Positions 1-44,039 of a stretch of DNA of 44,039 nucleotides are shown here, piece after piece. Made by a program: the position numbers and the translations under genes. The DNA comes from Oryzomonas sp. (GTDB lineage: Bacteria > Desulfobacterota > Desulfuromonadia > Geobacterales > Pseudopelobacteraceae): positions 1-44,039 of the forward strand of contig JARLHN010000027.1 in the NCBI GenBank assembly GCA_031292255.1, read 5' to 3'. The notes under the pieces are model-generated. The model was not told the DNA's origin and searched no databases. It was given only the letters and a program-made list of their open reading frames with translations. Numbering within the stretch: position 1 is the stretch's first letter; each line of letters begins with the position of its first letter.

Positions 1-240
1 CTGAAAGGGCATATTGAAAGCTTTTCCCGTGGTATTACCGATCACGATAACCCCACCGGTCATGAACTACTGTCGGACGTCAACCCGATTTTTAACTGGG
101 TCCGGCTCGCACAACGCATTCCGGTGCGGATCAAGATAGACACGATACCCGACAATGTTCCGATTGCAGCAGGTATGACCTGTACCGTTATCGCACGGCA
201 GCCCATGCAGACGGAAAAGGCCCAACCCCAACACTTATAA
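1..240 (+). CDS. HlyD-family efflux adaptor (periplasmic membrane-fusion protein), C-terminal part
   Basis: The reading frame is open from the window edge and ends in TAA, giving the last 79 residues. The segment NWVRLAQRIPVRIKID is typical of the C-terminal beta-barrel end of AaeA/EmrA-like adaptors, which link an inner-membrane exporter to an outer-membrane channel. It is followed by an outer-membrane channel remnant and a FUSC-type protein, the usual adaptor-channel-FUSC order of aromatic-acid efflux operons. The N-terminal lipoyl and coiled-coil parts lie outside the window. Family assignment is fairly secure; the substrate is unknown. Confidence 0.75.
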   Translation: MKGHIESFSRGITDHDNPTGHELLSDVNPIFNWVRLAQRIPVRIKIDTIPDNVPIAAGMTCTVIARQPMQTEKAQPQHL

Positions 241-249
241 GGCATTGCT

Positions 250-432
250 TTGAAAAACTTTCGGAGAGGGCTTACCGATTATCCGAACGTCCTCAATGCG
301 CAGAATCAGACCTTGCTGGAGATTCAGCAAAAAGCGCAGGGTGAGGCACATTACCTTGACGCCTGTGCCGGTCTGATGCAGGCCCTTGGTGGTGTGCCGG
401 TAACGCACCCCGGGCCGGAGCGTCCGTTATGA
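250..432 (+). pseudogene. Truncated outer-membrane efflux channel (TolC/NodT family), C-terminal remnant
   Basis: This 60-codon frame begins with TTG nine bases after the adaptor stop and ends in a four-base ATGA overlap with the next gene. Residues around GLTDYPNVLNAQNQTLLEIQQ and the ending YLDACAGLMQALGGV match the last helices of TolC/NodT-type channels, where G-V-x-D-Y-L-x-V-L-x-A is typical. A full protein is about 450-500 residues, so roughly seven eighths is missing. An internal deletion that kept the 3' end and its overlap with the exporter gene is the likely cause. It probably has no channel function, but translation through it may still couple to the downstream gene. Confidence 0.7.
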
Positions 433-2606
433 GCTTTTCCACTTTATTCGCTACGACATCCTGGCTGTCCGCACTGAAGCGCGAAGTCGCTCTATGGAGT
501 AAAACGGAAGGGTGGAGATGGATATTTGTTTTTAAGTCCGCTTTAGCGGCACTCCTGGCCATGTGGCTGTCGATGCGCTTCCAGCTCGAACAGCCGCGGT
601 TGGCGATGATAACGGTCTTTATTGTCATGCGCCCCCAAACGGGAATGATCCTGACGAAAAGTCTCTATCGTATCGGCGGTACGATGGGTGGCATCGCAGT
701 AAGCTTTCTGCTCGTCAGCCTGTTTGCACAGGAACCGGTGCTGTTTCTGCTCGGATTGGCGCTGTGGGTAGGTTTCTGTACAGCTGGCGCCGCGTTTTTT
801 CGCGACTTCAAATCATACGGATTCGTACTCGCCGGATATTCGTGCGCCCTTGCCGGGTTGGCGGCCGCGCCGCACCCCCATGCATTCTTCTCGCTTGCGG
901 TTACCAGACTCTCTGAAGTAACGCTCGGCATTCTGTGCGCCGGCGTAGTCAGCGACACTATCCTTCCACGTCGTCTTTCCGATCAGATAAAAAGCAACAT
1001 ACAAAACCGCTATGCGGATTTCATGGCTTTCGTGCGCGCATCGCTTTCCGGTACGGCAAGCCGCACGGAACTGAAAACCATGCAGCTGAAGCTGGTCGGC
1101 AACGTACTTGCTCTCGAATCCATACGGAGCGCCGCCATTCTGGAAGATTCGGAAGTTCGTTCCCGCGACCTGAAACTGCGAAAACTCAATAGCGAATTTA
1201 TGGCGGCATCAACGACCTTCTATTCTTTTCACCAGATACTGAATCGGCTGACAAAAAATGCCACGCCGGCAGGGGAAGCGCTCACTGAGCTATACGCTTC
1301 ACTGGGAAAAACACTTGAAACGACCGGAGCGTCTCCGCGCAGTGCCGATGCGGCGCGTATTAGCGCCCGTCGCATCGCCGTATTCCAGACAATTCTCTCG
1401 CGAAAAGTGGCGGCGTTAAAAAAGAATGCTCCATCCCTCAGCGACTCTCCCAATACGGTGGATTTCGAAACGGCGATTGAGCTTTTGCACCGCTTCCTGC
1501 GCGAATTGCACGCATACACAAAATCCTACGCAAACCTGCCGGAAAACGAACAGGAGTCAAAGTCGCCGGATGACATCAGTTTCGCAATGCACACCGACCC
1601 GGTTGTTGCGCTTCTAGCCGGGGGAAAGGCTTTCGTCTCGATTCTGCTGGTCAGTATGTTCTGGATTGCCTCTGCATGGCCCTATGGTGCCAGTGCTCTC
1701 AGTTTTGTGGCGGTCACGAGCGCTCTGTTCGGGTCCGTCCCTGATCAATACCGCGGGGTACGGCATATGGTCATGGGGCACGGGGCGGGGTATGTCGCTG
1801 CAGTCCTGTTCGCGTGCCTCATCATGCCGCTGCTGGACGGGTTCATGCTTTTCGGTGCGGCCCTCCTTCCCTTTTTAATGGTCGGGTCCTATATCATCAC
1901 CCATCCCAAATGGGTCGCCGTTGGTACCGGTTATGTGGTTTTTTTCTGTGCAATGCTCTCGCCGTCCAATCCCATGGTGTTCAACCCTATTGGGATCATA
2001 AATGACGGTTCTGCTTCACTTCTAGGTACGGCAATAGCAGGTTTGGTATTCATGACGCTGGTCCCTGCCACCGGGGTCTGGTACAAGCGCCGTCTGGCCG
2101 GTCAAATCCGCCGACAGGTGGTCATTGCCTGTTTTGATCCGATTCCGGGCCTTGTTAACCGTTTTGAAAGCGGTACCTACGACCTGCTGCACAAGCTGGA
2201 GTCAACGATGCACCTGGCGGATGACCAAAACGAACGGCTTGTCGCCTGGCTGTTTTTGGTTAGAGAGATCGGCCGCGCCGTGATTCATGTGCGGCAAGAT
2301 ACAGCCATGATGCAGATGCCTCACCATGTGCCGGGCAGGGTACTGGAAAGCATCCGGTCGACGGCACGCCTTTTCAGCCGACTTTCCGCCCGTCACCGCG
2401 ACGATGCCCTTGATAGCGTAACGGCGACCATTAGTGCGATTCAGCATGAAATGGGGCTGGAGTCACTTGCCCCGCATGAAAGGGATATTCTGCGCCGCAT
2501 TCGGACTTCGCTCCATCTCATTCGAACAGCACTTCTCGATGATGAAACAGCTCTTGCCGCCGCAGTGGGCGGCCTGCCTGAACAAACTACGGAGGAAACA
2601 GGGTGA
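429..2606 (+). CDS. FUSC-family inner-membrane efflux protein (AaeB-like)
   Basis: The 725-residue product has two blocks of hydrophobic helices, about residues 35-180 and 385-555. Each is followed by a long soluble helical region, the architecture of FUSC/AaeB proteins (p-hydroxybenzoate efflux pump subunit, fusaric acid resistance). The ATG overlaps the stop of the channel remnant (ATGA), indicating translational coupling in an adaptor-channel-FUSC operon. The family exports aromatic carboxylic acids and related weak acids with a HlyD-type adaptor. Since the local TolC gene is broken, the pump would need a channel encoded elsewhere. The substrate cannot be told from sequence. Confidence 0.8.
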   Translation: MSFSTLFATTSWLSALKREVALWSKTEGWRWIFVFKSALAALLAMWLSMRFQLEQPRLAMITVFIVMRPQTGMILTKSLYRIGGTMGGIAVSFLLVSLFAQEPVLFLLGLALWVGFCTAGAAFFRDFKSYGFVLAGYSCALAGLAAAPHPHAFFSLAVTRLSEVTLGILCAGVVSDTILPRRLSDQIKSNIQNRYADFMAFVRASLSGTASRTELKTMQLKLVGNVLALESIRSAAILEDSEVRSRDLKLRKLNSEFMAASTTFYSFHQILNRLTKNATPAGEALTELYASLGKTLETTGASPRSADAARISARRIAVFQTILSRKVAALKKNAPSLSDSPNTVDFETAIELLHRFLRELHAYTKSYANLPENEQESKSPDDISFAMHTDPVVALLAGGKAFVSILLVSMFWIASAWPYGASALSFVAVTSALFGSVPDQYRGVRHMVMGHGAGYVAAVLFACLIMPLLDGFMLFGAALLPFLMVGSYIITHPKWVAVGTGYVVFFCAMLSPSNPMVFNPIGIINDGSASLLGTAIAGLVFMTLVPATGVWYKRRLAGQIRRQVVIACFDPIPGLVNRFESGTYDLLHKLESTMHLADDQNERLVAWLFLVREIGRAVIHVRQDTAMMQMPHHVPGRVLESIRSTARLFSRLSARHRDDALDSVTATISAIQHEMGLESLAPHERDILRRIRTSLHLIRTALLDDETALAAAVGGLPEQTTEETG

Positions 2607-2660
2607 ATTTGGCTAAAACCGCGAAAACGAAGTCACACCAACACGTAACGGAGAAACACG

Positions 2661-2879
2661 ATGAGTCAAATTGGACCAATTGCAATTGAGTTGGAAGCAG
2701 GTACCTACTATCGCTGCATGTGCGGGAAGTCGGCTAAAGCCCCGTTCTGTGATGGCTCCCATGTCGGGACTGAAAAAACTCCACTCGCCTTCGACGTCGA
2801 GGAAAAGAAAGAGGTTCATCTGTGTGCCTGCGGCAAGACCGGTAATATGGCGTATTGCGATGGCAGCCACAATAAATAA
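2661..2879 (+). CDS. CDGSH iron-sulfur protein, copy 1 (two CDGSH motifs)
   Basis: This small protein of 72 residues has two C-x-C-x(9)-C-D-G-S-H motifs (CMCGKSAKAPFCDGSH near residue 19 and CACGKTGNMAYCDGSH near residue 55). Each should ligate a [2Fe-2S] cluster with three Cys and one His, as in mitoNEET-type and bacterial tandem-CDGSH proteins. These clusters are redox-active and stress-linked, but the exact role is unknown. The start follows GGAGAAACACG. A second copy at 6146-6364 is identical at 65 of 72 positions, with nearly all changes in the second motif region. The stop is followed by a korB-like remnant. Confidence 0.88.
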   Translation: MSQIGPIAIELEAGTYYRCMCGKSAKAPFCDGSHVGTEKTPLAFDVEEKKEVHLCACGKTGNMAYCDGSHNK

Positions 2880-2900
2880 CGATAGCAGAACCAAAGGAAG

Positions 2901-2965
2901 CTGGGCGATGTGCCTCTGGTCCAATTGCCGAATGAAAAGTTCGCCCGTCGAAGGCGGCACCGGAT
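2901..2965 (+). pseudogene. Remnant of a korB 3' end
   Basis: Read against the intact korB at 10461-10526, these 65 bases match all but five positions and one deleted base. They include the block CTGGTCCAATTGCCGAATGA. The one-base deletion would shift the frame, and no upstream korB sequence accompanies it. It is therefore a fossil of a second kor locus, or a recombination scar, beside a duplicated CDGSH gene. Confidence 0.75.
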
Positions 2966-2978
2966 TGTCTTCCTCGCA

Positions 2979-4514
2979 TCAAAGCGATTTATCTTTTATT
3001 CGCCCATATCTTATACCAAGTTTATCCATACGTGACCGCAAAGTGTTTGCTTTTATGCCAAGCAGTTCTGCTGCACCGCCAGGTCCGTGAATCTTGCCAC
3101 CAGACATTTTCAATGCTGCGCTGATTTGCCGTGCAATTGCTTCATCTAGCGTAGTTAGCGCTTGGAACTCATTTTCAGCTTTGATATGAGTCGAGCTGCT
3201 CTCTTTTTCATCGGGAAGGAGCGTATCGAACATCAATTGTCCCCCACGATGTCTTATTAGTTCCCTTTCCACCAAATTTTCCAGTTCGCGTACATTTCCT
3301 GGCCATCTATAATTTTTTAACCGCTCCAGAGCTCCTGGTGCAATAGCGGGGGGCATTGCAATGCCAAGCTCTCTGCTTTTATTTTCTACAAAAAAGCGGG
3401 TAAGTGCGGGTACATCTTCCCGGCGATGCCGGAGTGGGGGAACTATGATGGGAAAAACGCTCAGACGAAACCAAAGGTCCTCCCGAAAACGGTTTTCAGT
3501 AACCATGTTTTCAAGGTTGCGGTGCGTCGCAGCAATGACGCGAATATCCACCGGGATTGACACGGTGCCTCCCACCCGCTCGATCTCATGATTCTGGAGA
3601 ACGCGCAGAAAGCGGACTTGTGCCTGAAGCGGCAGTTCACCGATTTCATCAAGGAAAATTGTTCCCCCGGCCGCACGTTCAAAACGACCTCGCTTTTCTG
3701 TGACGGCACCGGTAAAGGCTCCCTTTTCATGGCCGAACAGTTCACTGTCGATAAGGCTTTCCGGAATTGCACCACAGTTAACCTTGATGAATGGGCCATC
3801 TTTGCGAGGCGAAGCAGAATGGATCGCATTGGCAATAAGTTCTTTGCCGGAACCGGTTTCGCCCAAAAGAAGTACGGTGTTGTTCAGTGAAGCCACCTGT
3901 CCAACCATTTCCATAACATTGCGTAACCCAGAGTTGCCGCCAATAATTTCATCTCCGGTTTGAGAAAGAAGTTCCCTGTTAAGGAAGCGGTTATCGTCCA
4001 GCAACAGATCTCGGTATTTTACAACAGACTCGTGCGCCAGGTCATTTGACAGCGCAATGGCAAAGGGTTCGGCAACAGACCCCAACAGCTCCGTATGTGA
4101 GTAATCGTATCTCCCGTCTCCATAAGCGCGCATGATCAAATGACCGATCCGGTTCCCCTCAATGCGCAACGGCAACACTAAATCCGAATTTCCATCCAGA
4201 TTCACGAGTGGGCTCATCGCCATAACTTCGGGATCACTCTTCTCCATAATAAAAGCAGTCGGCTTCATATCGATCCACGCCCAGAGCCCTTCTGGGAGCG
4301 GTATAATTGGTTTGTTCGATAATGCTTCGCCGTTCTTGACATTGGCGATTCTACGGATTGCTCCAAGGCAGGAATCGAGAATATCCAGATACATCTCGTC
4401 TAACGGGAAAAAGCCGCGTAGATACTCGAAAGCCCTGCAGAGCGCTGTTTCAATCTGAAGGCTGCCGCAAATCCTTATGGTTACCTGTCTAAAAAATTCA
4501 TCCTTATTGATCAT
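2979..4514 (-). CDS. Sigma-54-dependent transcriptional activator (GAF / AAA+ / Fis-type HTH)
   Basis: The 511-residue protein has an N-terminal GAF-like sensor region (about 15-165). The central AAA+ domain (about 190-425) has Walker A GETGSGKE, the sigma-54 contact loop GAFTGA and Walker B GTIFLDEIGEL. A C-terminal Fis-type helix-turn-helix ends in GGAAELLGIKANTLRSRM. This is the FhlA/NorR-like order: sensing a small ligand or redox signal, then ATP-driven opening of sigma-54 promoters. The ATG is preceded by GAGG. It is divergent from an azoreductase gene with a -24/-12-like promoter and a cluster of palindromic sites between them, so it probably controls that gene. The effector is not evident. 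Confidence 0.88.
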   Translation of the reverse strand: MINKDEFFRQVTIRICGSLQIETALCRAFEYLRGFFPLDEMYLDILDSCLGAIRRIANVKNGEALSNKPIIPLPEGLWAWIDMKPTAFIMEKSDPEVMAMSPLVNLDGNSDLVLPLRIEGNRIGHLIMRAYGDGRYDYSHTELLGSVAEPFAIALSNDLAHESVVKYRDLLLDDNRFLNRELLSQTGDEIIGGNSGLRNVMEMVGQVASLNNTVLLLGETGSGKELIANAIHSASPRKDGPFIKVNCGAIPESLIDSELFGHEKGAFTGAVTEKRGRFERAAGGTIFLDEIGELPLQAQVRFLRVLQNHEIERVGGTVSIPVDIRVIAATHRNLENMVTENRFREDLWFRLSVFPIIVPPLRHRREDVPALTRFFVENKSRELGIAMPPAIAPGALERLKNYRWPGNVRELENLVERELIRHRGGQLMFDTLLPDEKESSSTHIKAENEFQALTTLDEAIARQISAALKMSGGKIHGPGGAAELLGIKANTLRSRMDKLGIRYGRIKDKSL

Positions 4515-4549
4515 GGGTTAAACCTCGCATATTAAAAGGCCAAATCATA

Positions 4550-4640
4550 TTACGATATTTCATACAAAAGTTACAATATACGTTATATCGTAACAAATGT
4601 TATGCTATATCGTAATGTGTGGCAAGTCGCTATATGTAAC
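4550..4640. promoter_or_regulatory. Cluster of palindromic activator sites between the sigma-54 activator and azoreductase genes
   Basis: The 25 bases at 4570-4594 form an inverted repeat with half-sites GTTACAATATA and TTATATCGTAAC (10 of 12 positions paired). Further copies of the half-site lie at 4550-4558 (TTACGATAT), 4607-4615 (ATATCGTAA) and 4631-4640 (TATATGTAAC). They sit roughly 30-120 bases upstream of the -24/-12-like element at 4667, the usual position of enhancer sites for sigma-54 activators. That the neighbouring activator binds here is inferred. Confidence 0.65.
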
Positions 4641-4666
4641 ATACTAATAATAAACACAATATATTT

Positions 4667-4681
4667 TGGCATGCTTATGGC
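4667..4681 (+). promoter_or_regulatory. Candidate sigma-54 (-24/-12) promoter of the azoreductase gene
   Basis: TGGCATGCTTATGGC keeps GG at -24 and GC at -12 with the required spacing, against consensus TGGCAC-N5-TTGC. Transcription would begin about 12 bases downstream, leaving a short leader that still contains the ribosome site GGAAGGAAC before the ATG at 4710. Confidence 0.55.
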
Positions 4682-4709
4682 TATTGAAGAGGAAGGAAGG
4701 AACGTCATC

Positions 4710-5342
4710 ATGGCAAAGTTACTTTATGTAACTAGTAATTTAAAACCAACGGAACAATCCCGCAGCCTCTCAGTAGGCATGGAATTCCTTAATGAATATA
4801 TCAGGCGCAACCCGGAAGACGAAATCCACCTGCTTGATGTGTATCGCGACAACATCCAGCGAATTGATGCGGATGTTCTAAGCGGATGGGAGAAAATGCG
4901 GGGTGGTGCGGTATATGTGTCGCTCACTACTGACGAACAGCGCAAAATCGGACGAATCTGGAAGACTGCCAATCAATTCATTGCTGCCGACAAATACGTA
5001 TTCGTGACTCCAATGTGGAATTTGGGATTTCCTGCCGAGCTCAAGATGTATATCGACTCAATCTGTATTGAAGGCAAAACCATCAAATACACTCCGAACG
5101 GAGTAGTGGGACTGCTCAAGGATCCAGGAAAAAAATGTCTTCATATTCACTCGTCCGGTAGCTTTCATTACGGCAATGAAGAAGATCATTCGGTTCCATA
5201 CCTGAGAGCAGTGATGGGGTTAATGGGAATCGTGGATTTTGAAGCGATCGTGCTCGAAGGTGTTGACGTGGTACCACAACGGGCACAGGAGTTTAAAAAT
5301 CATGCCATTCAAAGGGCTCTGGAAGTTGCAAAACGATTCTAA
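4710..5342 (+). CDS. FMN-dependent NADH-azoreductase / quinone reductase family protein
   Basis: The product is 210 residues, a normal length for AzoR (AcpD) flavodoxin-fold enzymes that reduce quinones and azo compounds by two electrons using NAD(P)H and FMN. The diagnostic segment [17 protein letters not shown], the FMN-binding PMWN-x-G-x-P-A-x-L-K motif, is intact, as is the C-terminal GVVGLL region. An earlier in-frame ATG exists at 4602. I chose 4710 because it follows GGAAGGAAC and begins directly with the first beta strand ([10 protein letters not shown]). The gene is divergent from a sigma-54 activator that probably controls it, suggesting a role in removing quinones or other electrophiles. 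Confidence 0.85.
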
Positions 5343-5388
5343 GCAAAGGTTTCAAATTCTGTCTATTGAAAAACAGATGAAAGGAGAT

Positions 5389-5404
5389 CGGCACCCGCAC
5401 TGCT
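5389..5404 (+). promoter_or_regulatory. Candidate sigma-54 promoter upstream of yceI
   Basis: CGGCACCCGCACTGCT has GG and GC elements at the -24/-12 spacing, with CGGCAC in place of TGGCAC and CTGC in place of TTGC. It leaves a leader of about 80 bases to the yceI start. A perfect 12-bp palindrome, CATCATATGATG, lies in that leader at 5452-5463. The match is moderate and unproven. Confidence 0.4.
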
Positions 5405-5495
5405 AACGAAGGAACATCAGCTGCGTTCAAATCACATAAAAAATAATATTACATCATATGATGGCCAAAATAAAACCAAAGGAAGGTATTACACC

Positions 5496-6086
5496 ATGAA
5501 AAACGTTGTCAAAATAATCGTACTCGGCTTGGCACTGGCAATCCCCGCGCTTTCGCAGGCATCCACCTGGACCATCGACCCGGATCACTCAAATGTTGGC
5601 TTCAAGGTTCGCCATATGATGGTATCCAACGTCAAGGGCAACTTTGACAAGCACACGGGAACCGTTGAGATCAACGACAAAGACATCACGAAATCGAAAG
5701 TAGAAGTCCGCATCGATACCAACTCTGTCAACACAAACGTACAAAAACGTGATGAGCATCTACGAAGCGTTGATTTCTTCGATGTGGCCAAATACCCGAC
5801 CATGACTTTTGTCTCGAAGAAAGTTGCAAAAGCAGGCAAGGACAAACTGAAAGTCACCGGCGACCTGACCCTGCACGGCGTTACCAAGACGGTTGTGCTT
5901 GATGTAGAAGGGCCGACCAAAGAGAGCAAAGACCCATGGGGAAACATCCGTAAAGGTGCCACCGCTACCACCAAGATCAATCGCAAAGACTTCGGCCTGG
6001 TCTGGAATGCCGCCCTGGAAACAGGCGGGGTTGCTGTTGGCGAAGAAATAACGATCACCCTTGAAATCGAGATGATCAGGAAGTAA
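5496..6086 (+). CDS. YceI-family periplasmic lipid-binding protein
   Basis: The 196-residue product begins with a signal peptide ending about SQA-STW (residue 22) and continues with a full YceI beta-barrel. The features WTIDPDHSNVGFKVRHMMV, DEHLRSVDFFDVAKYPTMTF and GDLTLHGVTKTV are characteristic. YceI proteins are exported lipocalin-like barrels that bind isoprenoid or quinone-type lipids and are induced by acid, osmotic or redox stress. The gene follows the azoreductase and precedes CDGSH copy 2, within the redox-stress cluster. It has a good ribosome site (AAAGGAAGG) and a possible sigma-54 promoter. Confidence 0.9.
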   Translation: MKNVVKIIVLGLALAIPALSQASTWTIDPDHSNVGFKVRHMMVSNVKGNFDKHTGTVEINDKDITKSKVEVRIDTNSVNTNVQKRDEHLRSVDFFDVAKYPTMTFVSKKVAKAGKDKLKVTGDLTLHGVTKTVVLDVEGPTKESKDPWGNIRKGATATTKINRKDFGLVWNAALETGGVAVGEEITITLEIEMIRK

Positions 6087-6145
6087 CACGACGGTTTTTC
6101 AATAATACCTACGAAGACACACCACCACACTAAAGGAGAAACACG

Positions 6146-6364
6146 ATGAGTCAAATTGGACCAATTGCAATTGAACTGGAAGCAGGTACGTACTATCGCT
6201 GCATGTGCGGAAAATCGGCAAAGGCGCCGTTCTGTGACGGTTCCCATGTCGGGACTGAGAAAACCCCACTCGCCTTTGACGTCAAGGAAAAGAAAGAGGT
6301 ACATCTTTGCCAATGCTTCAAAACAGGTAATGCTCCATTCTGCGATGGAAGTCATGCAAAGTAA
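6146..6364 (+). CDS. CDGSH iron-sulfur protein, copy 2
   Basis: It is 72 residues long and identical to copy 1 (2661-2879) except at seven positions. The two [2Fe-2S]-binding motifs are CMCGKSAKAPFCDGSH and CQCFKTGNAPFCDGSH, and all Cys and His ligands are kept. The leader GGAGAAACACG and the preceding ACACACC-rich stretch resemble those of copy 1, so the duplication included the ribosome site. It follows yceI at 59 bases and is probably in the same transcript, which would end at the hairpin at 6458. Confidence 0.88.
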   Translation: MSQIGPIAIELEAGTYYRCMCGKSAKAPFCDGSHVGTEKTPLAFDVKEKKEVHLCQCFKTGNAPFCDGSHAK

Positions 6365-6457
6365 TGAGAACCCGATAGCTTCGCATTGAACCTTCCGAAC
6401 GTAGAATTTAATAGTCTGGAATGGACGTAGCAAGCTCGACAGTTAAAAGATTAACAG

Positions 6458-6487
6458 CCACCCGGTTTGAGTTATCGAACCGGGTGG
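6458..6487 (+). terminator. Hairpin, likely terminator after CDGSH copy 2
   Basis: CCACCCGGTT and AACCGGGTGG form a perfect 10-bp stem with a 10-base loop. No uridine tract follows, so it may stabilise or terminate weakly. Confidence 0.5.
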
Positions 6488-6580
6488 TTAAGCGAAATCC
6501 TCAAATGTTATTTATTTTGAGATTTATAAGATCTTTCAGGGCGAAATGACCGCCGCCTGTAAAACCACCATCTTTTAGAG

Positions 6581-6670
6581 GTCGGTGATGGTGCCACTGT
6601 CAGTGACGAAATCCGGTTAACCATTACCTGCAAGGAAAATGCGGAAGTGCTGCTTTTTGACCTTGCTTAA
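6581..6670 (+). pseudogene. C-terminal remnant of a pirin-family protein
   Basis: The frame ending in TAA at 6668 reads VGDGATVSDEIRLTI followed by ENAEVLLFDLA. This is the standard ending of pirin (YhhW-like cupin, quercetin dioxygenase-related) proteins. Only about 29 codons remain and no start or N-terminal cupin is present. It is one of several 3'-end fragments of redox enzymes in this island. Confidence 0.6.
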
Positions 6671-6733
6671 TCATTTTTATACCAATATGGTCTGACTGTA
6701 CTGGTGGCAATTTGCCGGATGACGGTACAAAAA

Positions 6734-6919
6734 TCTGATACCAAGACCAACCTTGAGATGCGTGTCGCAGCTGAAAACGGGGCCTGCAAAGGTAAAAAAG
6801 ATTTGGCAACTAAAGCCAAGCAACTCAATTACGATGCCATTCATGACACCGTCCATGAGATGTGCAAGGACGAAGCCCGCCACGGGCAGGCATTTGCCGG
6901 ACTGTTAAAACGCTATTTC
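6734..6919 (+). pseudogene. C-terminal remnant of a rubrerythrin, in frame with the downstream nitroreductase
   Basis: The 62 codons differ from the C-terminus of the intact rubrerythrin (ending at 11329) at only three residues, but at many third-codon positions. That pattern suggests a paralogue that evolved under protein-level selection before truncation. It keeps one diiron ligand motif (DEARHG). The expected stop after LLKRYF reads CAA instead of TAA, so the frame runs on through 42 bases into the nitroreductase ATG at 6962. A GTG-started chimeric protein from 6704 is possible, but the strong ribosome site before 6962 argues against needing it. Confidence 0.75.
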
Positions 6920-6961
6920 CAAGATGATCGAATCATCGTTACTATATTAAGGAGATGTCCA

Positions 6962-7564
6962 ATGAAGAGTTCTTTTGGGGATGTCGTGAAAATGAGAAGA
7001 TCCTATTTCGCCATAAGTAAAGAACACGTTACCACCGATGAGCGGATCGAGGAGATCGTTGGAGAGGCGGTGAAGCATGTGCCGTCAGCGTTTAATTCAC
7101 AGAGCGCCCGCGTGGTGATCCTCCTTGGTGAACAGCATGACCGGTTGTGGGATATAACCAAGGCAGAATTGCAGAAGATTGTGCCGCCGGATAGTTTCAA
7201 GGCTACTGAAGGCAAAATTGATGGTGCTTTTCGCAGTGGATACGGTTCGGTTCTATATTTTGAGGACACCGGTGTCGTTGAAGGATTACAGCAAAAGTTC
7301 CCTTTATATAAGGATAACTTCCCTGTATGGTCAAATCAATCATCAGGCATGTTGCAGTTTGCTATCTGGACTGCATTGGAGCTTGAAGGATTTGGCGCAA
7401 CGTTGCAGCACTACAATCCGGTTATTGATGAGTCGGTGAAGACCACCTGGAATATCCCTGCCACTTGGAAACTGATTGCCCAGATGCCTTTTGGCAAGCC
7501 TGTTTCAAAACCTGATGAGAAAGAGTTCCATCCTTTGGCAGAGCGGATAAGACTATTTAAGTAA
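6962..7564 (+). CDS. Nitroreductase-family oxidoreductase of the Frm2/Hbn1 type
   Basis: The 200-residue flavoprotein has the hallmark segments of the Frm2 ('fatty acid repression mutant') nitroreductases: [58 protein letters not shown] and [10 protein letters not shown]. These FMN enzymes reduce nitroaromatics and quinone-like electrophiles with NAD(P)H and are tied to oxidative and lipid stress. The ATG follows AAGGAGATGTCC. The frame also extends upstream through a rubrerythrin fragment, which I regard as a pseudogene. A second, truncated nitroreductase of a different subfamily lies at 12019-12246. Confidence 0.85.
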
Positions 7565-7628
7565 CGGAGGCACGTTATCCTCTTCGTCAGCTGTTTATCC
7601 AAAAGACATCATTGTTTGGCAAGTATTT

Positions 7629-7645
7629 GTTGCACGCAATGCAAC
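7629..7645. promoter_or_regulatory. Inverted repeat upstream of korA, candidate operator
   Basis: GTTGCA-CGCAA-TGCAAC is a perfect 6-bp inverted repeat with a 5-base spacer, 29 bases before the korA start. Size and place suit a dimeric repressor. No regulator can be named. Confidence 0.45.
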
Positions 7646-7674
7646 ATTTCATCTATCCCATGTGAGGTAAAAGC

Positions 7675-9522
7675 ATGACCGTCACTAGTTCAATGGCACA
7701 TTCCACGCCAAGTACAGTTGTTGATCGAGTACCAATCGTGAACGATTTTTCGATCACAACGGCCACCGTCAACGGCTCCGGCAGCCAAACTGCCAACAAC
7801 ACGCTACTTCGCGCCATTCATAAAATGGGTGTTCCGGTAAATGGCAAAAATATTTTCCCCTCCAATATTCAAGGGCTGCCCACATGGTTCACCATTCGTG
7901 TAAGCAAAGACGGCTACCTTGCACGGTGCGAACAGGCCGAGATATTAGTTGCGATGAACAAAGCGTCAAGCATGGAAGACATACAAAATATTGTATCAGG
8001 AGGAATCTGCCTCTATCCCGCCGATTTCCAGCTGCCGATCATGCGTGACGACGTGACTTTTTATCAGATGCCGGTGAATGAGCTGGTCATGCAGTCCGGA
8101 GCGGAGGCCAAACTTAAGCCGTACGTCGCCAATATGGTGTACGTCGGTACGCTGGCATACCTGCTGAATATCGATCTGGCAGAAATAGAGGCTGCGTTGT
8201 CATATAACTTCAATGGCAAGCAGAAAGCGATGGAGTTGAACTACGCAACGGCCAAGGCTGCATATGATTGGGCAGATGCAAATCTTGACAAGATTGACCC
8301 GTTCCGAATTGAGCGGATGAGCAAGACCGCTGGAACGTTACTGATTGATGGCAATACCGCTGCTGCACTGGGCGCAATCTTTGGCGGTGTGCAATTTGTG
8401 GCCTGGTATCCGATCACTCCTTCAACATCCATTGTCGATAATCTGAGTGAGTATCTCCCCAAGCTTCGCCGTGAAGCTGACGGGAAAGCCACCTACGCAA
8501 TCGTGCAGGCAGAAGATGAGTTGGCAGTTATCGGCATGGTCGTTGGGGCTGGATGGGCCGGAGCACGATCTATGACCGCGACTTCAGGTCCGGGCTTGTC
8601 GCTGATGACCGAATTTGTGGGGTACGCTTATTTTGCGGAAATACCAGCGGTTATTTGGGACGTCCAGCGTATGGGGCCATCCACCGGTTTGCCGACACGA
8701 GTTGCGCAAGACGATCTGCTGACCGCGTACACACTTGGTCATGGAGACGGCAGGCATGTCTGCCTGATTCCTGCATCGATTGCCGAATGTTTTGAATTTG
8801 GCGGAACTGCACTTGATCTGGCCGAACGACTGCAAACTCCTGTGATTGTGTTGAGCGATCTTGATCTTGGCCTGAACCTCTGGCCGACGCGACCCTTTGA
8901 GTATCCAACCAAACCGCTTGACCGAGGCAAGGTCCTTTCTGCCGAAGATCTCACCCGTTTGCAGGGAGAATGGCAACGGTATGCCGATATAGATGGCGAT
9001 GGAATCTGCTACCGGACTCTGCCTGGTACAAACCATCCGGCAGCGGCGTATTTCACCCGTGGTACCGGTCACAATGAGGCAGCCGGATACAGTGAGCGCC
9101 CAGAAGACTGGTCGGCTAACCTGAGCCGCCTGGCGAAAAAGCACGATTATGCGCGCACAATCATACCTGCACCGGTTACTGAGCTGGTTGATGGCGCGGG
9201 AGCCGGAATAATCTCGTATGGCACCAACGACCCTGCAGTCCAGGAAGCACGGGATATTTTGAAAGCGGCAGGGATATCAACTTCATACCTGCGGTTGCGT
9301 GCGCTGCCATTGGAGAGCAAGCTTACGGAATTTATCCAGAGGCATAAACGCATATATGTCATCGAAAACAATCTGGATGGGCAGATGCATTCACTCATAC
9401 AACTGCATACACCTGCCGATGCTGACCGTATTATTTCTGTTGCCAAGTGCGACGGCCTTCCCTTGACTGCACACTGGATACGTGAATCCATTGTGGCCCA
9501 TGAAGCAAAGGAGCAAGCATGA
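7675..9522 (+). CDS. korA: 2-oxoacid:ferredoxin oxidoreductase, fused gamma-alpha subunit
   Basis: The 615-residue product joins an N-terminal gamma domain (about 25-200; GSGSQTANNTLLRAI, KNIFPSNIQGLP) to an alpha domain (about 215-600). The alpha domain has WYPITPSTSIVDNL, QAEDELAVIGMVVGAGWAGA and TSGPGLSLM. This is the usual fused KorA architecture of enzymes that oxidatively decarboxylate 2-oxoglutarate or related acids to acyl-CoA, or run the reverse reaction, with ferredoxin. GAGGTAAAAGC precedes the ATG, and the stop overlaps korB by ATGA. No separate ferredoxin-type delta subunit is encoded nearby. The exact 2-oxoacid cannot be decided from sequence. Confidence 0.88.
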   Translation: MTVTSSMAHSTPSTVVDRVPIVNDFSITTATVNGSGSQTANNTLLRAIHKMGVPVNGKNIFPSNIQGLPTWFTIRVSKDGYLARCEQAEILVAMNKASSMEDIQNIVSGGICLYPADFQLPIMRDDVTFYQMPVNELVMQSGAEAKLKPYVANMVYVGTLAYLLNIDLAEIEAALSYNFNGKQKAMELNYATAKAAYDWADANLDKIDPFRIERMSKTAGTLLIDGNTAAALGAIFGGVQFVAWYPITPSTSIVDNLSEYLPKLRREADGKATYAIVQAEDELAVIGMVVGAGWAGARSMTATSGPGLSLMTEFVGYAYFAEIPAVIWDVQRMGPSTGLPTRVAQDDLLTAYTLGHGDGRHVCLIPASIAECFEFGGTALDLAERLQTPVIVLSDLDLGLNLWPTRPFEYPTKPLDRGKVLSAEDLTRLQGEWQRYADIDGDGICYRTLPGTNHPAAAYFTRGTGHNEAAGYSERPEDWSANLSRLAKKHDYARTIIPAPVTELVDGAGAGIISYGTNDPAVQEARDILKAAGISTSYLRLRALPLESKLTEFIQRHKRIYVIENNLDGQMHSLIQLHTPADADRIISVAKCDGLPLTAHWIRESIVAHEAKEQA

Positions 9523-10550
9523 CTACTACCGCTACCCTCAACCGCCTCGGCTTGAGCAAAACCGATTACAACGGAGCGCCATCAACTCTCTGCAACGGAT
9601 GTGGCCACTACTCGATCGCCAACATCATAAACGGTGCCGCATACGATCTCTCACTCGATCTGACACGCATCGCCAAATTCAGTGGTATTGGCTGCTCGAG
9701 CAAAAGTCCCACCTACTTCCTTGGTCGATCGCACAGCATCAACGGTCTGCATGGACGCATGCCGTCACTCGCCACCGGGGCTACAACCGTCAATAGGGAT
9801 CTGGTGGCCATCGGCGTCAGCGGCGATGGGGACACCGGATCGATCGGTCTCGGTCAATTCAAACATCTTCTCCGCCGTAATGTCGATATGGTCTACATCA
9901 TTGAGAACAATGGCGTCTACGGTCTGACCAAGGGGCAACTTTCCGCTACCGCCGATCTGGGGCAGAAGATGAAACATGGCGGCTTGAACGAAACTCCACC
10001 GCTCGATCTCTGCCTTGAAGCGATCGTTGCCGGGTGTGGCTTCGTTGCACGATCATTTGCCGGCGACGCCAGGCAATTGCAGTCACTGCTCAAGGCCGCT
10101 TTCTCCCATCATGGCACGGCGGTGGTCAATGTTATCAGCCCGTGCGTCACCTTCAACAGTGGCGAAGGCTCTACCAAGAGTTACATTTGGGCTAAGGAGC
10201 ATGGCCTGCCGCTGCATGAAATCGGTTTTATCCCTTTGGAGCATGATGAGATCCGGGCTGACTATGAACCGGGTACGATCCGCGAAGTAACGATGCACGA
10301 TGGGACAGTCATTCGCTTGAAGAAAATAGGACAGGAGCATGACCCGGCGGATCGGATGGCTGCCATCAAGTTGTTGGAAGATGAAAGGGACGGACAGTTT
10401 TTTGCCACAGGCTTGCTGTATGTGAACGAGGAACGATGGACGTTGGTCGAACAGGCAAAACTGGTCGATATGCCGCTGGTCCAATTGCCGAATGAAAGGT
10501 TGCGCCCGTCGAAGGCGGCACTGGATCAAATCAACGCCGAATTAACGTAG
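9519..10550 (+). CDS. korB: 2-oxoacid:ferredoxin oxidoreductase, beta (thiamine diphosphate) subunit
   Basis: The 343 residues include the cluster-binding STLCNGCGHYS near residue 25, the TPP/Mg motif GDGDTGSIGLGQF followed by ENNGVYGLTKGQ, and NVISPCVTFN, all typical of the beta subunit. It overlaps korA by four bases and should form the active complex with it. The C-terminal 70 residues are the common KorB extension. A 65-base copy of its 3' end, with a frameshift, lies at 2901-2965. Confidence 0.9.
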   Translation: MTTTATLNRLGLSKTDYNGAPSTLCNGCGHYSIANIINGAAYDLSLDLTRIAKFSGIGCSSKSPTYFLGRSHSINGLHGRMPSLATGATTVNRDLVAIGVSGDGDTGSIGLGQFKHLLRRNVDMVYIIENNGVYGLTKGQLSATADLGQKMKHGGLNETPPLDLCLEAIVAGCGFVARSFAGDARQLQSLLKAAFSHHGTAVVNVISPCVTFNSGEGSTKSYIWAKEHGLPLHEIGFIPLEHDEIRADYEPGTIREVTMHDGTVIRLKKIGQEHDPADRMAAIKLLEDERDGQFFATGLLYVNEERWTLVEQAKLVDMPLVQLPNERLRPSKAALDQINAELT

Positions 10551-10584
10551 CTGCAACATAATCGTCACCGTGAAGGGAGATCCA

Positions 10585-10773
10585 ATGTCACCAAAAGCAG
10601 AAAACAAAACCTGCGGCTCTAACGCTGAACACCAAGGACACCTTTGTGAATTGGAAAGCCAGCAAGAATGGGACATCATCAGACAAGTCACCGACCATCC
10701 GGCTGTACGCTGTGAGAACTGTGGCAACGAGGCGAATTCAGCCAGAAATGTCTGTATGCCCACAAAACTATAA
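10585..10773 (+). CDS. Small cysteine-rich protein of unknown function
   Basis: The 62-residue product has Cys at [12 protein letters not shown] and NVC plus two His residues in the first third. The CENCG knuckle suggests a zinc-ribbon or similar metal site. The ATG follows AAGGGAGATCC. It lies between korB (34 bases) and rubrerythrin (13 bases), so it is probably co-transcribed with them. I do not recognise a named family. Confidence 0.6.
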
Positions 10774-10786
10774 AGGAGAAGAGCAC

Positions 10787-11329
10787 ATGAAGAAGTTTGT
10801 TTGCACCATTTGCGGTTATGTTCACGAGGGAGATGCACCGCCGGCGGAATGCCCTCAATGCAAGGCTCCGGCAGATAAGTTCGTGCTCAAGGATGAAAGT
10901 ATCCTCAGCTGGGCCGATGAGCACAAAATCGGCGTCGCCCAGGGTGTCGATCAGGAAATTATCGAAGGGCTAAGGCGAAACTTCACGGGTGAGTGCACAG
11001 AGGTGGGGATGTATCTGGCGATGAGCCGTCAGGCTGACCGTGAGGGATATCCCGAAGTTGCAGAGGCCTATAAGCGTATTGCTTTTGAAGAGGCCGAACA
11101 TGCTGCCAAGTTTGCAGAATTACTGGGTGAAGTTGTGACTGCTGACACCAAGACTAACCTGCAAATGCGCGTTGACGCTGAAAACGGCGCCTGCAAAGGC
11201 AAAAAAGACCTGGCAACCAAAGCCAAGCAACTCAACTACGATGCGATTCATGACACTGTTCACGAGATGTGCAAGGATGAGGCGCGCCATGGTCAAGCTT
11301 TTGCTGGGTTGTTGAAACGTTATTTCTAA
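10787..11329 (+). CDS. Rubrerythrin with N-terminal rubredoxin domain (reverse-type)
   Basis: The 180-residue protein starts with a rubredoxin-like Fe(Cys)4 site ([11 protein letters not shown], then CPQCKAP). A four-helix diiron domain follows with E-x(2)-H ligand sets ([20 protein letters not shown] and, near the end, DEARHGQAF). Domain order is reversed compared with classical rubrerythrin, as in oxygen-induced reverse rubrerythrins acting as NADH-dependent peroxidases in anaerobes. The longer upstream frame is rejected because AAGGAGAAGAGCAC precedes this ATG. WrbA follows 17 bases later. A paralogous C-terminal fragment is at 6734-6919. Confidence 0.9.
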
Positions 11330-11346
11330 GAAAAGGAGAACGTTCT

Positions 11347-11958
11347 ATGAGCAAGGTATTGATTGTATATTACAGCATGTATGGCCACACCCACAAAATG
11401 GCAGAAGCGGTTGCAACGGGTGCTAAAGAGGTTGAAGGGTGCGAGGTGACCATAAAACGCGTCCCAGAGACATTAACGCCTGAGATACTCGCGATGATGG
11501 GAGCGCTCGATGCCCAGAAGAGCATAGCGCATATCCCTGTCGCTACAGTCGATGATCTGGTATCGGCAGACGCTATTATTTTCGGCACGCCGACACGTTT
11601 TGGCGGCATGTGCGGCCAAATGCGCCAGTTTCTCGATGCCACAGGAGGGCTCTGGGCAAAAGGTGCGCTGGTCGGTAAGGTCGGCAGCGTCTTCACCAGT
11701 TGCGGAACTCAGCATGGCGGCCAGGAAGCGACCATCCTCGGGTTCCACACCACCCTATTGCATCACGGTATGGTGGTCGTCGGCCTTCCCTACGCTTTTG
11801 CCGGGCAGATGGATAACAGCGAGATAACCGGTGGCTCACCCTACGGTGCCGGCACGGTTGCCGGCACCCAGGGTGAAAGAACACCCACCGTCAATGAACT
11901 TGCAGGTGCGCGTTTTCAAGGAGTGCATGTGGCTAGAATTTCCAAGAAATTGGCCTGA
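11347..11958 (+). CDS. wrbA: NAD(P)H:quinone oxidoreductase, WrbA type
   Basis: The 203-residue flavodoxin-like protein has the FMN phosphate loop [15 protein letters not shown]. It also has the WrbA segments [29 protein letters not shown] and [12 protein letters not shown]. WrbA enzymes reduce quinones by two electrons and prevent semiquinone cycling. Length is normal, and AAAGGAGAACG precedes the ATG. It closes a korAB-small protein-rubrerythrin-wrbA run with short gaps, consistent with one oxidative-stress operon. Confidence 0.9.
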
Positions 11959-12018
11959 CGTGTTTTAATGCTGACAGTAAGTGAGAATTGTCTGATGGCT
12001 GCTTATACGTTATAATGC

Positions 12019-12246
12019 ATGCCGGAACGTACTGAATGGCGGTCCGCCGAAGCGTCATACAAAGTCATCGCGCTGGACGCCGGTCATGTCTGCCGGAACC
12101 TTTATCTTGCCTGCGAAGCTGGTGGAGCAGGCACCTGTGCGATAGCGGCGTACAACCAATCGCTTGTCGATGAACTGCTGGGCGTTGATGGTAACGAGGA
12201 GTTCAGCATCAACATTGCCCCGGTCGGTAAAGTGAACTTGTCATGA
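12019..12246 (+). pseudogene. C-terminal remnant of a SagB/ThcOx-type nitroreductase
   Basis: The 75 codons carry ALDAGHVCRNLYLACEAGGA, GTCAIAAYNQ and FSINIAPVGKV. This is the C-terminal FMN-binding half of SagB-type nitroreductases, which run to about 200 residues or more. There is no ribosome site before the first ATG and the N-terminal half is absent. It is a further 3'-end fossil in the redox island. Confidence 0.7.
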
Positions 12247-12285
12247 TATGCGGCACAAGAAACTGAAATGAGCTAAAAGGACACC

Positions 12286-12900
12286 ATGGGAAATTACACC
12301 GTCGCAGTCATCGACTTTGAGACCACAGGGTTATCCCCTCATTGTGGCGACCGCACGATAGAAGTGGGGGCTGTTCTTGTTGCAAATAATCGGATTGTGG
12401 ACAGGTTCCAGAGTCTCATGAACCCCAAGATGAAACTATCAAGCTTCATTGAAGATTACACCGGCATTACCAACGGGATGCTGACAAAAGCCCCTGATAT
12501 CACCGATGTGATGAAGAAACTGAAGAAGTTTATTTCAACTCATTATCTGGTGGCGCATAACGCCTCATTCGATTCAAAATTTCTGGATGCTGAATTTTCC
12601 AGGATACAATTCAAAAGGATTAACGAATTCGCCTGCTCCATGCTGACCGCGCGAAGGGTATACCCGGACGCCCCGAACCACAAGCTCGAGACGCTGGTGC
12701 GCTACAAGCAATTGAAAACCGATGGCGTTCATCACCGGGCCTTGGCTGATGCCGAAATGACGGCCCACCTGTGGATGCGAATGATTGAGGATATCAAGTC
12801 GGCGTACAGTCGTAGCGTGGTCTCATTCGGACTTATGCAGCAGTTAGGAAAGACACAAAAAAAGAAGGTGCACGAGTTCCTGGCGGCGGCAATGCCATAG
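12286..12900 (+). CDS. DnaQ-like 3'-5' exonuclease
   Basis: The 204-residue protein contains the three DEDDh exonuclease motifs: Exo I DFETTG (residue 10), Exo II HNASFDSKF (about 92) and Exo III HHRALADAEMT (about 150). It resembles the epsilon proofreading subunit of DNA polymerase III and stand-alone relatives that trim single-stranded ends. AAAAGGACACC precedes the ATG. It lies between redox genes and an ABC exporter without close linkage to either, so its pathway is not fixed by context. Confidence 0.82.
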   Translation: MGNYTVAVIDFETTGLSPHCGDRTIEVGAVLVANNRIVDRFQSLMNPKMKLSSFIEDYTGITNGMLTKAPDITDVMKKLKKFISTHYLVAHNASFDSKFLDAEFSRIQFKRINEFACSMLTARRVYPDAPNHKLETLVRYKQLKTDGVHHRALADAEMTAHLWMRMIEDIKSAYSRSVVSFGLMQQLGKTQKKKVHEFLAAAMP

Positions 12901-13000
12901 CGATGGCAGATACATGGATAAACCGAAAATCATTTTCATAGAATAGCGGACAGGTCCTATTTCTTAATAAGTACGCCCTGTCGTGGAGGGTTGCCCGGCA

Positions 13001-13068
13001 ATGTGGGATTATCAGAACGCTCGCCTTGAAGCAGAGCGCCAAAAGGATGGTTTGTCTCCGAATGTTTG
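13001..13068 (+). CDS. Possible short upstream ORF coupled to the ABC ATPase
   Basis: An ATG preceded by GGAGGG at ten bases opens a 22-codon frame (MWDYQNARLEAERQKDGLSPN, then V). Its TGA overlaps the start of the ABC ATPase gene (ATGTTTGA). The ATPase has no good ribosome site of its own, so coupled re-initiation is plausible. It could instead be chance. No family is recognised. Confidence 0.35.
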
Positions 13069-13766
13069 AATTGAAAAACGTAACCAAACGTTACGATTCC
13101 CTTGTGGCTGTTGACAATGTATCCTTCTCTGTCAAGACGGGTGAGTGTTTTGCTCTGCTTGGACCTAATGGTGCCGGAAAGACGACAATCGTTAAGATGC
13201 TGCTCGACTTTACACGGCCGACATCGGGGAGCTTATCTTTAAACGGTATCCCGAGCATTCTGGCAGAATGCCGGCAATCAATCGGTTATCTTGCAGAAAA
13301 CCACCATATTCCATCATGTCTTTCAGGATGGCAATACCTCCAGCGTTGCGCTGAGTTGTTGGATATAAGCCGATCCGAGGCCATAGATCACTGCAGGCAT
13401 ATTGTCGAGCTGATCGGAATGCAGGGCAGGGAAGATGCAAAGGTCGGTACATATTCCAAGGGCATGATTCAACGGTTCGGATTAGGCGCTGCGCTCATGG
13501 GTGATCCCAAACTGTTAATTTTGGACGAGCCTACCTCCGGTTTGGATCCTATCGGTATCAGGGAAATACGCCAGCTCTTAGAGTCGCTCAAAGGCCAAGG
13601 CATGACTATTTTTCTGAATTCACACCTGCTTTCGGAAGTTGAAAAAATATGCGATACCGCGGCCATAATCAACCGCGGTAAGCTTTTGGTAAAAGACGCA
13701 ATTACCGCCATTGTCAAAGACGGTGAGACACTGGAAGATGTGTTTGTAAGGCTCGTGAGAGGTTGA
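13062..13766 (+). CDS. ABC transporter ATP-binding protein
   Basis: The 234-residue ATPase has Walker A GPNGAGKTT, signature YSKGMIQR (a variant of LSGGQ), Walker B LLILDEPTSGLDP and the H-loop NSHLLSEVE. The signature and short length fit ABC-2-type exporters, including NosF-like ATPases. I start at 13062 because it begins the first strand (MFELKNVTKRYD). Alternative in-frame ATGs at 13047 and 13026 lack better ribosome sites. The permease gene starts one base after its stop region (TGATATG). The substrate is unknown. Confidence 0.85.
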   Translation: MFELKNVTKRYDSLVAVDNVSFSVKTGECFALLGPNGAGKTTIVKMLLDFTRPTSGSLSLNGIPSILAECRQSIGYLAENHHIPSCLSGWQYLQRCAELLDISRSEAIDHCRHIVELIGMQGREDAKVGTYSKGMIQRFGLGAALMGDPKLLILDEPTSGLDPIGIREIRQLLESLKGQGMTIFLNSHLLSEVEKICDTAAIINRGKLLVKDAITAIVKDGETLEDVFVRLVRG

Positions 13767-13767
13767 T

Positions 13768-14616
13768 ATGGAAACTTCGAAAGCGCTTCTCCCCATTGCA
13801 AGGATTACTAAATATACGCTTATTGATGACGTGCGGCAGAGAAGTTTCGTCGTTATGTTCGTTATCTGCGCAATCTGCGTATTTCTTATTCGTGGTTGTT
13901 ATCAAGGCAATTACATCGTGAACGGACAGTCTCTTGATGCCAGGACCGTTGTCGGCGCTTTATCGAAAGTGACCTTCCACATCATTGGTGCAGGCGTGAT
14001 GGTCATAGCGGCTTTACTTTCGATGCGAATATTCAGGCGCGACCGTAACGAGGGGATGCAATCGTGTATTTTGTCCAAACCAATAGCCCGGTGGCAATAT
14101 GTCATGGGGAAGATCATTGGGTTATGGGTCTTATCCGTAACATTCATGTTCATCTTGCATGGCATTGTGTTCTTAATTACATCCATCAATTTGAAGGTTT
14201 TCATGCCGGAATACATCATTGCCTCGCTGCTATGTTCCATCAATCTGCTCTTTGTGATTATTGCGACGCTTCTTTTGTCGCTCACAATGCCCGACATTGT
14301 CGCTTTTCTTTGTGTTCTGGGCGTTGGTACCGTTGGCTTTGTAGCCGATGGCATAGCTGCTGCCAGCCAAAGTCAGATAGCACTGGCGATAGTGCAGCAA
14401 TCGGGCGGCCATCCGCAGTCGGACGTGACATGGTGGAAAGTTGTTTATTTTTTATGGCCAAAACTCTTAGGCGTTCAACAAGTGGCCTCTTCGTTGATTG
14501 GGAGAGAATCATTTCGTGGATTCGGACATTTCTATCCACTCATCAATGTCCTTCTTTACTGCCTTATTCTTGGTGCAGTGCTTTTCAAGCGTTTTAAGAA
14601 TGAAGACATTGTCTAG
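13768..14616 (+). CDS. ABC-2-type transporter permease
   Basis: The 282-residue protein has about six hydrophobic helices (near residues 27-48, 70-90, 112-135, 150-175, 180-200 and 255-275). The loop FRRDRNEGMQSCILSKPIARWQYVMGK matches the conserved cytoplasmic loop of ABC-2/NosY-like permeases. It directly follows its ATPase and should form the exporter with it. An extracellular loop with several Gln and Trp residues lies near 205-225. No nos or copper genes are nearby, so a NosFY role is not supported. Confidence 0.78.
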   Translation: METSKALLPIARITKYTLIDDVRQRSFVVMFVICAICVFLIRGCYQGNYIVNGQSLDARTVVGALSKVTFHIIGAGVMVIAALLSMRIFRRDRNEGMQSCILSKPIARWQYVMGKIIGLWVLSVTFMFILHGIVFLITSINLKVFMPEYIIASLLCSINLLFVIIATLLLSLTMPDIVAFLCVLGVGTVGFVADGIAAASQSQIALAIVQQSGGHPQSDVTWWKVVYFLWPKLLGVQQVASSLIGRESFRGFGHFYPLINVLLYCLILGAVLFKRFKNEDIV

Positions 14617-14857
14617 TTTAACGAGCGGTCAAAAAGCCGGAGGACAGGGGTGAATGACAGTTCCTTCTAAAAAATTCGATGATACAGACACAACTGTGGA
14701 TCGGTTTGGTGATTTGACTCGTTTTGCAGCATTATCGGCGTTGAGGTTGACCCACCTGCTATTTATTATAGCTTATTGAATTTACTACAGGTATGGGGCA
14801 ATCTGGCCGCCGATGCCGGGTCAACTTTCAAAGCCGATCCGCAGGGAGAAACGATAA
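14617..14857. other. Non-coding or decayed stretch
   Basis: No frame with a start and ribosome site is present. Short open stretches resemble decayed coding sequence, but none is recognisable. Confidence 0.4.
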
Positions 14858-15079
14858 TTCCCGGAACGGGGCATTATCGTTGGAGACAACCGCAAATACC
14901 AGCACATCTCGACAAAGATCAACAAGATTTTCCAACAGATCACCCCTGAGATGGTAACCTTTTCCATCGCCGAATCCTGGCAGGACGTCACCCACTCCCT
15001 CACACTGTTCGGTTCTGCGAAGTCATCTACTTACCGCATCAAATCCCTCATCAAGCACCGCTTCATCCATATTCTCTGA
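14858..15079 (+). pseudogene. Unrecognised gene remnant (C-terminal coding fragment)
   Basis: A 73-codon frame without a start reads GIIVGDNRKYQHISTKINK, then QQITPEMVTFSIAESWQD and an ending KSLIKHRFIHIL. Composition and codon use look genuinely coding, and the frame is closed upstream by a stop at 14855. I do not recognise the family. It is probably the 3' end of a gene deleted on its left side. The 226 bases after it, up to the lexA start, hold only promoter sequence. Confidence 0.4.
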
Positions 15080-15268
15080 TGTGCTCCAACAGACGCTCTG
15101 CCAAGAGTTCACCGTTGGCCCCTTTAGTCATTGTTTGTCTTGTGTCCGGCTCTTCTCCTCTTGATGGCCAGCAGCAGAACTGATTTCACAGAAATCGACC
15201 ATCGCGCAATTTGTTTTTTTATCACAGCACATTGGGTATCGAAATCCTCTCGAACCTGCATTCTATTC

Positions 15269-15319
15269 TTGACAGCACCAGCCGAATTCCGGTATACGTA
15301 GTCATATGACTACGTATAC
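15269..15319 (+). promoter_or_regulatory. lexA promoter with a perfect 28-bp palindromic operator spanning the start codon
   Basis: A consensus -35 box TTGACA lies at 15269-15274. About 17-18 bases later the sequence GTATAC/TATACG acts as -10 and begins a perfect palindrome at 15292-15319. Its half-site is GTATACGTAGTCAT, followed by its exact reverse complement. The centre is the A of the lexA ATG. Transcription would start a few bases before or at that codon and no Shine-Dalgarno is present, so the message may be leaderless. Repressor bound here would cover the -10, start site and start codon. Confidence 0.75.
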
Positions 15320-15932
15320 TTCAAAAAACCCAACGGAACTGACTCAACGCCAACGCCAGGTGTTCCAGTTCATCGTGTCGTATTCTGACAGCAAAGGGTT
15401 TCCGCCCAGCCAGCGGGATATCGCCAAGCACCTGAATGTGTCTGGCACACTGCCCATTATGAGGCACCTGGATGCATTGGAGCGCAAGGGTTACATCAAG
15501 CGTGAAAACGTGAACCGGGGGATCGCATTGACGACGCCTCACAGCCGAAACGTTTCCCTGCCTATCGTGGGCACCGTTCGAGCTGGACAACTCTCCACGG
15601 CTATCGAGGACATACAGGGATACTTTTCTGTTGATCAGGTGGCTGTCAGGGGAGATGGATGTTTCTTTTTGAGAGTCAGCGGCGAGTCCATGATCACTGC
15701 CGGTATCTTTGACGGCGACCTGGTCTTGGTACGCCCGCAAAAGAATGCCGACAACCGGGAGATCGTGGTCGCCATGGTCGATGGCGATGCAACCGTCAAG
15801 CGGTTCTTTCGGGAGTCAGGTTACATCCGGCTGCAACCGGAGAACCCGGACATGGAGCCGATCATCGTTCGCCCAGAGGATGGCGAAGTCAGCATTGTCG
15901 GCAAGGTGATTGGTGTCTTTCGGCAACTGTAG
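15306..15932 (+). CDS. lexA: LexA-family SOS repressor (S24 autoprotease)
   Basis: The 208-residue product has an N-terminal winged helix (LTQRQRQVFQFIVSYSDSKG and PSQRDIAKHLNVSGT) and a C-terminal S24 peptidase domain. The cleavage site is Ala93-Gly94 in VGTVRAG, with catalytic Ser128 in SGESMI and Lys165 in ATVKRFF. All residues for RecA-stimulated self-cleavage are present. The only plausible start is the ATG in the centre of a 28-bp palindrome, without a Shine-Dalgarno, so autoregulation is expected. Small uncharacterised genes downstream may belong to its regulon. The symbol reflects the family; this may be one of several LexA paralogues in the genome. Confidence 0.9.
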   Translation: MTTYTSKNPTELTQRQRQVFQFIVSYSDSKGFPPSQRDIAKHLNVSGTLPIMRHLDALERKGYIKRENVNRGIALTTPHSRNVSLPIVGTVRAGQLSTAIEDIQGYFSVDQVAVRGDGCFFLRVSGESMITAGIFDGDLVLVRPQKNADNREIVVAMVDGDATVKRFFRESGYIRLQPENPDMEPIIVRPEDGEVSIVGKVIGVFRQL

Positions 15933-15955
15933 GCCAAAAAATCAGGAGGGATGAT

Positions 15956-16144
15956 ATGGAACCCATTACGTTGTGTGGAATCGTGATAGTGGCATTTGGT
16001 TTGTGGATCGAATGTGAATCACTGGTACAAAGGGTTGCCCGATCCTTTTGTCGCAGCAACCTGCTGAAGGGAATAATTGCAATGGTAACGGCCGAGAGAA
16101 AGCCTGTCTTCGTGAACCGGTATGCTCCTTACTCCCCTCGCTAG
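15956..16144 (+). CDS. Small membrane-associated protein downstream of lexA, unknown function
   Basis: The 62-residue product has one hydrophobic segment (about residues 4-19, ITLCGIVIVAFGLWI) and a basic C-terminal part. It starts 23 bases after the lexA stop with AGGAGGGATGAT before the ATG, so it is probably co-transcribed and SOS-regulated. A one-helix peptide induced with lexA would be reminiscent of small SOS membrane proteins such as cell-division inhibitors. No homology is recognised and this is only an analogy. Confidence 0.5.
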   Translation: MEPITLCGIVIVAFGLWIECESLVQRVARSFCRSNLLKGIIAMVTAERKPVFVNRYAPYSPR

Positions 16145-16320
16145 ATTTGCAGTTTATGTGTGTATCCCGGCCGGCAGACACAATTTCATGCCTGCCAATA
16201 TTCTCGCTTTAAGACCTGCCCCCGTTCCCAGTCGTCTCCCCCTCATTTTTTCACAACAAGCCAGATACGGCCACATTTGATGTGTGGCCCCGTTTCCTTC
16301 CCGGACGCCTAAAAAAATTC

Positions 16321-16373
16321 AATTGTCATTATATTATTTATTTATTGACAATTAAATAATCAAATGTATTCTG
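16321..16373 (+). promoter_or_regulatory. Promoter with overlapping inverted repeat before the RHH gene
   Basis: TTGACA at 16345-16350 and TATTCT at 16367-16372 form a sigma-70-type promoter with a 16-base spacer. AATTGTCA (16321-16328) and TGACAATT (16346-16353) form an inverted repeat whose right arm covers the -35 box. It is a plausible operator, perhaps for the RHH protein encoded next. The stretch 16145-16320 upstream shows no gene. Confidence 0.5.
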
Positions 16374-16398
16374 CCGTCCAGGAGACTTCACACAGCTA

Positions 16399-16617
16399 AT
16401 GACAGAATATCCGGAAAAACGACCGCGAGGACGGCAGAGAGGTTGGCGAAAACCGAACGCCATGCCGAGTCGGATACCTGCCATGCGGATTCCTGAGCAA
16501 CTCGAAGCTTGGTTGCGATGCGAGGCCGACAAACGCGGGCTGCGCCTCGTAGACATGGCCCGGATGATTCTGTTGGAAACCATGAGGAGGGAGAATGACC
16601 AGGAACGCCAGAGTTGA
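16399..16617 (+). CDS. Small basic protein, ribbon-helix-helix-like
   Basis: The 72-residue product has an Arg/Lys-rich start (KRPRGRQRGWRK). A segment RIPAMRIPEQLEAWLRCEAD, then RGLRLVDMARMILLE, follows the strand-helix-helix pattern of RHH (Arc/CopG-type) DNA-binding proteins. It overlaps the next gene by 23 bases. An RHH protein coupled to a second small gene and preceded by an operator-like repeat resembles an autoregulated pair. A toxin-antitoxin role is possible but unsupported by a recognisable toxin. Confidence 0.5.
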   Translation: MTEYPEKRPRGRQRGWRKPNAMPSRIPAMRIPEQLEAWLRCEADKRGLRLVDMARMILLETMRRENDQERQS

Positions 16618-16954
16618 CTGGAATAGCGACTTCCAGCAGATCGCCTTGCCGATCGACCGAGCCCTTGGTGAGCATGTTCTGCAACGTGTCCGATTGGAGG
16701 CTGACAGCGAGCTGGATGCATGGTATGAATTATACCTCGTGGTAACTCCAAGCGGTTTCCTGATCGAGAAGCACTCCGGCTCCGCGAGAGGGTGCGGGAG
16801 GCAGAAGGAGACATGGTTCCGTCGCACGCTGCCTGAAGCAAAACGCAAGTACTCCCAAATTTTAGGGTGCAAGCTTAATCAGAACCGCTGTAGCTCCAGA
16901 AACGACAAGGTAGTGACCGATGAAAGCCAAAAGCAACAGAAGCTATTCGGCTGA
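16595..16954 (+). CDS. Small protein with WGR-like features, unknown function
   Basis: The 119-residue product starts at ATG after GAGGAGGGAGA, within the end of the RHH gene. The central part (WYELYLVVTPSGFLIEKHSG, then GRQKETWFRRTLPEAKRKYS) follows the spacing of WGR domains: aromatic strand, glycine turn, then an aromatic residue and a helix with A-x(3)-Y. The WGR triplet itself is not present. WGR domains bind nucleic acid, so a DNA-linked role is possible. Overlap with the RHH frame suggests joint expression. Confidence 0.45.
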   Translation: MTRNARVDWNSDFQQIALPIDRALGEHVLQRVRLEADSELDAWYELYLVVTPSGFLIEKHSGSARGCGRQKETWFRRTLPEAKRKYSQILGCKLNQNRCSSRNDKVVTDESQKQQKLFG

Positions 16955-17035
16955 TCCGATCCTTGGCCCGTTTCTCCATCCGGGAGGCATGATCACGATG
17001 GGTGGGGAATTACCATAGTCATCAACGAGGCGAAA

Positions 17036-17797
17036 ATGAACAGAATACTGCAAGACAAGTTTCTGTCGTTATGGTCGAAGCACTTTGACAGTGCACAACT
17101 GCCGATCTGTCTATTCTATTCCGATGATGCATCCAATGAGTCACTGCTGCGGCATGTGAAAGGGAGGATGTGCCTTATAGGGCAACTGGCAAACGCGTAT
17201 CGCGGTGATGACATCGCATTCACAGGAGACACCATTGGCTGTTTCGGTGGTAAGCGCTTCCTCGGCTTCTCCCAAGCTCTCATGCCCAACTTCGAACACT
17301 TCCTTTCATGTGGCATTCCCGGGCAGATGGAAGGTGAACGTTACAAAAAATCCCCGGAACTGGTCCGCGAATTCGCACAGAATGCTCCGGTTGAAGCTGC
17401 TCCGGCTAAATACGCCGTGTTCAAGCGCTGGGATCGGCTTGCAGAAGAAGACTGCCCTGAGGTGGTAATTTTCTTCGCACCGCCGGACGTGCTATCGGGT
17501 CTTTTTACTTTGGCGGCCTTCGACGAGTGTGACCGAAACAGCGTCATTGCTCCTTTTGGTGCCGGGTGCGCTTCAATAGTTCAGTACCCCCTGCTCGAAG
17601 GAAAGAGTGCCGAACCGCGAGCAGTACTTGGAATGTTTGATGTAACGGCCCGCCCATCTGTTTCTCCGCAGACTCTTTCATTCGCTGTTCCAGTATCAAA
17701 GTTCGAACGAATGATCTTCAACATGGACGAAAGTTTCCTGACTACCGATTCTTGGACTAAAATCAAACAGCGAATAGTGTCTTCACAACACTCCTGA
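17036..17797 (+). CDS. DUF169 family protein
   Basis: The 253-residue protein matches the DUF169 pattern: C-x-I-G near residue 45 (GRMCLIGQLANAYRG), a Cys-Gly motif (GDTIGCFGGKRFLGF), an APPDVLSG segment and FGAGCASIVQYPL. The family is common in anaerobes and methanogens. Conserved cysteines suggest a metal or corrinoid link, but no function is established. It lies 15 bases upstream of pcnB and may be co-transcribed, but the pairing gives no functional clue. Confidence 0.75.
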   Translation: MNRILQDKFLSLWSKHFDSAQLPICLFYSDDASNESLLRHVKGRMCLIGQLANAYRGDDIAFTGDTIGCFGGKRFLGFSQALMPNFEHFLSCGIPGQMEGERYKKSPELVREFAQNAPVEAAPAKYAVFKRWDRLAEEDCPEVVIFFAPPDVLSGLFTLAAFDECDRNSVIAPFGAGCASIVQYPLLEGKSAEPRAVLGMFDVTARPSVSPQTLSFAVPVSKFERMIFNMDESFLTTDSWTKIKQRIVSSQHS

Positions 17798-17812
17798 GAG
17801 AATCCCAACGTT

Positions 17813-19162
17813 ATGAAAAAGGGAAAAAGCGGTTCGATCATCATCGCACGACAGGAACATGGGGTCTCCCGCAAACTCATGAGCCCGAACGCCCTGCGCA
17901 CACTCTACCGCCTGAAAGATAACGGCTATGTCGGCTATCTCGTCGGCGGCTGTGTGCGCGACCTCCTGCTCGGACGAGAGCCGAAGGATTTTGACGTGGT
18001 AACCAACGCCACCCCTGGCGAGGTGAAGCGGATGTTCCGCAACTGTCGTCTTGTCGGGCGGCGTTTTCGTCTCGCGCATATCCACTATCAGGATGAGATC
18101 ATCGAGGTGGCGACCTTTCGGTCCCAAGTATCGAACGAGCCTGATCCCGGACAGGAAGAAGCAAACGAGACGGATCACCGGCAGCGGCACCCGCGGATGC
18201 TGAAGGACGATGATGGCATGATCCTGCGGGACAACGTCTACGGCACCCGCGAAGAGGACGCCCTGCGCCGCGACTTCACCGTCAACTCGCTTTCCTACAA
18301 TATCGTTGATTTCTCTATCATTGACTACACTGGCGGCCTCGCCGACCTAAACGCCGGCATCATCCGCACCATCGGCGATCCGGCAGTCCGCTTCCAGGAA
18401 GATCCGGTACGGATGCTGCGTGCAGTGCGGTTTGCCGCCCAACTCGCCTTCACCATCGAGGAAAATACCCGGAAGGCGCTGGTCGTCGCGGCTGATACCA
18501 TTGTCAGGGCGTCGCCGTCGCGTCTCTACGAGGAAATGCTCAAGCTTTTCTTATCGGGAGAGGGGGCAAAATGCTACGAACTCCTCCGCCAGACCGGGCT
18601 CTTTGCAGCGCTTTTTCCGGATTTCTCGCACTGGCTCGATGCTGAAAGCGAAGGCTTTCCCCACACCCGGTTCGGGGAGATGCTCCACTACGTCGATTCC
18701 CGTGTCCAGCAGGGGGAAAAGGTCTCCCCGCCGCTTCTTCTGGCACTTCTTTTCGGCGAATACATTGATGAGAAGACGGCGCAATTCCGCCGACAGGGTG
18801 CACCCTGGCAGCAAAGCGTTAACGCCGCGGCTGCGGAGTTCATGGGCGAAACCTGCCCGATCATTATGATCACGAACCGCGTCGGGCTCGCGCTCCGCGA
18901 CATCATCAGCCAGCAGATGCGCCTGAAAAAGATCCCCGGCCGCCGCCCGGAGTCGTTCATCGCCCGCCACGATTTCAACGATATCATCGAATATTGCCGG
19001 ATCACCTGCGGCGACAAAAAGGATGTCGTCAAACAACTCGACTGGTGGGCGGCTCAGGCAAGGCAACAGGTGCCGGTGTCTCTTTCGCCTGAACTCAGCG
19101 AAGGGACAGGTGGGCCAAAACGGAGGAGAAAGAGACGCCGCCGGCGAAATCCAAATGAGTAA
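17813..19162 (+). CDS. pcnB: Poly(A) polymerase / tRNA nucleotidyltransferase family protein (PcnB-like)
   Basis: The 449-residue protein has the class II nucleotidyltransferase signature LVGGCVRDLLLGREPKDFDVV (residues about 43-63), with catalytic DFD. The RRDFTVNSLSYN motif and FQEDPVRMLRAVRFAAQL follow. It ends in a very basic tail (PKRRRKRRRRRNPNE) as in PcnB proteins, which add 3' A tails to RNA; CCA-adding enzymes share the core. The basic tail, length and loop after residue 100 favour poly(A) polymerase. Its ribosome site is weak (GAGAGAATC). Confidence 0.82.
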   Translation: MKKGKSGSIIIARQEHGVSRKLMSPNALRTLYRLKDNGYVGYLVGGCVRDLLLGREPKDFDVVTNATPGEVKRMFRNCRLVGRRFRLAHIHYQDEIIEVATFRSQVSNEPDPGQEEANETDHRQRHPRMLKDDDGMILRDNVYGTREEDALRRDFTVNSLSYNIVDFSIIDYTGGLADLNAGIIRTIGDPAVRFQEDPVRMLRAVRFAAQLAFTIEENTRKALVVAADTIVRASPSRLYEEMLKLFLSGEGAKCYELLRQTGLFAALFPDFSHWLDAESEGFPHTRFGEMLHYVDSRVQQGEKVSPPLLLALLFGEYIDEKTAQFRRQGAPWQQSVNAAAAEFMGETCPIIMITNRVGLALRDIISQQMRLKKIPGRRPESFIARHDFNDIIEYCRITCGDKKDVVKQLDWWAAQARQQVPVSLSPELSEGTGGPKRRRKRRRRRNPNE

Positions 19163-19570
19163 TGTCGGGTGGAACGGATGATCACTTCATGCCATCTCAC
19201 TGTGAACACCTGAACGAATGCCGGAATGCATCGGAATCTGGACGAACGACCGGACTCACGGCCTGCGATTCAAGGCCAACTGGAGTAAAACAAACCGGGG
19301 GCAGGGCTGGTGAATCCCTTGAACTGACACGGCCCCAACCGATTTATATCGCATGATGACGGGAAGTTATCCTGTAGGAACAATGTGGATGGAGACTCAA
19401 ACAACACGGGTCATGAAAAATTGGGGATTTATAGGTATTATTTTTATTGCAAAAAGCCCATAAGTTTATAAGGCATGCCCGAGTTGGAAATTTATCCCCA
19501 AGAGTGCAATAAAACTACACGTGTGCTTTCTGTAATTTCTTGATCGAAGGCCACTTCCCGGGAGGGAATC
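19163..19570. other. Intergenic region before the SPFH gene
   Basis: These 408 bases hold no convincing gene. A 64-codon frame at 19162-19356 has no ribosome site or homology. I see no riboswitch motif. The AT-rich part at 19410-19500 probably contains the SPFH promoter. Confidence 0.4.
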
Positions 19571-21652
19571 ATGACGGAAGTCCTGGCGCAACACCTTTTT
19601 TCCCTTATCACCTTGGGGCTTTGTATCGCAGGAATTTTGGTTTTAGCCTACAACTCGGTCGTTCTCGTGCCCGGGAACGCCATTGCCGTTCTCGAGCGGC
19701 GTTGGATCGGCAAAAAGATGCCTCAGGGGCGAGTGGTTGCAATGGGGGGGGAGGTCGGCATCCAGGCGCGCACTTTCGGGCCTGGAATGCATTTCCTGAT
19801 TCCCTTTCTCTACATCGCATCAAAGTACGGGTTCGTAGAGATCAGTAACGGCGAAATCGGAACCGTCGAGTCCATCGACGGCAATCCCATTCCACCGGGT
19901 CGTATTTTCGCGAATGTCGTGGAAGGCCATAACGCATTTCAGGACGGGGAGGCATTCTTAATAAACGGCGGACAAAAAGGTCCCCAGATCCAGCTTCTCC
20001 CCCCGGGGAAATACCGGATCAATCCGTACCTGTTCCACGTCACCAAGAGCGACGCAGTCAGCATCGACAAGGGGAAGGTCGGAGTTGTCACTTCCGCTGA
20101 CGGGATACAGATCCCGGCGGGAAGGCTCCTGGCGCAGAGCGTCCCCAGCCACTCCAACTTTGAGAATGGCCAAGCCTTCCTTGAGAAAGGTGGGCAGAAG
20201 GGGCCGCAGATCGACATCTTGAGGCCAGGCACCTACCGGATCAATTTGAATCTATTCAAAGTCGAGATCCACGAGGCAACGGTGATTCCGGCCGGCCAGA
20301 TCGGTCTTGTCACAGCCCTGGACGGAAGCCCCCTTCCCGAAAAGGAGTTCATAGCCAAGTCGGTAGATGCTCATGACGACTACCAGGACGGTCCCAAGTT
20401 TCTCGCCGGTGACGGGCAGCGAGGACCACAGCTTGATGTGCTGCGCCCCGGCACCTACTACATCAACCCGCTCATGTTCAAAGTGGAATTGGACGAAGTC
20501 ACGGTGGTTGAGCGTGGTCAAGTGGCGGTGGTCATCTCGAACATTGGCGAAGAGCCAACCGAAGAGATGAAGAAGCGTCTGAGTTCTTCCCAGAATGAAG
20601 ATGAAGTGGCGGTTGAGGAAGCTCGGGAGCGCTACGTGGTACCCAAGGGATTCCGCGGCATACAGGAGGAAGTTGCCGGTCCGGGACGTTACTACCTCAA
20701 CAAGCGGGCTTTCATTCCCTACATTATTGACACCACCAACATTACTATCGATTGGGACAGTTCTGGAGAAACTCGATTCGACCAACTCCTGGTGATCTCC
20801 AAGGATGGCTTTCCAATCGACGTTTCAGTGAAGGTTGTCGTTCGCGTCCGTCCAGACCAAGCGCCCTACCTGGTGGCGAAAGTCGGGTCCGTGGAAAATC
20901 TGATACTGCACGTGATACACCCGATGATTGATTCCTCGTTCCGTAACCAGGCTTCCTCCACTTCGGCCATGAACTTCATGCAAAATCGCCAGAACGAGCA
21001 GACCAATGCCGAGGAGCGGGCCAAGAAAGGTCTGGAGAAGTATCACGTAGAATGCGTCTCCGTGCTCATTTGCCAGATTAAGCTACCGCAGGAACTGATG
21101 GAGACCCAGACCAGAAGGATCATTGCCGAGCAACAGAAAGAAATGTTTGCTATGCAGCAGGAGGCGGAAGCCGCCAGAATTTCCACTGAGAAGACACGCG
21201 CTACTGCTAATCAGCAAGGGGAACTGGTAACCGCCGAGATTGGGGTGAAGGTCGCTGAGCAGCAGAAGCAGAAGACCATCGTGCTAGCTCAAGGGGACGC
21301 CGAGGGAGTCAGGTTGCGAGGCGAAGGTGAGGCGAAGAAGATCGAGGCGATCGGCCAGGCAACTGCCGCAGCGTACCGAAAACAAAACGAGGCACTCGGG
21401 CAAGAAGCGATCACGGCGATCGAGTTGATAAAGAAGGTCGCGGAGGGGAATGTTCGGATTACTCCGGACATCCTTGTTGCCGGTGAGAAGGGTGGATTGC
21501 TCGACATTCTACTGGCGCAGTTCGTGAAAAAGGGTGCAGTGCAATCCAAAGCGGATATTTCGGGATTTACGGATACACCTGATAAATGCACTGGAGACGC
21601 GGTGACCGCCGCCTTGCCTGTATCGGGCTCAGAAGAGAAAGGTGTTGTCTGA
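19571..21652 (+). CDS. Large SPFH/flotillin-like membrane protein with three N-terminal repeats
   Basis: The 693-residue protein has one N-terminal membrane helix (about 9-30). Three tandem repeats of about 70 residues follow (about 90-305), with units GGQKGPQIQLLPPGKYRINP, GGQKGPQIDILRPGTYRIN and DGQRGPQLDVLRPGTYYINP. An SPFH/band-7 domain lies at about 340-500, then a long Ala/Glu/Gln-rich coiled coil (about 500-630). Flotillin-like proteins oligomerise in membranes and organise microdomains. The ATG follows GGGAGGGAATC. The gene is transcribed alone and ends at a bidirectional hairpin. The repeats are more than most flotillins carry. Confidence 0.78.
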   Translation: MTEVLAQHLFSLITLGLCIAGILVLAYNSVVLVPGNAIAVLERRWIGKKMPQGRVVAMGGEVGIQARTFGPGMHFLIPFLYIASKYGFVEISNGEIGTVESIDGNPIPPGRIFANVVEGHNAFQDGEAFLINGGQKGPQIQLLPPGKYRINPYLFHVTKSDAVSIDKGKVGVVTSADGIQIPAGRLLAQSVPSHSNFENGQAFLEKGGQKGPQIDILRPGTYRINLNLFKVEIHEATVIPAGQIGLVTALDGSPLPEKEFIAKSVDAHDDYQDGPKFLAGDGQRGPQLDVLRPGTYYINPLMFKVELDEVTVVERGQVAVVISNIGEEPTEEMKKRLSSSQNEDEVAVEEARERYVVPKGFRGIQEEVAGPGRYYLNKRAFIPYIIDTTNITIDWDSSGETRFDQLLVISKDGFPIDVSVKVVVRVRPDQAPYLVAKVGSVENLILHVIHPMIDSSFRNQASSTSAMNFMQNRQNEQTNAEERAKKGLEKYHVECVSVLICQIKLPQELMETQTRRIIAEQQKEMFAMQQEAEAARISTEKTRATANQQGELVTAEIGVKVAEQQKQKTIVLAQGDAEGVRLRGEGEAKKIEAIGQATAAAYRKQNEALGQEAITAIELIKKVAEGNVRITPDILVAGEKGGLLDILLAQFVKKGAVQSKADISGFTDTPDKCTGDAVTAALPVSGSEEKGVV

Positions 21653-21744
21653 ACTCACTGAAATCAAAGGAATAGATTGACAGCGAATTGAAGCGTTATG
21701 ATCGGTAGGGGATGAGTAGTGCTGTATAACGTTTGACGACGCAA

Positions 21745-21774
21745 AAGGGCGAAGCCTCTAAAGACTTCGCCCTT
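21745..21774. terminator. Bidirectional terminator hairpin between the SPFH and PEP-CTERM genes
   Basis: AAGGGCGAAG and CTTCGCCCTT form a perfect 10-bp stem with a 10-base loop, between convergent genes. AAAA precedes it, serving as a U-tract on the minus strand. Confidence 0.7.
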
Positions 21775-21796
21775 GATGTTCAGTATGCAGGATATG

Positions 21797-22366
21797 TTAT
21801 TTCTTCGCCCGCCTGCGAACGAATGCAAGGCCGGCCATGCCAACACCAAACAGCATCATTGTGCCTGGTTCAGGGACAGGGCTTGTATTCTCCGTTCCAT
21901 TGGCTACCAACGTGGAATCTTTCAAATAGAAACTGTCTAAACCAAAAGGATCTGAAATGGAAAGGCTAAGAGTACCATTCTGATTGAGTGTGGTTACTAC
22001 AGTCGAATTAAGCTGTGTGGTTCCATCATCAGTGTGAAGATTGCCGCTAAGCGTTTGGTCGCTACCGTCCAGTTTTATAGTCACGGTACCAAATATATTC
22101 GTATTAATGTCTTGGATATCAAGGGATAATGTCGCCGAAGTGATAGTATCCGTACTTGTATTAAAATGCGGATTTGAAAGGACGTTAAGAACACTGCCGG
22201 TACCAAGAAGGTTGTATTCAAAACTGTAGGATGTTACATCACCCCTATCATATCCGAATGTTACATTGTTGTTGACATTATCGGTCCATGTCATGGAAGT
22301 AGCCATGGCTATGTTGCACAGAGCCATGGATGCAATTAAGCTTACGGTTGTGATTATTTTTTTCAT
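21797..22366 (-). CDS. PEP-CTERM sorting-domain protein
   Basis: The 189-residue secreted protein has a signal peptide (MKKIITTVSLIASMALCNIAMA). Its body is rich in Thr, Asn, Ser and Asp, with beta-strand character. The C-terminal sorting signal PVPEPGTMMLFGVGMAGLAF ends in RRRAKK. In the PEP-CTERM/exosortase system the tail is cut by EpsH-type exosortase and the protein goes to the surface or the exopolysaccharide matrix. No exosortase is in the window. AAAAGGAGCTACATC precedes the ATG, and a consensus sigma-54 promoter lies about 200 bases upstream. Confidence 0.88.
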   Translation of the reverse strand: MKKIITTVSLIASMALCNIAMATSMTWTDNVNNNVTFGYDRGDVTSYSFEYNLLGTGSVLNVLSNPHFNTSTDTITSATLSLDIQDINTNIFGTVTIKLDGSDQTLSGNLHTDDGTTQLNSTVVTTLNQNGTLSLSISDPFGLDSFYLKDSTLVANGTENTSPVPEPGTMMLFGVGMAGLAFVRRRAKK

Positions 22367-22573
22367 GATGTAGCTCCTTTTGAATTCAAGTCAAAATACG
22401 TATTTGTTATTTAATAACCAAAGGCCGGGTGAGGGGTTCCGCGCAGTTCCTTGATTACCTGGGGCTGGACAAAAAATCCCTCCTTTCCGAATCGGAAATT
22501 GTTTGTTTCATCCCGCGGATTCCGGATTGAAACCAATTAACATCAGTTGCGATTAAATCTCTTTCATATTAAT

Positions 22574-22588
22574 GCAATCGAAGTGCCA
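22574..22588 (-). promoter_or_regulatory. Consensus sigma-54 promoter of the PEP-CTERM gene
   Basis: On the minus strand the sequence reads TGGCAC-TTCGA-TTGC, an exact match to the -24/-12 consensus. It points at the PEP-CTERM gene and predicts a leader of about 195 bases. PEP-CTERM genes are known in other bacteria to be controlled by PrsK/PrsR with RpoN. The leader holds a perfect 15-bp palindrome (TTTCCGA-A-TCGGAAA, 22484-22498). Confidence 0.75.
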
Positions 22589-23078
22589 ATATACAACTAG
22601 CTATAATTGTTGTATTATCTTATTATAATGAAAACTTGTTTTGTAAGTGTAAGCTTTTTCGACAGATGTTTTTGCTCTCGATGGGTATGGGAAGGGTCGC
22701 GGGGATGGTGCTGATTTCAACCCCAACTGTTGAGGCGCCTGGTGCTTGTTCCGCCAGACGGGTGAGATTGCAGGTTCCATCGAAGATATCGCCGCCCGGA
22801 CCAATTACTCTATCCAACTAAGGAACTTTTAATCTGTGCAGGCGAAATCCCTCGCTATTTTTGGCGATTCAATAATCAACCAAGTTGCAGATACCCCGCT
22901 CCTTGCGCGGGGTGATTCAGTTCGGAAACTGTAAAGTTTTTCAACAATGATATTGTCGTCTGGGATGCCACGAAGCAATTGCAAATCATGATGCATTTTC
23001 AAGTGCCCACCGTCGACCGTATTGGTGAGCCATACAGGGACAAACCGGGCATTATTTCGAGTACCGGTATGTTGACAT
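22589..23078. other. Intergenic stretch without a supported gene
   Basis: Only short frames without ribosome sites are present. A hairpin with arms ACCCCGC and GCGGGGT lies at 22893-22913. The frame around 22945-23050 has coding-like composition but no start and no recognisable family. Enhancer sites for the sigma-54 promoter would be expected in the first 200 bases. Confidence 0.4.
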
Positions 23079-23123
23079 AAAAAAATGCACCCGCCAAAGC
23101 TGAATAGCTCCCAGACAGGTGCA
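23079..23123 (-). terminator. Terminator of the small minus-strand gene
   Basis: On the minus strand a stem TGCACC/GGTGCA encloses an inner AGCT-ATTC-AGCT hairpin and is followed by seven T residues. It lies downstream of the 23197-23421 gene. Confidence 0.55.
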
Positions 23124-23196
23124 CTTCGTTTTGATCCTTAACGGGATGGGTTCCAATAAAAAAGACCGGTTCCCGTCATGGGTTCCGGCCTTTCCG

Positions 23197-23421
23197 CTAT
23201 AGTTCTTTCAGCAAGTCCATTCGCGTGTGAACATGCTCCCACCACCTTATCGCCCTGCCGATCTCGCCAGGTGCGCACCGGTTACAGCCGACGCAGGCAA
23301 GGGCGTCGTTATTCTTCTGGTAGTTAACGCATGCATCCAGTGTGATCCGGGCTGCCATTCTCCAGCAGTCGATCATGGAATGTGTCCGCATGAAGATATC
23401 GGTATCGATAGACTTGGCCAT
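23197..23421 (-). CDS. Small cysteine-containing protein, unknown function
   Basis: The 74-residue product has a central CVNYQKNNDALACVGCNRC segment with four Cys, which could bind a metal or cluster. The flanks are amphipathic and rich in Trp, His and Arg. The frame is clean and followed by a terminator-like hairpin, which supports it as a gene. The ribosome site is weak (GAGCG). I do not recognise the family. Confidence 0.5.
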   Translation of the reverse strand: MAKSIDTDIFMRTHSMIDCWRMAARITLDACVNYQKNNDALACVGCNRCAPGEIGRAIRWWEHVHTRMDLLKEL

Positions 23422-23638
23422 ATCGTCGCTCGTTTACGTTGATATTTTACCCCCACGACCCTGTGTCATTTAATATCACAGACCCGCTTGTTTGCAATTG
23501 CAACAGGAAATTATTTTTTTTAAATTAAAAAACAAACCATTTTTGTGTGGTATACTCGCATATAAATTATATTGTGATATAATATGCATTCCATGCAGGC
23601 CGGGATGATGCCGCATGGTGATTCAACGGGAGACGACA

Positions 23639-23752
23639 ATGACAGCTCCGCGGATTACGGCAGCTGCCGGCCTATATTTTCTTGCGGCAAAACATGCGTT
23701 GTTTTTGTCTTTGCTAACACGAACGCTCAACATTGTGCCGGCATCTTTCTAA
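23639..23752 (+). CDS. Possible 37-residue peptide upstream of the sensor gene
   Basis: An ATG preceded by CGGGAGACGACA opens a short frame (MTAPRITAAAGLYFLAAKHA, then LFLSLLTRTLNIVPASF) with a hydrophobic middle. It lies within the 390-base region upstream of the SBP-GGDEF gene. That region also contains an AT-rich promoter area, with TTATAT-TGTG-ATATAA near 23566-23581. It may be a small membrane peptide or leader ORF. Nothing beyond the ribosome site supports it. Confidence 0.25.
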   Translation: MTAPRITAAAGLYFLAAKHALFLSLLTRTLNIVPASF

Positions 23753-23812
23753 AGCATTGACGCACAAGCATGTGAACCCATTACTCAAAGATTCTAAAAT
23801 CAAGGAGTGTAC

Positions 23813-25852
23813 ATGGAGAGGCGCTTTCCGAATGTATCCCGCCCGGCGAAATCCTTTTCATCGTTCCGTAACGTCCTGCGCGGCTGCTTGGCTTCGCTGG
23901 CGGCATTTTTTCTTTATTTGCTTCTCCCTGCGCCGCTGTTGGCAGGCACCACCGTCCTGACGCCGGTCATCCTCCAATTGAAGTGGAAGCACCAGTTCCA
24001 GTTCGCCGGTTATTACGCCGCCATTGAAAAGGGATACTACCGCGATGCCGGGCTTATGGTAACGCTCAGGGAGGCGGTCCAGGGCGCCGATCCCACGGAG
24101 GCGGTCCTGAGCGGGGACGCCCAATTCGGGGTGGGAGGCAGCTCGCTTGTCCTGGTGCGGGCAGAGGGAAAACCGGTCGTCGCCCTTGCCGCAATCCTGC
24201 AGCATTCGCCCGTGGGCATCCTGTCCCTCAGCGGGAGTAACATCAGAAATATCCATGACCTGGCAGGCAAGCGGATCATGCTTGAACCCAAACCGGCTGA
24301 AATCATGGCGCTTCTCAAGGCGGAAGGGGTGGCCGACGATGCGGTCAGTACCGTTCCCCATGAACTTTCGCTCGATAAGCTCCTGAACGGAGAGGTTGAC
24401 GCCGTCTCCGTCTACAGCACTACCGAGCCCTATCAGCTCGACAAACGAAAAATCGCCTACAACATCATCTCTCCCGAGCGTAGCGGAATCGATTTCTACG
24501 GCGACACACTCTTCACGAGCCAGGACGTGATACAAAAACAGCCCGATATGGTGCGGCAATTTCGCGCCGCAAGCCTGCGCGGTTGGAAATACGCCCTGGA
24601 GCATCAGGACGAGATGATCGATCTTATTCTGAAACGCTACAACAGCACCCACCTCACCAGGGGGCAGCTTGCCTACGAAGCGGTTGAAATAGACAAGCTG
24701 ATCAGGCCTGATCTGGTGGAAATCGGCTATATGAACCCCGGCCGATGGCAGCACATCGTTGACACCTATTCCAAACTTGGTATCATCCCGCCGTCAAAAC
24801 CGTCTTTCATGAAAGGCTTTCTCTATTCAGGGGAACAGCCGCGTTTCCCCGGCTGGCTCTACGGGGCCCTGGCCGGCGCCCTTGCCGTCATCGTCGCTGT
24901 CTCTACGATCGCCATCCGCTTCCATTACCTTAACGTGGCCCTCAAAGACCTGATGCAATTGCGCGACAAGGCCGAGGAAAAACTGCGAAAGCTCTCGGCT
25001 GCCATCACTCAAAGCCCGGTTTCGATCGTAATAACCGACACCAGTGGCGTAATCGAATACGTAAACCCCAAGTTCTGTGAGCTCACGGGCTATGCGGCTG
25101 AGGAGGTCGTCGGCCAGAATTCCCGCATCCTGCGGGGCAGCATCCAGAGCCCCGAATTCTACGGCAATCTATGGCGGACCATTTTTTCCGGCGGGCTCTG
25201 GCGTGGAGAATTCCTGAATAAAAAGAAGAACGACGAGCTGTTCTGGGAACACGCCACCATTGCACCCATCTGGAACGCCCAAGGTGAACTGAACAACTTC
25301 ATTGCCATCAAGGAGGATATCACCGAACGCAAGATGCTGCAGGAAAAGCTGGACCACATGGCCCACCATGACGAGCTGACCGGCCTGCCCAACCGGGCGC
25401 TCTTCTTTGACAGGATCTGGCAGGCGCTGGCCCACGCCAAAAGAAATGACACGGGATTCGCCCTGATGTTCGTGGATCTCGACGGCTTCAAGGGCATTAA
25501 CGATACTTACGGGCACGACAGCGGCGATCTGCTGTTGCAGGAAACGGCCCAGCGTCTGGCGGGGTGTATCAGGGACTCGGATACGGTTGCGCGCATGGGG
25601 GGAGACGAATTTGCGGTCATGCTGCTGGATGTTGGCACGCCCGGCCATATCCATCAGGTGGCGGACAAGATGCTGGCACTCCTTTCGGCGCCGTTCCTGC
25701 TCAAAGGGGCCGAGTGCCATGTGGGGGCCAGCATCGGCATAAGCGTATTCCCCCAGGATGGCGATGCCGTGGATACCCTCATGAACATGGCAGACATGGC
25801 CATGTACCGCGTCAAGCAAGGCGCCAAGAACAACTATGCCTTCGCTTCATGA
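23813..25852 (+). CDS. Membrane diguanylate cyclase with NMT1/THI5-type periplasmic sensor, PAS and GGDEF domains
   Basis: The 679-residue protein has a basic start and signal/membrane segment (about 20-45). A periplasmic NMT1/THI5-like solute-binding domain follows (about 50-300; LQLKWKHQFQFAGYYAAIEK, then GYYRDAGL). A membrane helix (about 345-367), a PAS domain (about 395-510) and a C-terminal GGDEF domain (about 515-675) complete it. The active site MGGDEFAVML is intact. RDSD five residues earlier is the RxxD inhibitory site for product feedback. It should make c-di-GMP in response to a pyrimidine-like or other small ligand bound outside. AAGGAG supports the ATG at 23813. Confidence 0.88.
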   Translation: MERRFPNVSRPAKSFSSFRNVLRGCLASLAAFFLYLLLPAPLLAGTTVLTPVILQLKWKHQFQFAGYYAAIEKGYYRDAGLMVTLREAVQGADPTEAVLSGDAQFGVGGSSLVLVRAEGKPVVALAAILQHSPVGILSLSGSNIRNIHDLAGKRIMLEPKPAEIMALLKAEGVADDAVSTVPHELSLDKLLNGEVDAVSVYSTTEPYQLDKRKIAYNIISPERSGIDFYGDTLFTSQDVIQKQPDMVRQFRAASLRGWKYALEHQDEMIDLILKRYNSTHLTRGQLAYEAVEIDKLIRPDLVEIGYMNPGRWQHIVDTYSKLGIIPPSKPSFMKGFLYSGEQPRFPGWLYGALAGALAVIVAVSTIAIRFHYLNVALKDLMQLRDKAEEKLRKLSAAITQSPVSIVITDTSGVIEYVNPKFCELTGYAAEEVVGQNSRILRGSIQSPEFYGNLWRTIFSGGLWRGEFLNKKKNDELFWEHATIAPIWNAQGELNNFIAIKEDITERKMLQEKLDHMAHHDELTGLPNRALFFDRIWQALAHAKRNDTGFALMFVDLDGFKGINDTYGHDSGDLLLQETAQRLAGCIRDSDTVARMGGDEFAVMLLDVGTPGHIHQVADKMLALLSAPFLLKGAECHVGASIGISVFPQDGDAVDTLMNMADMAMYRVKQGAKNNYAFAS

Positions 25853-25869
25853 GGCGACCCTGAATCATG

Positions 25870-25988
25870 CCAAGGCGCAATCAAAATGAGTATCAGGCGG
25901 CAAGGAGAGTGGCGACGGAGGCGTACTTGTCAGTACGTTGAGGAGCCATCGACGAAGCCAACAACGTAATCGTTTGATTGCGACTTGG
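25870..25988. repeat. Long-armed intergenic hairpin repeat between convergent genes
   Basis: CCAAG-G-CGCAATCAAA (25870-25885) is the inverted copy of TTTGATTGCG-A-CTTGG (25973-25988), paired at all but one position, around an 87-base insert. The insert contains the small inverted repeat GTAC-TTGTCA-GTAC. Placement between the converging sensor and pyrD genes and the style of sequence fit dispersed intergenic elements seen in Geobacter genomes. It may also act as a bidirectional terminator. Confidence 0.7.
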
Positions 25989-25990
25989 TA

Positions 25991-26905
25991 TCAGACCTCC
26001 AGGGCTCCGATCAGACTTTTTATATCGTCCACGCCGTTTTCCTCCAGCCATGTTGCCATACCGGCGGCAATATCCTGGGCAGCCCCCGGATTGATGAAAC
26101 TGGCAGTCCCGACCTGCACTGCCGTGGCCCCGGCCAGGATAAATTCCAGGGCATCCCGGGCGTTCATGATGCCGCCGATGCCGATGATAGGCAGGGCGAC
26201 CGCCCGCGCCACCTGCCAGACCATTCTCAGCGCCACCGGCTTGACGGCCGGCCCCGAGAGACCACCGGTGATATTGGCCAGTACCGGCCGGCGACGATCC
26301 AGATCAATGGCCATGCCGGTCAGGGTGTTGATCAGCGACAGGGCGTCGGCACCCGCATCGGCACAGGACTTGGCCATGGAGACGATATCCGTGACATTGG
26401 GCGAGAGCTTGACGATCAGCGGCTTGATGGTGGCTTCACGGCAGGCCGAGACAACATCGAAGGCGCACTGGGGGTCGGTGCCGAAAACGATGCCCCCCTG
26501 CTTGACATTGGGGCAGGAAATATTCACCTCCAAGCCGGCGACCTCGGGGATGGCATCGAGCCTGCGGGCCAGTTCTGCATACTCGTCGATGGTGTGGCCG
26601 AAGAAATTGGCAATGGCCGGGGTGGCTACCGAGCGGAGGAAGGGAACCTTTTTCTCGATAAAAGCGTCGATGCCCACATTTTGCAGGCCGATGGCGTTCA
26701 GCATGCCGCCCGGCGTCTCCACGATGCGCGGCGTGGGGTTGCCGGCCCGCGGCTTGAGGGACAGCCCCTTGGTCACGAAGGCGCCGATGGCCTCCAGATC
26801 CACGTATTCCGCAAATTCCTCGCCATAGCCGAAGGTGCCCGAGGCGGTCATCACCGGGTTGCGTAGTTTCAGTCCGGCGATGGTTACTGACAGGTCAGGT
26901 TTCAT
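25991..26905 (-). CDS. pyrD: Dihydroorotate dehydrogenase, class 1B catalytic subunit
   Basis: The 304-residue FMN barrel has [15 protein letters not shown] at the start. The catalytic-loop region [11 protein letters not shown] carries the active-site Cys of class 1B enzymes. [22 protein letters not shown] and [16 protein letters not shown] follow. It oxidises dihydroorotate to orotate in pyrimidine synthesis and works with PyrK, encoded three bases upstream, to pass electrons to NAD. The window thus carries a complete PyrK-PyrD enzyme in a rimI-pyrK-pyrD operon on the minus strand. Confidence 0.95.
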
Positions 26906-26908
26906 GGT

Positions 26909-27727
26909 TCAGGCCTCCCACTTCAGTTCGGCAGCGTCGAAGACCGGTCCATCCGCACAGACGCAGCGATAATCAGGTGTTTCGTTGGAGTGGCGATGGC
27001 CGGGGGTGACGCACCCCAGGCACGCCCCCACGCCGCAGGCCATATACCCCTCAAGGGAGACCTGGCAGGGGATGCCCCATTTGGCGGCGATGCCCGCCAC
27101 GGCGTTCAGCATGCCATTGGGGCCGCAGGCGAAGATACGCGGCTTGTTGCCGCTGGCAGCCAGCCGCTTGCCCAGGGCCTCGGTCACCAGGCCGCTGTCC
27201 CCCAGCGACCCGTCTTCCGTGGCTACATAGCACTCCACTCCCAGGCGTTCGAATTCAGTGATGCAGAGGATGTCGTCCCGCGTCTTTCCTCCGACAAAAA
27301 GCCGTACCGGCGACTGTTTCACCAACTCCTTTGCCAGGAAGTAGAGCGGCGCCAACCCAATCCCCCCGCCCACGATCATCTTCTCCTCGCCGGAAGAACC
27401 GAACTCGAAGCCATTTCCCAAGGGGCCGAGGATATCCAGCAGATCTGTTTCATGCAGCGCCGCTAACATGGCGGTTCCCTTCCCAACCACCCGGTACAGC
27501 ATCTCCAGGTAGGGCTGGGAGGTGGCGCCGGCCTGTGCCGGGGTGTGGATACCCACGTCGAAGATACCGAAAGGACGCCGCAAGAGCGGATCGATGGCCT
27601 CGTTCACCCGTACCATCACGAATTGTCCCGGCCGGGCGGCGGGGAACTCGGGCGGCGCGGTCATGCGCATGCGCCGGTAGCCGGGCGAGACCTCCACGTT
27701 GGAAATGATCATGGATCTGAACTGCAT
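26909..27727 (-). CDS. pyrK: Dihydroorotate dehydrogenase electron-transfer subunit
   Basis: The 272-residue protein has an FAD-binding beta-barrel (about 1-105; DPLLRRPFGIFDV). An NAD-binding Rossmann part (about 110-215; GGGIGLAPLYFLAKEL) and a C-terminal [2Fe-2S] motif (ACGVGACLGC, then YRCVCADGPVF) follow. All four cluster cysteines are present. It passes electrons from PyrD FMN to NAD+. Its ATG directly abuts the rimI stop (TAGATG on the minus strand) and pyrD follows at once, indicating coupled translation. Confidence 0.93.
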   Translation of the reverse strand: MQFRSMIISNVEVSPGYRRMRMTAPPEFPAARPGQFVMVRVNEAIDPLLRRPFGIFDVGIHTPAQAGATSQPYLEMLYRVVGKGTAMLAALHETDLLDILGPLGNGFEFGSSGEEKMIVGGGIGLAPLYFLAKELVKQSPVRLFVGGKTRDDILCITEFERLGVECYVATEDGSLGDSGLVTEALGKRLAASGNKPRIFACGPNGMLNAVAGIAAKWGIPCQVSLEGYMACGVGACLGCVTPGHRHSNETPDYRCVCADGPVFDAAELKWEA

Positions 27728-28189
27728 CTAGCGGTCTCCTTGGAGTGATTTTTCCATCAACAGCGCATCCTCCGCGCCTTCGTAGTATTTCGGCCGGATC
27801 CCGGTCCGTGAGAAGCCGAATCGCTCGTACAGGGCAATGGCGGCCCTGTTGGAGGCGCGGACTTCAAGCGTCATGATCTCGGCATGCTTCTCCCGGGCAA
27901 CGGTGACGGCATGCTCCAGCAGCGCTCGGGCAATACCCCGGCCTCGCAGGTACGGCGCCACGACGATATCCAGGATCTGGGCCTCTTCGAAAAGCGACAT
28001 CAGGCACACATAGCCGCCCACCGTGCCTTCCGCGACGGCAACGAGTGGAAATGAATGTGGTGACGACAGTTCGTGCAGGAAATGTTCATAGCGCCAGGGA
28101 TGGGAAAATGAGGCCTGCTCAAGGGCCAGCACGATCTCCAGGTCGGCCTTTGTCATGGGGCGGATATCAACGGTTCCGGGCACAAACAT
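27728..28189 (-). CDS. rimI: Ribosomal-protein-alanine N-acetyltransferase family (RimI-like GNAT)
   Basis: The 153-residue GNAT protein has IRPMTKADLEIVLALEQASF, the central strand YVCLMSLFEEAQILDIVV and the acetyl-CoA loop RGRGIARALLEHA. NRAAIALYERFGFSRTGIRP followed by YY and EDALLM at the end match RimI. RimI acetylates the N-terminus of ribosomal protein S18. It is the first gene of the minus-strand operon with pyrK and pyrD; this linkage has no obvious functional meaning. Confidence 0.85.
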   Translation of the reverse strand: MFVPGTVDIRPMTKADLEIVLALEQASFSHPWRYEHFLHELSSPHSFPLVAVAEGTVGGYVCLMSLFEEAQILDIVVAPYLRGRGIARALLEHAVTVAREKHAEIMTLEVRASNRAAIALYERFGFSRTGIRPKYYEGAEDALLMEKSLQGDR

Positions 28190-28357
28190 GGGAAAATATG
28201 ATAGGCAAACACAAGGGCAAAGTAAACGATTTTATAACACACCCTTCGACAAAAACCGCCATCTGAATTGCCAAAACGGGCGTATAATATATTCAGTAGC
28301 AGATCAGAAACCGGTTCTGTAGGGTATGGTGCCGATAGGCGGCAGAGGAGGTGTGCG

Positions 28358-28720
28358 ATGAAAGGGCGCGAGATAGTTACAACGCTCAAGGAGCAGGCAA
28401 AAGCGGATCATCGTTTCGTCAAGTGGTGGCGCAAGGAGGAGGATTTTCTCGATTACGACCTGATTGACAGGTTCCTGGAACATGCCGCAACAGATGAAGA
28501 GATCGGAGGGCTGCAACTATTGACCATGGACGAGATGCTGGATGAAGTCAAACGGATCGGTGGAACACGGGTAAAATTCATTCATGAAGCGTCCGGGGAC
28601 AAGATCGAATGGGTGTACCGAGCCAAGGAAGGGGTGCGCACCCATGTGTGCGCCTATACCCCGGAGGCGCTGATGACGATTTTCGACGTGGAGACCCATG
28701 GCAATCCGGTTGATTCCTGA
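28358..28720 (+). CDS. Conserved hypothetical protein, 120 residues
   Basis: The ATG at 28358 follows GAGGAGGTGTGCG, so the longer upstream frame is rejected. The product is soluble, charged and mostly helical at the start (LKEQAKADHRFVKWWRKEED), with a mixed C-terminal half. It has no membrane segment or signal. It is transcribed alone, ends at a strong terminator and lies divergent from rimI. I do not recognise a family or function. Confidence 0.65.
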   Translation: MKGREIVTTLKEQAKADHRFVKWWRKEEDFLDYDLIDRFLEHAATDEEIGGLQLLTMDEMLDEVKRIGGTRVKFIHEASGDKIEWVYRAKEGVRTHVCAYTPEALMTIFDVETHGNPVDS

Positions 28721-28738
28721 GAGATGTATCTGTAGCTT

Positions 28739-28771
28739 AAGGCTGCCGGCCGATGATCGGCAGCCTTTTTT
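28739..28771 (+). terminator. Intrinsic terminator
   Basis: GGCTGCCG (28741-28748) and CGGCAGCC (28758-28765) form an 8-bp GC stem, extended by AA/TT, followed by six T residues. It ends the 28358-28720 gene. Confidence 0.9.
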
Positions 28772-28841
28772 ATGCCGGTGCCCGATGCGCGGCAGCGATC
28801 CGAAACATCGAGTCAGGCACCAACAGTGAGGAGTACCCTTC

Positions 28842-30260
28842 ATGATAACAAACAGCGAGCCCGACCTGATCATCCTCGGCTCGGGTTCGACAGCTTTTGC
28901 CGGGGCTCTGCGCGCCACCTCCCATGGCGCACGGGTGCTCATGTTCGAAAAAAGCGTTCTGGGGGGTACGTGTGTCAACTGGGGCTGCATTCCCAGCAAG
29001 ACCCTCATCCACGCGGCCCTGTTCAAACACGAGGCTCAACTTGGGATGAAGCTCGGGCTGGGGCTTGAGGATAAGAGGGAGGGCGTTGATTTCGAACAGC
29101 TCTTTGACCACCGGGAAGAGGTTGTGCGCAAGCTTCGCCAGGAACGCTACCTGGATGTGCTCAAAAACATGCCCGGTCTGGAGCTGGTCAAGGGGACCGC
29201 ACGTTTTATCGATCCACAAACCATTGCAGTCAACGATAAAACGTATCGCTGTGACCGATTTCTTGTCGCGGTCGGGGGCGAGCCGCGTATTCCCGCTATT
29301 CCGGGGATCGAGGAATGCAACTATCTGACGAGCCGCAGCGCCCTGCTGACGAAGCTGCTACCCAAATCTCTGGTTATCGTCGGGGGCGGCGTCATTGCCG
29401 TTGAACTGGGGCAGATGTACCATCGCCTGGGGTGCCGAGTGACGATCCTCGAACACGGACCTCGCCTTTTGCCGACCGTCGAGCGGGAAGCGGCCGAAGC
29501 GCTTCGGGATGTGCTGGTTGCCGAGGGGATCAAGGTCATGGCGGATGTCACCATCTGCTCGGCCGACCGCGCTGGAGACGTGAATGTGGTCTCCGCGGAC
29601 GTTGGCGGCAGGCGTCACGAATACACCGCCGAGCGGTTGCTCATGGCTGTGGGGACCGGTCCGGCCACGGATGGGATCGCCCTGGAAAAGGCGGGTGTGG
29701 CAACGGACCCGAAAGGTTTCATCGTCACGGATGAGCGCATGCGGACGTCGCGGGCGGGCATCTGGGCTGCCGGCGACGTGACTGGCAGGATGCTGATCGC
29801 CACGGTCGGGGCCCGCCAGGCCATCGTGGCGGTTGACGACATGTTCAACGAAGAGTGCGGCTGCACCATGGATTACCTGTCAGCACCCATGGCGGTCTTC
29901 ACGGACCCGGAGGTCGGCATGGTCGGGCACACCGAGGAAAGTGCCCGGCAGGCAGGCTTTGACGTGGCAATCAACACCATGCCGGTCAGCGCCATTCCCA
30001 AGGCACACGTCACCGGCCATACCGCCGGGGTGATCAAGATGATCGCCGACCGGCAGACCGGGCGGCTCCTGGGGGTTCATCTCACCTGCCACCGGGGGGC
30101 GGAGATGATCAACGAGGCGGCCTTGGCGCTGAAGTTGAAGGCGACCGTTACCGATATGGCCACCACCATGCATGTCTATCCTTCCATCGGCGAGGGGCTG
30201 AAGCTCTGCGCCCAAGGGTTCGACAGGGACATCAGCAGGCTCTCATGCTGCGCCGAATGA
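28842..30260 (+). CDS. merA: Mercuric reductase (core enzyme, no N-terminal metal-binding domain)
   Basis: The 472-residue flavoprotein disulfide reductase has an FAD site (LIILGSGSTAFAGAL) and a redox pair Cys44/Cys49 in GGTCVNWGCIPSK. An NAD(P) site (SLVIVGGGVIAVELGQMY) and a dimerisation domain follow. It ends in the vicinal cysteine pair LSCCAE that marks MerA, preceded by an aligned Tyr (VYPSIGEGLKL). MerA reduces Hg(II) to Hg(0) with NADPH. No merR, merT or merP flank it, and the HMA-type N-terminal domain is absent. The WGC in place of the usual VGC is slightly unusual. Another metal-thiol substrate cannot be excluded. Confidence 0.82.
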   Translation: MITNSEPDLIILGSGSTAFAGALRATSHGARVLMFEKSVLGGTCVNWGCIPSKTLIHAALFKHEAQLGMKLGLGLEDKREGVDFEQLFDHREEVVRKLRQERYLDVLKNMPGLELVKGTARFIDPQTIAVNDKTYRCDRFLVAVGGEPRIPAIPGIEECNYLTSRSALLTKLLPKSLVIVGGGVIAVELGQMYHRLGCRVTILEHGPRLLPTVEREAAEALRDVLVAEGIKVMADVTICSADRAGDVNVVSADVGGRRHEYTAERLLMAVGTGPATDGIALEKAGVATDPKGFIVTDERMRTSRAGIWAAGDVTGRMLIATVGARQAIVAVDDMFNEECGCTMDYLSAPMAVFTDPEVGMVGHTEESARQAGFDVAINTMPVSAIPKAHVTGHTAGVIKMIADRQTGRLLGVHLTCHRGAEMINEAALALKLKATVTDMATTMHVYPSIGEGLKLCAQGFDRDISRLSCCAE

Positions 30261-30312
30261 CCGTGCCCGCCTTCACGGCATCTTTGACCCGGCCTCAATC
30301 GCAAAATCCTCG

Positions 30313-30455
30313 ACGTAGCGCTGCTACGTCTGCGGTTTTACTCGATCGTCCGGGCCAAATCTGCCGCAAATCCGGGCGCGGTACGCACAGGCACTTCCCG
30401 CCTTTCATCGTCGCACCCGCAGAAAAGACCTGCGGAGGCGTAGCAGCGCTACGCC
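30313..30455. repeat. Paired inverted hairpin repeats between merA and gabD
   Basis: Two hairpins, ACGTAGC-GCT-GCTACGT (30313-30329) and GGCGTAGC-AGC-GCTACGCC (30437-30455), lie 107 bases apart. They are inverted copies of each other with shared flanks (GATTTT next to CGAGG), so the whole stretch about 30297-30475 can fold into a large cruciform. It lies between convergent genes. This resembles dispersed intergenic repeats in Geobacter genomes and may act as a terminator. Confidence 0.65.
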
Positions 30456-30508
30456 GCACAAGGTGATTTTCGAGGATGGCGGCGAGATGACTGTTTTTCA
30501 ACAACCTG

Positions 30509-31966
30509 TTAATGGATTCCCCCCATGCACAGGTACTTGATCTCCAGGAAATCATCGACCCCGTACCGGGAGCCCTCCCGGCCGACCCCTGATTCCTTCA
30601 CTCCGCCGAAGGGGGCGACCGCAGAGGAGATGAGGCCGGTGTTGATGCCGACAATCCCGTACTCCAGTGCCTCCGCAACCCGCCAGACCCTGCCCAGGTC
30701 CCGGCTGTAGAAGTAGGAGGCCAGCCCGAATTCGGTGTCGTTTGCCATCCTGACCGCCTCTTCGTCGGTGGTGAAACGGAAAAGGGGCGCCACCGGGCCG
30801 AAGGTCTCTTCGCGGGCCACCGCCATGGCGGGAGTGACATCGGCCAGGACAGTGGGCTGGAAGAAGCTGCCGCCAAGTTCGTGCCTTTGACCGCCGGTGA
30901 CGATGCGCGCCCCCTTGGCAACGGCGTCGGCGATGTGTTCCTCCACCTTTTCCACCGCTTTCATGTCGATCAGCGGCCCCTGCTGGGCTTCTCCCTTCAG
31001 GCCGTCGCCGACCTGCAACCTGCCCACGGCAACAGACAATTTTTCCGTAAAGGCGTCATAGACGCCGGCTTGTATCAGGAAGCGGTTGGTGCAGACGCAG
31101 GTCTGGCCGGTGTTGCGGAACTTGGAGGCGATGGCCCCCTCCACCGCGGCATCCAGATCGGCATCGGCGAAAACGATGAAGGGGGCGTTGCCGCCCAGTT
31201 CCATCGCCACCTTCTTGACCGTTCCGGCGCACTGCTGCATGAGCATTTTGCCGATCTCCGTCGAGCCGGTGAAGGTCAACTTGCGGACAATCGGATTGGC
31301 GGTCAACTCGCCGCCGATGGCGCCGGAGGCCCCAGTAACGACGTTGAAGACGCCGGCCGGTATGCCGGCCCTTTCGGCCAGGACGGCCAGGGCCAAAGCC
31401 GAATAGGGGGTCTGGCTGGCCGGCTTGAGGATCATGGTGCAGCCGACGGCCAGGGCCGGCCCGGCCTTGCGGGTAATCATGGCGGCCGGGAAATTCCAGG
31501 GTGTGATGGCGGCGCAGACGCCGATCGGCTCCTTGATGACAACGATCCGCTTGTCGTTTTGAAAGGTGGGGATGGTGTCGCCGTAGACCCGCTTACCCTC
31601 CTCGGCAAACCATTCGATGAACGAGGCGGCATAGGTGATCTCGCCTCGGGACTCGGCCAGCGGCTTCCCCTGTTCGGCGGTCATCAGGATTGCCAGGTCT
31701 TCCTTGTTTTCGAGCAAGAGCTCGTACCAGCGGCGCAGGAGCTGGGAGCGCTCCGCGGCGGTCCTGGCCCTCCAGGCCGGAAAGGCTGCGTTGGCCGCCT
31801 CTATGGCGGTGCGGGTCTCAGCCGTCCCCATCCTGGGGACCGTGCCGATGACCTCGTCGGTGGCGGGGTTATTGACCGGAAAGGTTCCACCGTCCGTGGC
31901 ATCGAGCCACTGTCCGTTGATGTAACATTGTTGGCGGAAAAGGGTCGGGTCTTGCAGTGTGAACAT
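30509..31966 (-). CDS. gabD: NAD(P)-dependent succinate-semialdehyde dehydrogenase family protein
   Basis: The 485-residue aldehyde dehydrogenase has the N-terminal YINGQWLDA, the cofactor segment ITPWNFPAAMITRK and TFTGSTEIGK. The catalytic Glu is in VAMELGGNAPFIVF and the catalytic Cys in NTGQTCVCTNRF; the ending is FGGVKESGVGREG. Sequence and length fit GabD, which oxidises succinate semialdehyde to succinate, although related semialdehydes are possible. I start at 31966 because GGAGGAGTGACGCC precedes it; the upstream ATG at 31990 lacks this. It is a single gene convergent with merA. Confidence 0.85.
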   Translation of the reverse strand: MFTLQDPTLFRQQCYINGQWLDATDGGTFPVNNPATDEVIGTVPRMGTAETRTAIEAANAAFPAWRARTAAERSQLLRRWYELLLENKEDLAILMTAEQGKPLAESRGEITYAASFIEWFAEEGKRVYGDTIPTFQNDKRIVVIKEPIGVCAAITPWNFPAAMITRKAGPALAVGCTMILKPASQTPYSALALAVLAERAGIPAGVFNVVTGASGAIGGELTANPIVRKLTFTGSTEIGKMLMQQCAGTVKKVAMELGGNAPFIVFADADLDAAVEGAIASKFRNTGQTCVCTNRFLIQAGVYDAFTEKLSVAVGRLQVGDGLKGEAQQGPLIDMKAVEKVEEHIADAVAKGARIVTGGQRHELGGSFFQPTVLADVTPAMAVAREETFGPVAPLFRFTTDEEAVRMANDTEFGLASYFYSRDLGRVWRVAEALEYGIVGINTGLISSAVAPFGGVKESGVGREGSRYGVDDFLEIKYLCMGGIH

Positions 31967-32065
31967 GGCGTCACTCCTCCGTTGAGTCAAGCTGGTGCAG
32001 CGAGTGGATGCTATTCTACCTCAAAGCCTTGTGAAGTAAAGTGTTGAGTAACGCAACATGCATTT

Positions 32066-32122
32066 TGCATTGACGTTTCCTTTATGCTTTTTCCACTCAT
32101 TTTGACACCTATTTTATTTCGA
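32066..32122 (+). promoter_or_regulatory. Shared kdp-cluster control element, copy 1
   Basis: Two TTGAC boxes at 32070 and 32102 are 32 bases apart, with conserved TTTCCTTA-like and ACTCATTTTGACACC segments between and a following ATTTTAT. The same arrangement, with the same 32-base spacing, lies at 35974-36030 before the second unit. Three helical turns between boxes suits a regulator bound in tandem, or a promoter with an upstream site. ATGCA-TTT-TGCAT overlaps its left edge. Confidence 0.65.
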
Positions 32123-32241
32123 ATGAACTAGGCTGATAAACAGATAGATAACCCTCTGAAGTTTTTGAGAAGTGCAATGTTGGAAAATAATCGGCAAGAG
32201 TACAATATGCGCAACAAATCATGGGCAGGATGGTGGCACCA

Positions 32242-32820
32242 ATGATATCAGCACTTATTTGCGACGGCGACCCGGGAATCAGGGCCAGCATAAGGAATGA
32301 ACTCAAAGAACTCGGTTTTGACTCAATATCCGAGGCCGTGGATGGAAAATCGGCCGTGTCGATGGCCTTTGAAGGTCTTCCCGATATAGCTATTATCGAT
32401 GCGGCTTGTGGTTTGAATTCCGCCCGTGAGATCATTCAGAAACTGAGGATTCCCGTTATATTGCTTATGTCGCATTACGATTCGGATATGTTGAACCAAG
32501 TCAAAAAAATCGGAATCACTACAACCTTGAGCAAACCGTTTCGTGGGCAGGATTTGTTGCCTGCGATAGAGATGGCAGTTGCTCATGCCAAAGAGGTGGA
32601 ACTTCTCAAAACAGATGTGGAAAAACTGAATGAAACCATCGAGAACCAGGCAGTCATCTACAAAGCCAAGAAAGTCCTCCTGCGGTCCGGGGGGCTGTCC
32701 GAGTCCGATGCGTACAGAAAGATCCAAAAACTGGCAATGGATACGAAAATGAGCATGCGTCAAATTGCCGAGACAATCCTCATTAACGACAGGTGTGGAA
32801 AAAGGGAAATTCACCCATAA
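32242..32820 (+). CDS. ANTAR-domain response regulator (AmiR/NasT-like antitermination protein)
   Basis: The 192-residue protein has a receiver domain (about 1-115) with acidic residues in ICDGDPG, phospho-acceptor Asp in PDIAIIDAACG and Lys in LSKPF. A coiled linker and a C-terminal ANTAR domain (about 135-185; YKAKKVLLRSGGLSESDAYR, then LAMDTKMSMRQIAETIL) follow. ANTAR proteins bind paired RNA hairpins and prevent transcription termination. I start at 32242, after AGGATGGTGG; upstream ATGs at 32221 and 32230 are weaker. It heads the first kdp unit, where a KdpDE pair would be expected. No histidine kinase is adjacent. Confidence 0.85.
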   Translation: MISALICDGDPGIRASIRNELKELGFDSISEAVDGKSAVSMAFEGLPDIAIIDAACGLNSAREIIQKLRIPVILLMSHYDSDMLNQVKKIGITTTLSKPFRGQDLLPAIEMAVAHAKEVELLKTDVEKLNETIENQAVIYKAKKVLLRSGGLSESDAYRKIQKLAMDTKMSMRQIAETILINDRCGKREIHP

Positions 32821-32845
32821 TCGCCGTGCAAACGGGAGGATCAAA

Positions 32846-33127
32846 ATGAAACAGGTGGATGGAATAATCATTACGAAAGATCTGGAAAGGCTGTCGCAGG
32901 CTCTCGAAGCAAAGGGGTTTATTGTTTATGAAGTTATGTATAATGGCAGCAGGGCAATAAATTCGGGCATTCTCAAAGGTGTAGCCTATATCTACAGCCA
33001 GATAAACAGAGTAATGATAAAGATCGTCATAGACGACAACCTGGTCGGCACACTTACGGATACTCTTCGCGGCATCGGTGAGTGCCGTTTGGACATCTCC
33101 CCTGAAGTACGGGTCAGTCTTGCCTGA
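32846..33127 (+). CDS. Small PII-fold-like protein, copy 1
   Basis: The 93-residue protein follows the PII beta-alpha-beta-beta-alpha-beta plan. MKQVDGIIITKDLERLSQAL matches the PII start (MKxIEAIIKPxKLxxVxxAL), and NRVMIKIVIDDNLVGTL matches the conserved KVKIEIVVxDDxV segment. The T-loop is replaced by SRAINSGILKGVAYIY, and the ATP-binding B- and C-loops are not recognisable. A paralogue at 42480-42761 shares 60 of 93 residues. GGGAGGATCAAA precedes the ATG. It lies between the ANTAR regulator and the MSS51-like gene. PII membership is my fold-level inference. Confidence 0.6.
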   Translation: MKQVDGIIITKDLERLSQALEAKGFIVYEVMYNGSRAINSGILKGVAYIYSQINRVMIKIVIDDNLVGTLTDTLRGIGECRLDISPEVRVSLA

Positions 33128-33139
33128 GGATTATTTACT

Positions 33140-33838
33140 ATGACCGATCCCATTATTACACAGTATCAAGAGTGGAAATACCTGTTGGCGGCATTAAAGG
33201 ATAACCCCAAACTATCGTACATTTGCACTGCGGGAAACTATGTGCAAAAATTGGTTTTGGCTGCACCGCTTGCCATCTCTGCCTTTGTCCTTCGCGATAC
33301 TCCCCAGCTCCGCAATCTTGAAAAGATCAAAATTTTGGTCATTGGCGCACAATGGCACGATGCCTTGGATAATGGTTGCTGGTATCAGTTGATATCGGAT
33401 TTCTGCGGTTTGTCATGCAATGTTGAAGTCACCCTTGTTGGTCCGGATATCTTCATGGAAAACGATCGCAAAACGAGATTGCGGCCCCTGGTCAGAACCG
33501 GTTTTGCCGAAGCTGTCATAATCAAGTCCGGACTGAAAGAAGCAAAGATGGACCTGTCTTCATTCGACCTCTTTGTTTTTTTTCATCCGGGAATCGGATA
33601 CGGTCAGTGTGAATGGATTGAAGGTGCTTTGTCTCTCGTCGTGAAAACAGGCAAGCCGATAATGGCGACTTCGTACGACCGGGCTGAATATGAGATGGAA
33701 GTCGGGTACCTTGAAGCCCATGGCTATTCTGTCGAAGGCGAACCGATTGACAATCCGTTCTTTATTGAACTTGAAGGAGCCGTAAACGGTGCTTTGCAAT
33801 GGGGGCGCGTCCTGTACAAAATAGCGCCCGCCATCTGA
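33140..33838 (+). CDS. MSS51 C-terminal-domain-like protein, unknown function
   Basis: The 232-residue soluble protein has segments that recall the C-terminal domain of eukaryotic MSS51/MYND-type proteins: ILVIGAQWHDA, NVEVTLVGPDIF, LFVFFHPGIGY and GKPIMATSYDRAEYEMEVGY, ending near IDNPFF. The MYND zinc finger is absent. The function of bacterial homologues is not known. It begins 12 bases after the small PII-like gene and lies 113 bases before kdpA1. A role in controlling the transporter is inferred from place only. Confidence 0.5.
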   Translation: MTDPIITQYQEWKYLLAALKDNPKLSYICTAGNYVQKLVLAAPLAISAFVLRDTPQLRNLEKIKILVIGAQWHDALDNGCWYQLISDFCGLSCNVEVTLVGPDIFMENDRKTRLRPLVRTGFAEAVIIKSGLKEAKMDLSSFDLFVFFHPGIGYGQCEWIEGALSLVVKTGKPIMATSYDRAEYEMEVGYLEAHGYSVEGEPIDNPFFIELEGAVNGALQWGRVLYKIAPAI

Positions 33839-33951
33839 CCCATTGTGGATACTGTGGCTCTTGATAAGCTTGATGGAGGTGGACGCGGAATGCGGGAAAA
33901 GAATCTCTGGTCGAGAGAGTCTGCAACGCCTTCTTTTTATGGGAGACCGTC

Positions 33952-35763
33952 ATGCAAGTTACGAATATTGTTTATGATATATCCCAAATCCTCGCTTTAT
34001 TGGTCCTGCTCACCATCCTTGTAAAGCCTCTCGGCTGCTATATGGCAAAAGTCTATCAGGGGGAACGCTCATTGCTGTCTCCGCTGCTTGGTCCAGTGGA
34101 ACGGGCGATCTACCGTATCATCGGCATTGACAAAGATGCCGAGATGGACTGGAAACAGTACGCTGCAACGATGCTTATTCTTAACTTCCTGATGCCGGCA
34201 GCGAGCTTTGCCGTCCTTATGCTGCAAGGACACCTGCCCTTCAATCCTCAAAAATTTCCCGGCTTTTCATGGGACCTTGCGCTTTCCACCGCAATCAGCT
34301 TTGTTACCCAGGCCGACTGGCAACCGTACACCGGAGAATCGGCCGCCAGTTATTTTTCCCAAATAATAGGCCTGATGGTGAACCAGTTTCTCTCGGCTGC
34401 AACAGCCATGGCTATCCTCATTGCCTTTATCCGTGGCCTGGTCCGTCGGACGGCTGCGACTATCGGTAATTTCTGGGTCGATGTAACGCGGGGGACCCTC
34501 TATATCCTGCTGCCGATATCATTCGTGGCAGCGCTTGTGCTTGTTTCACAAGGAGTTATCCAGAACATCAGTCCCTATAAGACCGTCCGGTTGCTGGAGG
34601 CAACAAGCTATCAGAAGCCGAAGCTTGACGAGAAAGGCATTCCGCTCAAAGATGCACACGGAACGCAGATTACTGAGACGATACGCGTGAAAGAACAGCA
34701 ATTGCCGATGGGGCCGGTCGCGGCAATGGAGGTAATTAAGAACCTGGGGACAAACGGGGGTGGTTTTTTCAATGCCAGCTCCGCGCATCCCTATGAGAAC
34801 CCGACACCGTTTTCCAATTGTATAGAGATATTGTTAATACTGATGATTCCTGCTGCCCTGACCTATACCTTCGGCCGCATGGCCGGCAACACGCAGCAGG
34901 GGTGGGCGATCTACTCGGCGATGATGTTCCTCCTGGTCATGGCGGTCGGCGTGCTCTACTGGGCGGAATACAGCGGCAATCCGCTGGTGCAGAAGTTGGG
35001 CATCAACGGTTACTACATGGAGGGCAAGGAAGTCCGGTTCGGGCTCGGGGGTACAGCCTTGTTCACCACTGCGACCACGGCGACCGGATGCGGGGCAATG
35101 AATGCCATGCACGACTCTTTGACGCCACTCGGCGGGATGGTGCCGCTGATGCTCATGCTTTTGAGCGAAGTTGTGTTCGGAGGGGTGGGATCGGGTCTTT
35201 ACACCATGCTTGCCTTTGTGGTGATCGCCGTCTTCACCTCGGGTCTCATGATCGGCAGGATTCCCGAGTTCCTTGGGAAAAAGATCGAGATCACCGAGAT
35301 GTTCATGTCCGTCATTGTTGTCCTTGCCGCCGAAGCCATTACCCTCGTGCTGTTATCCATTGCATTAATCACCCCCGCAGGTGTGAATTCGATTGCCAGC
35401 CCCGGCCCGCATGGCTTGACCGAGGTATTCTATACCTTTGCCTCTACAGCCAACAACAATGGCAGCGCATTTGCCGGTCTGAATGCAAACACCTTGTTTT
35501 ATAACCTGACGACTGCCCTTGCCATGTTCCTGGGAAGATTCGTTCCTGCCATTGCGGTTCTTGCCATTGCGGTTCTTGCCATGGCCGGCTCCCTGGTCCG
35601 GAAGAAGTATTACCCGCCCAATGTCGGGACACTGCCGACCGATCGACTCCCTTTTATTATATGGCTCATTGGGGTAATCCTGATCGTCGGATCCCTGACC
35701 TTTTTCCCGGCCCTCGCCCTCGGACCGTTTGCTGAGCATTTGATGATGCTGGGACGCGGTTAG
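33952..35763 (+). CDS. kdpA: Potassium-transporting ATPase KdpA-type channel subunit (KdpA1), without its own KdpB/C
   Basis: The 603-residue membrane protein is a full KdpA (usual length about 560-600). Filter loops are: [14 protein letters not shown] (about 117); [55 protein letters not shown] and [14 protein letters not shown] are close to classical KdpA. Two oddities stand out. Loop I has TQADW where TNTNW is usual. A perfect 15-bp tandem duplication (35551-35565 and 35566-35580) adds five residues ([10 protein letters not shown]) to a late membrane helix. It ends at its own terminators. It probably borrows the KdpB encoded at 39154, or works as an alternative channel. Confidence 0.88.
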
Positions 35764-35774
35764 CATGGCGAAAA

Positions 35775-35800
35775 AGTCCCCCGCCCCTTGCGGGAGGACT
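35775..35800 (+). terminator. GC-rich hairpin directly after kdpA1
   Basis: AGTCCCCCGC and GCGGGAGGACT form a stem with one bulge and a short CCCTT loop, starting 12 bases after the kdpA1 stop. No U-tract follows. It may protect the transcript end. Confidence 0.45.
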
Positions 35801-35876
35801 GTAATCGGCCCCAGCCTTTTTTGGGGTTATAGATTCGAATTTCCATTTACCCTGGATATTCGATTGGCTCAGCAAA

Positions 35877-35905
35877 AAGGCCGCATTCTTCAAGGATGCG
35901 GCCTT
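35877..35905 (+). terminator. Terminator-like hairpin ending the first kdp unit
   Basis: AAGGCCGCAT and ATGCGGCCTT form a perfect 10-bp stem with a 9-base loop. The A-run before it gives a U-tract on the minus strand; only TT follows on the plus strand. It separates kdpA1 from the second unit. Confidence 0.6.
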
Positions 35906-35973
35906 CACAATTTCCGAGGGGGGCGATCAAGTACCCTACCCGAATCCGCCGCTGCATACGGCAATATTTCGCT

Positions 35974-36030
35974 CGTTTTGACTTTTCCTTAACGCTTTTC
36001 GAACTCATTTTGACACCCATTTTATGTCAA
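35974..36030 (+). promoter_or_regulatory. Shared kdp-cluster control element, copy 2
   Basis: TTGAC boxes at 35978 and 36010 are again 32 bases apart, with TTTCCTTA, CGCTTTTC and ACTCATTTTGACACC closely matching copy 1 at 32066-32122. ATTTTATGTC follows as in copy 1. It lies downstream of the kdpA1 terminator and upstream of the second unit, so both units probably share a regulator or promoter type. Confidence 0.65.
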
Positions 36031-36050
36031 AAGTTTTAGGGTGAAAATCA

Positions 36051-36100
36051 GAAGGGATGTTTAACGATTGTTTCACAAAACAGCTAGACGTTAAACCTTC
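36051..36100 (+). promoter_or_regulatory. Leader RNA hairpin of the second kdp unit
   Basis: GAAGG plus GTTTAACG (36059-36066) can pair with CGTTAAAC plus CTTC (36089-36100), enclosing a small inner stem TGTTT-CACA-AAACA (36069-36082). It lies in the transcribed leader, 60 bases before the first gene, with no U-tract. It is a candidate target for RNA-level control. It does not show the canonical hexaloop pair of ANTAR targets. Confidence 0.45.
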
Positions 36101-36159
36101 ATCAATCGCCTTTTACTATGGTTTAAGAGTACCGGCAGGAGCGAAAGGAAAAACACATC

Positions 36160-36594
36160 ATGACACAGCTAACAGGTAAAAAAATATTACGGGCACTATG
36201 GCTTTTGTTGGTACCGCTCCTTATGCCGGCAGTAGTTCATGCCGTAACGTATTCCTTTCCGGAGAACGAACCGGCATACCTGAAAGATGAAGCCGTTATA
36301 AATGTGGGAACAAAGCTCTATCTGTTTCACAGCGGCTCGGAAGATGTAAGAAAAGCCATAAACGCCAATGATATTCTTGTTGTCTATCGTGAATACCCGT
36401 CCGGCATTTCCCCGGAGGCCAGGGAAACCGGCAAGGTCAAAATCCTTTCCACTTCGGGAGGGTATTATTATGAAGCCGAGGTGATAGAAGGATCTGTTCA
36501 ACCCGGATATCTGGCAAGAAAAGGGACGGTTGCCTGTTTTATTACATCATTCAGGAAGATAGTTCATCGGCAGTCCCGCTTCTTCATCCAATAA
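36160..36594 (+). CDS. Secreted protein of unknown function, first gene of the second kdp unit
   Basis: The 144-residue product has a signal peptide (ILRALWLLLVPLLMPAVVHA, about residues 10-29). A small beta-rich domain follows with KLYLFHSGSEDVRKAINAND, ILVVYREYP and VKILSTSGGYYYEAEVIEG, suggesting an SH3-like barrel in the periplasm. No known family is recognised. Its ribosome site is GCGAAAGGAA. A periplasmic partner for the pump or a sensor is conceivable. It precedes the PII gene by 34 bases. Confidence 0.65.
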   Translation: MTQLTGKKILRALWLLLVPLLMPAVVHAVTYSFPENEPAYLKDEAVINVGTKLYLFHSGSEDVRKAINANDILVVYREYPSGISPEARETGKVKILSTSGGYYYEAEVIEGSVQPGYLARKGTVACFITSFRKIVHRQSRFFIQ

Positions 36595-36628
36595 GTGCCC
36601 CTGACGCAGACAGAAAGGCGGAAAAATC

Positions 36629-36931
36629 ATGAAACTTATAGAAGCCATCATAAAGCCGGTCAAATTGGATGAGGTCAGATCCGCCCTGGAAAAAATAGGG
36701 ATCGATGATTTCATGGAGAGCGCTCTCTTTTGCCATGGCCGCCAGAAGGGGCAGGCCATGATCTATCGCGGCGCTGAATACGTGACGAGCTTTGTTGAGA
36801 AGGTGAAACTGGAAATCATTGCCGCCGACGATTCGGTGGGGAAGGTCGTCGAGGCCATCGGCGCAATCGCCAGGACGGAACGGAAGGATGATTGCCGGAT
36901 ATTCATCCTCCCTTTCGTTGAGGCCGGCTGA
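36629..36931 (+). CDS. Non-canonical PII-family signalling protein (GlnK-like)
   Basis: The 100-residue protein clearly belongs to the PII family: MKLIEAIIKPVKLDEVRSAL, T-loop HGRQKGQAMIYRGAEY with Tyr at position 51, and KVKLEIIAADDSVGKVVEAI. It departs where ATP is bound. The B-loop reads RTERKDDCRIF instead of a glycine-rich TGKxGDGKIF, and the C-terminal RxR of the C-loop is missing because the protein ends after LPFVEAG. It may bind ligands differently or act as a structural regulator. PII proteins usually sit beside ammonium transporters; here one sits in a potassium-pump operon. AAAGGCGG precedes the ATG. Confidence 0.85.
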   Translation: MKLIEAIIKPVKLDEVRSALEKIGIDDFMESALFCHGRQKGQAMIYRGAEYVTSFVEKVKLEIIAADDSVGKVVEAIGAIARTERKDDCRIFILPFVEAG

Positions 36932-36941
36932 AATAGTAGTA

Positions 36942-36956
36942 CCCTCTTTATGAGGG
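36942..36956 (+). promoter_or_regulatory. Small intercistronic hairpin after the PII gene
   Basis: CCCTC-TTTAT-GAGGG forms a 5-bp stem 11 bases after the PII stop, followed by GTTT. It could attenuate readthrough into the membrane genes. The support is weak. Confidence 0.3.
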
Positions 36957-37000
36957 GTTTCAATATCCGAAATAGTCACACTATGAAGGAGGAAACCGAA

Positions 37001-37096
37001 ATGAGCCTTGCAATCGGACTGCCGCTGCTGTTTTTCCTGGGACTGGCAGTAATGAGTCTCTGCTATCTGTTCATGGAAGCGTGCGAGAAAATTTAA
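37001..37096 (+). CDS. 31-residue single-helix membrane peptide before kdpF
   Basis: The product has one clear membrane helix (LAIGLPLLFFLGLAVMSLCY) and ends in MEACEKI. A very good ribosome site, AAGGAGGAAACCGAA, precedes the ATG. It is followed after 16 bases by kdpF, so it resembles a second small Kdp-associated peptide. I do not recognise a named family. The ribosome site and operon position make it likely to be translated. Confidence 0.65.
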   Translation: MSLAIGLPLLFFLGLAVMSLCYLFMEACEKI

Positions 37097-37112
37097 AAGA
37101 GGAGATTACAAA

Positions 37113-37193
37113 ATGATCTATCTAACTGTGGCTGTCGTGATCCTTTTGTTCGTATACCTGTTCACGGCCCTGATTCGGCCGGAATGGTTCTGA
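37113..37193 (+). CDS. kdpF: KdpF, small stabilising subunit of the Kdp pump
   Basis: The 26-residue peptide has a membrane helix and an ending YLFTALIRPEWF. This matches the KdpF pattern (YLxYALIxPExF), and it sits directly before kdpA as in many kdpFABC operons. KdpF helps stabilise the KdpABC complex through lipid-like contacts with KdpA. GAGGAGATTACAAA precedes the ATG. Confidence 0.85.
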   Translation: MIYLTVAVVILLFVYLFTALIRPEWF

Positions 37194-37238
37194 ACAATAC
37201 AGGATACAGATGCCTGGACACTGAGAGGAGCTGACACA

Positions 37239-39068
37239 ATGTTTTTACAAACCTGGTTACTTCCCGTCGCGCTGCTCGTCATCGCGACCATCGTAGCGTT
37301 CCCGTTGAGCCGCTACCTGGCGTGGGTCATGGATGGCAAATACCGGCAACTTCCGGTGCTGAGCTGGTTCGAAAGGAGCCTGGACAGCGGGCCGCAGAAT
37401 TGGAAGCAGTATACCGGTTCCCTGCTCATATTCAACACCGCCCTGTTCGTTTTCGGCTTTCTGGTCCTGGCGGTCCAGCCGTGGATGCCGCTCAACCCGG
37501 ACGCCAAGGGGATGCTCGCGCCGAGCACCATCTTCAACAGCGTGGTGTCGTTCATGACGAACACCAATCTCCAGCATTATGCCGGTGACGTTCATCTGTC
37601 CAACTTCAGCCAAGTCTTCTTCTGCATCTCCAACATGTTTCTCTCCGCCTCCGTCGGGTTCTGCTCCCTGGTGGCGATCATCCGCGCGTTTCGCGGCGAA
37701 GCCTCGCTCGGCAATTTCTTCGTGGATATGTGGCGGGTGGTGATCTACATGTTCATTCCGGCAGCCCTGATCTTCGGCATCATCTTCATGTCGCAGGGGA
37801 GCCCGATGACTTTAAACAGCTCGTACCAGGTATCCACCCTCGAACCGGCGGCCATGGGGACCACGGACAAGGGAGAGGTGAAGAAGCAGACCATTGTCGT
37901 CGGACCGGTTGCGGCCCTGGAGTCCATTAAGATGCTCGGCACCAACGGCGGCGGCTTTTTCGGCATGAACTCCGCCCATCCCTTTGAAAATCCCACCGGG
38001 GTATCCAACTTTTTCAATACGCTGGCCATGATGATCTTCCCGTTTGCGCTGGTGTTCATGTACGGCCGGATGCTTCGCCGGTTGCGGCATTCGTGGATCA
38101 TATTCTCGGTCATGCTGCTGCTCATGGCAGGCACCATCGTCTGGTCGATCTGTTTTGACACGCTACGACCGAACCCTGGGCTGACCGCCCATGCAACCGC
38201 GCAAACCTTTCAAATCCCCAACGCGAAAGCACCGGGAGGAAAACAGGACGTGACCATTCCGGCGGTGGCGGGCCTGCCAGTGGACCAGCACCTGGGCAAT
38301 CTTGAAGGCAAGGAGCTGCGTTTCGGGACCTCGGCGGGCGCCACATTTGCGGCGTTGACGACCGATGTGACCTGCGGCGCGGTGAACGCGGAAATGGACA
38401 GCCTCAACCCGCTCGCGGCCCTCTCACCCATGGTGGGGATGTGGTTGAACTGCATCTTCGGCGGCAAGGGTGTGGGCATGATCAACATGCTGCTGTACGT
38501 CATTATCGGGATTTTCATCGCCGGCCAGATGGTGGGACGGACCCCCGAGTACCTGGGCAAAAAGATCGGGGCCCGCGAGGTCAAGCTCGCGGTCCTGGCC
38601 CTCCTGGTCCATCCGATGATGATTCTCATGCCCACAGGGCTCTTCGCTGCCCTGGACTGGGGGCTCAAGGCCGTGAGCAATCCCGGCGCCCATGGTTTTT
38701 CCCAGATGCTCTACCAGTTTTCCTCTGCTTCCGCCAATAACGGCTCCGCCTTCGACGGCCTGGGTGTTACCTTTGGTTTTGCCAACAATGCGACCCCTTC
38801 CCCGACCGCCATCCCCTGGGATATCGCGACAGGGCTGGTCATCGTTTTCAGCCGCTTTCTGCCGATCATCGCGCCGATCGCCATGGCGGCGTTTCTCGGG
38901 GCTAAAACGACGAGTCCCGCCGGGCTGGGTACATTGCATGACGATACCCCTACCTTTGGCATTTTGGTTCTCGGAACCATACTTATCGTTGGGGCGCTCC
39001 TTTTTCTGCCGGTTGCCGTGCTCGGACCGATTGCGGAGCATTTCGGGCCTATGCCGTTCGGCGGCTGA
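37239..39068 (+). CDS. kdpA: Potassium-transporting ATPase subunit A, divergent type (KdpA2)
   Basis: The 609-residue protein is the K+-binding channel-like subunit. Filter loops are: I, FMTNTNLQHYAGD (about 105); [58 protein letters not shown]. Compared with classical KdpA, including KdpA1, it differs strongly after loop III (NPLAALSPMVGMWLNCIFGG). It has a long loop near 305-370 and an LQ in place of WQ in loop I. It is followed by kdpB and a long kdpC and is presumably the cognate partner of that pair. AGAGGAGCTGACACA precedes the ATG. Confidence 0.93.
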   Translation: MFLQTWLLPVALLVIATIVAFPLSRYLAWVMDGKYRQLPVLSWFERSLDSGPQNWKQYTGSLLIFNTALFVFGFLVLAVQPWMPLNPDAKGMLAPSTIFNSVVSFMTNTNLQHYAGDVHLSNFSQVFFCISNMFLSASVGFCSLVAIIRAFRGEASLGNFFVDMWRVVIYMFIPAALIFGIIFMSQGSPMTLNSSYQVSTLEPAAMGTTDKGEVKKQTIVVGPVAALESIKMLGTNGGGFFGMNSAHPFENPTGVSNFFNTLAMMIFPFALVFMYGRMLRRLRHSWIIFSVMLLLMAGTIVWSICFDTLRPNPGLTAHATAQTFQIPNAKAPGGKQDVTIPAVAGLPVDQHLGNLEGKELRFGTSAGATFAALTTDVTCGAVNAEMDSLNPLAALSPMVGMWLNCIFGGKGVGMINMLLYVIIGIFIAGQMVGRTPEYLGKKIGAREVKLAVLALLVHPMMILMPTGLFAALDWGLKAVSNPGAHGFSQMLYQFSSASANNGSAFDGLGVTFGFANNATPSPTAIPWDIATGLVIVFSRFLPIIAPIAMAAFLGAKTTSPAGLGTLHDDTPTFGILVLGTILIVGALLFLPVAVLGPIAEHFGPMPFGG

Positions 39069-39153
39069 CCCTGGGGTGCCTGTTAAACGGGAAAGCTCGT
39101 GAAGTCATAACACAAATTTGTGAAACGAAACCAAGTGCTCAAAGGAGTACATC

Positions 39154-41307
39154 ATGAATAAGGCATCAAAAACCGAAGAAACTAAATCGGCGACTCCGGG
39201 CCAGCCGCACTCGTCGCACCGCGTAAAGCGGAGAGGACTGCTGGATGCGGAAACAGCGCTGCCGGCACTGAAGCAGGCAGTCATAATGCTGCGGCCGGAC
39301 CTTCAATGGAACAATCCGGTAATGTTCGTCGTGGAGATCGGCGCCATCCTGACGCTTTTCTCCATCGTGCAGATGGCATTTGGGAAGTCCGCCAGTCAGG
39401 TACCGTTAACCTATTTCATCGCCCTCGACATCTGGCTGTTCCTGACCGTGCTTTTCGCCAATTTTGCCACGTCCCTGGCCGAGGCGAGGGGCAAGGCTCA
39501 GGCCGATTCACTCAGGCGGGCCCGCCAAAAAACAATGGCCTATCGCAGGAACAAGGCGGGAGCCATTGAGGAGGTCTCATCGGCAGACCTGAAACCGGGC
39601 GACATCGTTGTGGTGGAGGCGGGACAGATGATCCCCGGCGACGGGGAGATCATCGAAGGGGTCGCCGCCGTCAACGAAGCTGCGATTACCGGAGAATCCG
39701 CCCCGGTGATACGCGAAGCGGGCGGCGACCGTTCCGGGGTAACCGGAGGGACCACGGTCATCTCCGACCGGATCGTGGTGGAGATTACCAGCGGACCGGG
39801 CGATTCGTTCCTCGACCGGATGATCGCCCTGGTGGAAGGGGCCATCCGCCAGCGCACCCCGAACGAGATCGCCCTCACGCTGGTGCTCTCGGCCTTTACC
39901 CTGGTATTCCTGATCGTGGTGGTGCCGCTCTGGCCGATGGCCTGGAACGCCGAACAGTACATGATGGGGTATCTGGGCGCCTCGGAACCATTGAAGAGTC
40001 TCGGCACGGATATCCCGACCCTCATCGCGCTCATCGTCTGCCTGATCCCCACCACCATCGGCGCCCTGCTGGCTGCCATCGGCATCGCCGGCATGGACCG
40101 CGCCATGCAGGCCAACATCATTGCCAAGAGCGGCAAGGCGGTGGAGTTGTGCGGCGACATCGATGTCATCCTCCTGGACAAGACTGGCACCATCACCATA
40201 GGAAACCGGTTTGCGACAAAGTTTATCCCTGTCGGAAAATACAATGCCGCCGATGTGGGGCGGTTGGCCGCCATGGCGTCCATTGCCGATGAGACCCCCG
40301 AAGGGAAGAGCATCGTAGCCCTGTACGAAAAGGAGAGCAAAACCAGGGTCAGCGTGCCGCTGGAAACGCAGCCCGTGCCGTTTACCGCGCAGACACGCAT
40401 GAGCGGCGTCGATATGCCCGATGGGCATCAAATCCGCAAGGGCGCATCGGATGCCGTCATCAAATTCGTCGAGGCGATCAAAGGGCGCGTGCCGGAGGAC
40501 CTCGGTAAAATAGTTGACGGCATCGCTTCCCAGGGAGCGACCCCGCTGGTTGTCGCCGACGGCGCCCAGATCGTGGGAGTGATCGCCCTGGAGGATATTT
40601 TGAAGCCCAACATGATCGAGCGCTTCGACCGGCTGCGGAAGATGGGCCTGAAGACCGTCATGATCACCGGCGACAATCCCCTTACGGCTGCGACCATTGC
40701 CGCGCGGGCCGGGGTGGATGACTTCATTGCCCAGGCAACGCCGGAAACCAAGCTCGCCTACATTCGGGAGCACCAGGCGGCAGGCCACCTGGTGGCCATG
40801 ACCGGCGACGGCACCAACGACGCACCGGCCCTGGCCCAGGCCGACGTGGCCCTGGCCATGAACGCCGGCACCCAGGCGGCCAAGGAAGCGGCCAACCTGG
40901 TGGACCTGGACAGCGACCCGACCAAGCTGATCGAGACCGTGGAGATCGGCAAGCAACTCCTGATGACACGGGGGTCGCTCACCACGTTCTCCATCGCCAA
41001 CGACGTGGCAAAATACTTCGCCATCATCCCGGCGCTCTTCGCCGGGACGCTGCCCTGGCTGAAACCGATCGACATCATGCACCTCCATTCGCCGACCTCG
41101 GCTATTCTGTCAGCGGTCATCTTCAATGCGCTCATCATACCGGTGCTCATACCGATCGCGCTCAAGGGGGTCGCTTACAAACCGCTCGGCGCCGACGCCT
41201 TGCTGCGGCGCAACCTGCTGATTTGGGGCCTGGGAGGCGTTGTCGTACCGTTCATCGGCATCAAGCTGATCGACATGGTCATGGCGGGTCTGCATCTGGT
41301 TAATTGA
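39154..41307 (+). CDS. kdpB: Potassium-transporting P-type ATPase, KdpB catalytic subunit
   Basis: The 717-residue P-type ATPase has the actuator motif [11 protein letters not shown], phosphorylation site [14 protein letters not shown] with Asp342, and nucleotide-domain [10 protein letters not shown]. The hinge [20 protein letters not shown] follows. The TGES serine used for inhibitory phosphorylation in E. coli is conserved. It is about 35 residues longer than E. coli KdpB because of an N-terminal polar tail. It hydrolyses ATP to drive K+ uptake through KdpA. It is the only KdpB in the window and must serve KdpA2, and possibly KdpA1. A 12-bp palindrome CACAAATTTGTG lies upstream at 39111-39122. 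Confidence 0.97.
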
Positions 41308-41339
41308 GCTTTCAAGGCATAGCCCTGATAAACAGGATA

Positions 41340-41388
41340 AGTACGTTAACGAAGTCATTTTCTACCGGAAAATAACTTCTAACGTACT
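41340..41388 (+). promoter_or_regulatory. Long hairpin between kdpB and kdpC
   Basis: AGTACGTTA-AC-GAAGT-C-ATTTTC pairs with GAAAAT-A-ACTTC-TAACGTACT around a TACCG loop. That gives about 20 base pairs with one mismatch and one two-base bulge. No U-tract follows, and it ends just before the kdpC ribosome site (AAGGAGACTTGAC). It is well placed for RNase processing or for setting the KdpC level against KdpB. Confidence 0.7.
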
Positions 41389-41403
41389 ACAAGGAGACTT
41401 GAC

Positions 41404-42420
41404 ATGTTGCGACAGATTTCAAAGAGCATTTTGCTTTTACTATTTTCGGTGGTCATCTGCTGCATCGCCTATCCGCTGGTATTATGGGCGATCGGGCAGG
41501 CCGCCTTCCCCTTTCAGGCCAACGGCAGCCTGTTGCAGGGGCCGGACGGCAAAGATGTGGGATCAAAGCTCATTGCCCAGCCGTTCACCAAGGACGAATA
41601 CTTCCAGCCCCGTCCTTCCTCGCCGTCGTACGATGCTTCGGCCTCGGCCTCGTCTTCTCTGGCGCCTTCCAACTATGCGCTGCGCGACCGGGTTGCACGG
41701 ACGCTGGGTCCCATTGTGACCTACCGCGGCGGCGCCAAGGCCGGTAAACAGGTGGCGCCGGATGTGGAGGCGTGGTTCCAGAAGGACTCCTTCCAGGGTA
41801 AGCCGCATATCGTGGCCCAATGGGCCGATCAGCACAATTCCCTTGCCCAGGCGTGGGTTAACGCAGATCCGAAGAACGGCGCATACGTAGACGAATGGAC
41901 AAAGATCCATCAGGCCATCGTTGCCCAGTGGATCAAGGACAACCCGGCCACACCAAAGCCAAAGGCAGCCGATCTGGCAGTGGTGTTCTTCAAGGATTTC
42001 TCCAACACGAACCCCGGCAGGTTCCCCTCCAGCGTCACGAAAACAGGACCTGACGGCAAGCCGCTGACAGCCATTGAACCGGTCAAGGACGGCTCTGACG
42101 TCCAGTCGATCTTCTTTGAGATGTGGCGGGAAGAGCATGCCGACGCCGACCTCCAGGACGTCCCCGGTGACTTGGTTACCGCCTCCGCATCCGGTCTCGA
42201 TCCTCATATCTCGCTGCAGAATGCCGAGTTCCAGCTCGACCGCGTTGCCGCCAAGTGGGCCGCCAATCTGAAGCGCGACCCGGCCGCGATCCGCAAGGAG
42301 ATAGAGCAGATCATACAAAAAAATGCATCTGCTCCATGGGGAGGACTGATCGGTGAGCAGTTTGTAAACGTGCTGGAAATCAATCTTGAGCTGCGCAAGC
42401 TTTATGGTGCGCCTTCATAG
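41404..42420 (+). CDS. kdpC: Potassium-transporting ATPase subunit C, long form
   Basis: The 338-residue protein starts with the KdpC membrane helix (about 8-30). The conserved QANGSLLQGPDGKDVGSKLI and FQPRPSSPSYDASASASSSL follow. The KdpC ending VPGDLVTASASGLDPHISLQ, then FQLDRVAAKW, is intact. Between them, about residues 95-245, lies an extra domain of roughly 150 residues rich in Trp, Lys and Gln that classical KdpC (about 190 residues) lacks. KdpC stabilises the KdpAB complex and enhances ATP binding. The insert faces the periplasm by topology and may be a partner-binding domain. Confidence 0.92.
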   Translation: MLRQISKSILLLLFSVVICCIAYPLVLWAIGQAAFPFQANGSLLQGPDGKDVGSKLIAQPFTKDEYFQPRPSSPSYDASASASSSLAPSNYALRDRVARTLGPIVTYRGGAKAGKQVAPDVEAWFQKDSFQGKPHIVAQWADQHNSLAQAWVNADPKNGAYVDEWTKIHQAIVAQWIKDNPATPKPKAADLAVVFFKDFSNTNPGRFPSSVTKTGPDGKPLTAIEPVKDGSDVQSIFFEMWREEHADADLQDVPGDLVTASASGLDPHISLQNAEFQLDRVAAKWAANLKRDPAAIRKEIEQIIQKNASAPWGGLIGEQFVNVLEINLELRKLYGAPS

Positions 42421-42479
42421 GAAAACCGGGCTCATGCCGGATCAACGGATCGGCGCCCGGTAAGGGAGAGAGGATCAAA

Positions 42480-42761
42480 ATGAAGCAGGTGGAAGGAATT
42501 GTATATACGAGAGATGTGGAAAAACTGTCAAAGGCTCTCGAAGCACATGGATTCATTGTCCAGGAGGTTGTCTATGATGGCCGCCGGGCAATAAATTCCG
42601 GCATCCTTAAAGGTATTGCCTATGTTTACAACCTGATTAATAGAGTAAAAATACGAATCGTCATAAACGACGATCTGGTCGGCACACTCATGGAGACACT
42701 GCGCAGTTTCGGCGATTGCAGTTTCGACATTCTTCCGGGTGAACGAATCTGCTTCGCCTGA
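42480..42761 (+). CDS. Small PII-fold-like protein, copy 2
   Basis: The 93-residue paralogue of the protein at 32846-33127 is identical at 60 of 93 positions. The block RAINSGILKG, which replaces the PII T-loop, is fully conserved. The segments MKQVEGIVYTRDVEKLSKAL and NRVKIRIVINDDLVGTL follow the PII plan. The ribosome site GAGAGAGGATCAAA resembles that of copy 1. It lies 59 bases after kdpC, so each kdpA-bearing unit has one copy. A regulatory role on the pump is inferred from this pairing. Confidence 0.62.
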   Translation: MKQVEGIVYTRDVEKLSKALEAHGFIVQEVVYDGRRAINSGILKGIAYVYNLINRVKIRIVINDDLVGTLMETLRSFGDCSFDILPGERICFA

Positions 42762-42802
42762 ATGATCGCTGCAAGTTGAAAATAAAGGGATAGGTGATCA
42801 GA

Positions 42803-43258
42803 ATGGAAAATTTTTCGCTGAGTGGCGTGTATGAGGTGGGTAACGAGCTGCTGGACGCCCAGCACAAGGTAATATTGAACTATATGGCAAAGGTCTATAC
42901 GTACCTTTTAGCCGACAAGAAAGATGATGACCTGTTCGGGTTGATAAACAGGCTCGATACCTGCTGCAAGCTTCATTTTCTGGACGAGGAAAAGTTCATG
43001 GAGGAGATGGAACTCCCTGAAACCGAGGAGCACAAGGCCCAGCATGCACTGTTCGTTACGCATCTGGAGAATTTCATGGGCAGGTACGAAGAGTCGGACA
43101 GTGTTAAGAACATTGGCGAACTTGTGTTCCTGAAAGGGTGGTTTCTGGAGCATATCGAGGTATTCGACAAACGGTACGCCGAGTTCAAAAAACGCTTTGA
43201 CATGGCAGTGCATGAATCCACCCGGCAAGCTGCTCTCAAGAACAGCACTACGAAATAA
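42803..43258 (+). CDS. Bacteriohemerythrin (single-domain, O2-binding diiron protein)
   Basis: The 151-residue protein has the full hemerythrin ligand set: His in LLDAQHKVI, HFLDEEKF (H-x(3)-E), EEHKAQHALF (two His) and the closing WFLEHIEVFDKRY (H-x(4)-D). Such proteins bind O2 reversibly at a diiron centre and act in oxygen sensing, storage or delivery. I start at 42803 because AGGTGATCAGA precedes it; a GTG at 42794 is in frame. It may be transcribed with the upstream PII-like gene, 41 bases away. Confidence 0.9.
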   Translation: MENFSLSGVYEVGNELLDAQHKVILNYMAKVYTYLLADKKDDDLFGLINRLDTCCKLHFLDEEKFMEEMELPETEEHKAQHALFVTHLENFMGRYEESDSVKNIGELVFLKGWFLEHIEVFDKRYAEFKKRFDMAVHESTRQAALKNSTTK

Positions 43259-43328
43259 TAGAATTTGAAACCAAATACGGTTTCAATATCAGCACCGATC
43301 ATAACCGATAATGAAAAGGAGAAGGAAA

Positions 43329-44039
43329 ATGAAGTTTGGAAAAATTTTGGCAGCAGCATGTTTAACTGTGGCAACGGCGTGTGGCACGGCAATGGCGATC
43401 CCTTCGGAACAGATCGCGATACCATCGACAGATGCAAAAGGTTTCAAGGAAGTAACCCTCAACATAATCAGCACGCAACGGTTCTCATCGAAAGGAAACG
43501 CGGGCGCCAGCTCATACGATGCCGGCGTTCTCGTGGGCGTGCTCCCTTTCGAATCCCTCAAGTTGGAAGTCGGCTTCGATTACCTCACCAGTAACCTTCA
43601 AAGTGATAACTCCGCCGATAATCACCCCTTCTACCTCAATGCCAAACTGGCCACTCCCGAGGATCTCGGATTCAAGGGCATGCCGGCCTTTGCCGTTGGT
43701 GCCTATAATCTTGGCATCTACGACAAGCCCGAGAGAGGGATTCAAAATTCAGGCGATGTGCTCTCCACCCGTCAAAACCTTGCCTATGCCCTTGTCGCCA
43801 GGACCTGTCCCGTAATCGGCCGTCTTTCCATCGGTGGCTACTATGGCGCGGAACGCGCTCTGGCTACTACCGGTACCGGTAATCCAAGCATTACCAAAAA
43901 CAACAGCGGTATCCTCGCTTCCTGGGATCGCAGCATGACCGAGATTTCCGACAAACTGTGGTTCGGGGTCGACTACCTGAGCGGCAACAACGCCAACGGC
44001 GAACTCGGTATCGGCGGGTCGTGGGCCTTCTCCAAGCAG
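43329..44039 (+). CDS. Secreted beta-barrel-like outer-membrane protein (partial, runs off the window)
   Basis: The frame stays open to the window edge (237 codons). It starts at ATG after AAAGGAGAAGGAAA with a signal peptide (MKFGKILAAACLTVATACGT, then AMA). The mature part has alternating short strands with aromatic ends (KLEVGFDYLTS, FYLNAKLATP, LSIGGYYGAER, KLWFGVDYLSGN), as expected of an outer-membrane barrel. I do not recognise a specific porin family. It follows the hemerythrin gene by 70 bases and may be a separate unit. Confidence 0.65.
   Translation, partial: MKFGKILAAACLTVATACGTAMAIPSEQIAIPSTDAKGFKEVTLNIISTQRFSSKGNAGASSYDAGVLVGVLPFESLKLEVGFDYLTSNLQSDNSADNHPFYLNAKLATPEDLGFKGMPAFAVGAYNLGIYDKPERGIQNSGDVLSTRQNLAYALVARTCPVIGRLSIGGYYGAERALATTGTGNPSITKNNSGILASWDRSMTEISDKLWFGVDYLSGNNANGELGIGGSWAFSKQ

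Follow-up and report, generated by a model that had tools for sequence, protein, structure and literature searches.

The window analysed here, 44,039 bases long, is a complete contig. It carries two adjacent, co-oriented gene units, the first at 32070-35763 and the second extending from 35978 to the contig end. Together they encode two KdpA, one KdpB, a long KdpC, KdpF, three PII-type proteins and an ANTAR regulator, and unit 2 closes with a hemerythrin and an outer-membrane protein (Table 1). Pfam and NCBIfam scans of the window proteins confirm the two-unit Kdp locus described in the initial annotation, and the MSS51-C-like protein, extra membrane peptide, KdpF and long KdpC listed there were each recovered.

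Table 1. Features of the two kdp units in the window.
Feature	Position	Strand	Evidence and remarks
Predicted KdpE-type operator/promoter, unit 1	32070..32144	+	Direct repeat D2, half-sites on 11-bp register; PWM 54.1 at 32072
ANTAR response regulator	32221..32820	+	Pfam Response_reg 4.9e-12, ANTAR 6.1e-15; start maybe a few codons later
PIIa, small PII-like, 93 aa, without B-loop	32846..33127	+	P-II E=0.005, below Pfam gathering score
MSS51_C-like protein	33140..33838	+	Pfam PF20179 5.9e-8
KdpA1, lone KdpA paralogue	33952..35763	+	2e-225
Predicted KdpE-type operator/promoter, unit 2	35978..36052	+	Direct repeat; PWM 51.9 at 35980
h36160, 144 aa, signal-peptide-like start, opens unit 2	36160..36594	+	No Pfam match; homologues in kdp clusters
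PIIb, 100 aa, degenerate B-loop, no C-terminal arm	36629..36931	+	Pfam P-II 4e-16
31-aa single-span membrane peptide, between PIIb and KdpA2	37001..37096	+	Similar peptide in KdpA2-type loci
KdpF, 26 aa, between PIIb and KdpA2	37113..37193	+	Sequence
KdpA2, divergent KdpA subfamily, near-consensus filter	37239..39068	+	1e-188
KdpB2	39154..41307	+	NCBIfam TIGR01497 1.5e-297
KdpC2, long KdpC, 338 aa	41404..42420	+	Pfam 5e-55
PIIc, small PII-like	42480..42761	+	P-II E=7e-4, below Pfam gathering score
Hemerythrin-like protein, GTG start	42794..43258	+	Pfam PF01814 2.2e-9
Outer-membrane-type protein, cut by contig end	43311..44039	+	79.5% to L048 homologue

The absence of KdpDE that had been noted holds within the window only. 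In the same genome, contig C24 carries a complete canonical kdpA-B-C-D-E and contig C34 a second kdpD-kdpE pair, which gives three KdpA, two KdpB and two KdpDE pairs found in this draft of 88.5% estimated completeness. The genome also has four canonical PII genes. We also looked for a continuation of the window end into the start of C24, without finding one.

Kdp is the textbook high-affinity K+ pump. In unit 2, KdpF, KdpA, KdpB and KdpC are encoded together, and KdpB2 has the E. coli residues, including the catalytic ones, at all 13 positions checked. The annotated divergence of the unit 2 KdpA is borne out: KdpA2 belongs to a divergent subfamily and reads NTN/TNG/TCG/NNG at the positions which we take to form the selectivity filter and, like all of its clade, has Thr for Ser at 343. 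Elsewhere, a KdpB2-type KdpB follows a KdpA2-type KdpA wherever the contig reaches that far. A peptide like the 31-aa membrane peptide lies upstream of KdpF in the KdpA2-type loci L062-L068, and a KdpC of 338-339 aa is also found in L062, L063, L067 and L068.

KdpA1 is of another lineage. It groups with the canonical Geobacterales KdpA (63% identity, versus 38% to KdpA2), departs from the filter consensus (QAD/TNG/GCG/NNG, that is QAD for NTN in the first loop plus S343G) and has no kdpB within 1.5 kb downstream. In the model of the initial annotation, two interchangeable KdpA subunits would share one KdpB/KdpC, and the PII proteins would select between them. The count of two KdpA and one KdpB in the window agrees with this, as does a locus of a distant family (L066) in which two adjacent KdpA2-type KdpA accompany a divergent PII and one KdpB. 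However, the canonical lineage of KdpA1, its changed filter loop and the pairing of KdpB2 with KdpA2 make an exchange unlikely, and canonical KdpB and KdpC are available on C24. Hence, we consider this model highly improbable. The annotation had named a KdpB or KdpDE elsewhere that clearly pairs with KdpA1 as evidence against it; C24 does encode the canonical set, and its KdpB would suit KdpA1. KdpA1 appears to be a fast-evolving KdpA of the canonical lineage which, if it assembles at all, would join canonical KdpB/KdpC. Five genomes with open frames 1284-1390 aa long had suggested a KdpA-KdpB fusion; this idea was dropped, since the one case examined (L086, genome G512) consists of two separate genes.

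PIIa and PIIc are 64.5% identical and represent one family of small PII proteins (A1/A3). The profile of this family matches GlnB in the PDB with 2.8e-7, so that the small proteins are PII relatives despite their sub-gathering Pfam scores. Comparison of A3 with the PIIb subfamily (A2) gave an hhalign probability of 96.8. In the tree, a 100/100 branch sets the small PIIs far apart from canonical PII. PIIb had been annotated as a true but altered PII, which fits its Pfam match and its degenerate B-loop.

In PII proteins the B-loop TGxxGDGK, the C-terminal RxR and the T-loop tyrosine 51 have functional roles. Both C-terminal arginines are missing in all 15 kdp-type PIIs. Gly84 is lost in 9/9 PIIb proteins, the B-loop is gapped in 6/6 small PIIs, and position 89 is Cys in every member of both sets. 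Tyr51 is kept in eight of the nine kdp-type PIIb proteins and in all six small PIIs; the orphan PIIs described below have Phe or Leu there (15/15 tabulated). The L066 PII lacks both Tyr51, replaced by Phe, and Cys89. Because the ATP/2-oxoglutarate pocket is degraded and Cys replaces glycine 89, the input signal of these proteins is probably not classical ATP/2-oxoglutarate sensing.

The initial annotation had linked PII proteins to Kdp and suggested a search for the gene set in related genomes. Such a linkage exists in some relatives, but it is patchy. Of the 141 genomes of the order, 5 encode the small PII, and five of its six genes are located inside kdp clusters. It is absent from the other 136, and at least 72 of the 141 have a canonical-type KdpA; the small PII is therefore accessory and not an essential part. 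A copy 96% identical to PIIc follows canonical kdpC in L048, and copies with 58-59% and 57-59% identity are found in L047 and L070. PIIb-type genes adjoin kdp genes in several families: six of nine have unambiguous kdp genes nearby (window, L083, L119, L122, L068, L123), that of L120 has a KdpD-like protein on a 3.8-kb contig, and the short contigs of L069 and L121 show no clear kdp gene. L122 PIIb, with 129 bits, lies within the score range of the orphans and was classed as kdp-linked by neighbourhood and tree. These orphans are 18 close PIIb relatives (including the identical proteins of L129 and L130) without kdpABC in the fetched stretch; hence, the family is not kdp-specific. As candidate kdp relatives they were rejected once their neighbourhoods were read. 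Plasmid searches gave no small PII, and KdpA and PII matches only under 60% identity.

It might be argued that unit 2 is simply another kdp operon of the usual kind, whose cassette of bystanders shares the operator and passes on together with kdp, while the PIIs take no part in K+ transport. The patchy presence of the PII genes would fit, and hemerythrin, outer-membrane protein, ANTAR regulator and secreted protein travel in the cassette too. Against this, separate families have PII genes next to kdp, the Kdp systems concerned belong to two different subfamilies, and the small PII after canonical kdpC in L048 is strongly conserved. We therefore regard mere co-regulation as unlikely. Judged by gene context, the link between PII and Kdp gains strong support.

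The regulatory sequences point in the same direction. Upstream of each unit lies a 75-nt element, 79% identical between the two, and both units have a 48-nt operator that also precedes canonical kdp operons. A leave-window-out PWM was built from nine training sites, including one from the genome's own canonical operon and one elsewhere in L083. The third best score in the window, after the two sites in Table 1, is 8.4, and the maximum on 40 shuffled strands is 11.2. The half-sites share an 11-bp register with the E. coli KdpE box, and the sequence upstream of E. coli kdpF, TTTATA-5 bp-TTTACA, has this same register. An excerpt of PMC3264566 describes the E. coli KdpE operator as 6-bp repeats 5 bp apart. 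The operator precedes the PIIb-type operons in 6/6 loci of the order (scores 19.0-51.9), but the model found it in none of four PII-kdp loci outside the order (L120, L068, L122, L066), so this part of the PII-Kdp link is common within the order only. It was not found before 18 orphan PII genes (maximum 2.4), before three tested canonical PII genes of the host genome, before the ANTAR gene of L157 or before the Kup gene of C34. For the C34 kdpD operon, scanning of the whole locus gave 34.7; the upstream scan gave -17.4, as the site extends into the called start. With two kdpDE pairs in the genome and the operator of canonical kdp operons at the locus, KdpDE is not missing. The putative KdpE-type operators would assign both units to a KdpDE regulon. 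Most likely, they are switched on by one or both KdpDE pairs encoded elsewhere, with KdpE predicted to bind in the 11-bp register, and the locus looks to be under a potassium-starvation switch.

The question is what PII proteins might do in a potassium regulon. Classically, PII proteins integrate the state of nitrogen, carbon and energy supply; glutamate is the main counter-ion of K+. Made under K+ limitation, the PIIs could act outwards, mixing or competing with canonical GlnB/GlnK and adjusting ammonium and glutamate metabolism without binding Kdp. The four canonical PII genes would provide partners, the loss of the B-loop glycines and the C-terminal arm might be expected of a subunit without sensing, and 91 of 141 genomes encode ANTAR regulator homologues, in one fetched case (L158) beside a canonical glnK-type PII. 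However, PIIs encoded next to transporter genes, here in several families and even inside kdp operons, are usually transporter regulators, and the divergence of the small PIIs from canonical PII makes mixed trimers doubtful. An outward role thus seems somewhat unlikely.

Instead, we propose a potassium-starvation unit whose PIIs most likely bind the Kdp machinery, a reading drawn from gene content, conservation, linkage, the shared operator and residue changes, to which we give an even chance. KdpF-KdpA2-KdpB2-KdpC2 would form a second pump, from a divergent Kdp subfamily, accompanied by an accessory cassette of ANTAR regulator, secreted protein, PIIs, hemerythrin and outer-membrane protein. 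Under K+ limitation, KdpDE encoded elsewhere would turn on both units via the common operator. The PIIs made under this condition may be trimeric regulators that contact pump subunits or KdpD through the T-loop, much as GlnK does with AmtB, SbtB with SbtA or GlnB with the kinase NtrB, and could tune K+ uptake to a second signal. On canonical KdpB/KdpC, KdpA1 may be an altered-selectivity or inhibitory subunit. More tentatively, a PII subfamily might have moved from nitrogen to KdpE control and become a dedicated Kdp regulator with Cys for a nucleotide-binding glycine and a probably redox or other non-classical input, and lone altered-loop KdpA paralogues might be exchanged onto canonical KdpBC as silent or altered-ion subunits.

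Several known systems resemble parts of this proposal. In glnK-amtB a PII gene lies beside that of an ammonium channel, which the PII regulates, and the PII has the canonical ATP/2-oxoglutarate pocket. The locus shares the adjacency to a membrane transporter gene and the T-loop, but the transporter is a P-type K+ pump and the pocket is degraded. According to part of PMC10117731, GlnK exerts negative control on AmtB, SbtB is a PII-like protein controlling a transporter, PII-like trimers have non-classical ligands, and Synechocystis SbtB carries a C-terminal redox R-loop. The proposed pairing resembles SbtB-SbtA; here the transporter is a K+ pump instead of a bicarbonate transporter, and the R-loop is missing from the short PIIs. 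PII trimers on a Kdp pump without three-fold symmetry would differ from both systems. E. coli KdpFABC with KdpDE has the same subunits and an operator of like spacing, whereas here a divergent KdpA/C subfamily, the extra membrane peptide and PII genes are present and the regulators are encoded elsewhere. In E. coli, the nitrogen phosphotransferase system reportedly acts on KdpFABC synthesis (the title of a reference listed in PMC6978683); a nitrogen-related signalling protein would thus act on Kdp in both cases, a phosphotransferase there and a PII here. PstA (DarA) is described in abstracts as a PII-like protein binding c-di-AMP, a second messenger related to K+ and to the control of its transport. 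It shares the K+ connection, and the ligand is a feature of PstA. In the parts of papers covered by full-text searches that combined PII with words for Kdp or potassium, no report linking PII to Kdp came up. The locus hints at a new connection of potassium uptake with nitrogen or energy signalling. If true, K+ uptake would receive a second input at the post-translational level, through a PII branch that is under the kdp operator in several genera, a question now directly testable as PII binding to KdpFABC or KdpD.

As a target RNA of the ANTAR regulator, dual-hexaloop hairpins were rejected, with none or one per stretch (8 stretches; shuffled means 0.02 to 1.32) and inconsistent occurrence between loci. 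A search of 30000-44039 against Rfam was negative at gathering thresholds, and PADLOC returned nothing for three proteins. Kdp-linked ANTAR homologues are found in L070 (64-65%) and L157 (49%), and h36160 has homologues in the kdp clusters of L085, L088, L119, L123 and L157. L157 has the order ANTAR-h36160-PII-hemerythrin-OMP, divergent from kdpABCD. The outer-membrane-type protein corresponds to the protein after PII-hemerythrin in L048, a homologue without Pfam match, and the hemerythrin neighbour recurs in L048 (87.6%) and L157 (34%). In some relatives, the accessory cassette lies beside canonical kdp operons.

Profile scans of the window, which is one entire contig (C7, 44,039 bases) of a 3.72-Mb draft genome, confirmed the genes named by the initial annotation at the Kdp locus. 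Unit 1 comprises an ANTAR regulator, the small PII protein PIIa, an MSS51_C-like protein and KdpA1. Unit 2 opens with h36160, a protein of 144 aa whose start resembles a signal peptide, and continues with PIIb, a 31-aa membrane peptide, KdpF, KdpA2, KdpB2, a long KdpC2, the small PII protein PIIc, a hemerythrin and an outer-membrane-type protein (OMP) truncated by the contig end. PIIa and PIIc share 64.5% identity as proteins and 76% as DNA over 292 nt. Among the matches listed from the compared kdp clusters, the bacterial MSS51_C-like protein of unit 1, encoded between the PIIa and KdpA1 genes, has no counterpart. KdpDE, reported as absent, is missing from the window but not from the genome, since kdpD-kdpE pairs lie on two other contigs. 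One of them (C24) carries the full canonical set kdpA-B-C-D-E and then a gene judged by eye to be Ser/Thr-kinase-like, the other (C34) kdpD-kdpE with a Kup transporter (Pfam) and an amino-acid-permease-type transporter. Searches of the whole genome found three KdpA, two KdpB, two KdpD and seven PII-type genes, four of them canonical and three in the window.

A 75-nt element, 79% identical between the units, stands upstream of both, and elements of this type also precede canonical kdp operons. A position weight matrix from nine kdp-operon sites, all outside the window, scores 54.1 and 51.9 at the two copies; the third-best site in the window reaches 8.4, and the best score on 40 shuffled strands is 11.2. 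On C34 the scores are 34.7 for the kdpD operon and 14.7 for the permease gene, with no match at the Kup gene (-2.9). When sites were sought up to 300 nt upstream, this candidate operator was found before the PIIb-type operons at all six loci within the order, with scores of 19.0 to 51.9 (the window, L157, L119, L123, L069 and L083), but at none of four PII-kdp loci outside the order. It precedes none of 18 orphan PII genes (maximum 2.4) and none of the three canonical PII genes tested in the same genome. At L157 it stands before h36160-PII, the hemerythrin gene (14.9) and a small gene preceding kdpA (14.4); upstream of the ANTAR gene it was not found. The orphans are preceded by TTGGCAC...TGTA stretches, which look like sigma-54-like promoters when read against what we take to be the consensus. 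For E. coli, the accessible part of PMC3264566 gives the KdpE half-sites TTTATA and TTTACA, 5 bp apart. Both occur with this spacer upstream of E. coli kdpF, and in the Geobacterales element TTGAC/TTTAT-like half-sites repeat on the same 11-bp register; we infer that KdpE binds it.

The likeliest reading is that of a K+-starvation locus, which KdpDE encoded outside the window would control in trans and whose PII proteins would act on the Kdp machinery, contact with KdpD being as open as contact with the pump. The main rival explanation is that the PII proteins act outwards, on nitrogen metabolism. KdpD reportedly also controls the pump post-translationally (title of a study cited in PMC12471899). 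Since this is said of KdpD, and since PII has the kinase NtrB as a binding partner in E. coli (PMC12471899 and PMC6978683), KdpD is a possible PII contact. Searches of an open-access library, which covers few subscription journals, brought up no report of a PII-Kdp link, and none appears in the accessible parts of PMC3264566, PMC9600857, PMC10117731, PMC12471899 and PMC6978683.

Features of the Kdp locus and of compared loci (L numbers)
Locus	Position	Feature or gene order
Window	32072	Candidate operator, unit 1
Window	32846..33127	PIIa
Window	33140-33838	MSS51_C-like protein
Window	33952..35763	KdpA1
Window	35980	Candidate operator, unit 2
Window	36160..36594	h36160
Window	36629..36931	PIIb
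Window	37239..39068	KdpA2
Window	39154..41307	KdpB2
Window	41404..42420	KdpC2
Window	42480..42761	PIIc
L083		PIIb 43 nt upstream of kdpA-B-C-D
L119		h36160-PIIb-kdpA-B-C-D-E
L119	6478-6657	ANTAR remnant
L122		KdpD-domain protein, PIIb, KdpA
L122	1437-3200	KdpD-like protein
L068		KdpA2-B2-C2-PIIb, then KdpD-like protein
L068	6268-7719	KdpD-like protein
L123		PIIb; kdpD and kdpE on opposite strand
L120		PIIb with KdpD-like protein (3.8-kb contig)
L157		ANTAR-h36160-PII-hemerythrin-OMP, divergent from canonical kdpA-B-C-D
L157	13869-14903	Ser/Thr-kinase-like gene
L004	8566-9561	Ser/Thr-kinase-like gene
L066		Two KdpA2-type KdpA and one KdpB2, preceded by a very divergent PII (distant family)
L048		Canonical kdpB-kdpC-PII (96% identical)-hemerythrin-OMP-kdpD
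L048	3804-4073	sm89
L047		kdpA (read as two ORFs), kdpB-kdpC-PII-OMP-kdpD-kdpE
L070		ANTAR-kdpA-B-C-PII-OMP
L070	6155-6394	sm89
L069		Small PII slightly downstream of PIIb (8.5-kb contig without kdpA-E)
L086	11424-11657	sm89
L089	9584-9817	sm89
L064	584-2149	Lone KdpA

The PIIb-type profile gives nine PIIb-type genes scores of 129-190 bits, and six of these have clear kdp genes nearby (window, L083, L119, L122, L068 and L123); at L121 and L069 no clear kdp neighbour was seen on the fetched contigs. The L122 protein (129 bits) falls within the score range of the orphans, and the tree groups it with L120 and L068. The PII of L157 is 50.5% identical to PIIb and, at 113 bits, not separable by score from canonical PII. 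In the stretches fetched, some of them short contigs, no kdpABC accompanies 18 further relatives (117-140 bits), which count against kdp specificity of the family. In the tree the 15 orphans included form a single fully supported group separate from the kdp-linked PIIs, whose own branching order is resolved only in part. The orphans (L124-L138, L159-L161) are short (97-100 aa) and come from several families of the order.

The KdpD-like proteins adjoining PIIb and Kdp genes at L122 (KdpD sensor, weak Usp, PTS EIIA-2) and L068 (Usp, DUF4118, GAF) contain no recognised kinase domain. Directly upstream of h36160-PIIb-kdpA at L119 lies an ANTAR regulator remnant (44 aa matched, 43%), which suggests that the regulator may be decaying there.

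The profile of the small PII type found six genes in five of 141 genomes of the order and, in a phylum-wide sample of 395 genomes, matched the own genome only. Among the first 57 relatives checked, all had some PII and three a close small-PII relative. Five of the six genes lie in kdp clusters, namely both window copies and those of L048, L047 and L070. L048, from a Geobacter sp. metagenome-assembled genome record, is the reversed identical contig of a same-genus genome (G004).

By canonical numbering, Tyr51 is kept in eight of nine kdp-type PIIb and in all six small PIIs, and is Phe or Leu in 15/15 orphans. Gly89 is replaced by Cys throughout (9/9 PIIb, 15/15 orphans, 6/6 small PII), and both C-terminal arginines are absent from all tabulated proteins of these groups; the L066 PII carries Phe51 and Leu89. 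Given the roles that we presume for these positions, the changes make classical ATP/2-oxoglutarate sensing doubtful, and a T-loop-type contact appears possible. Cys35-His36 occurs in 9/9 PIIb; the conserved cysteines may point to an input from redox state or a metal.

It had been proposed that KdpA1 and KdpA2 are interchangeable. This is less likely, since KdpA1 is a long-branch sister to 20 Geobacterales KdpA and its filter loops are altered. Its nearest relative in 141 genomes is no closer than 67%, and it deviates at 22 of 202 columns invariant among 21 canonical KdpA (two of the 22 are gaps). N112Q, T113A, N114D, S343G and V347M lie in or beside what we take to be the filter loops. With E. 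coli entered twice, 33 KdpA rows were compared, and loop 1 reads NTN or NTD in 31 of them, the exceptions being KdpA1 and the lone KdpA of L064. For 27 of 32 rows, all NTN or NTD, kdpB follows within 1.5 kb; the other five are KdpA1, the L064 protein, the first tandem KdpA of L066, whose filter is normal, and two located at the ends of contigs. Lineage, filter changes and the missing downstream kdpB favour a role for KdpA1 as a special subunit joining canonical KdpBC, or as a non-transporting one, over a role in place of KdpA2.

Eight KdpA rows, KdpA2 among them, form a clade, and the KdpA2 type occurs in seven other genomes of the phylum sample (n=395). A KdpB2-type KdpB is present wherever the contig reaches, and KdpC has 338-339 aa in four of these loci. 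The lone KdpA of L064 (521 aa; strongly changed filter motifs TTT, ATG and NNGQ) adjoins an integrase-like fragment and lies upstream of KdpA2-KdpB2.

Ser/Thr-kinase-like genes (named by eye) stand beside kdp clusters in two genera (L004, L157), and L085 (genome G469) has two canonical kdp operons in tandem. Several canonical operons in the order, among them those of L048, L070, L086 and L089, have a gene for a 70-90 aa protein of the sm89 family immediately before kdpA or kdpD; the L048 copy has no Pfam match.
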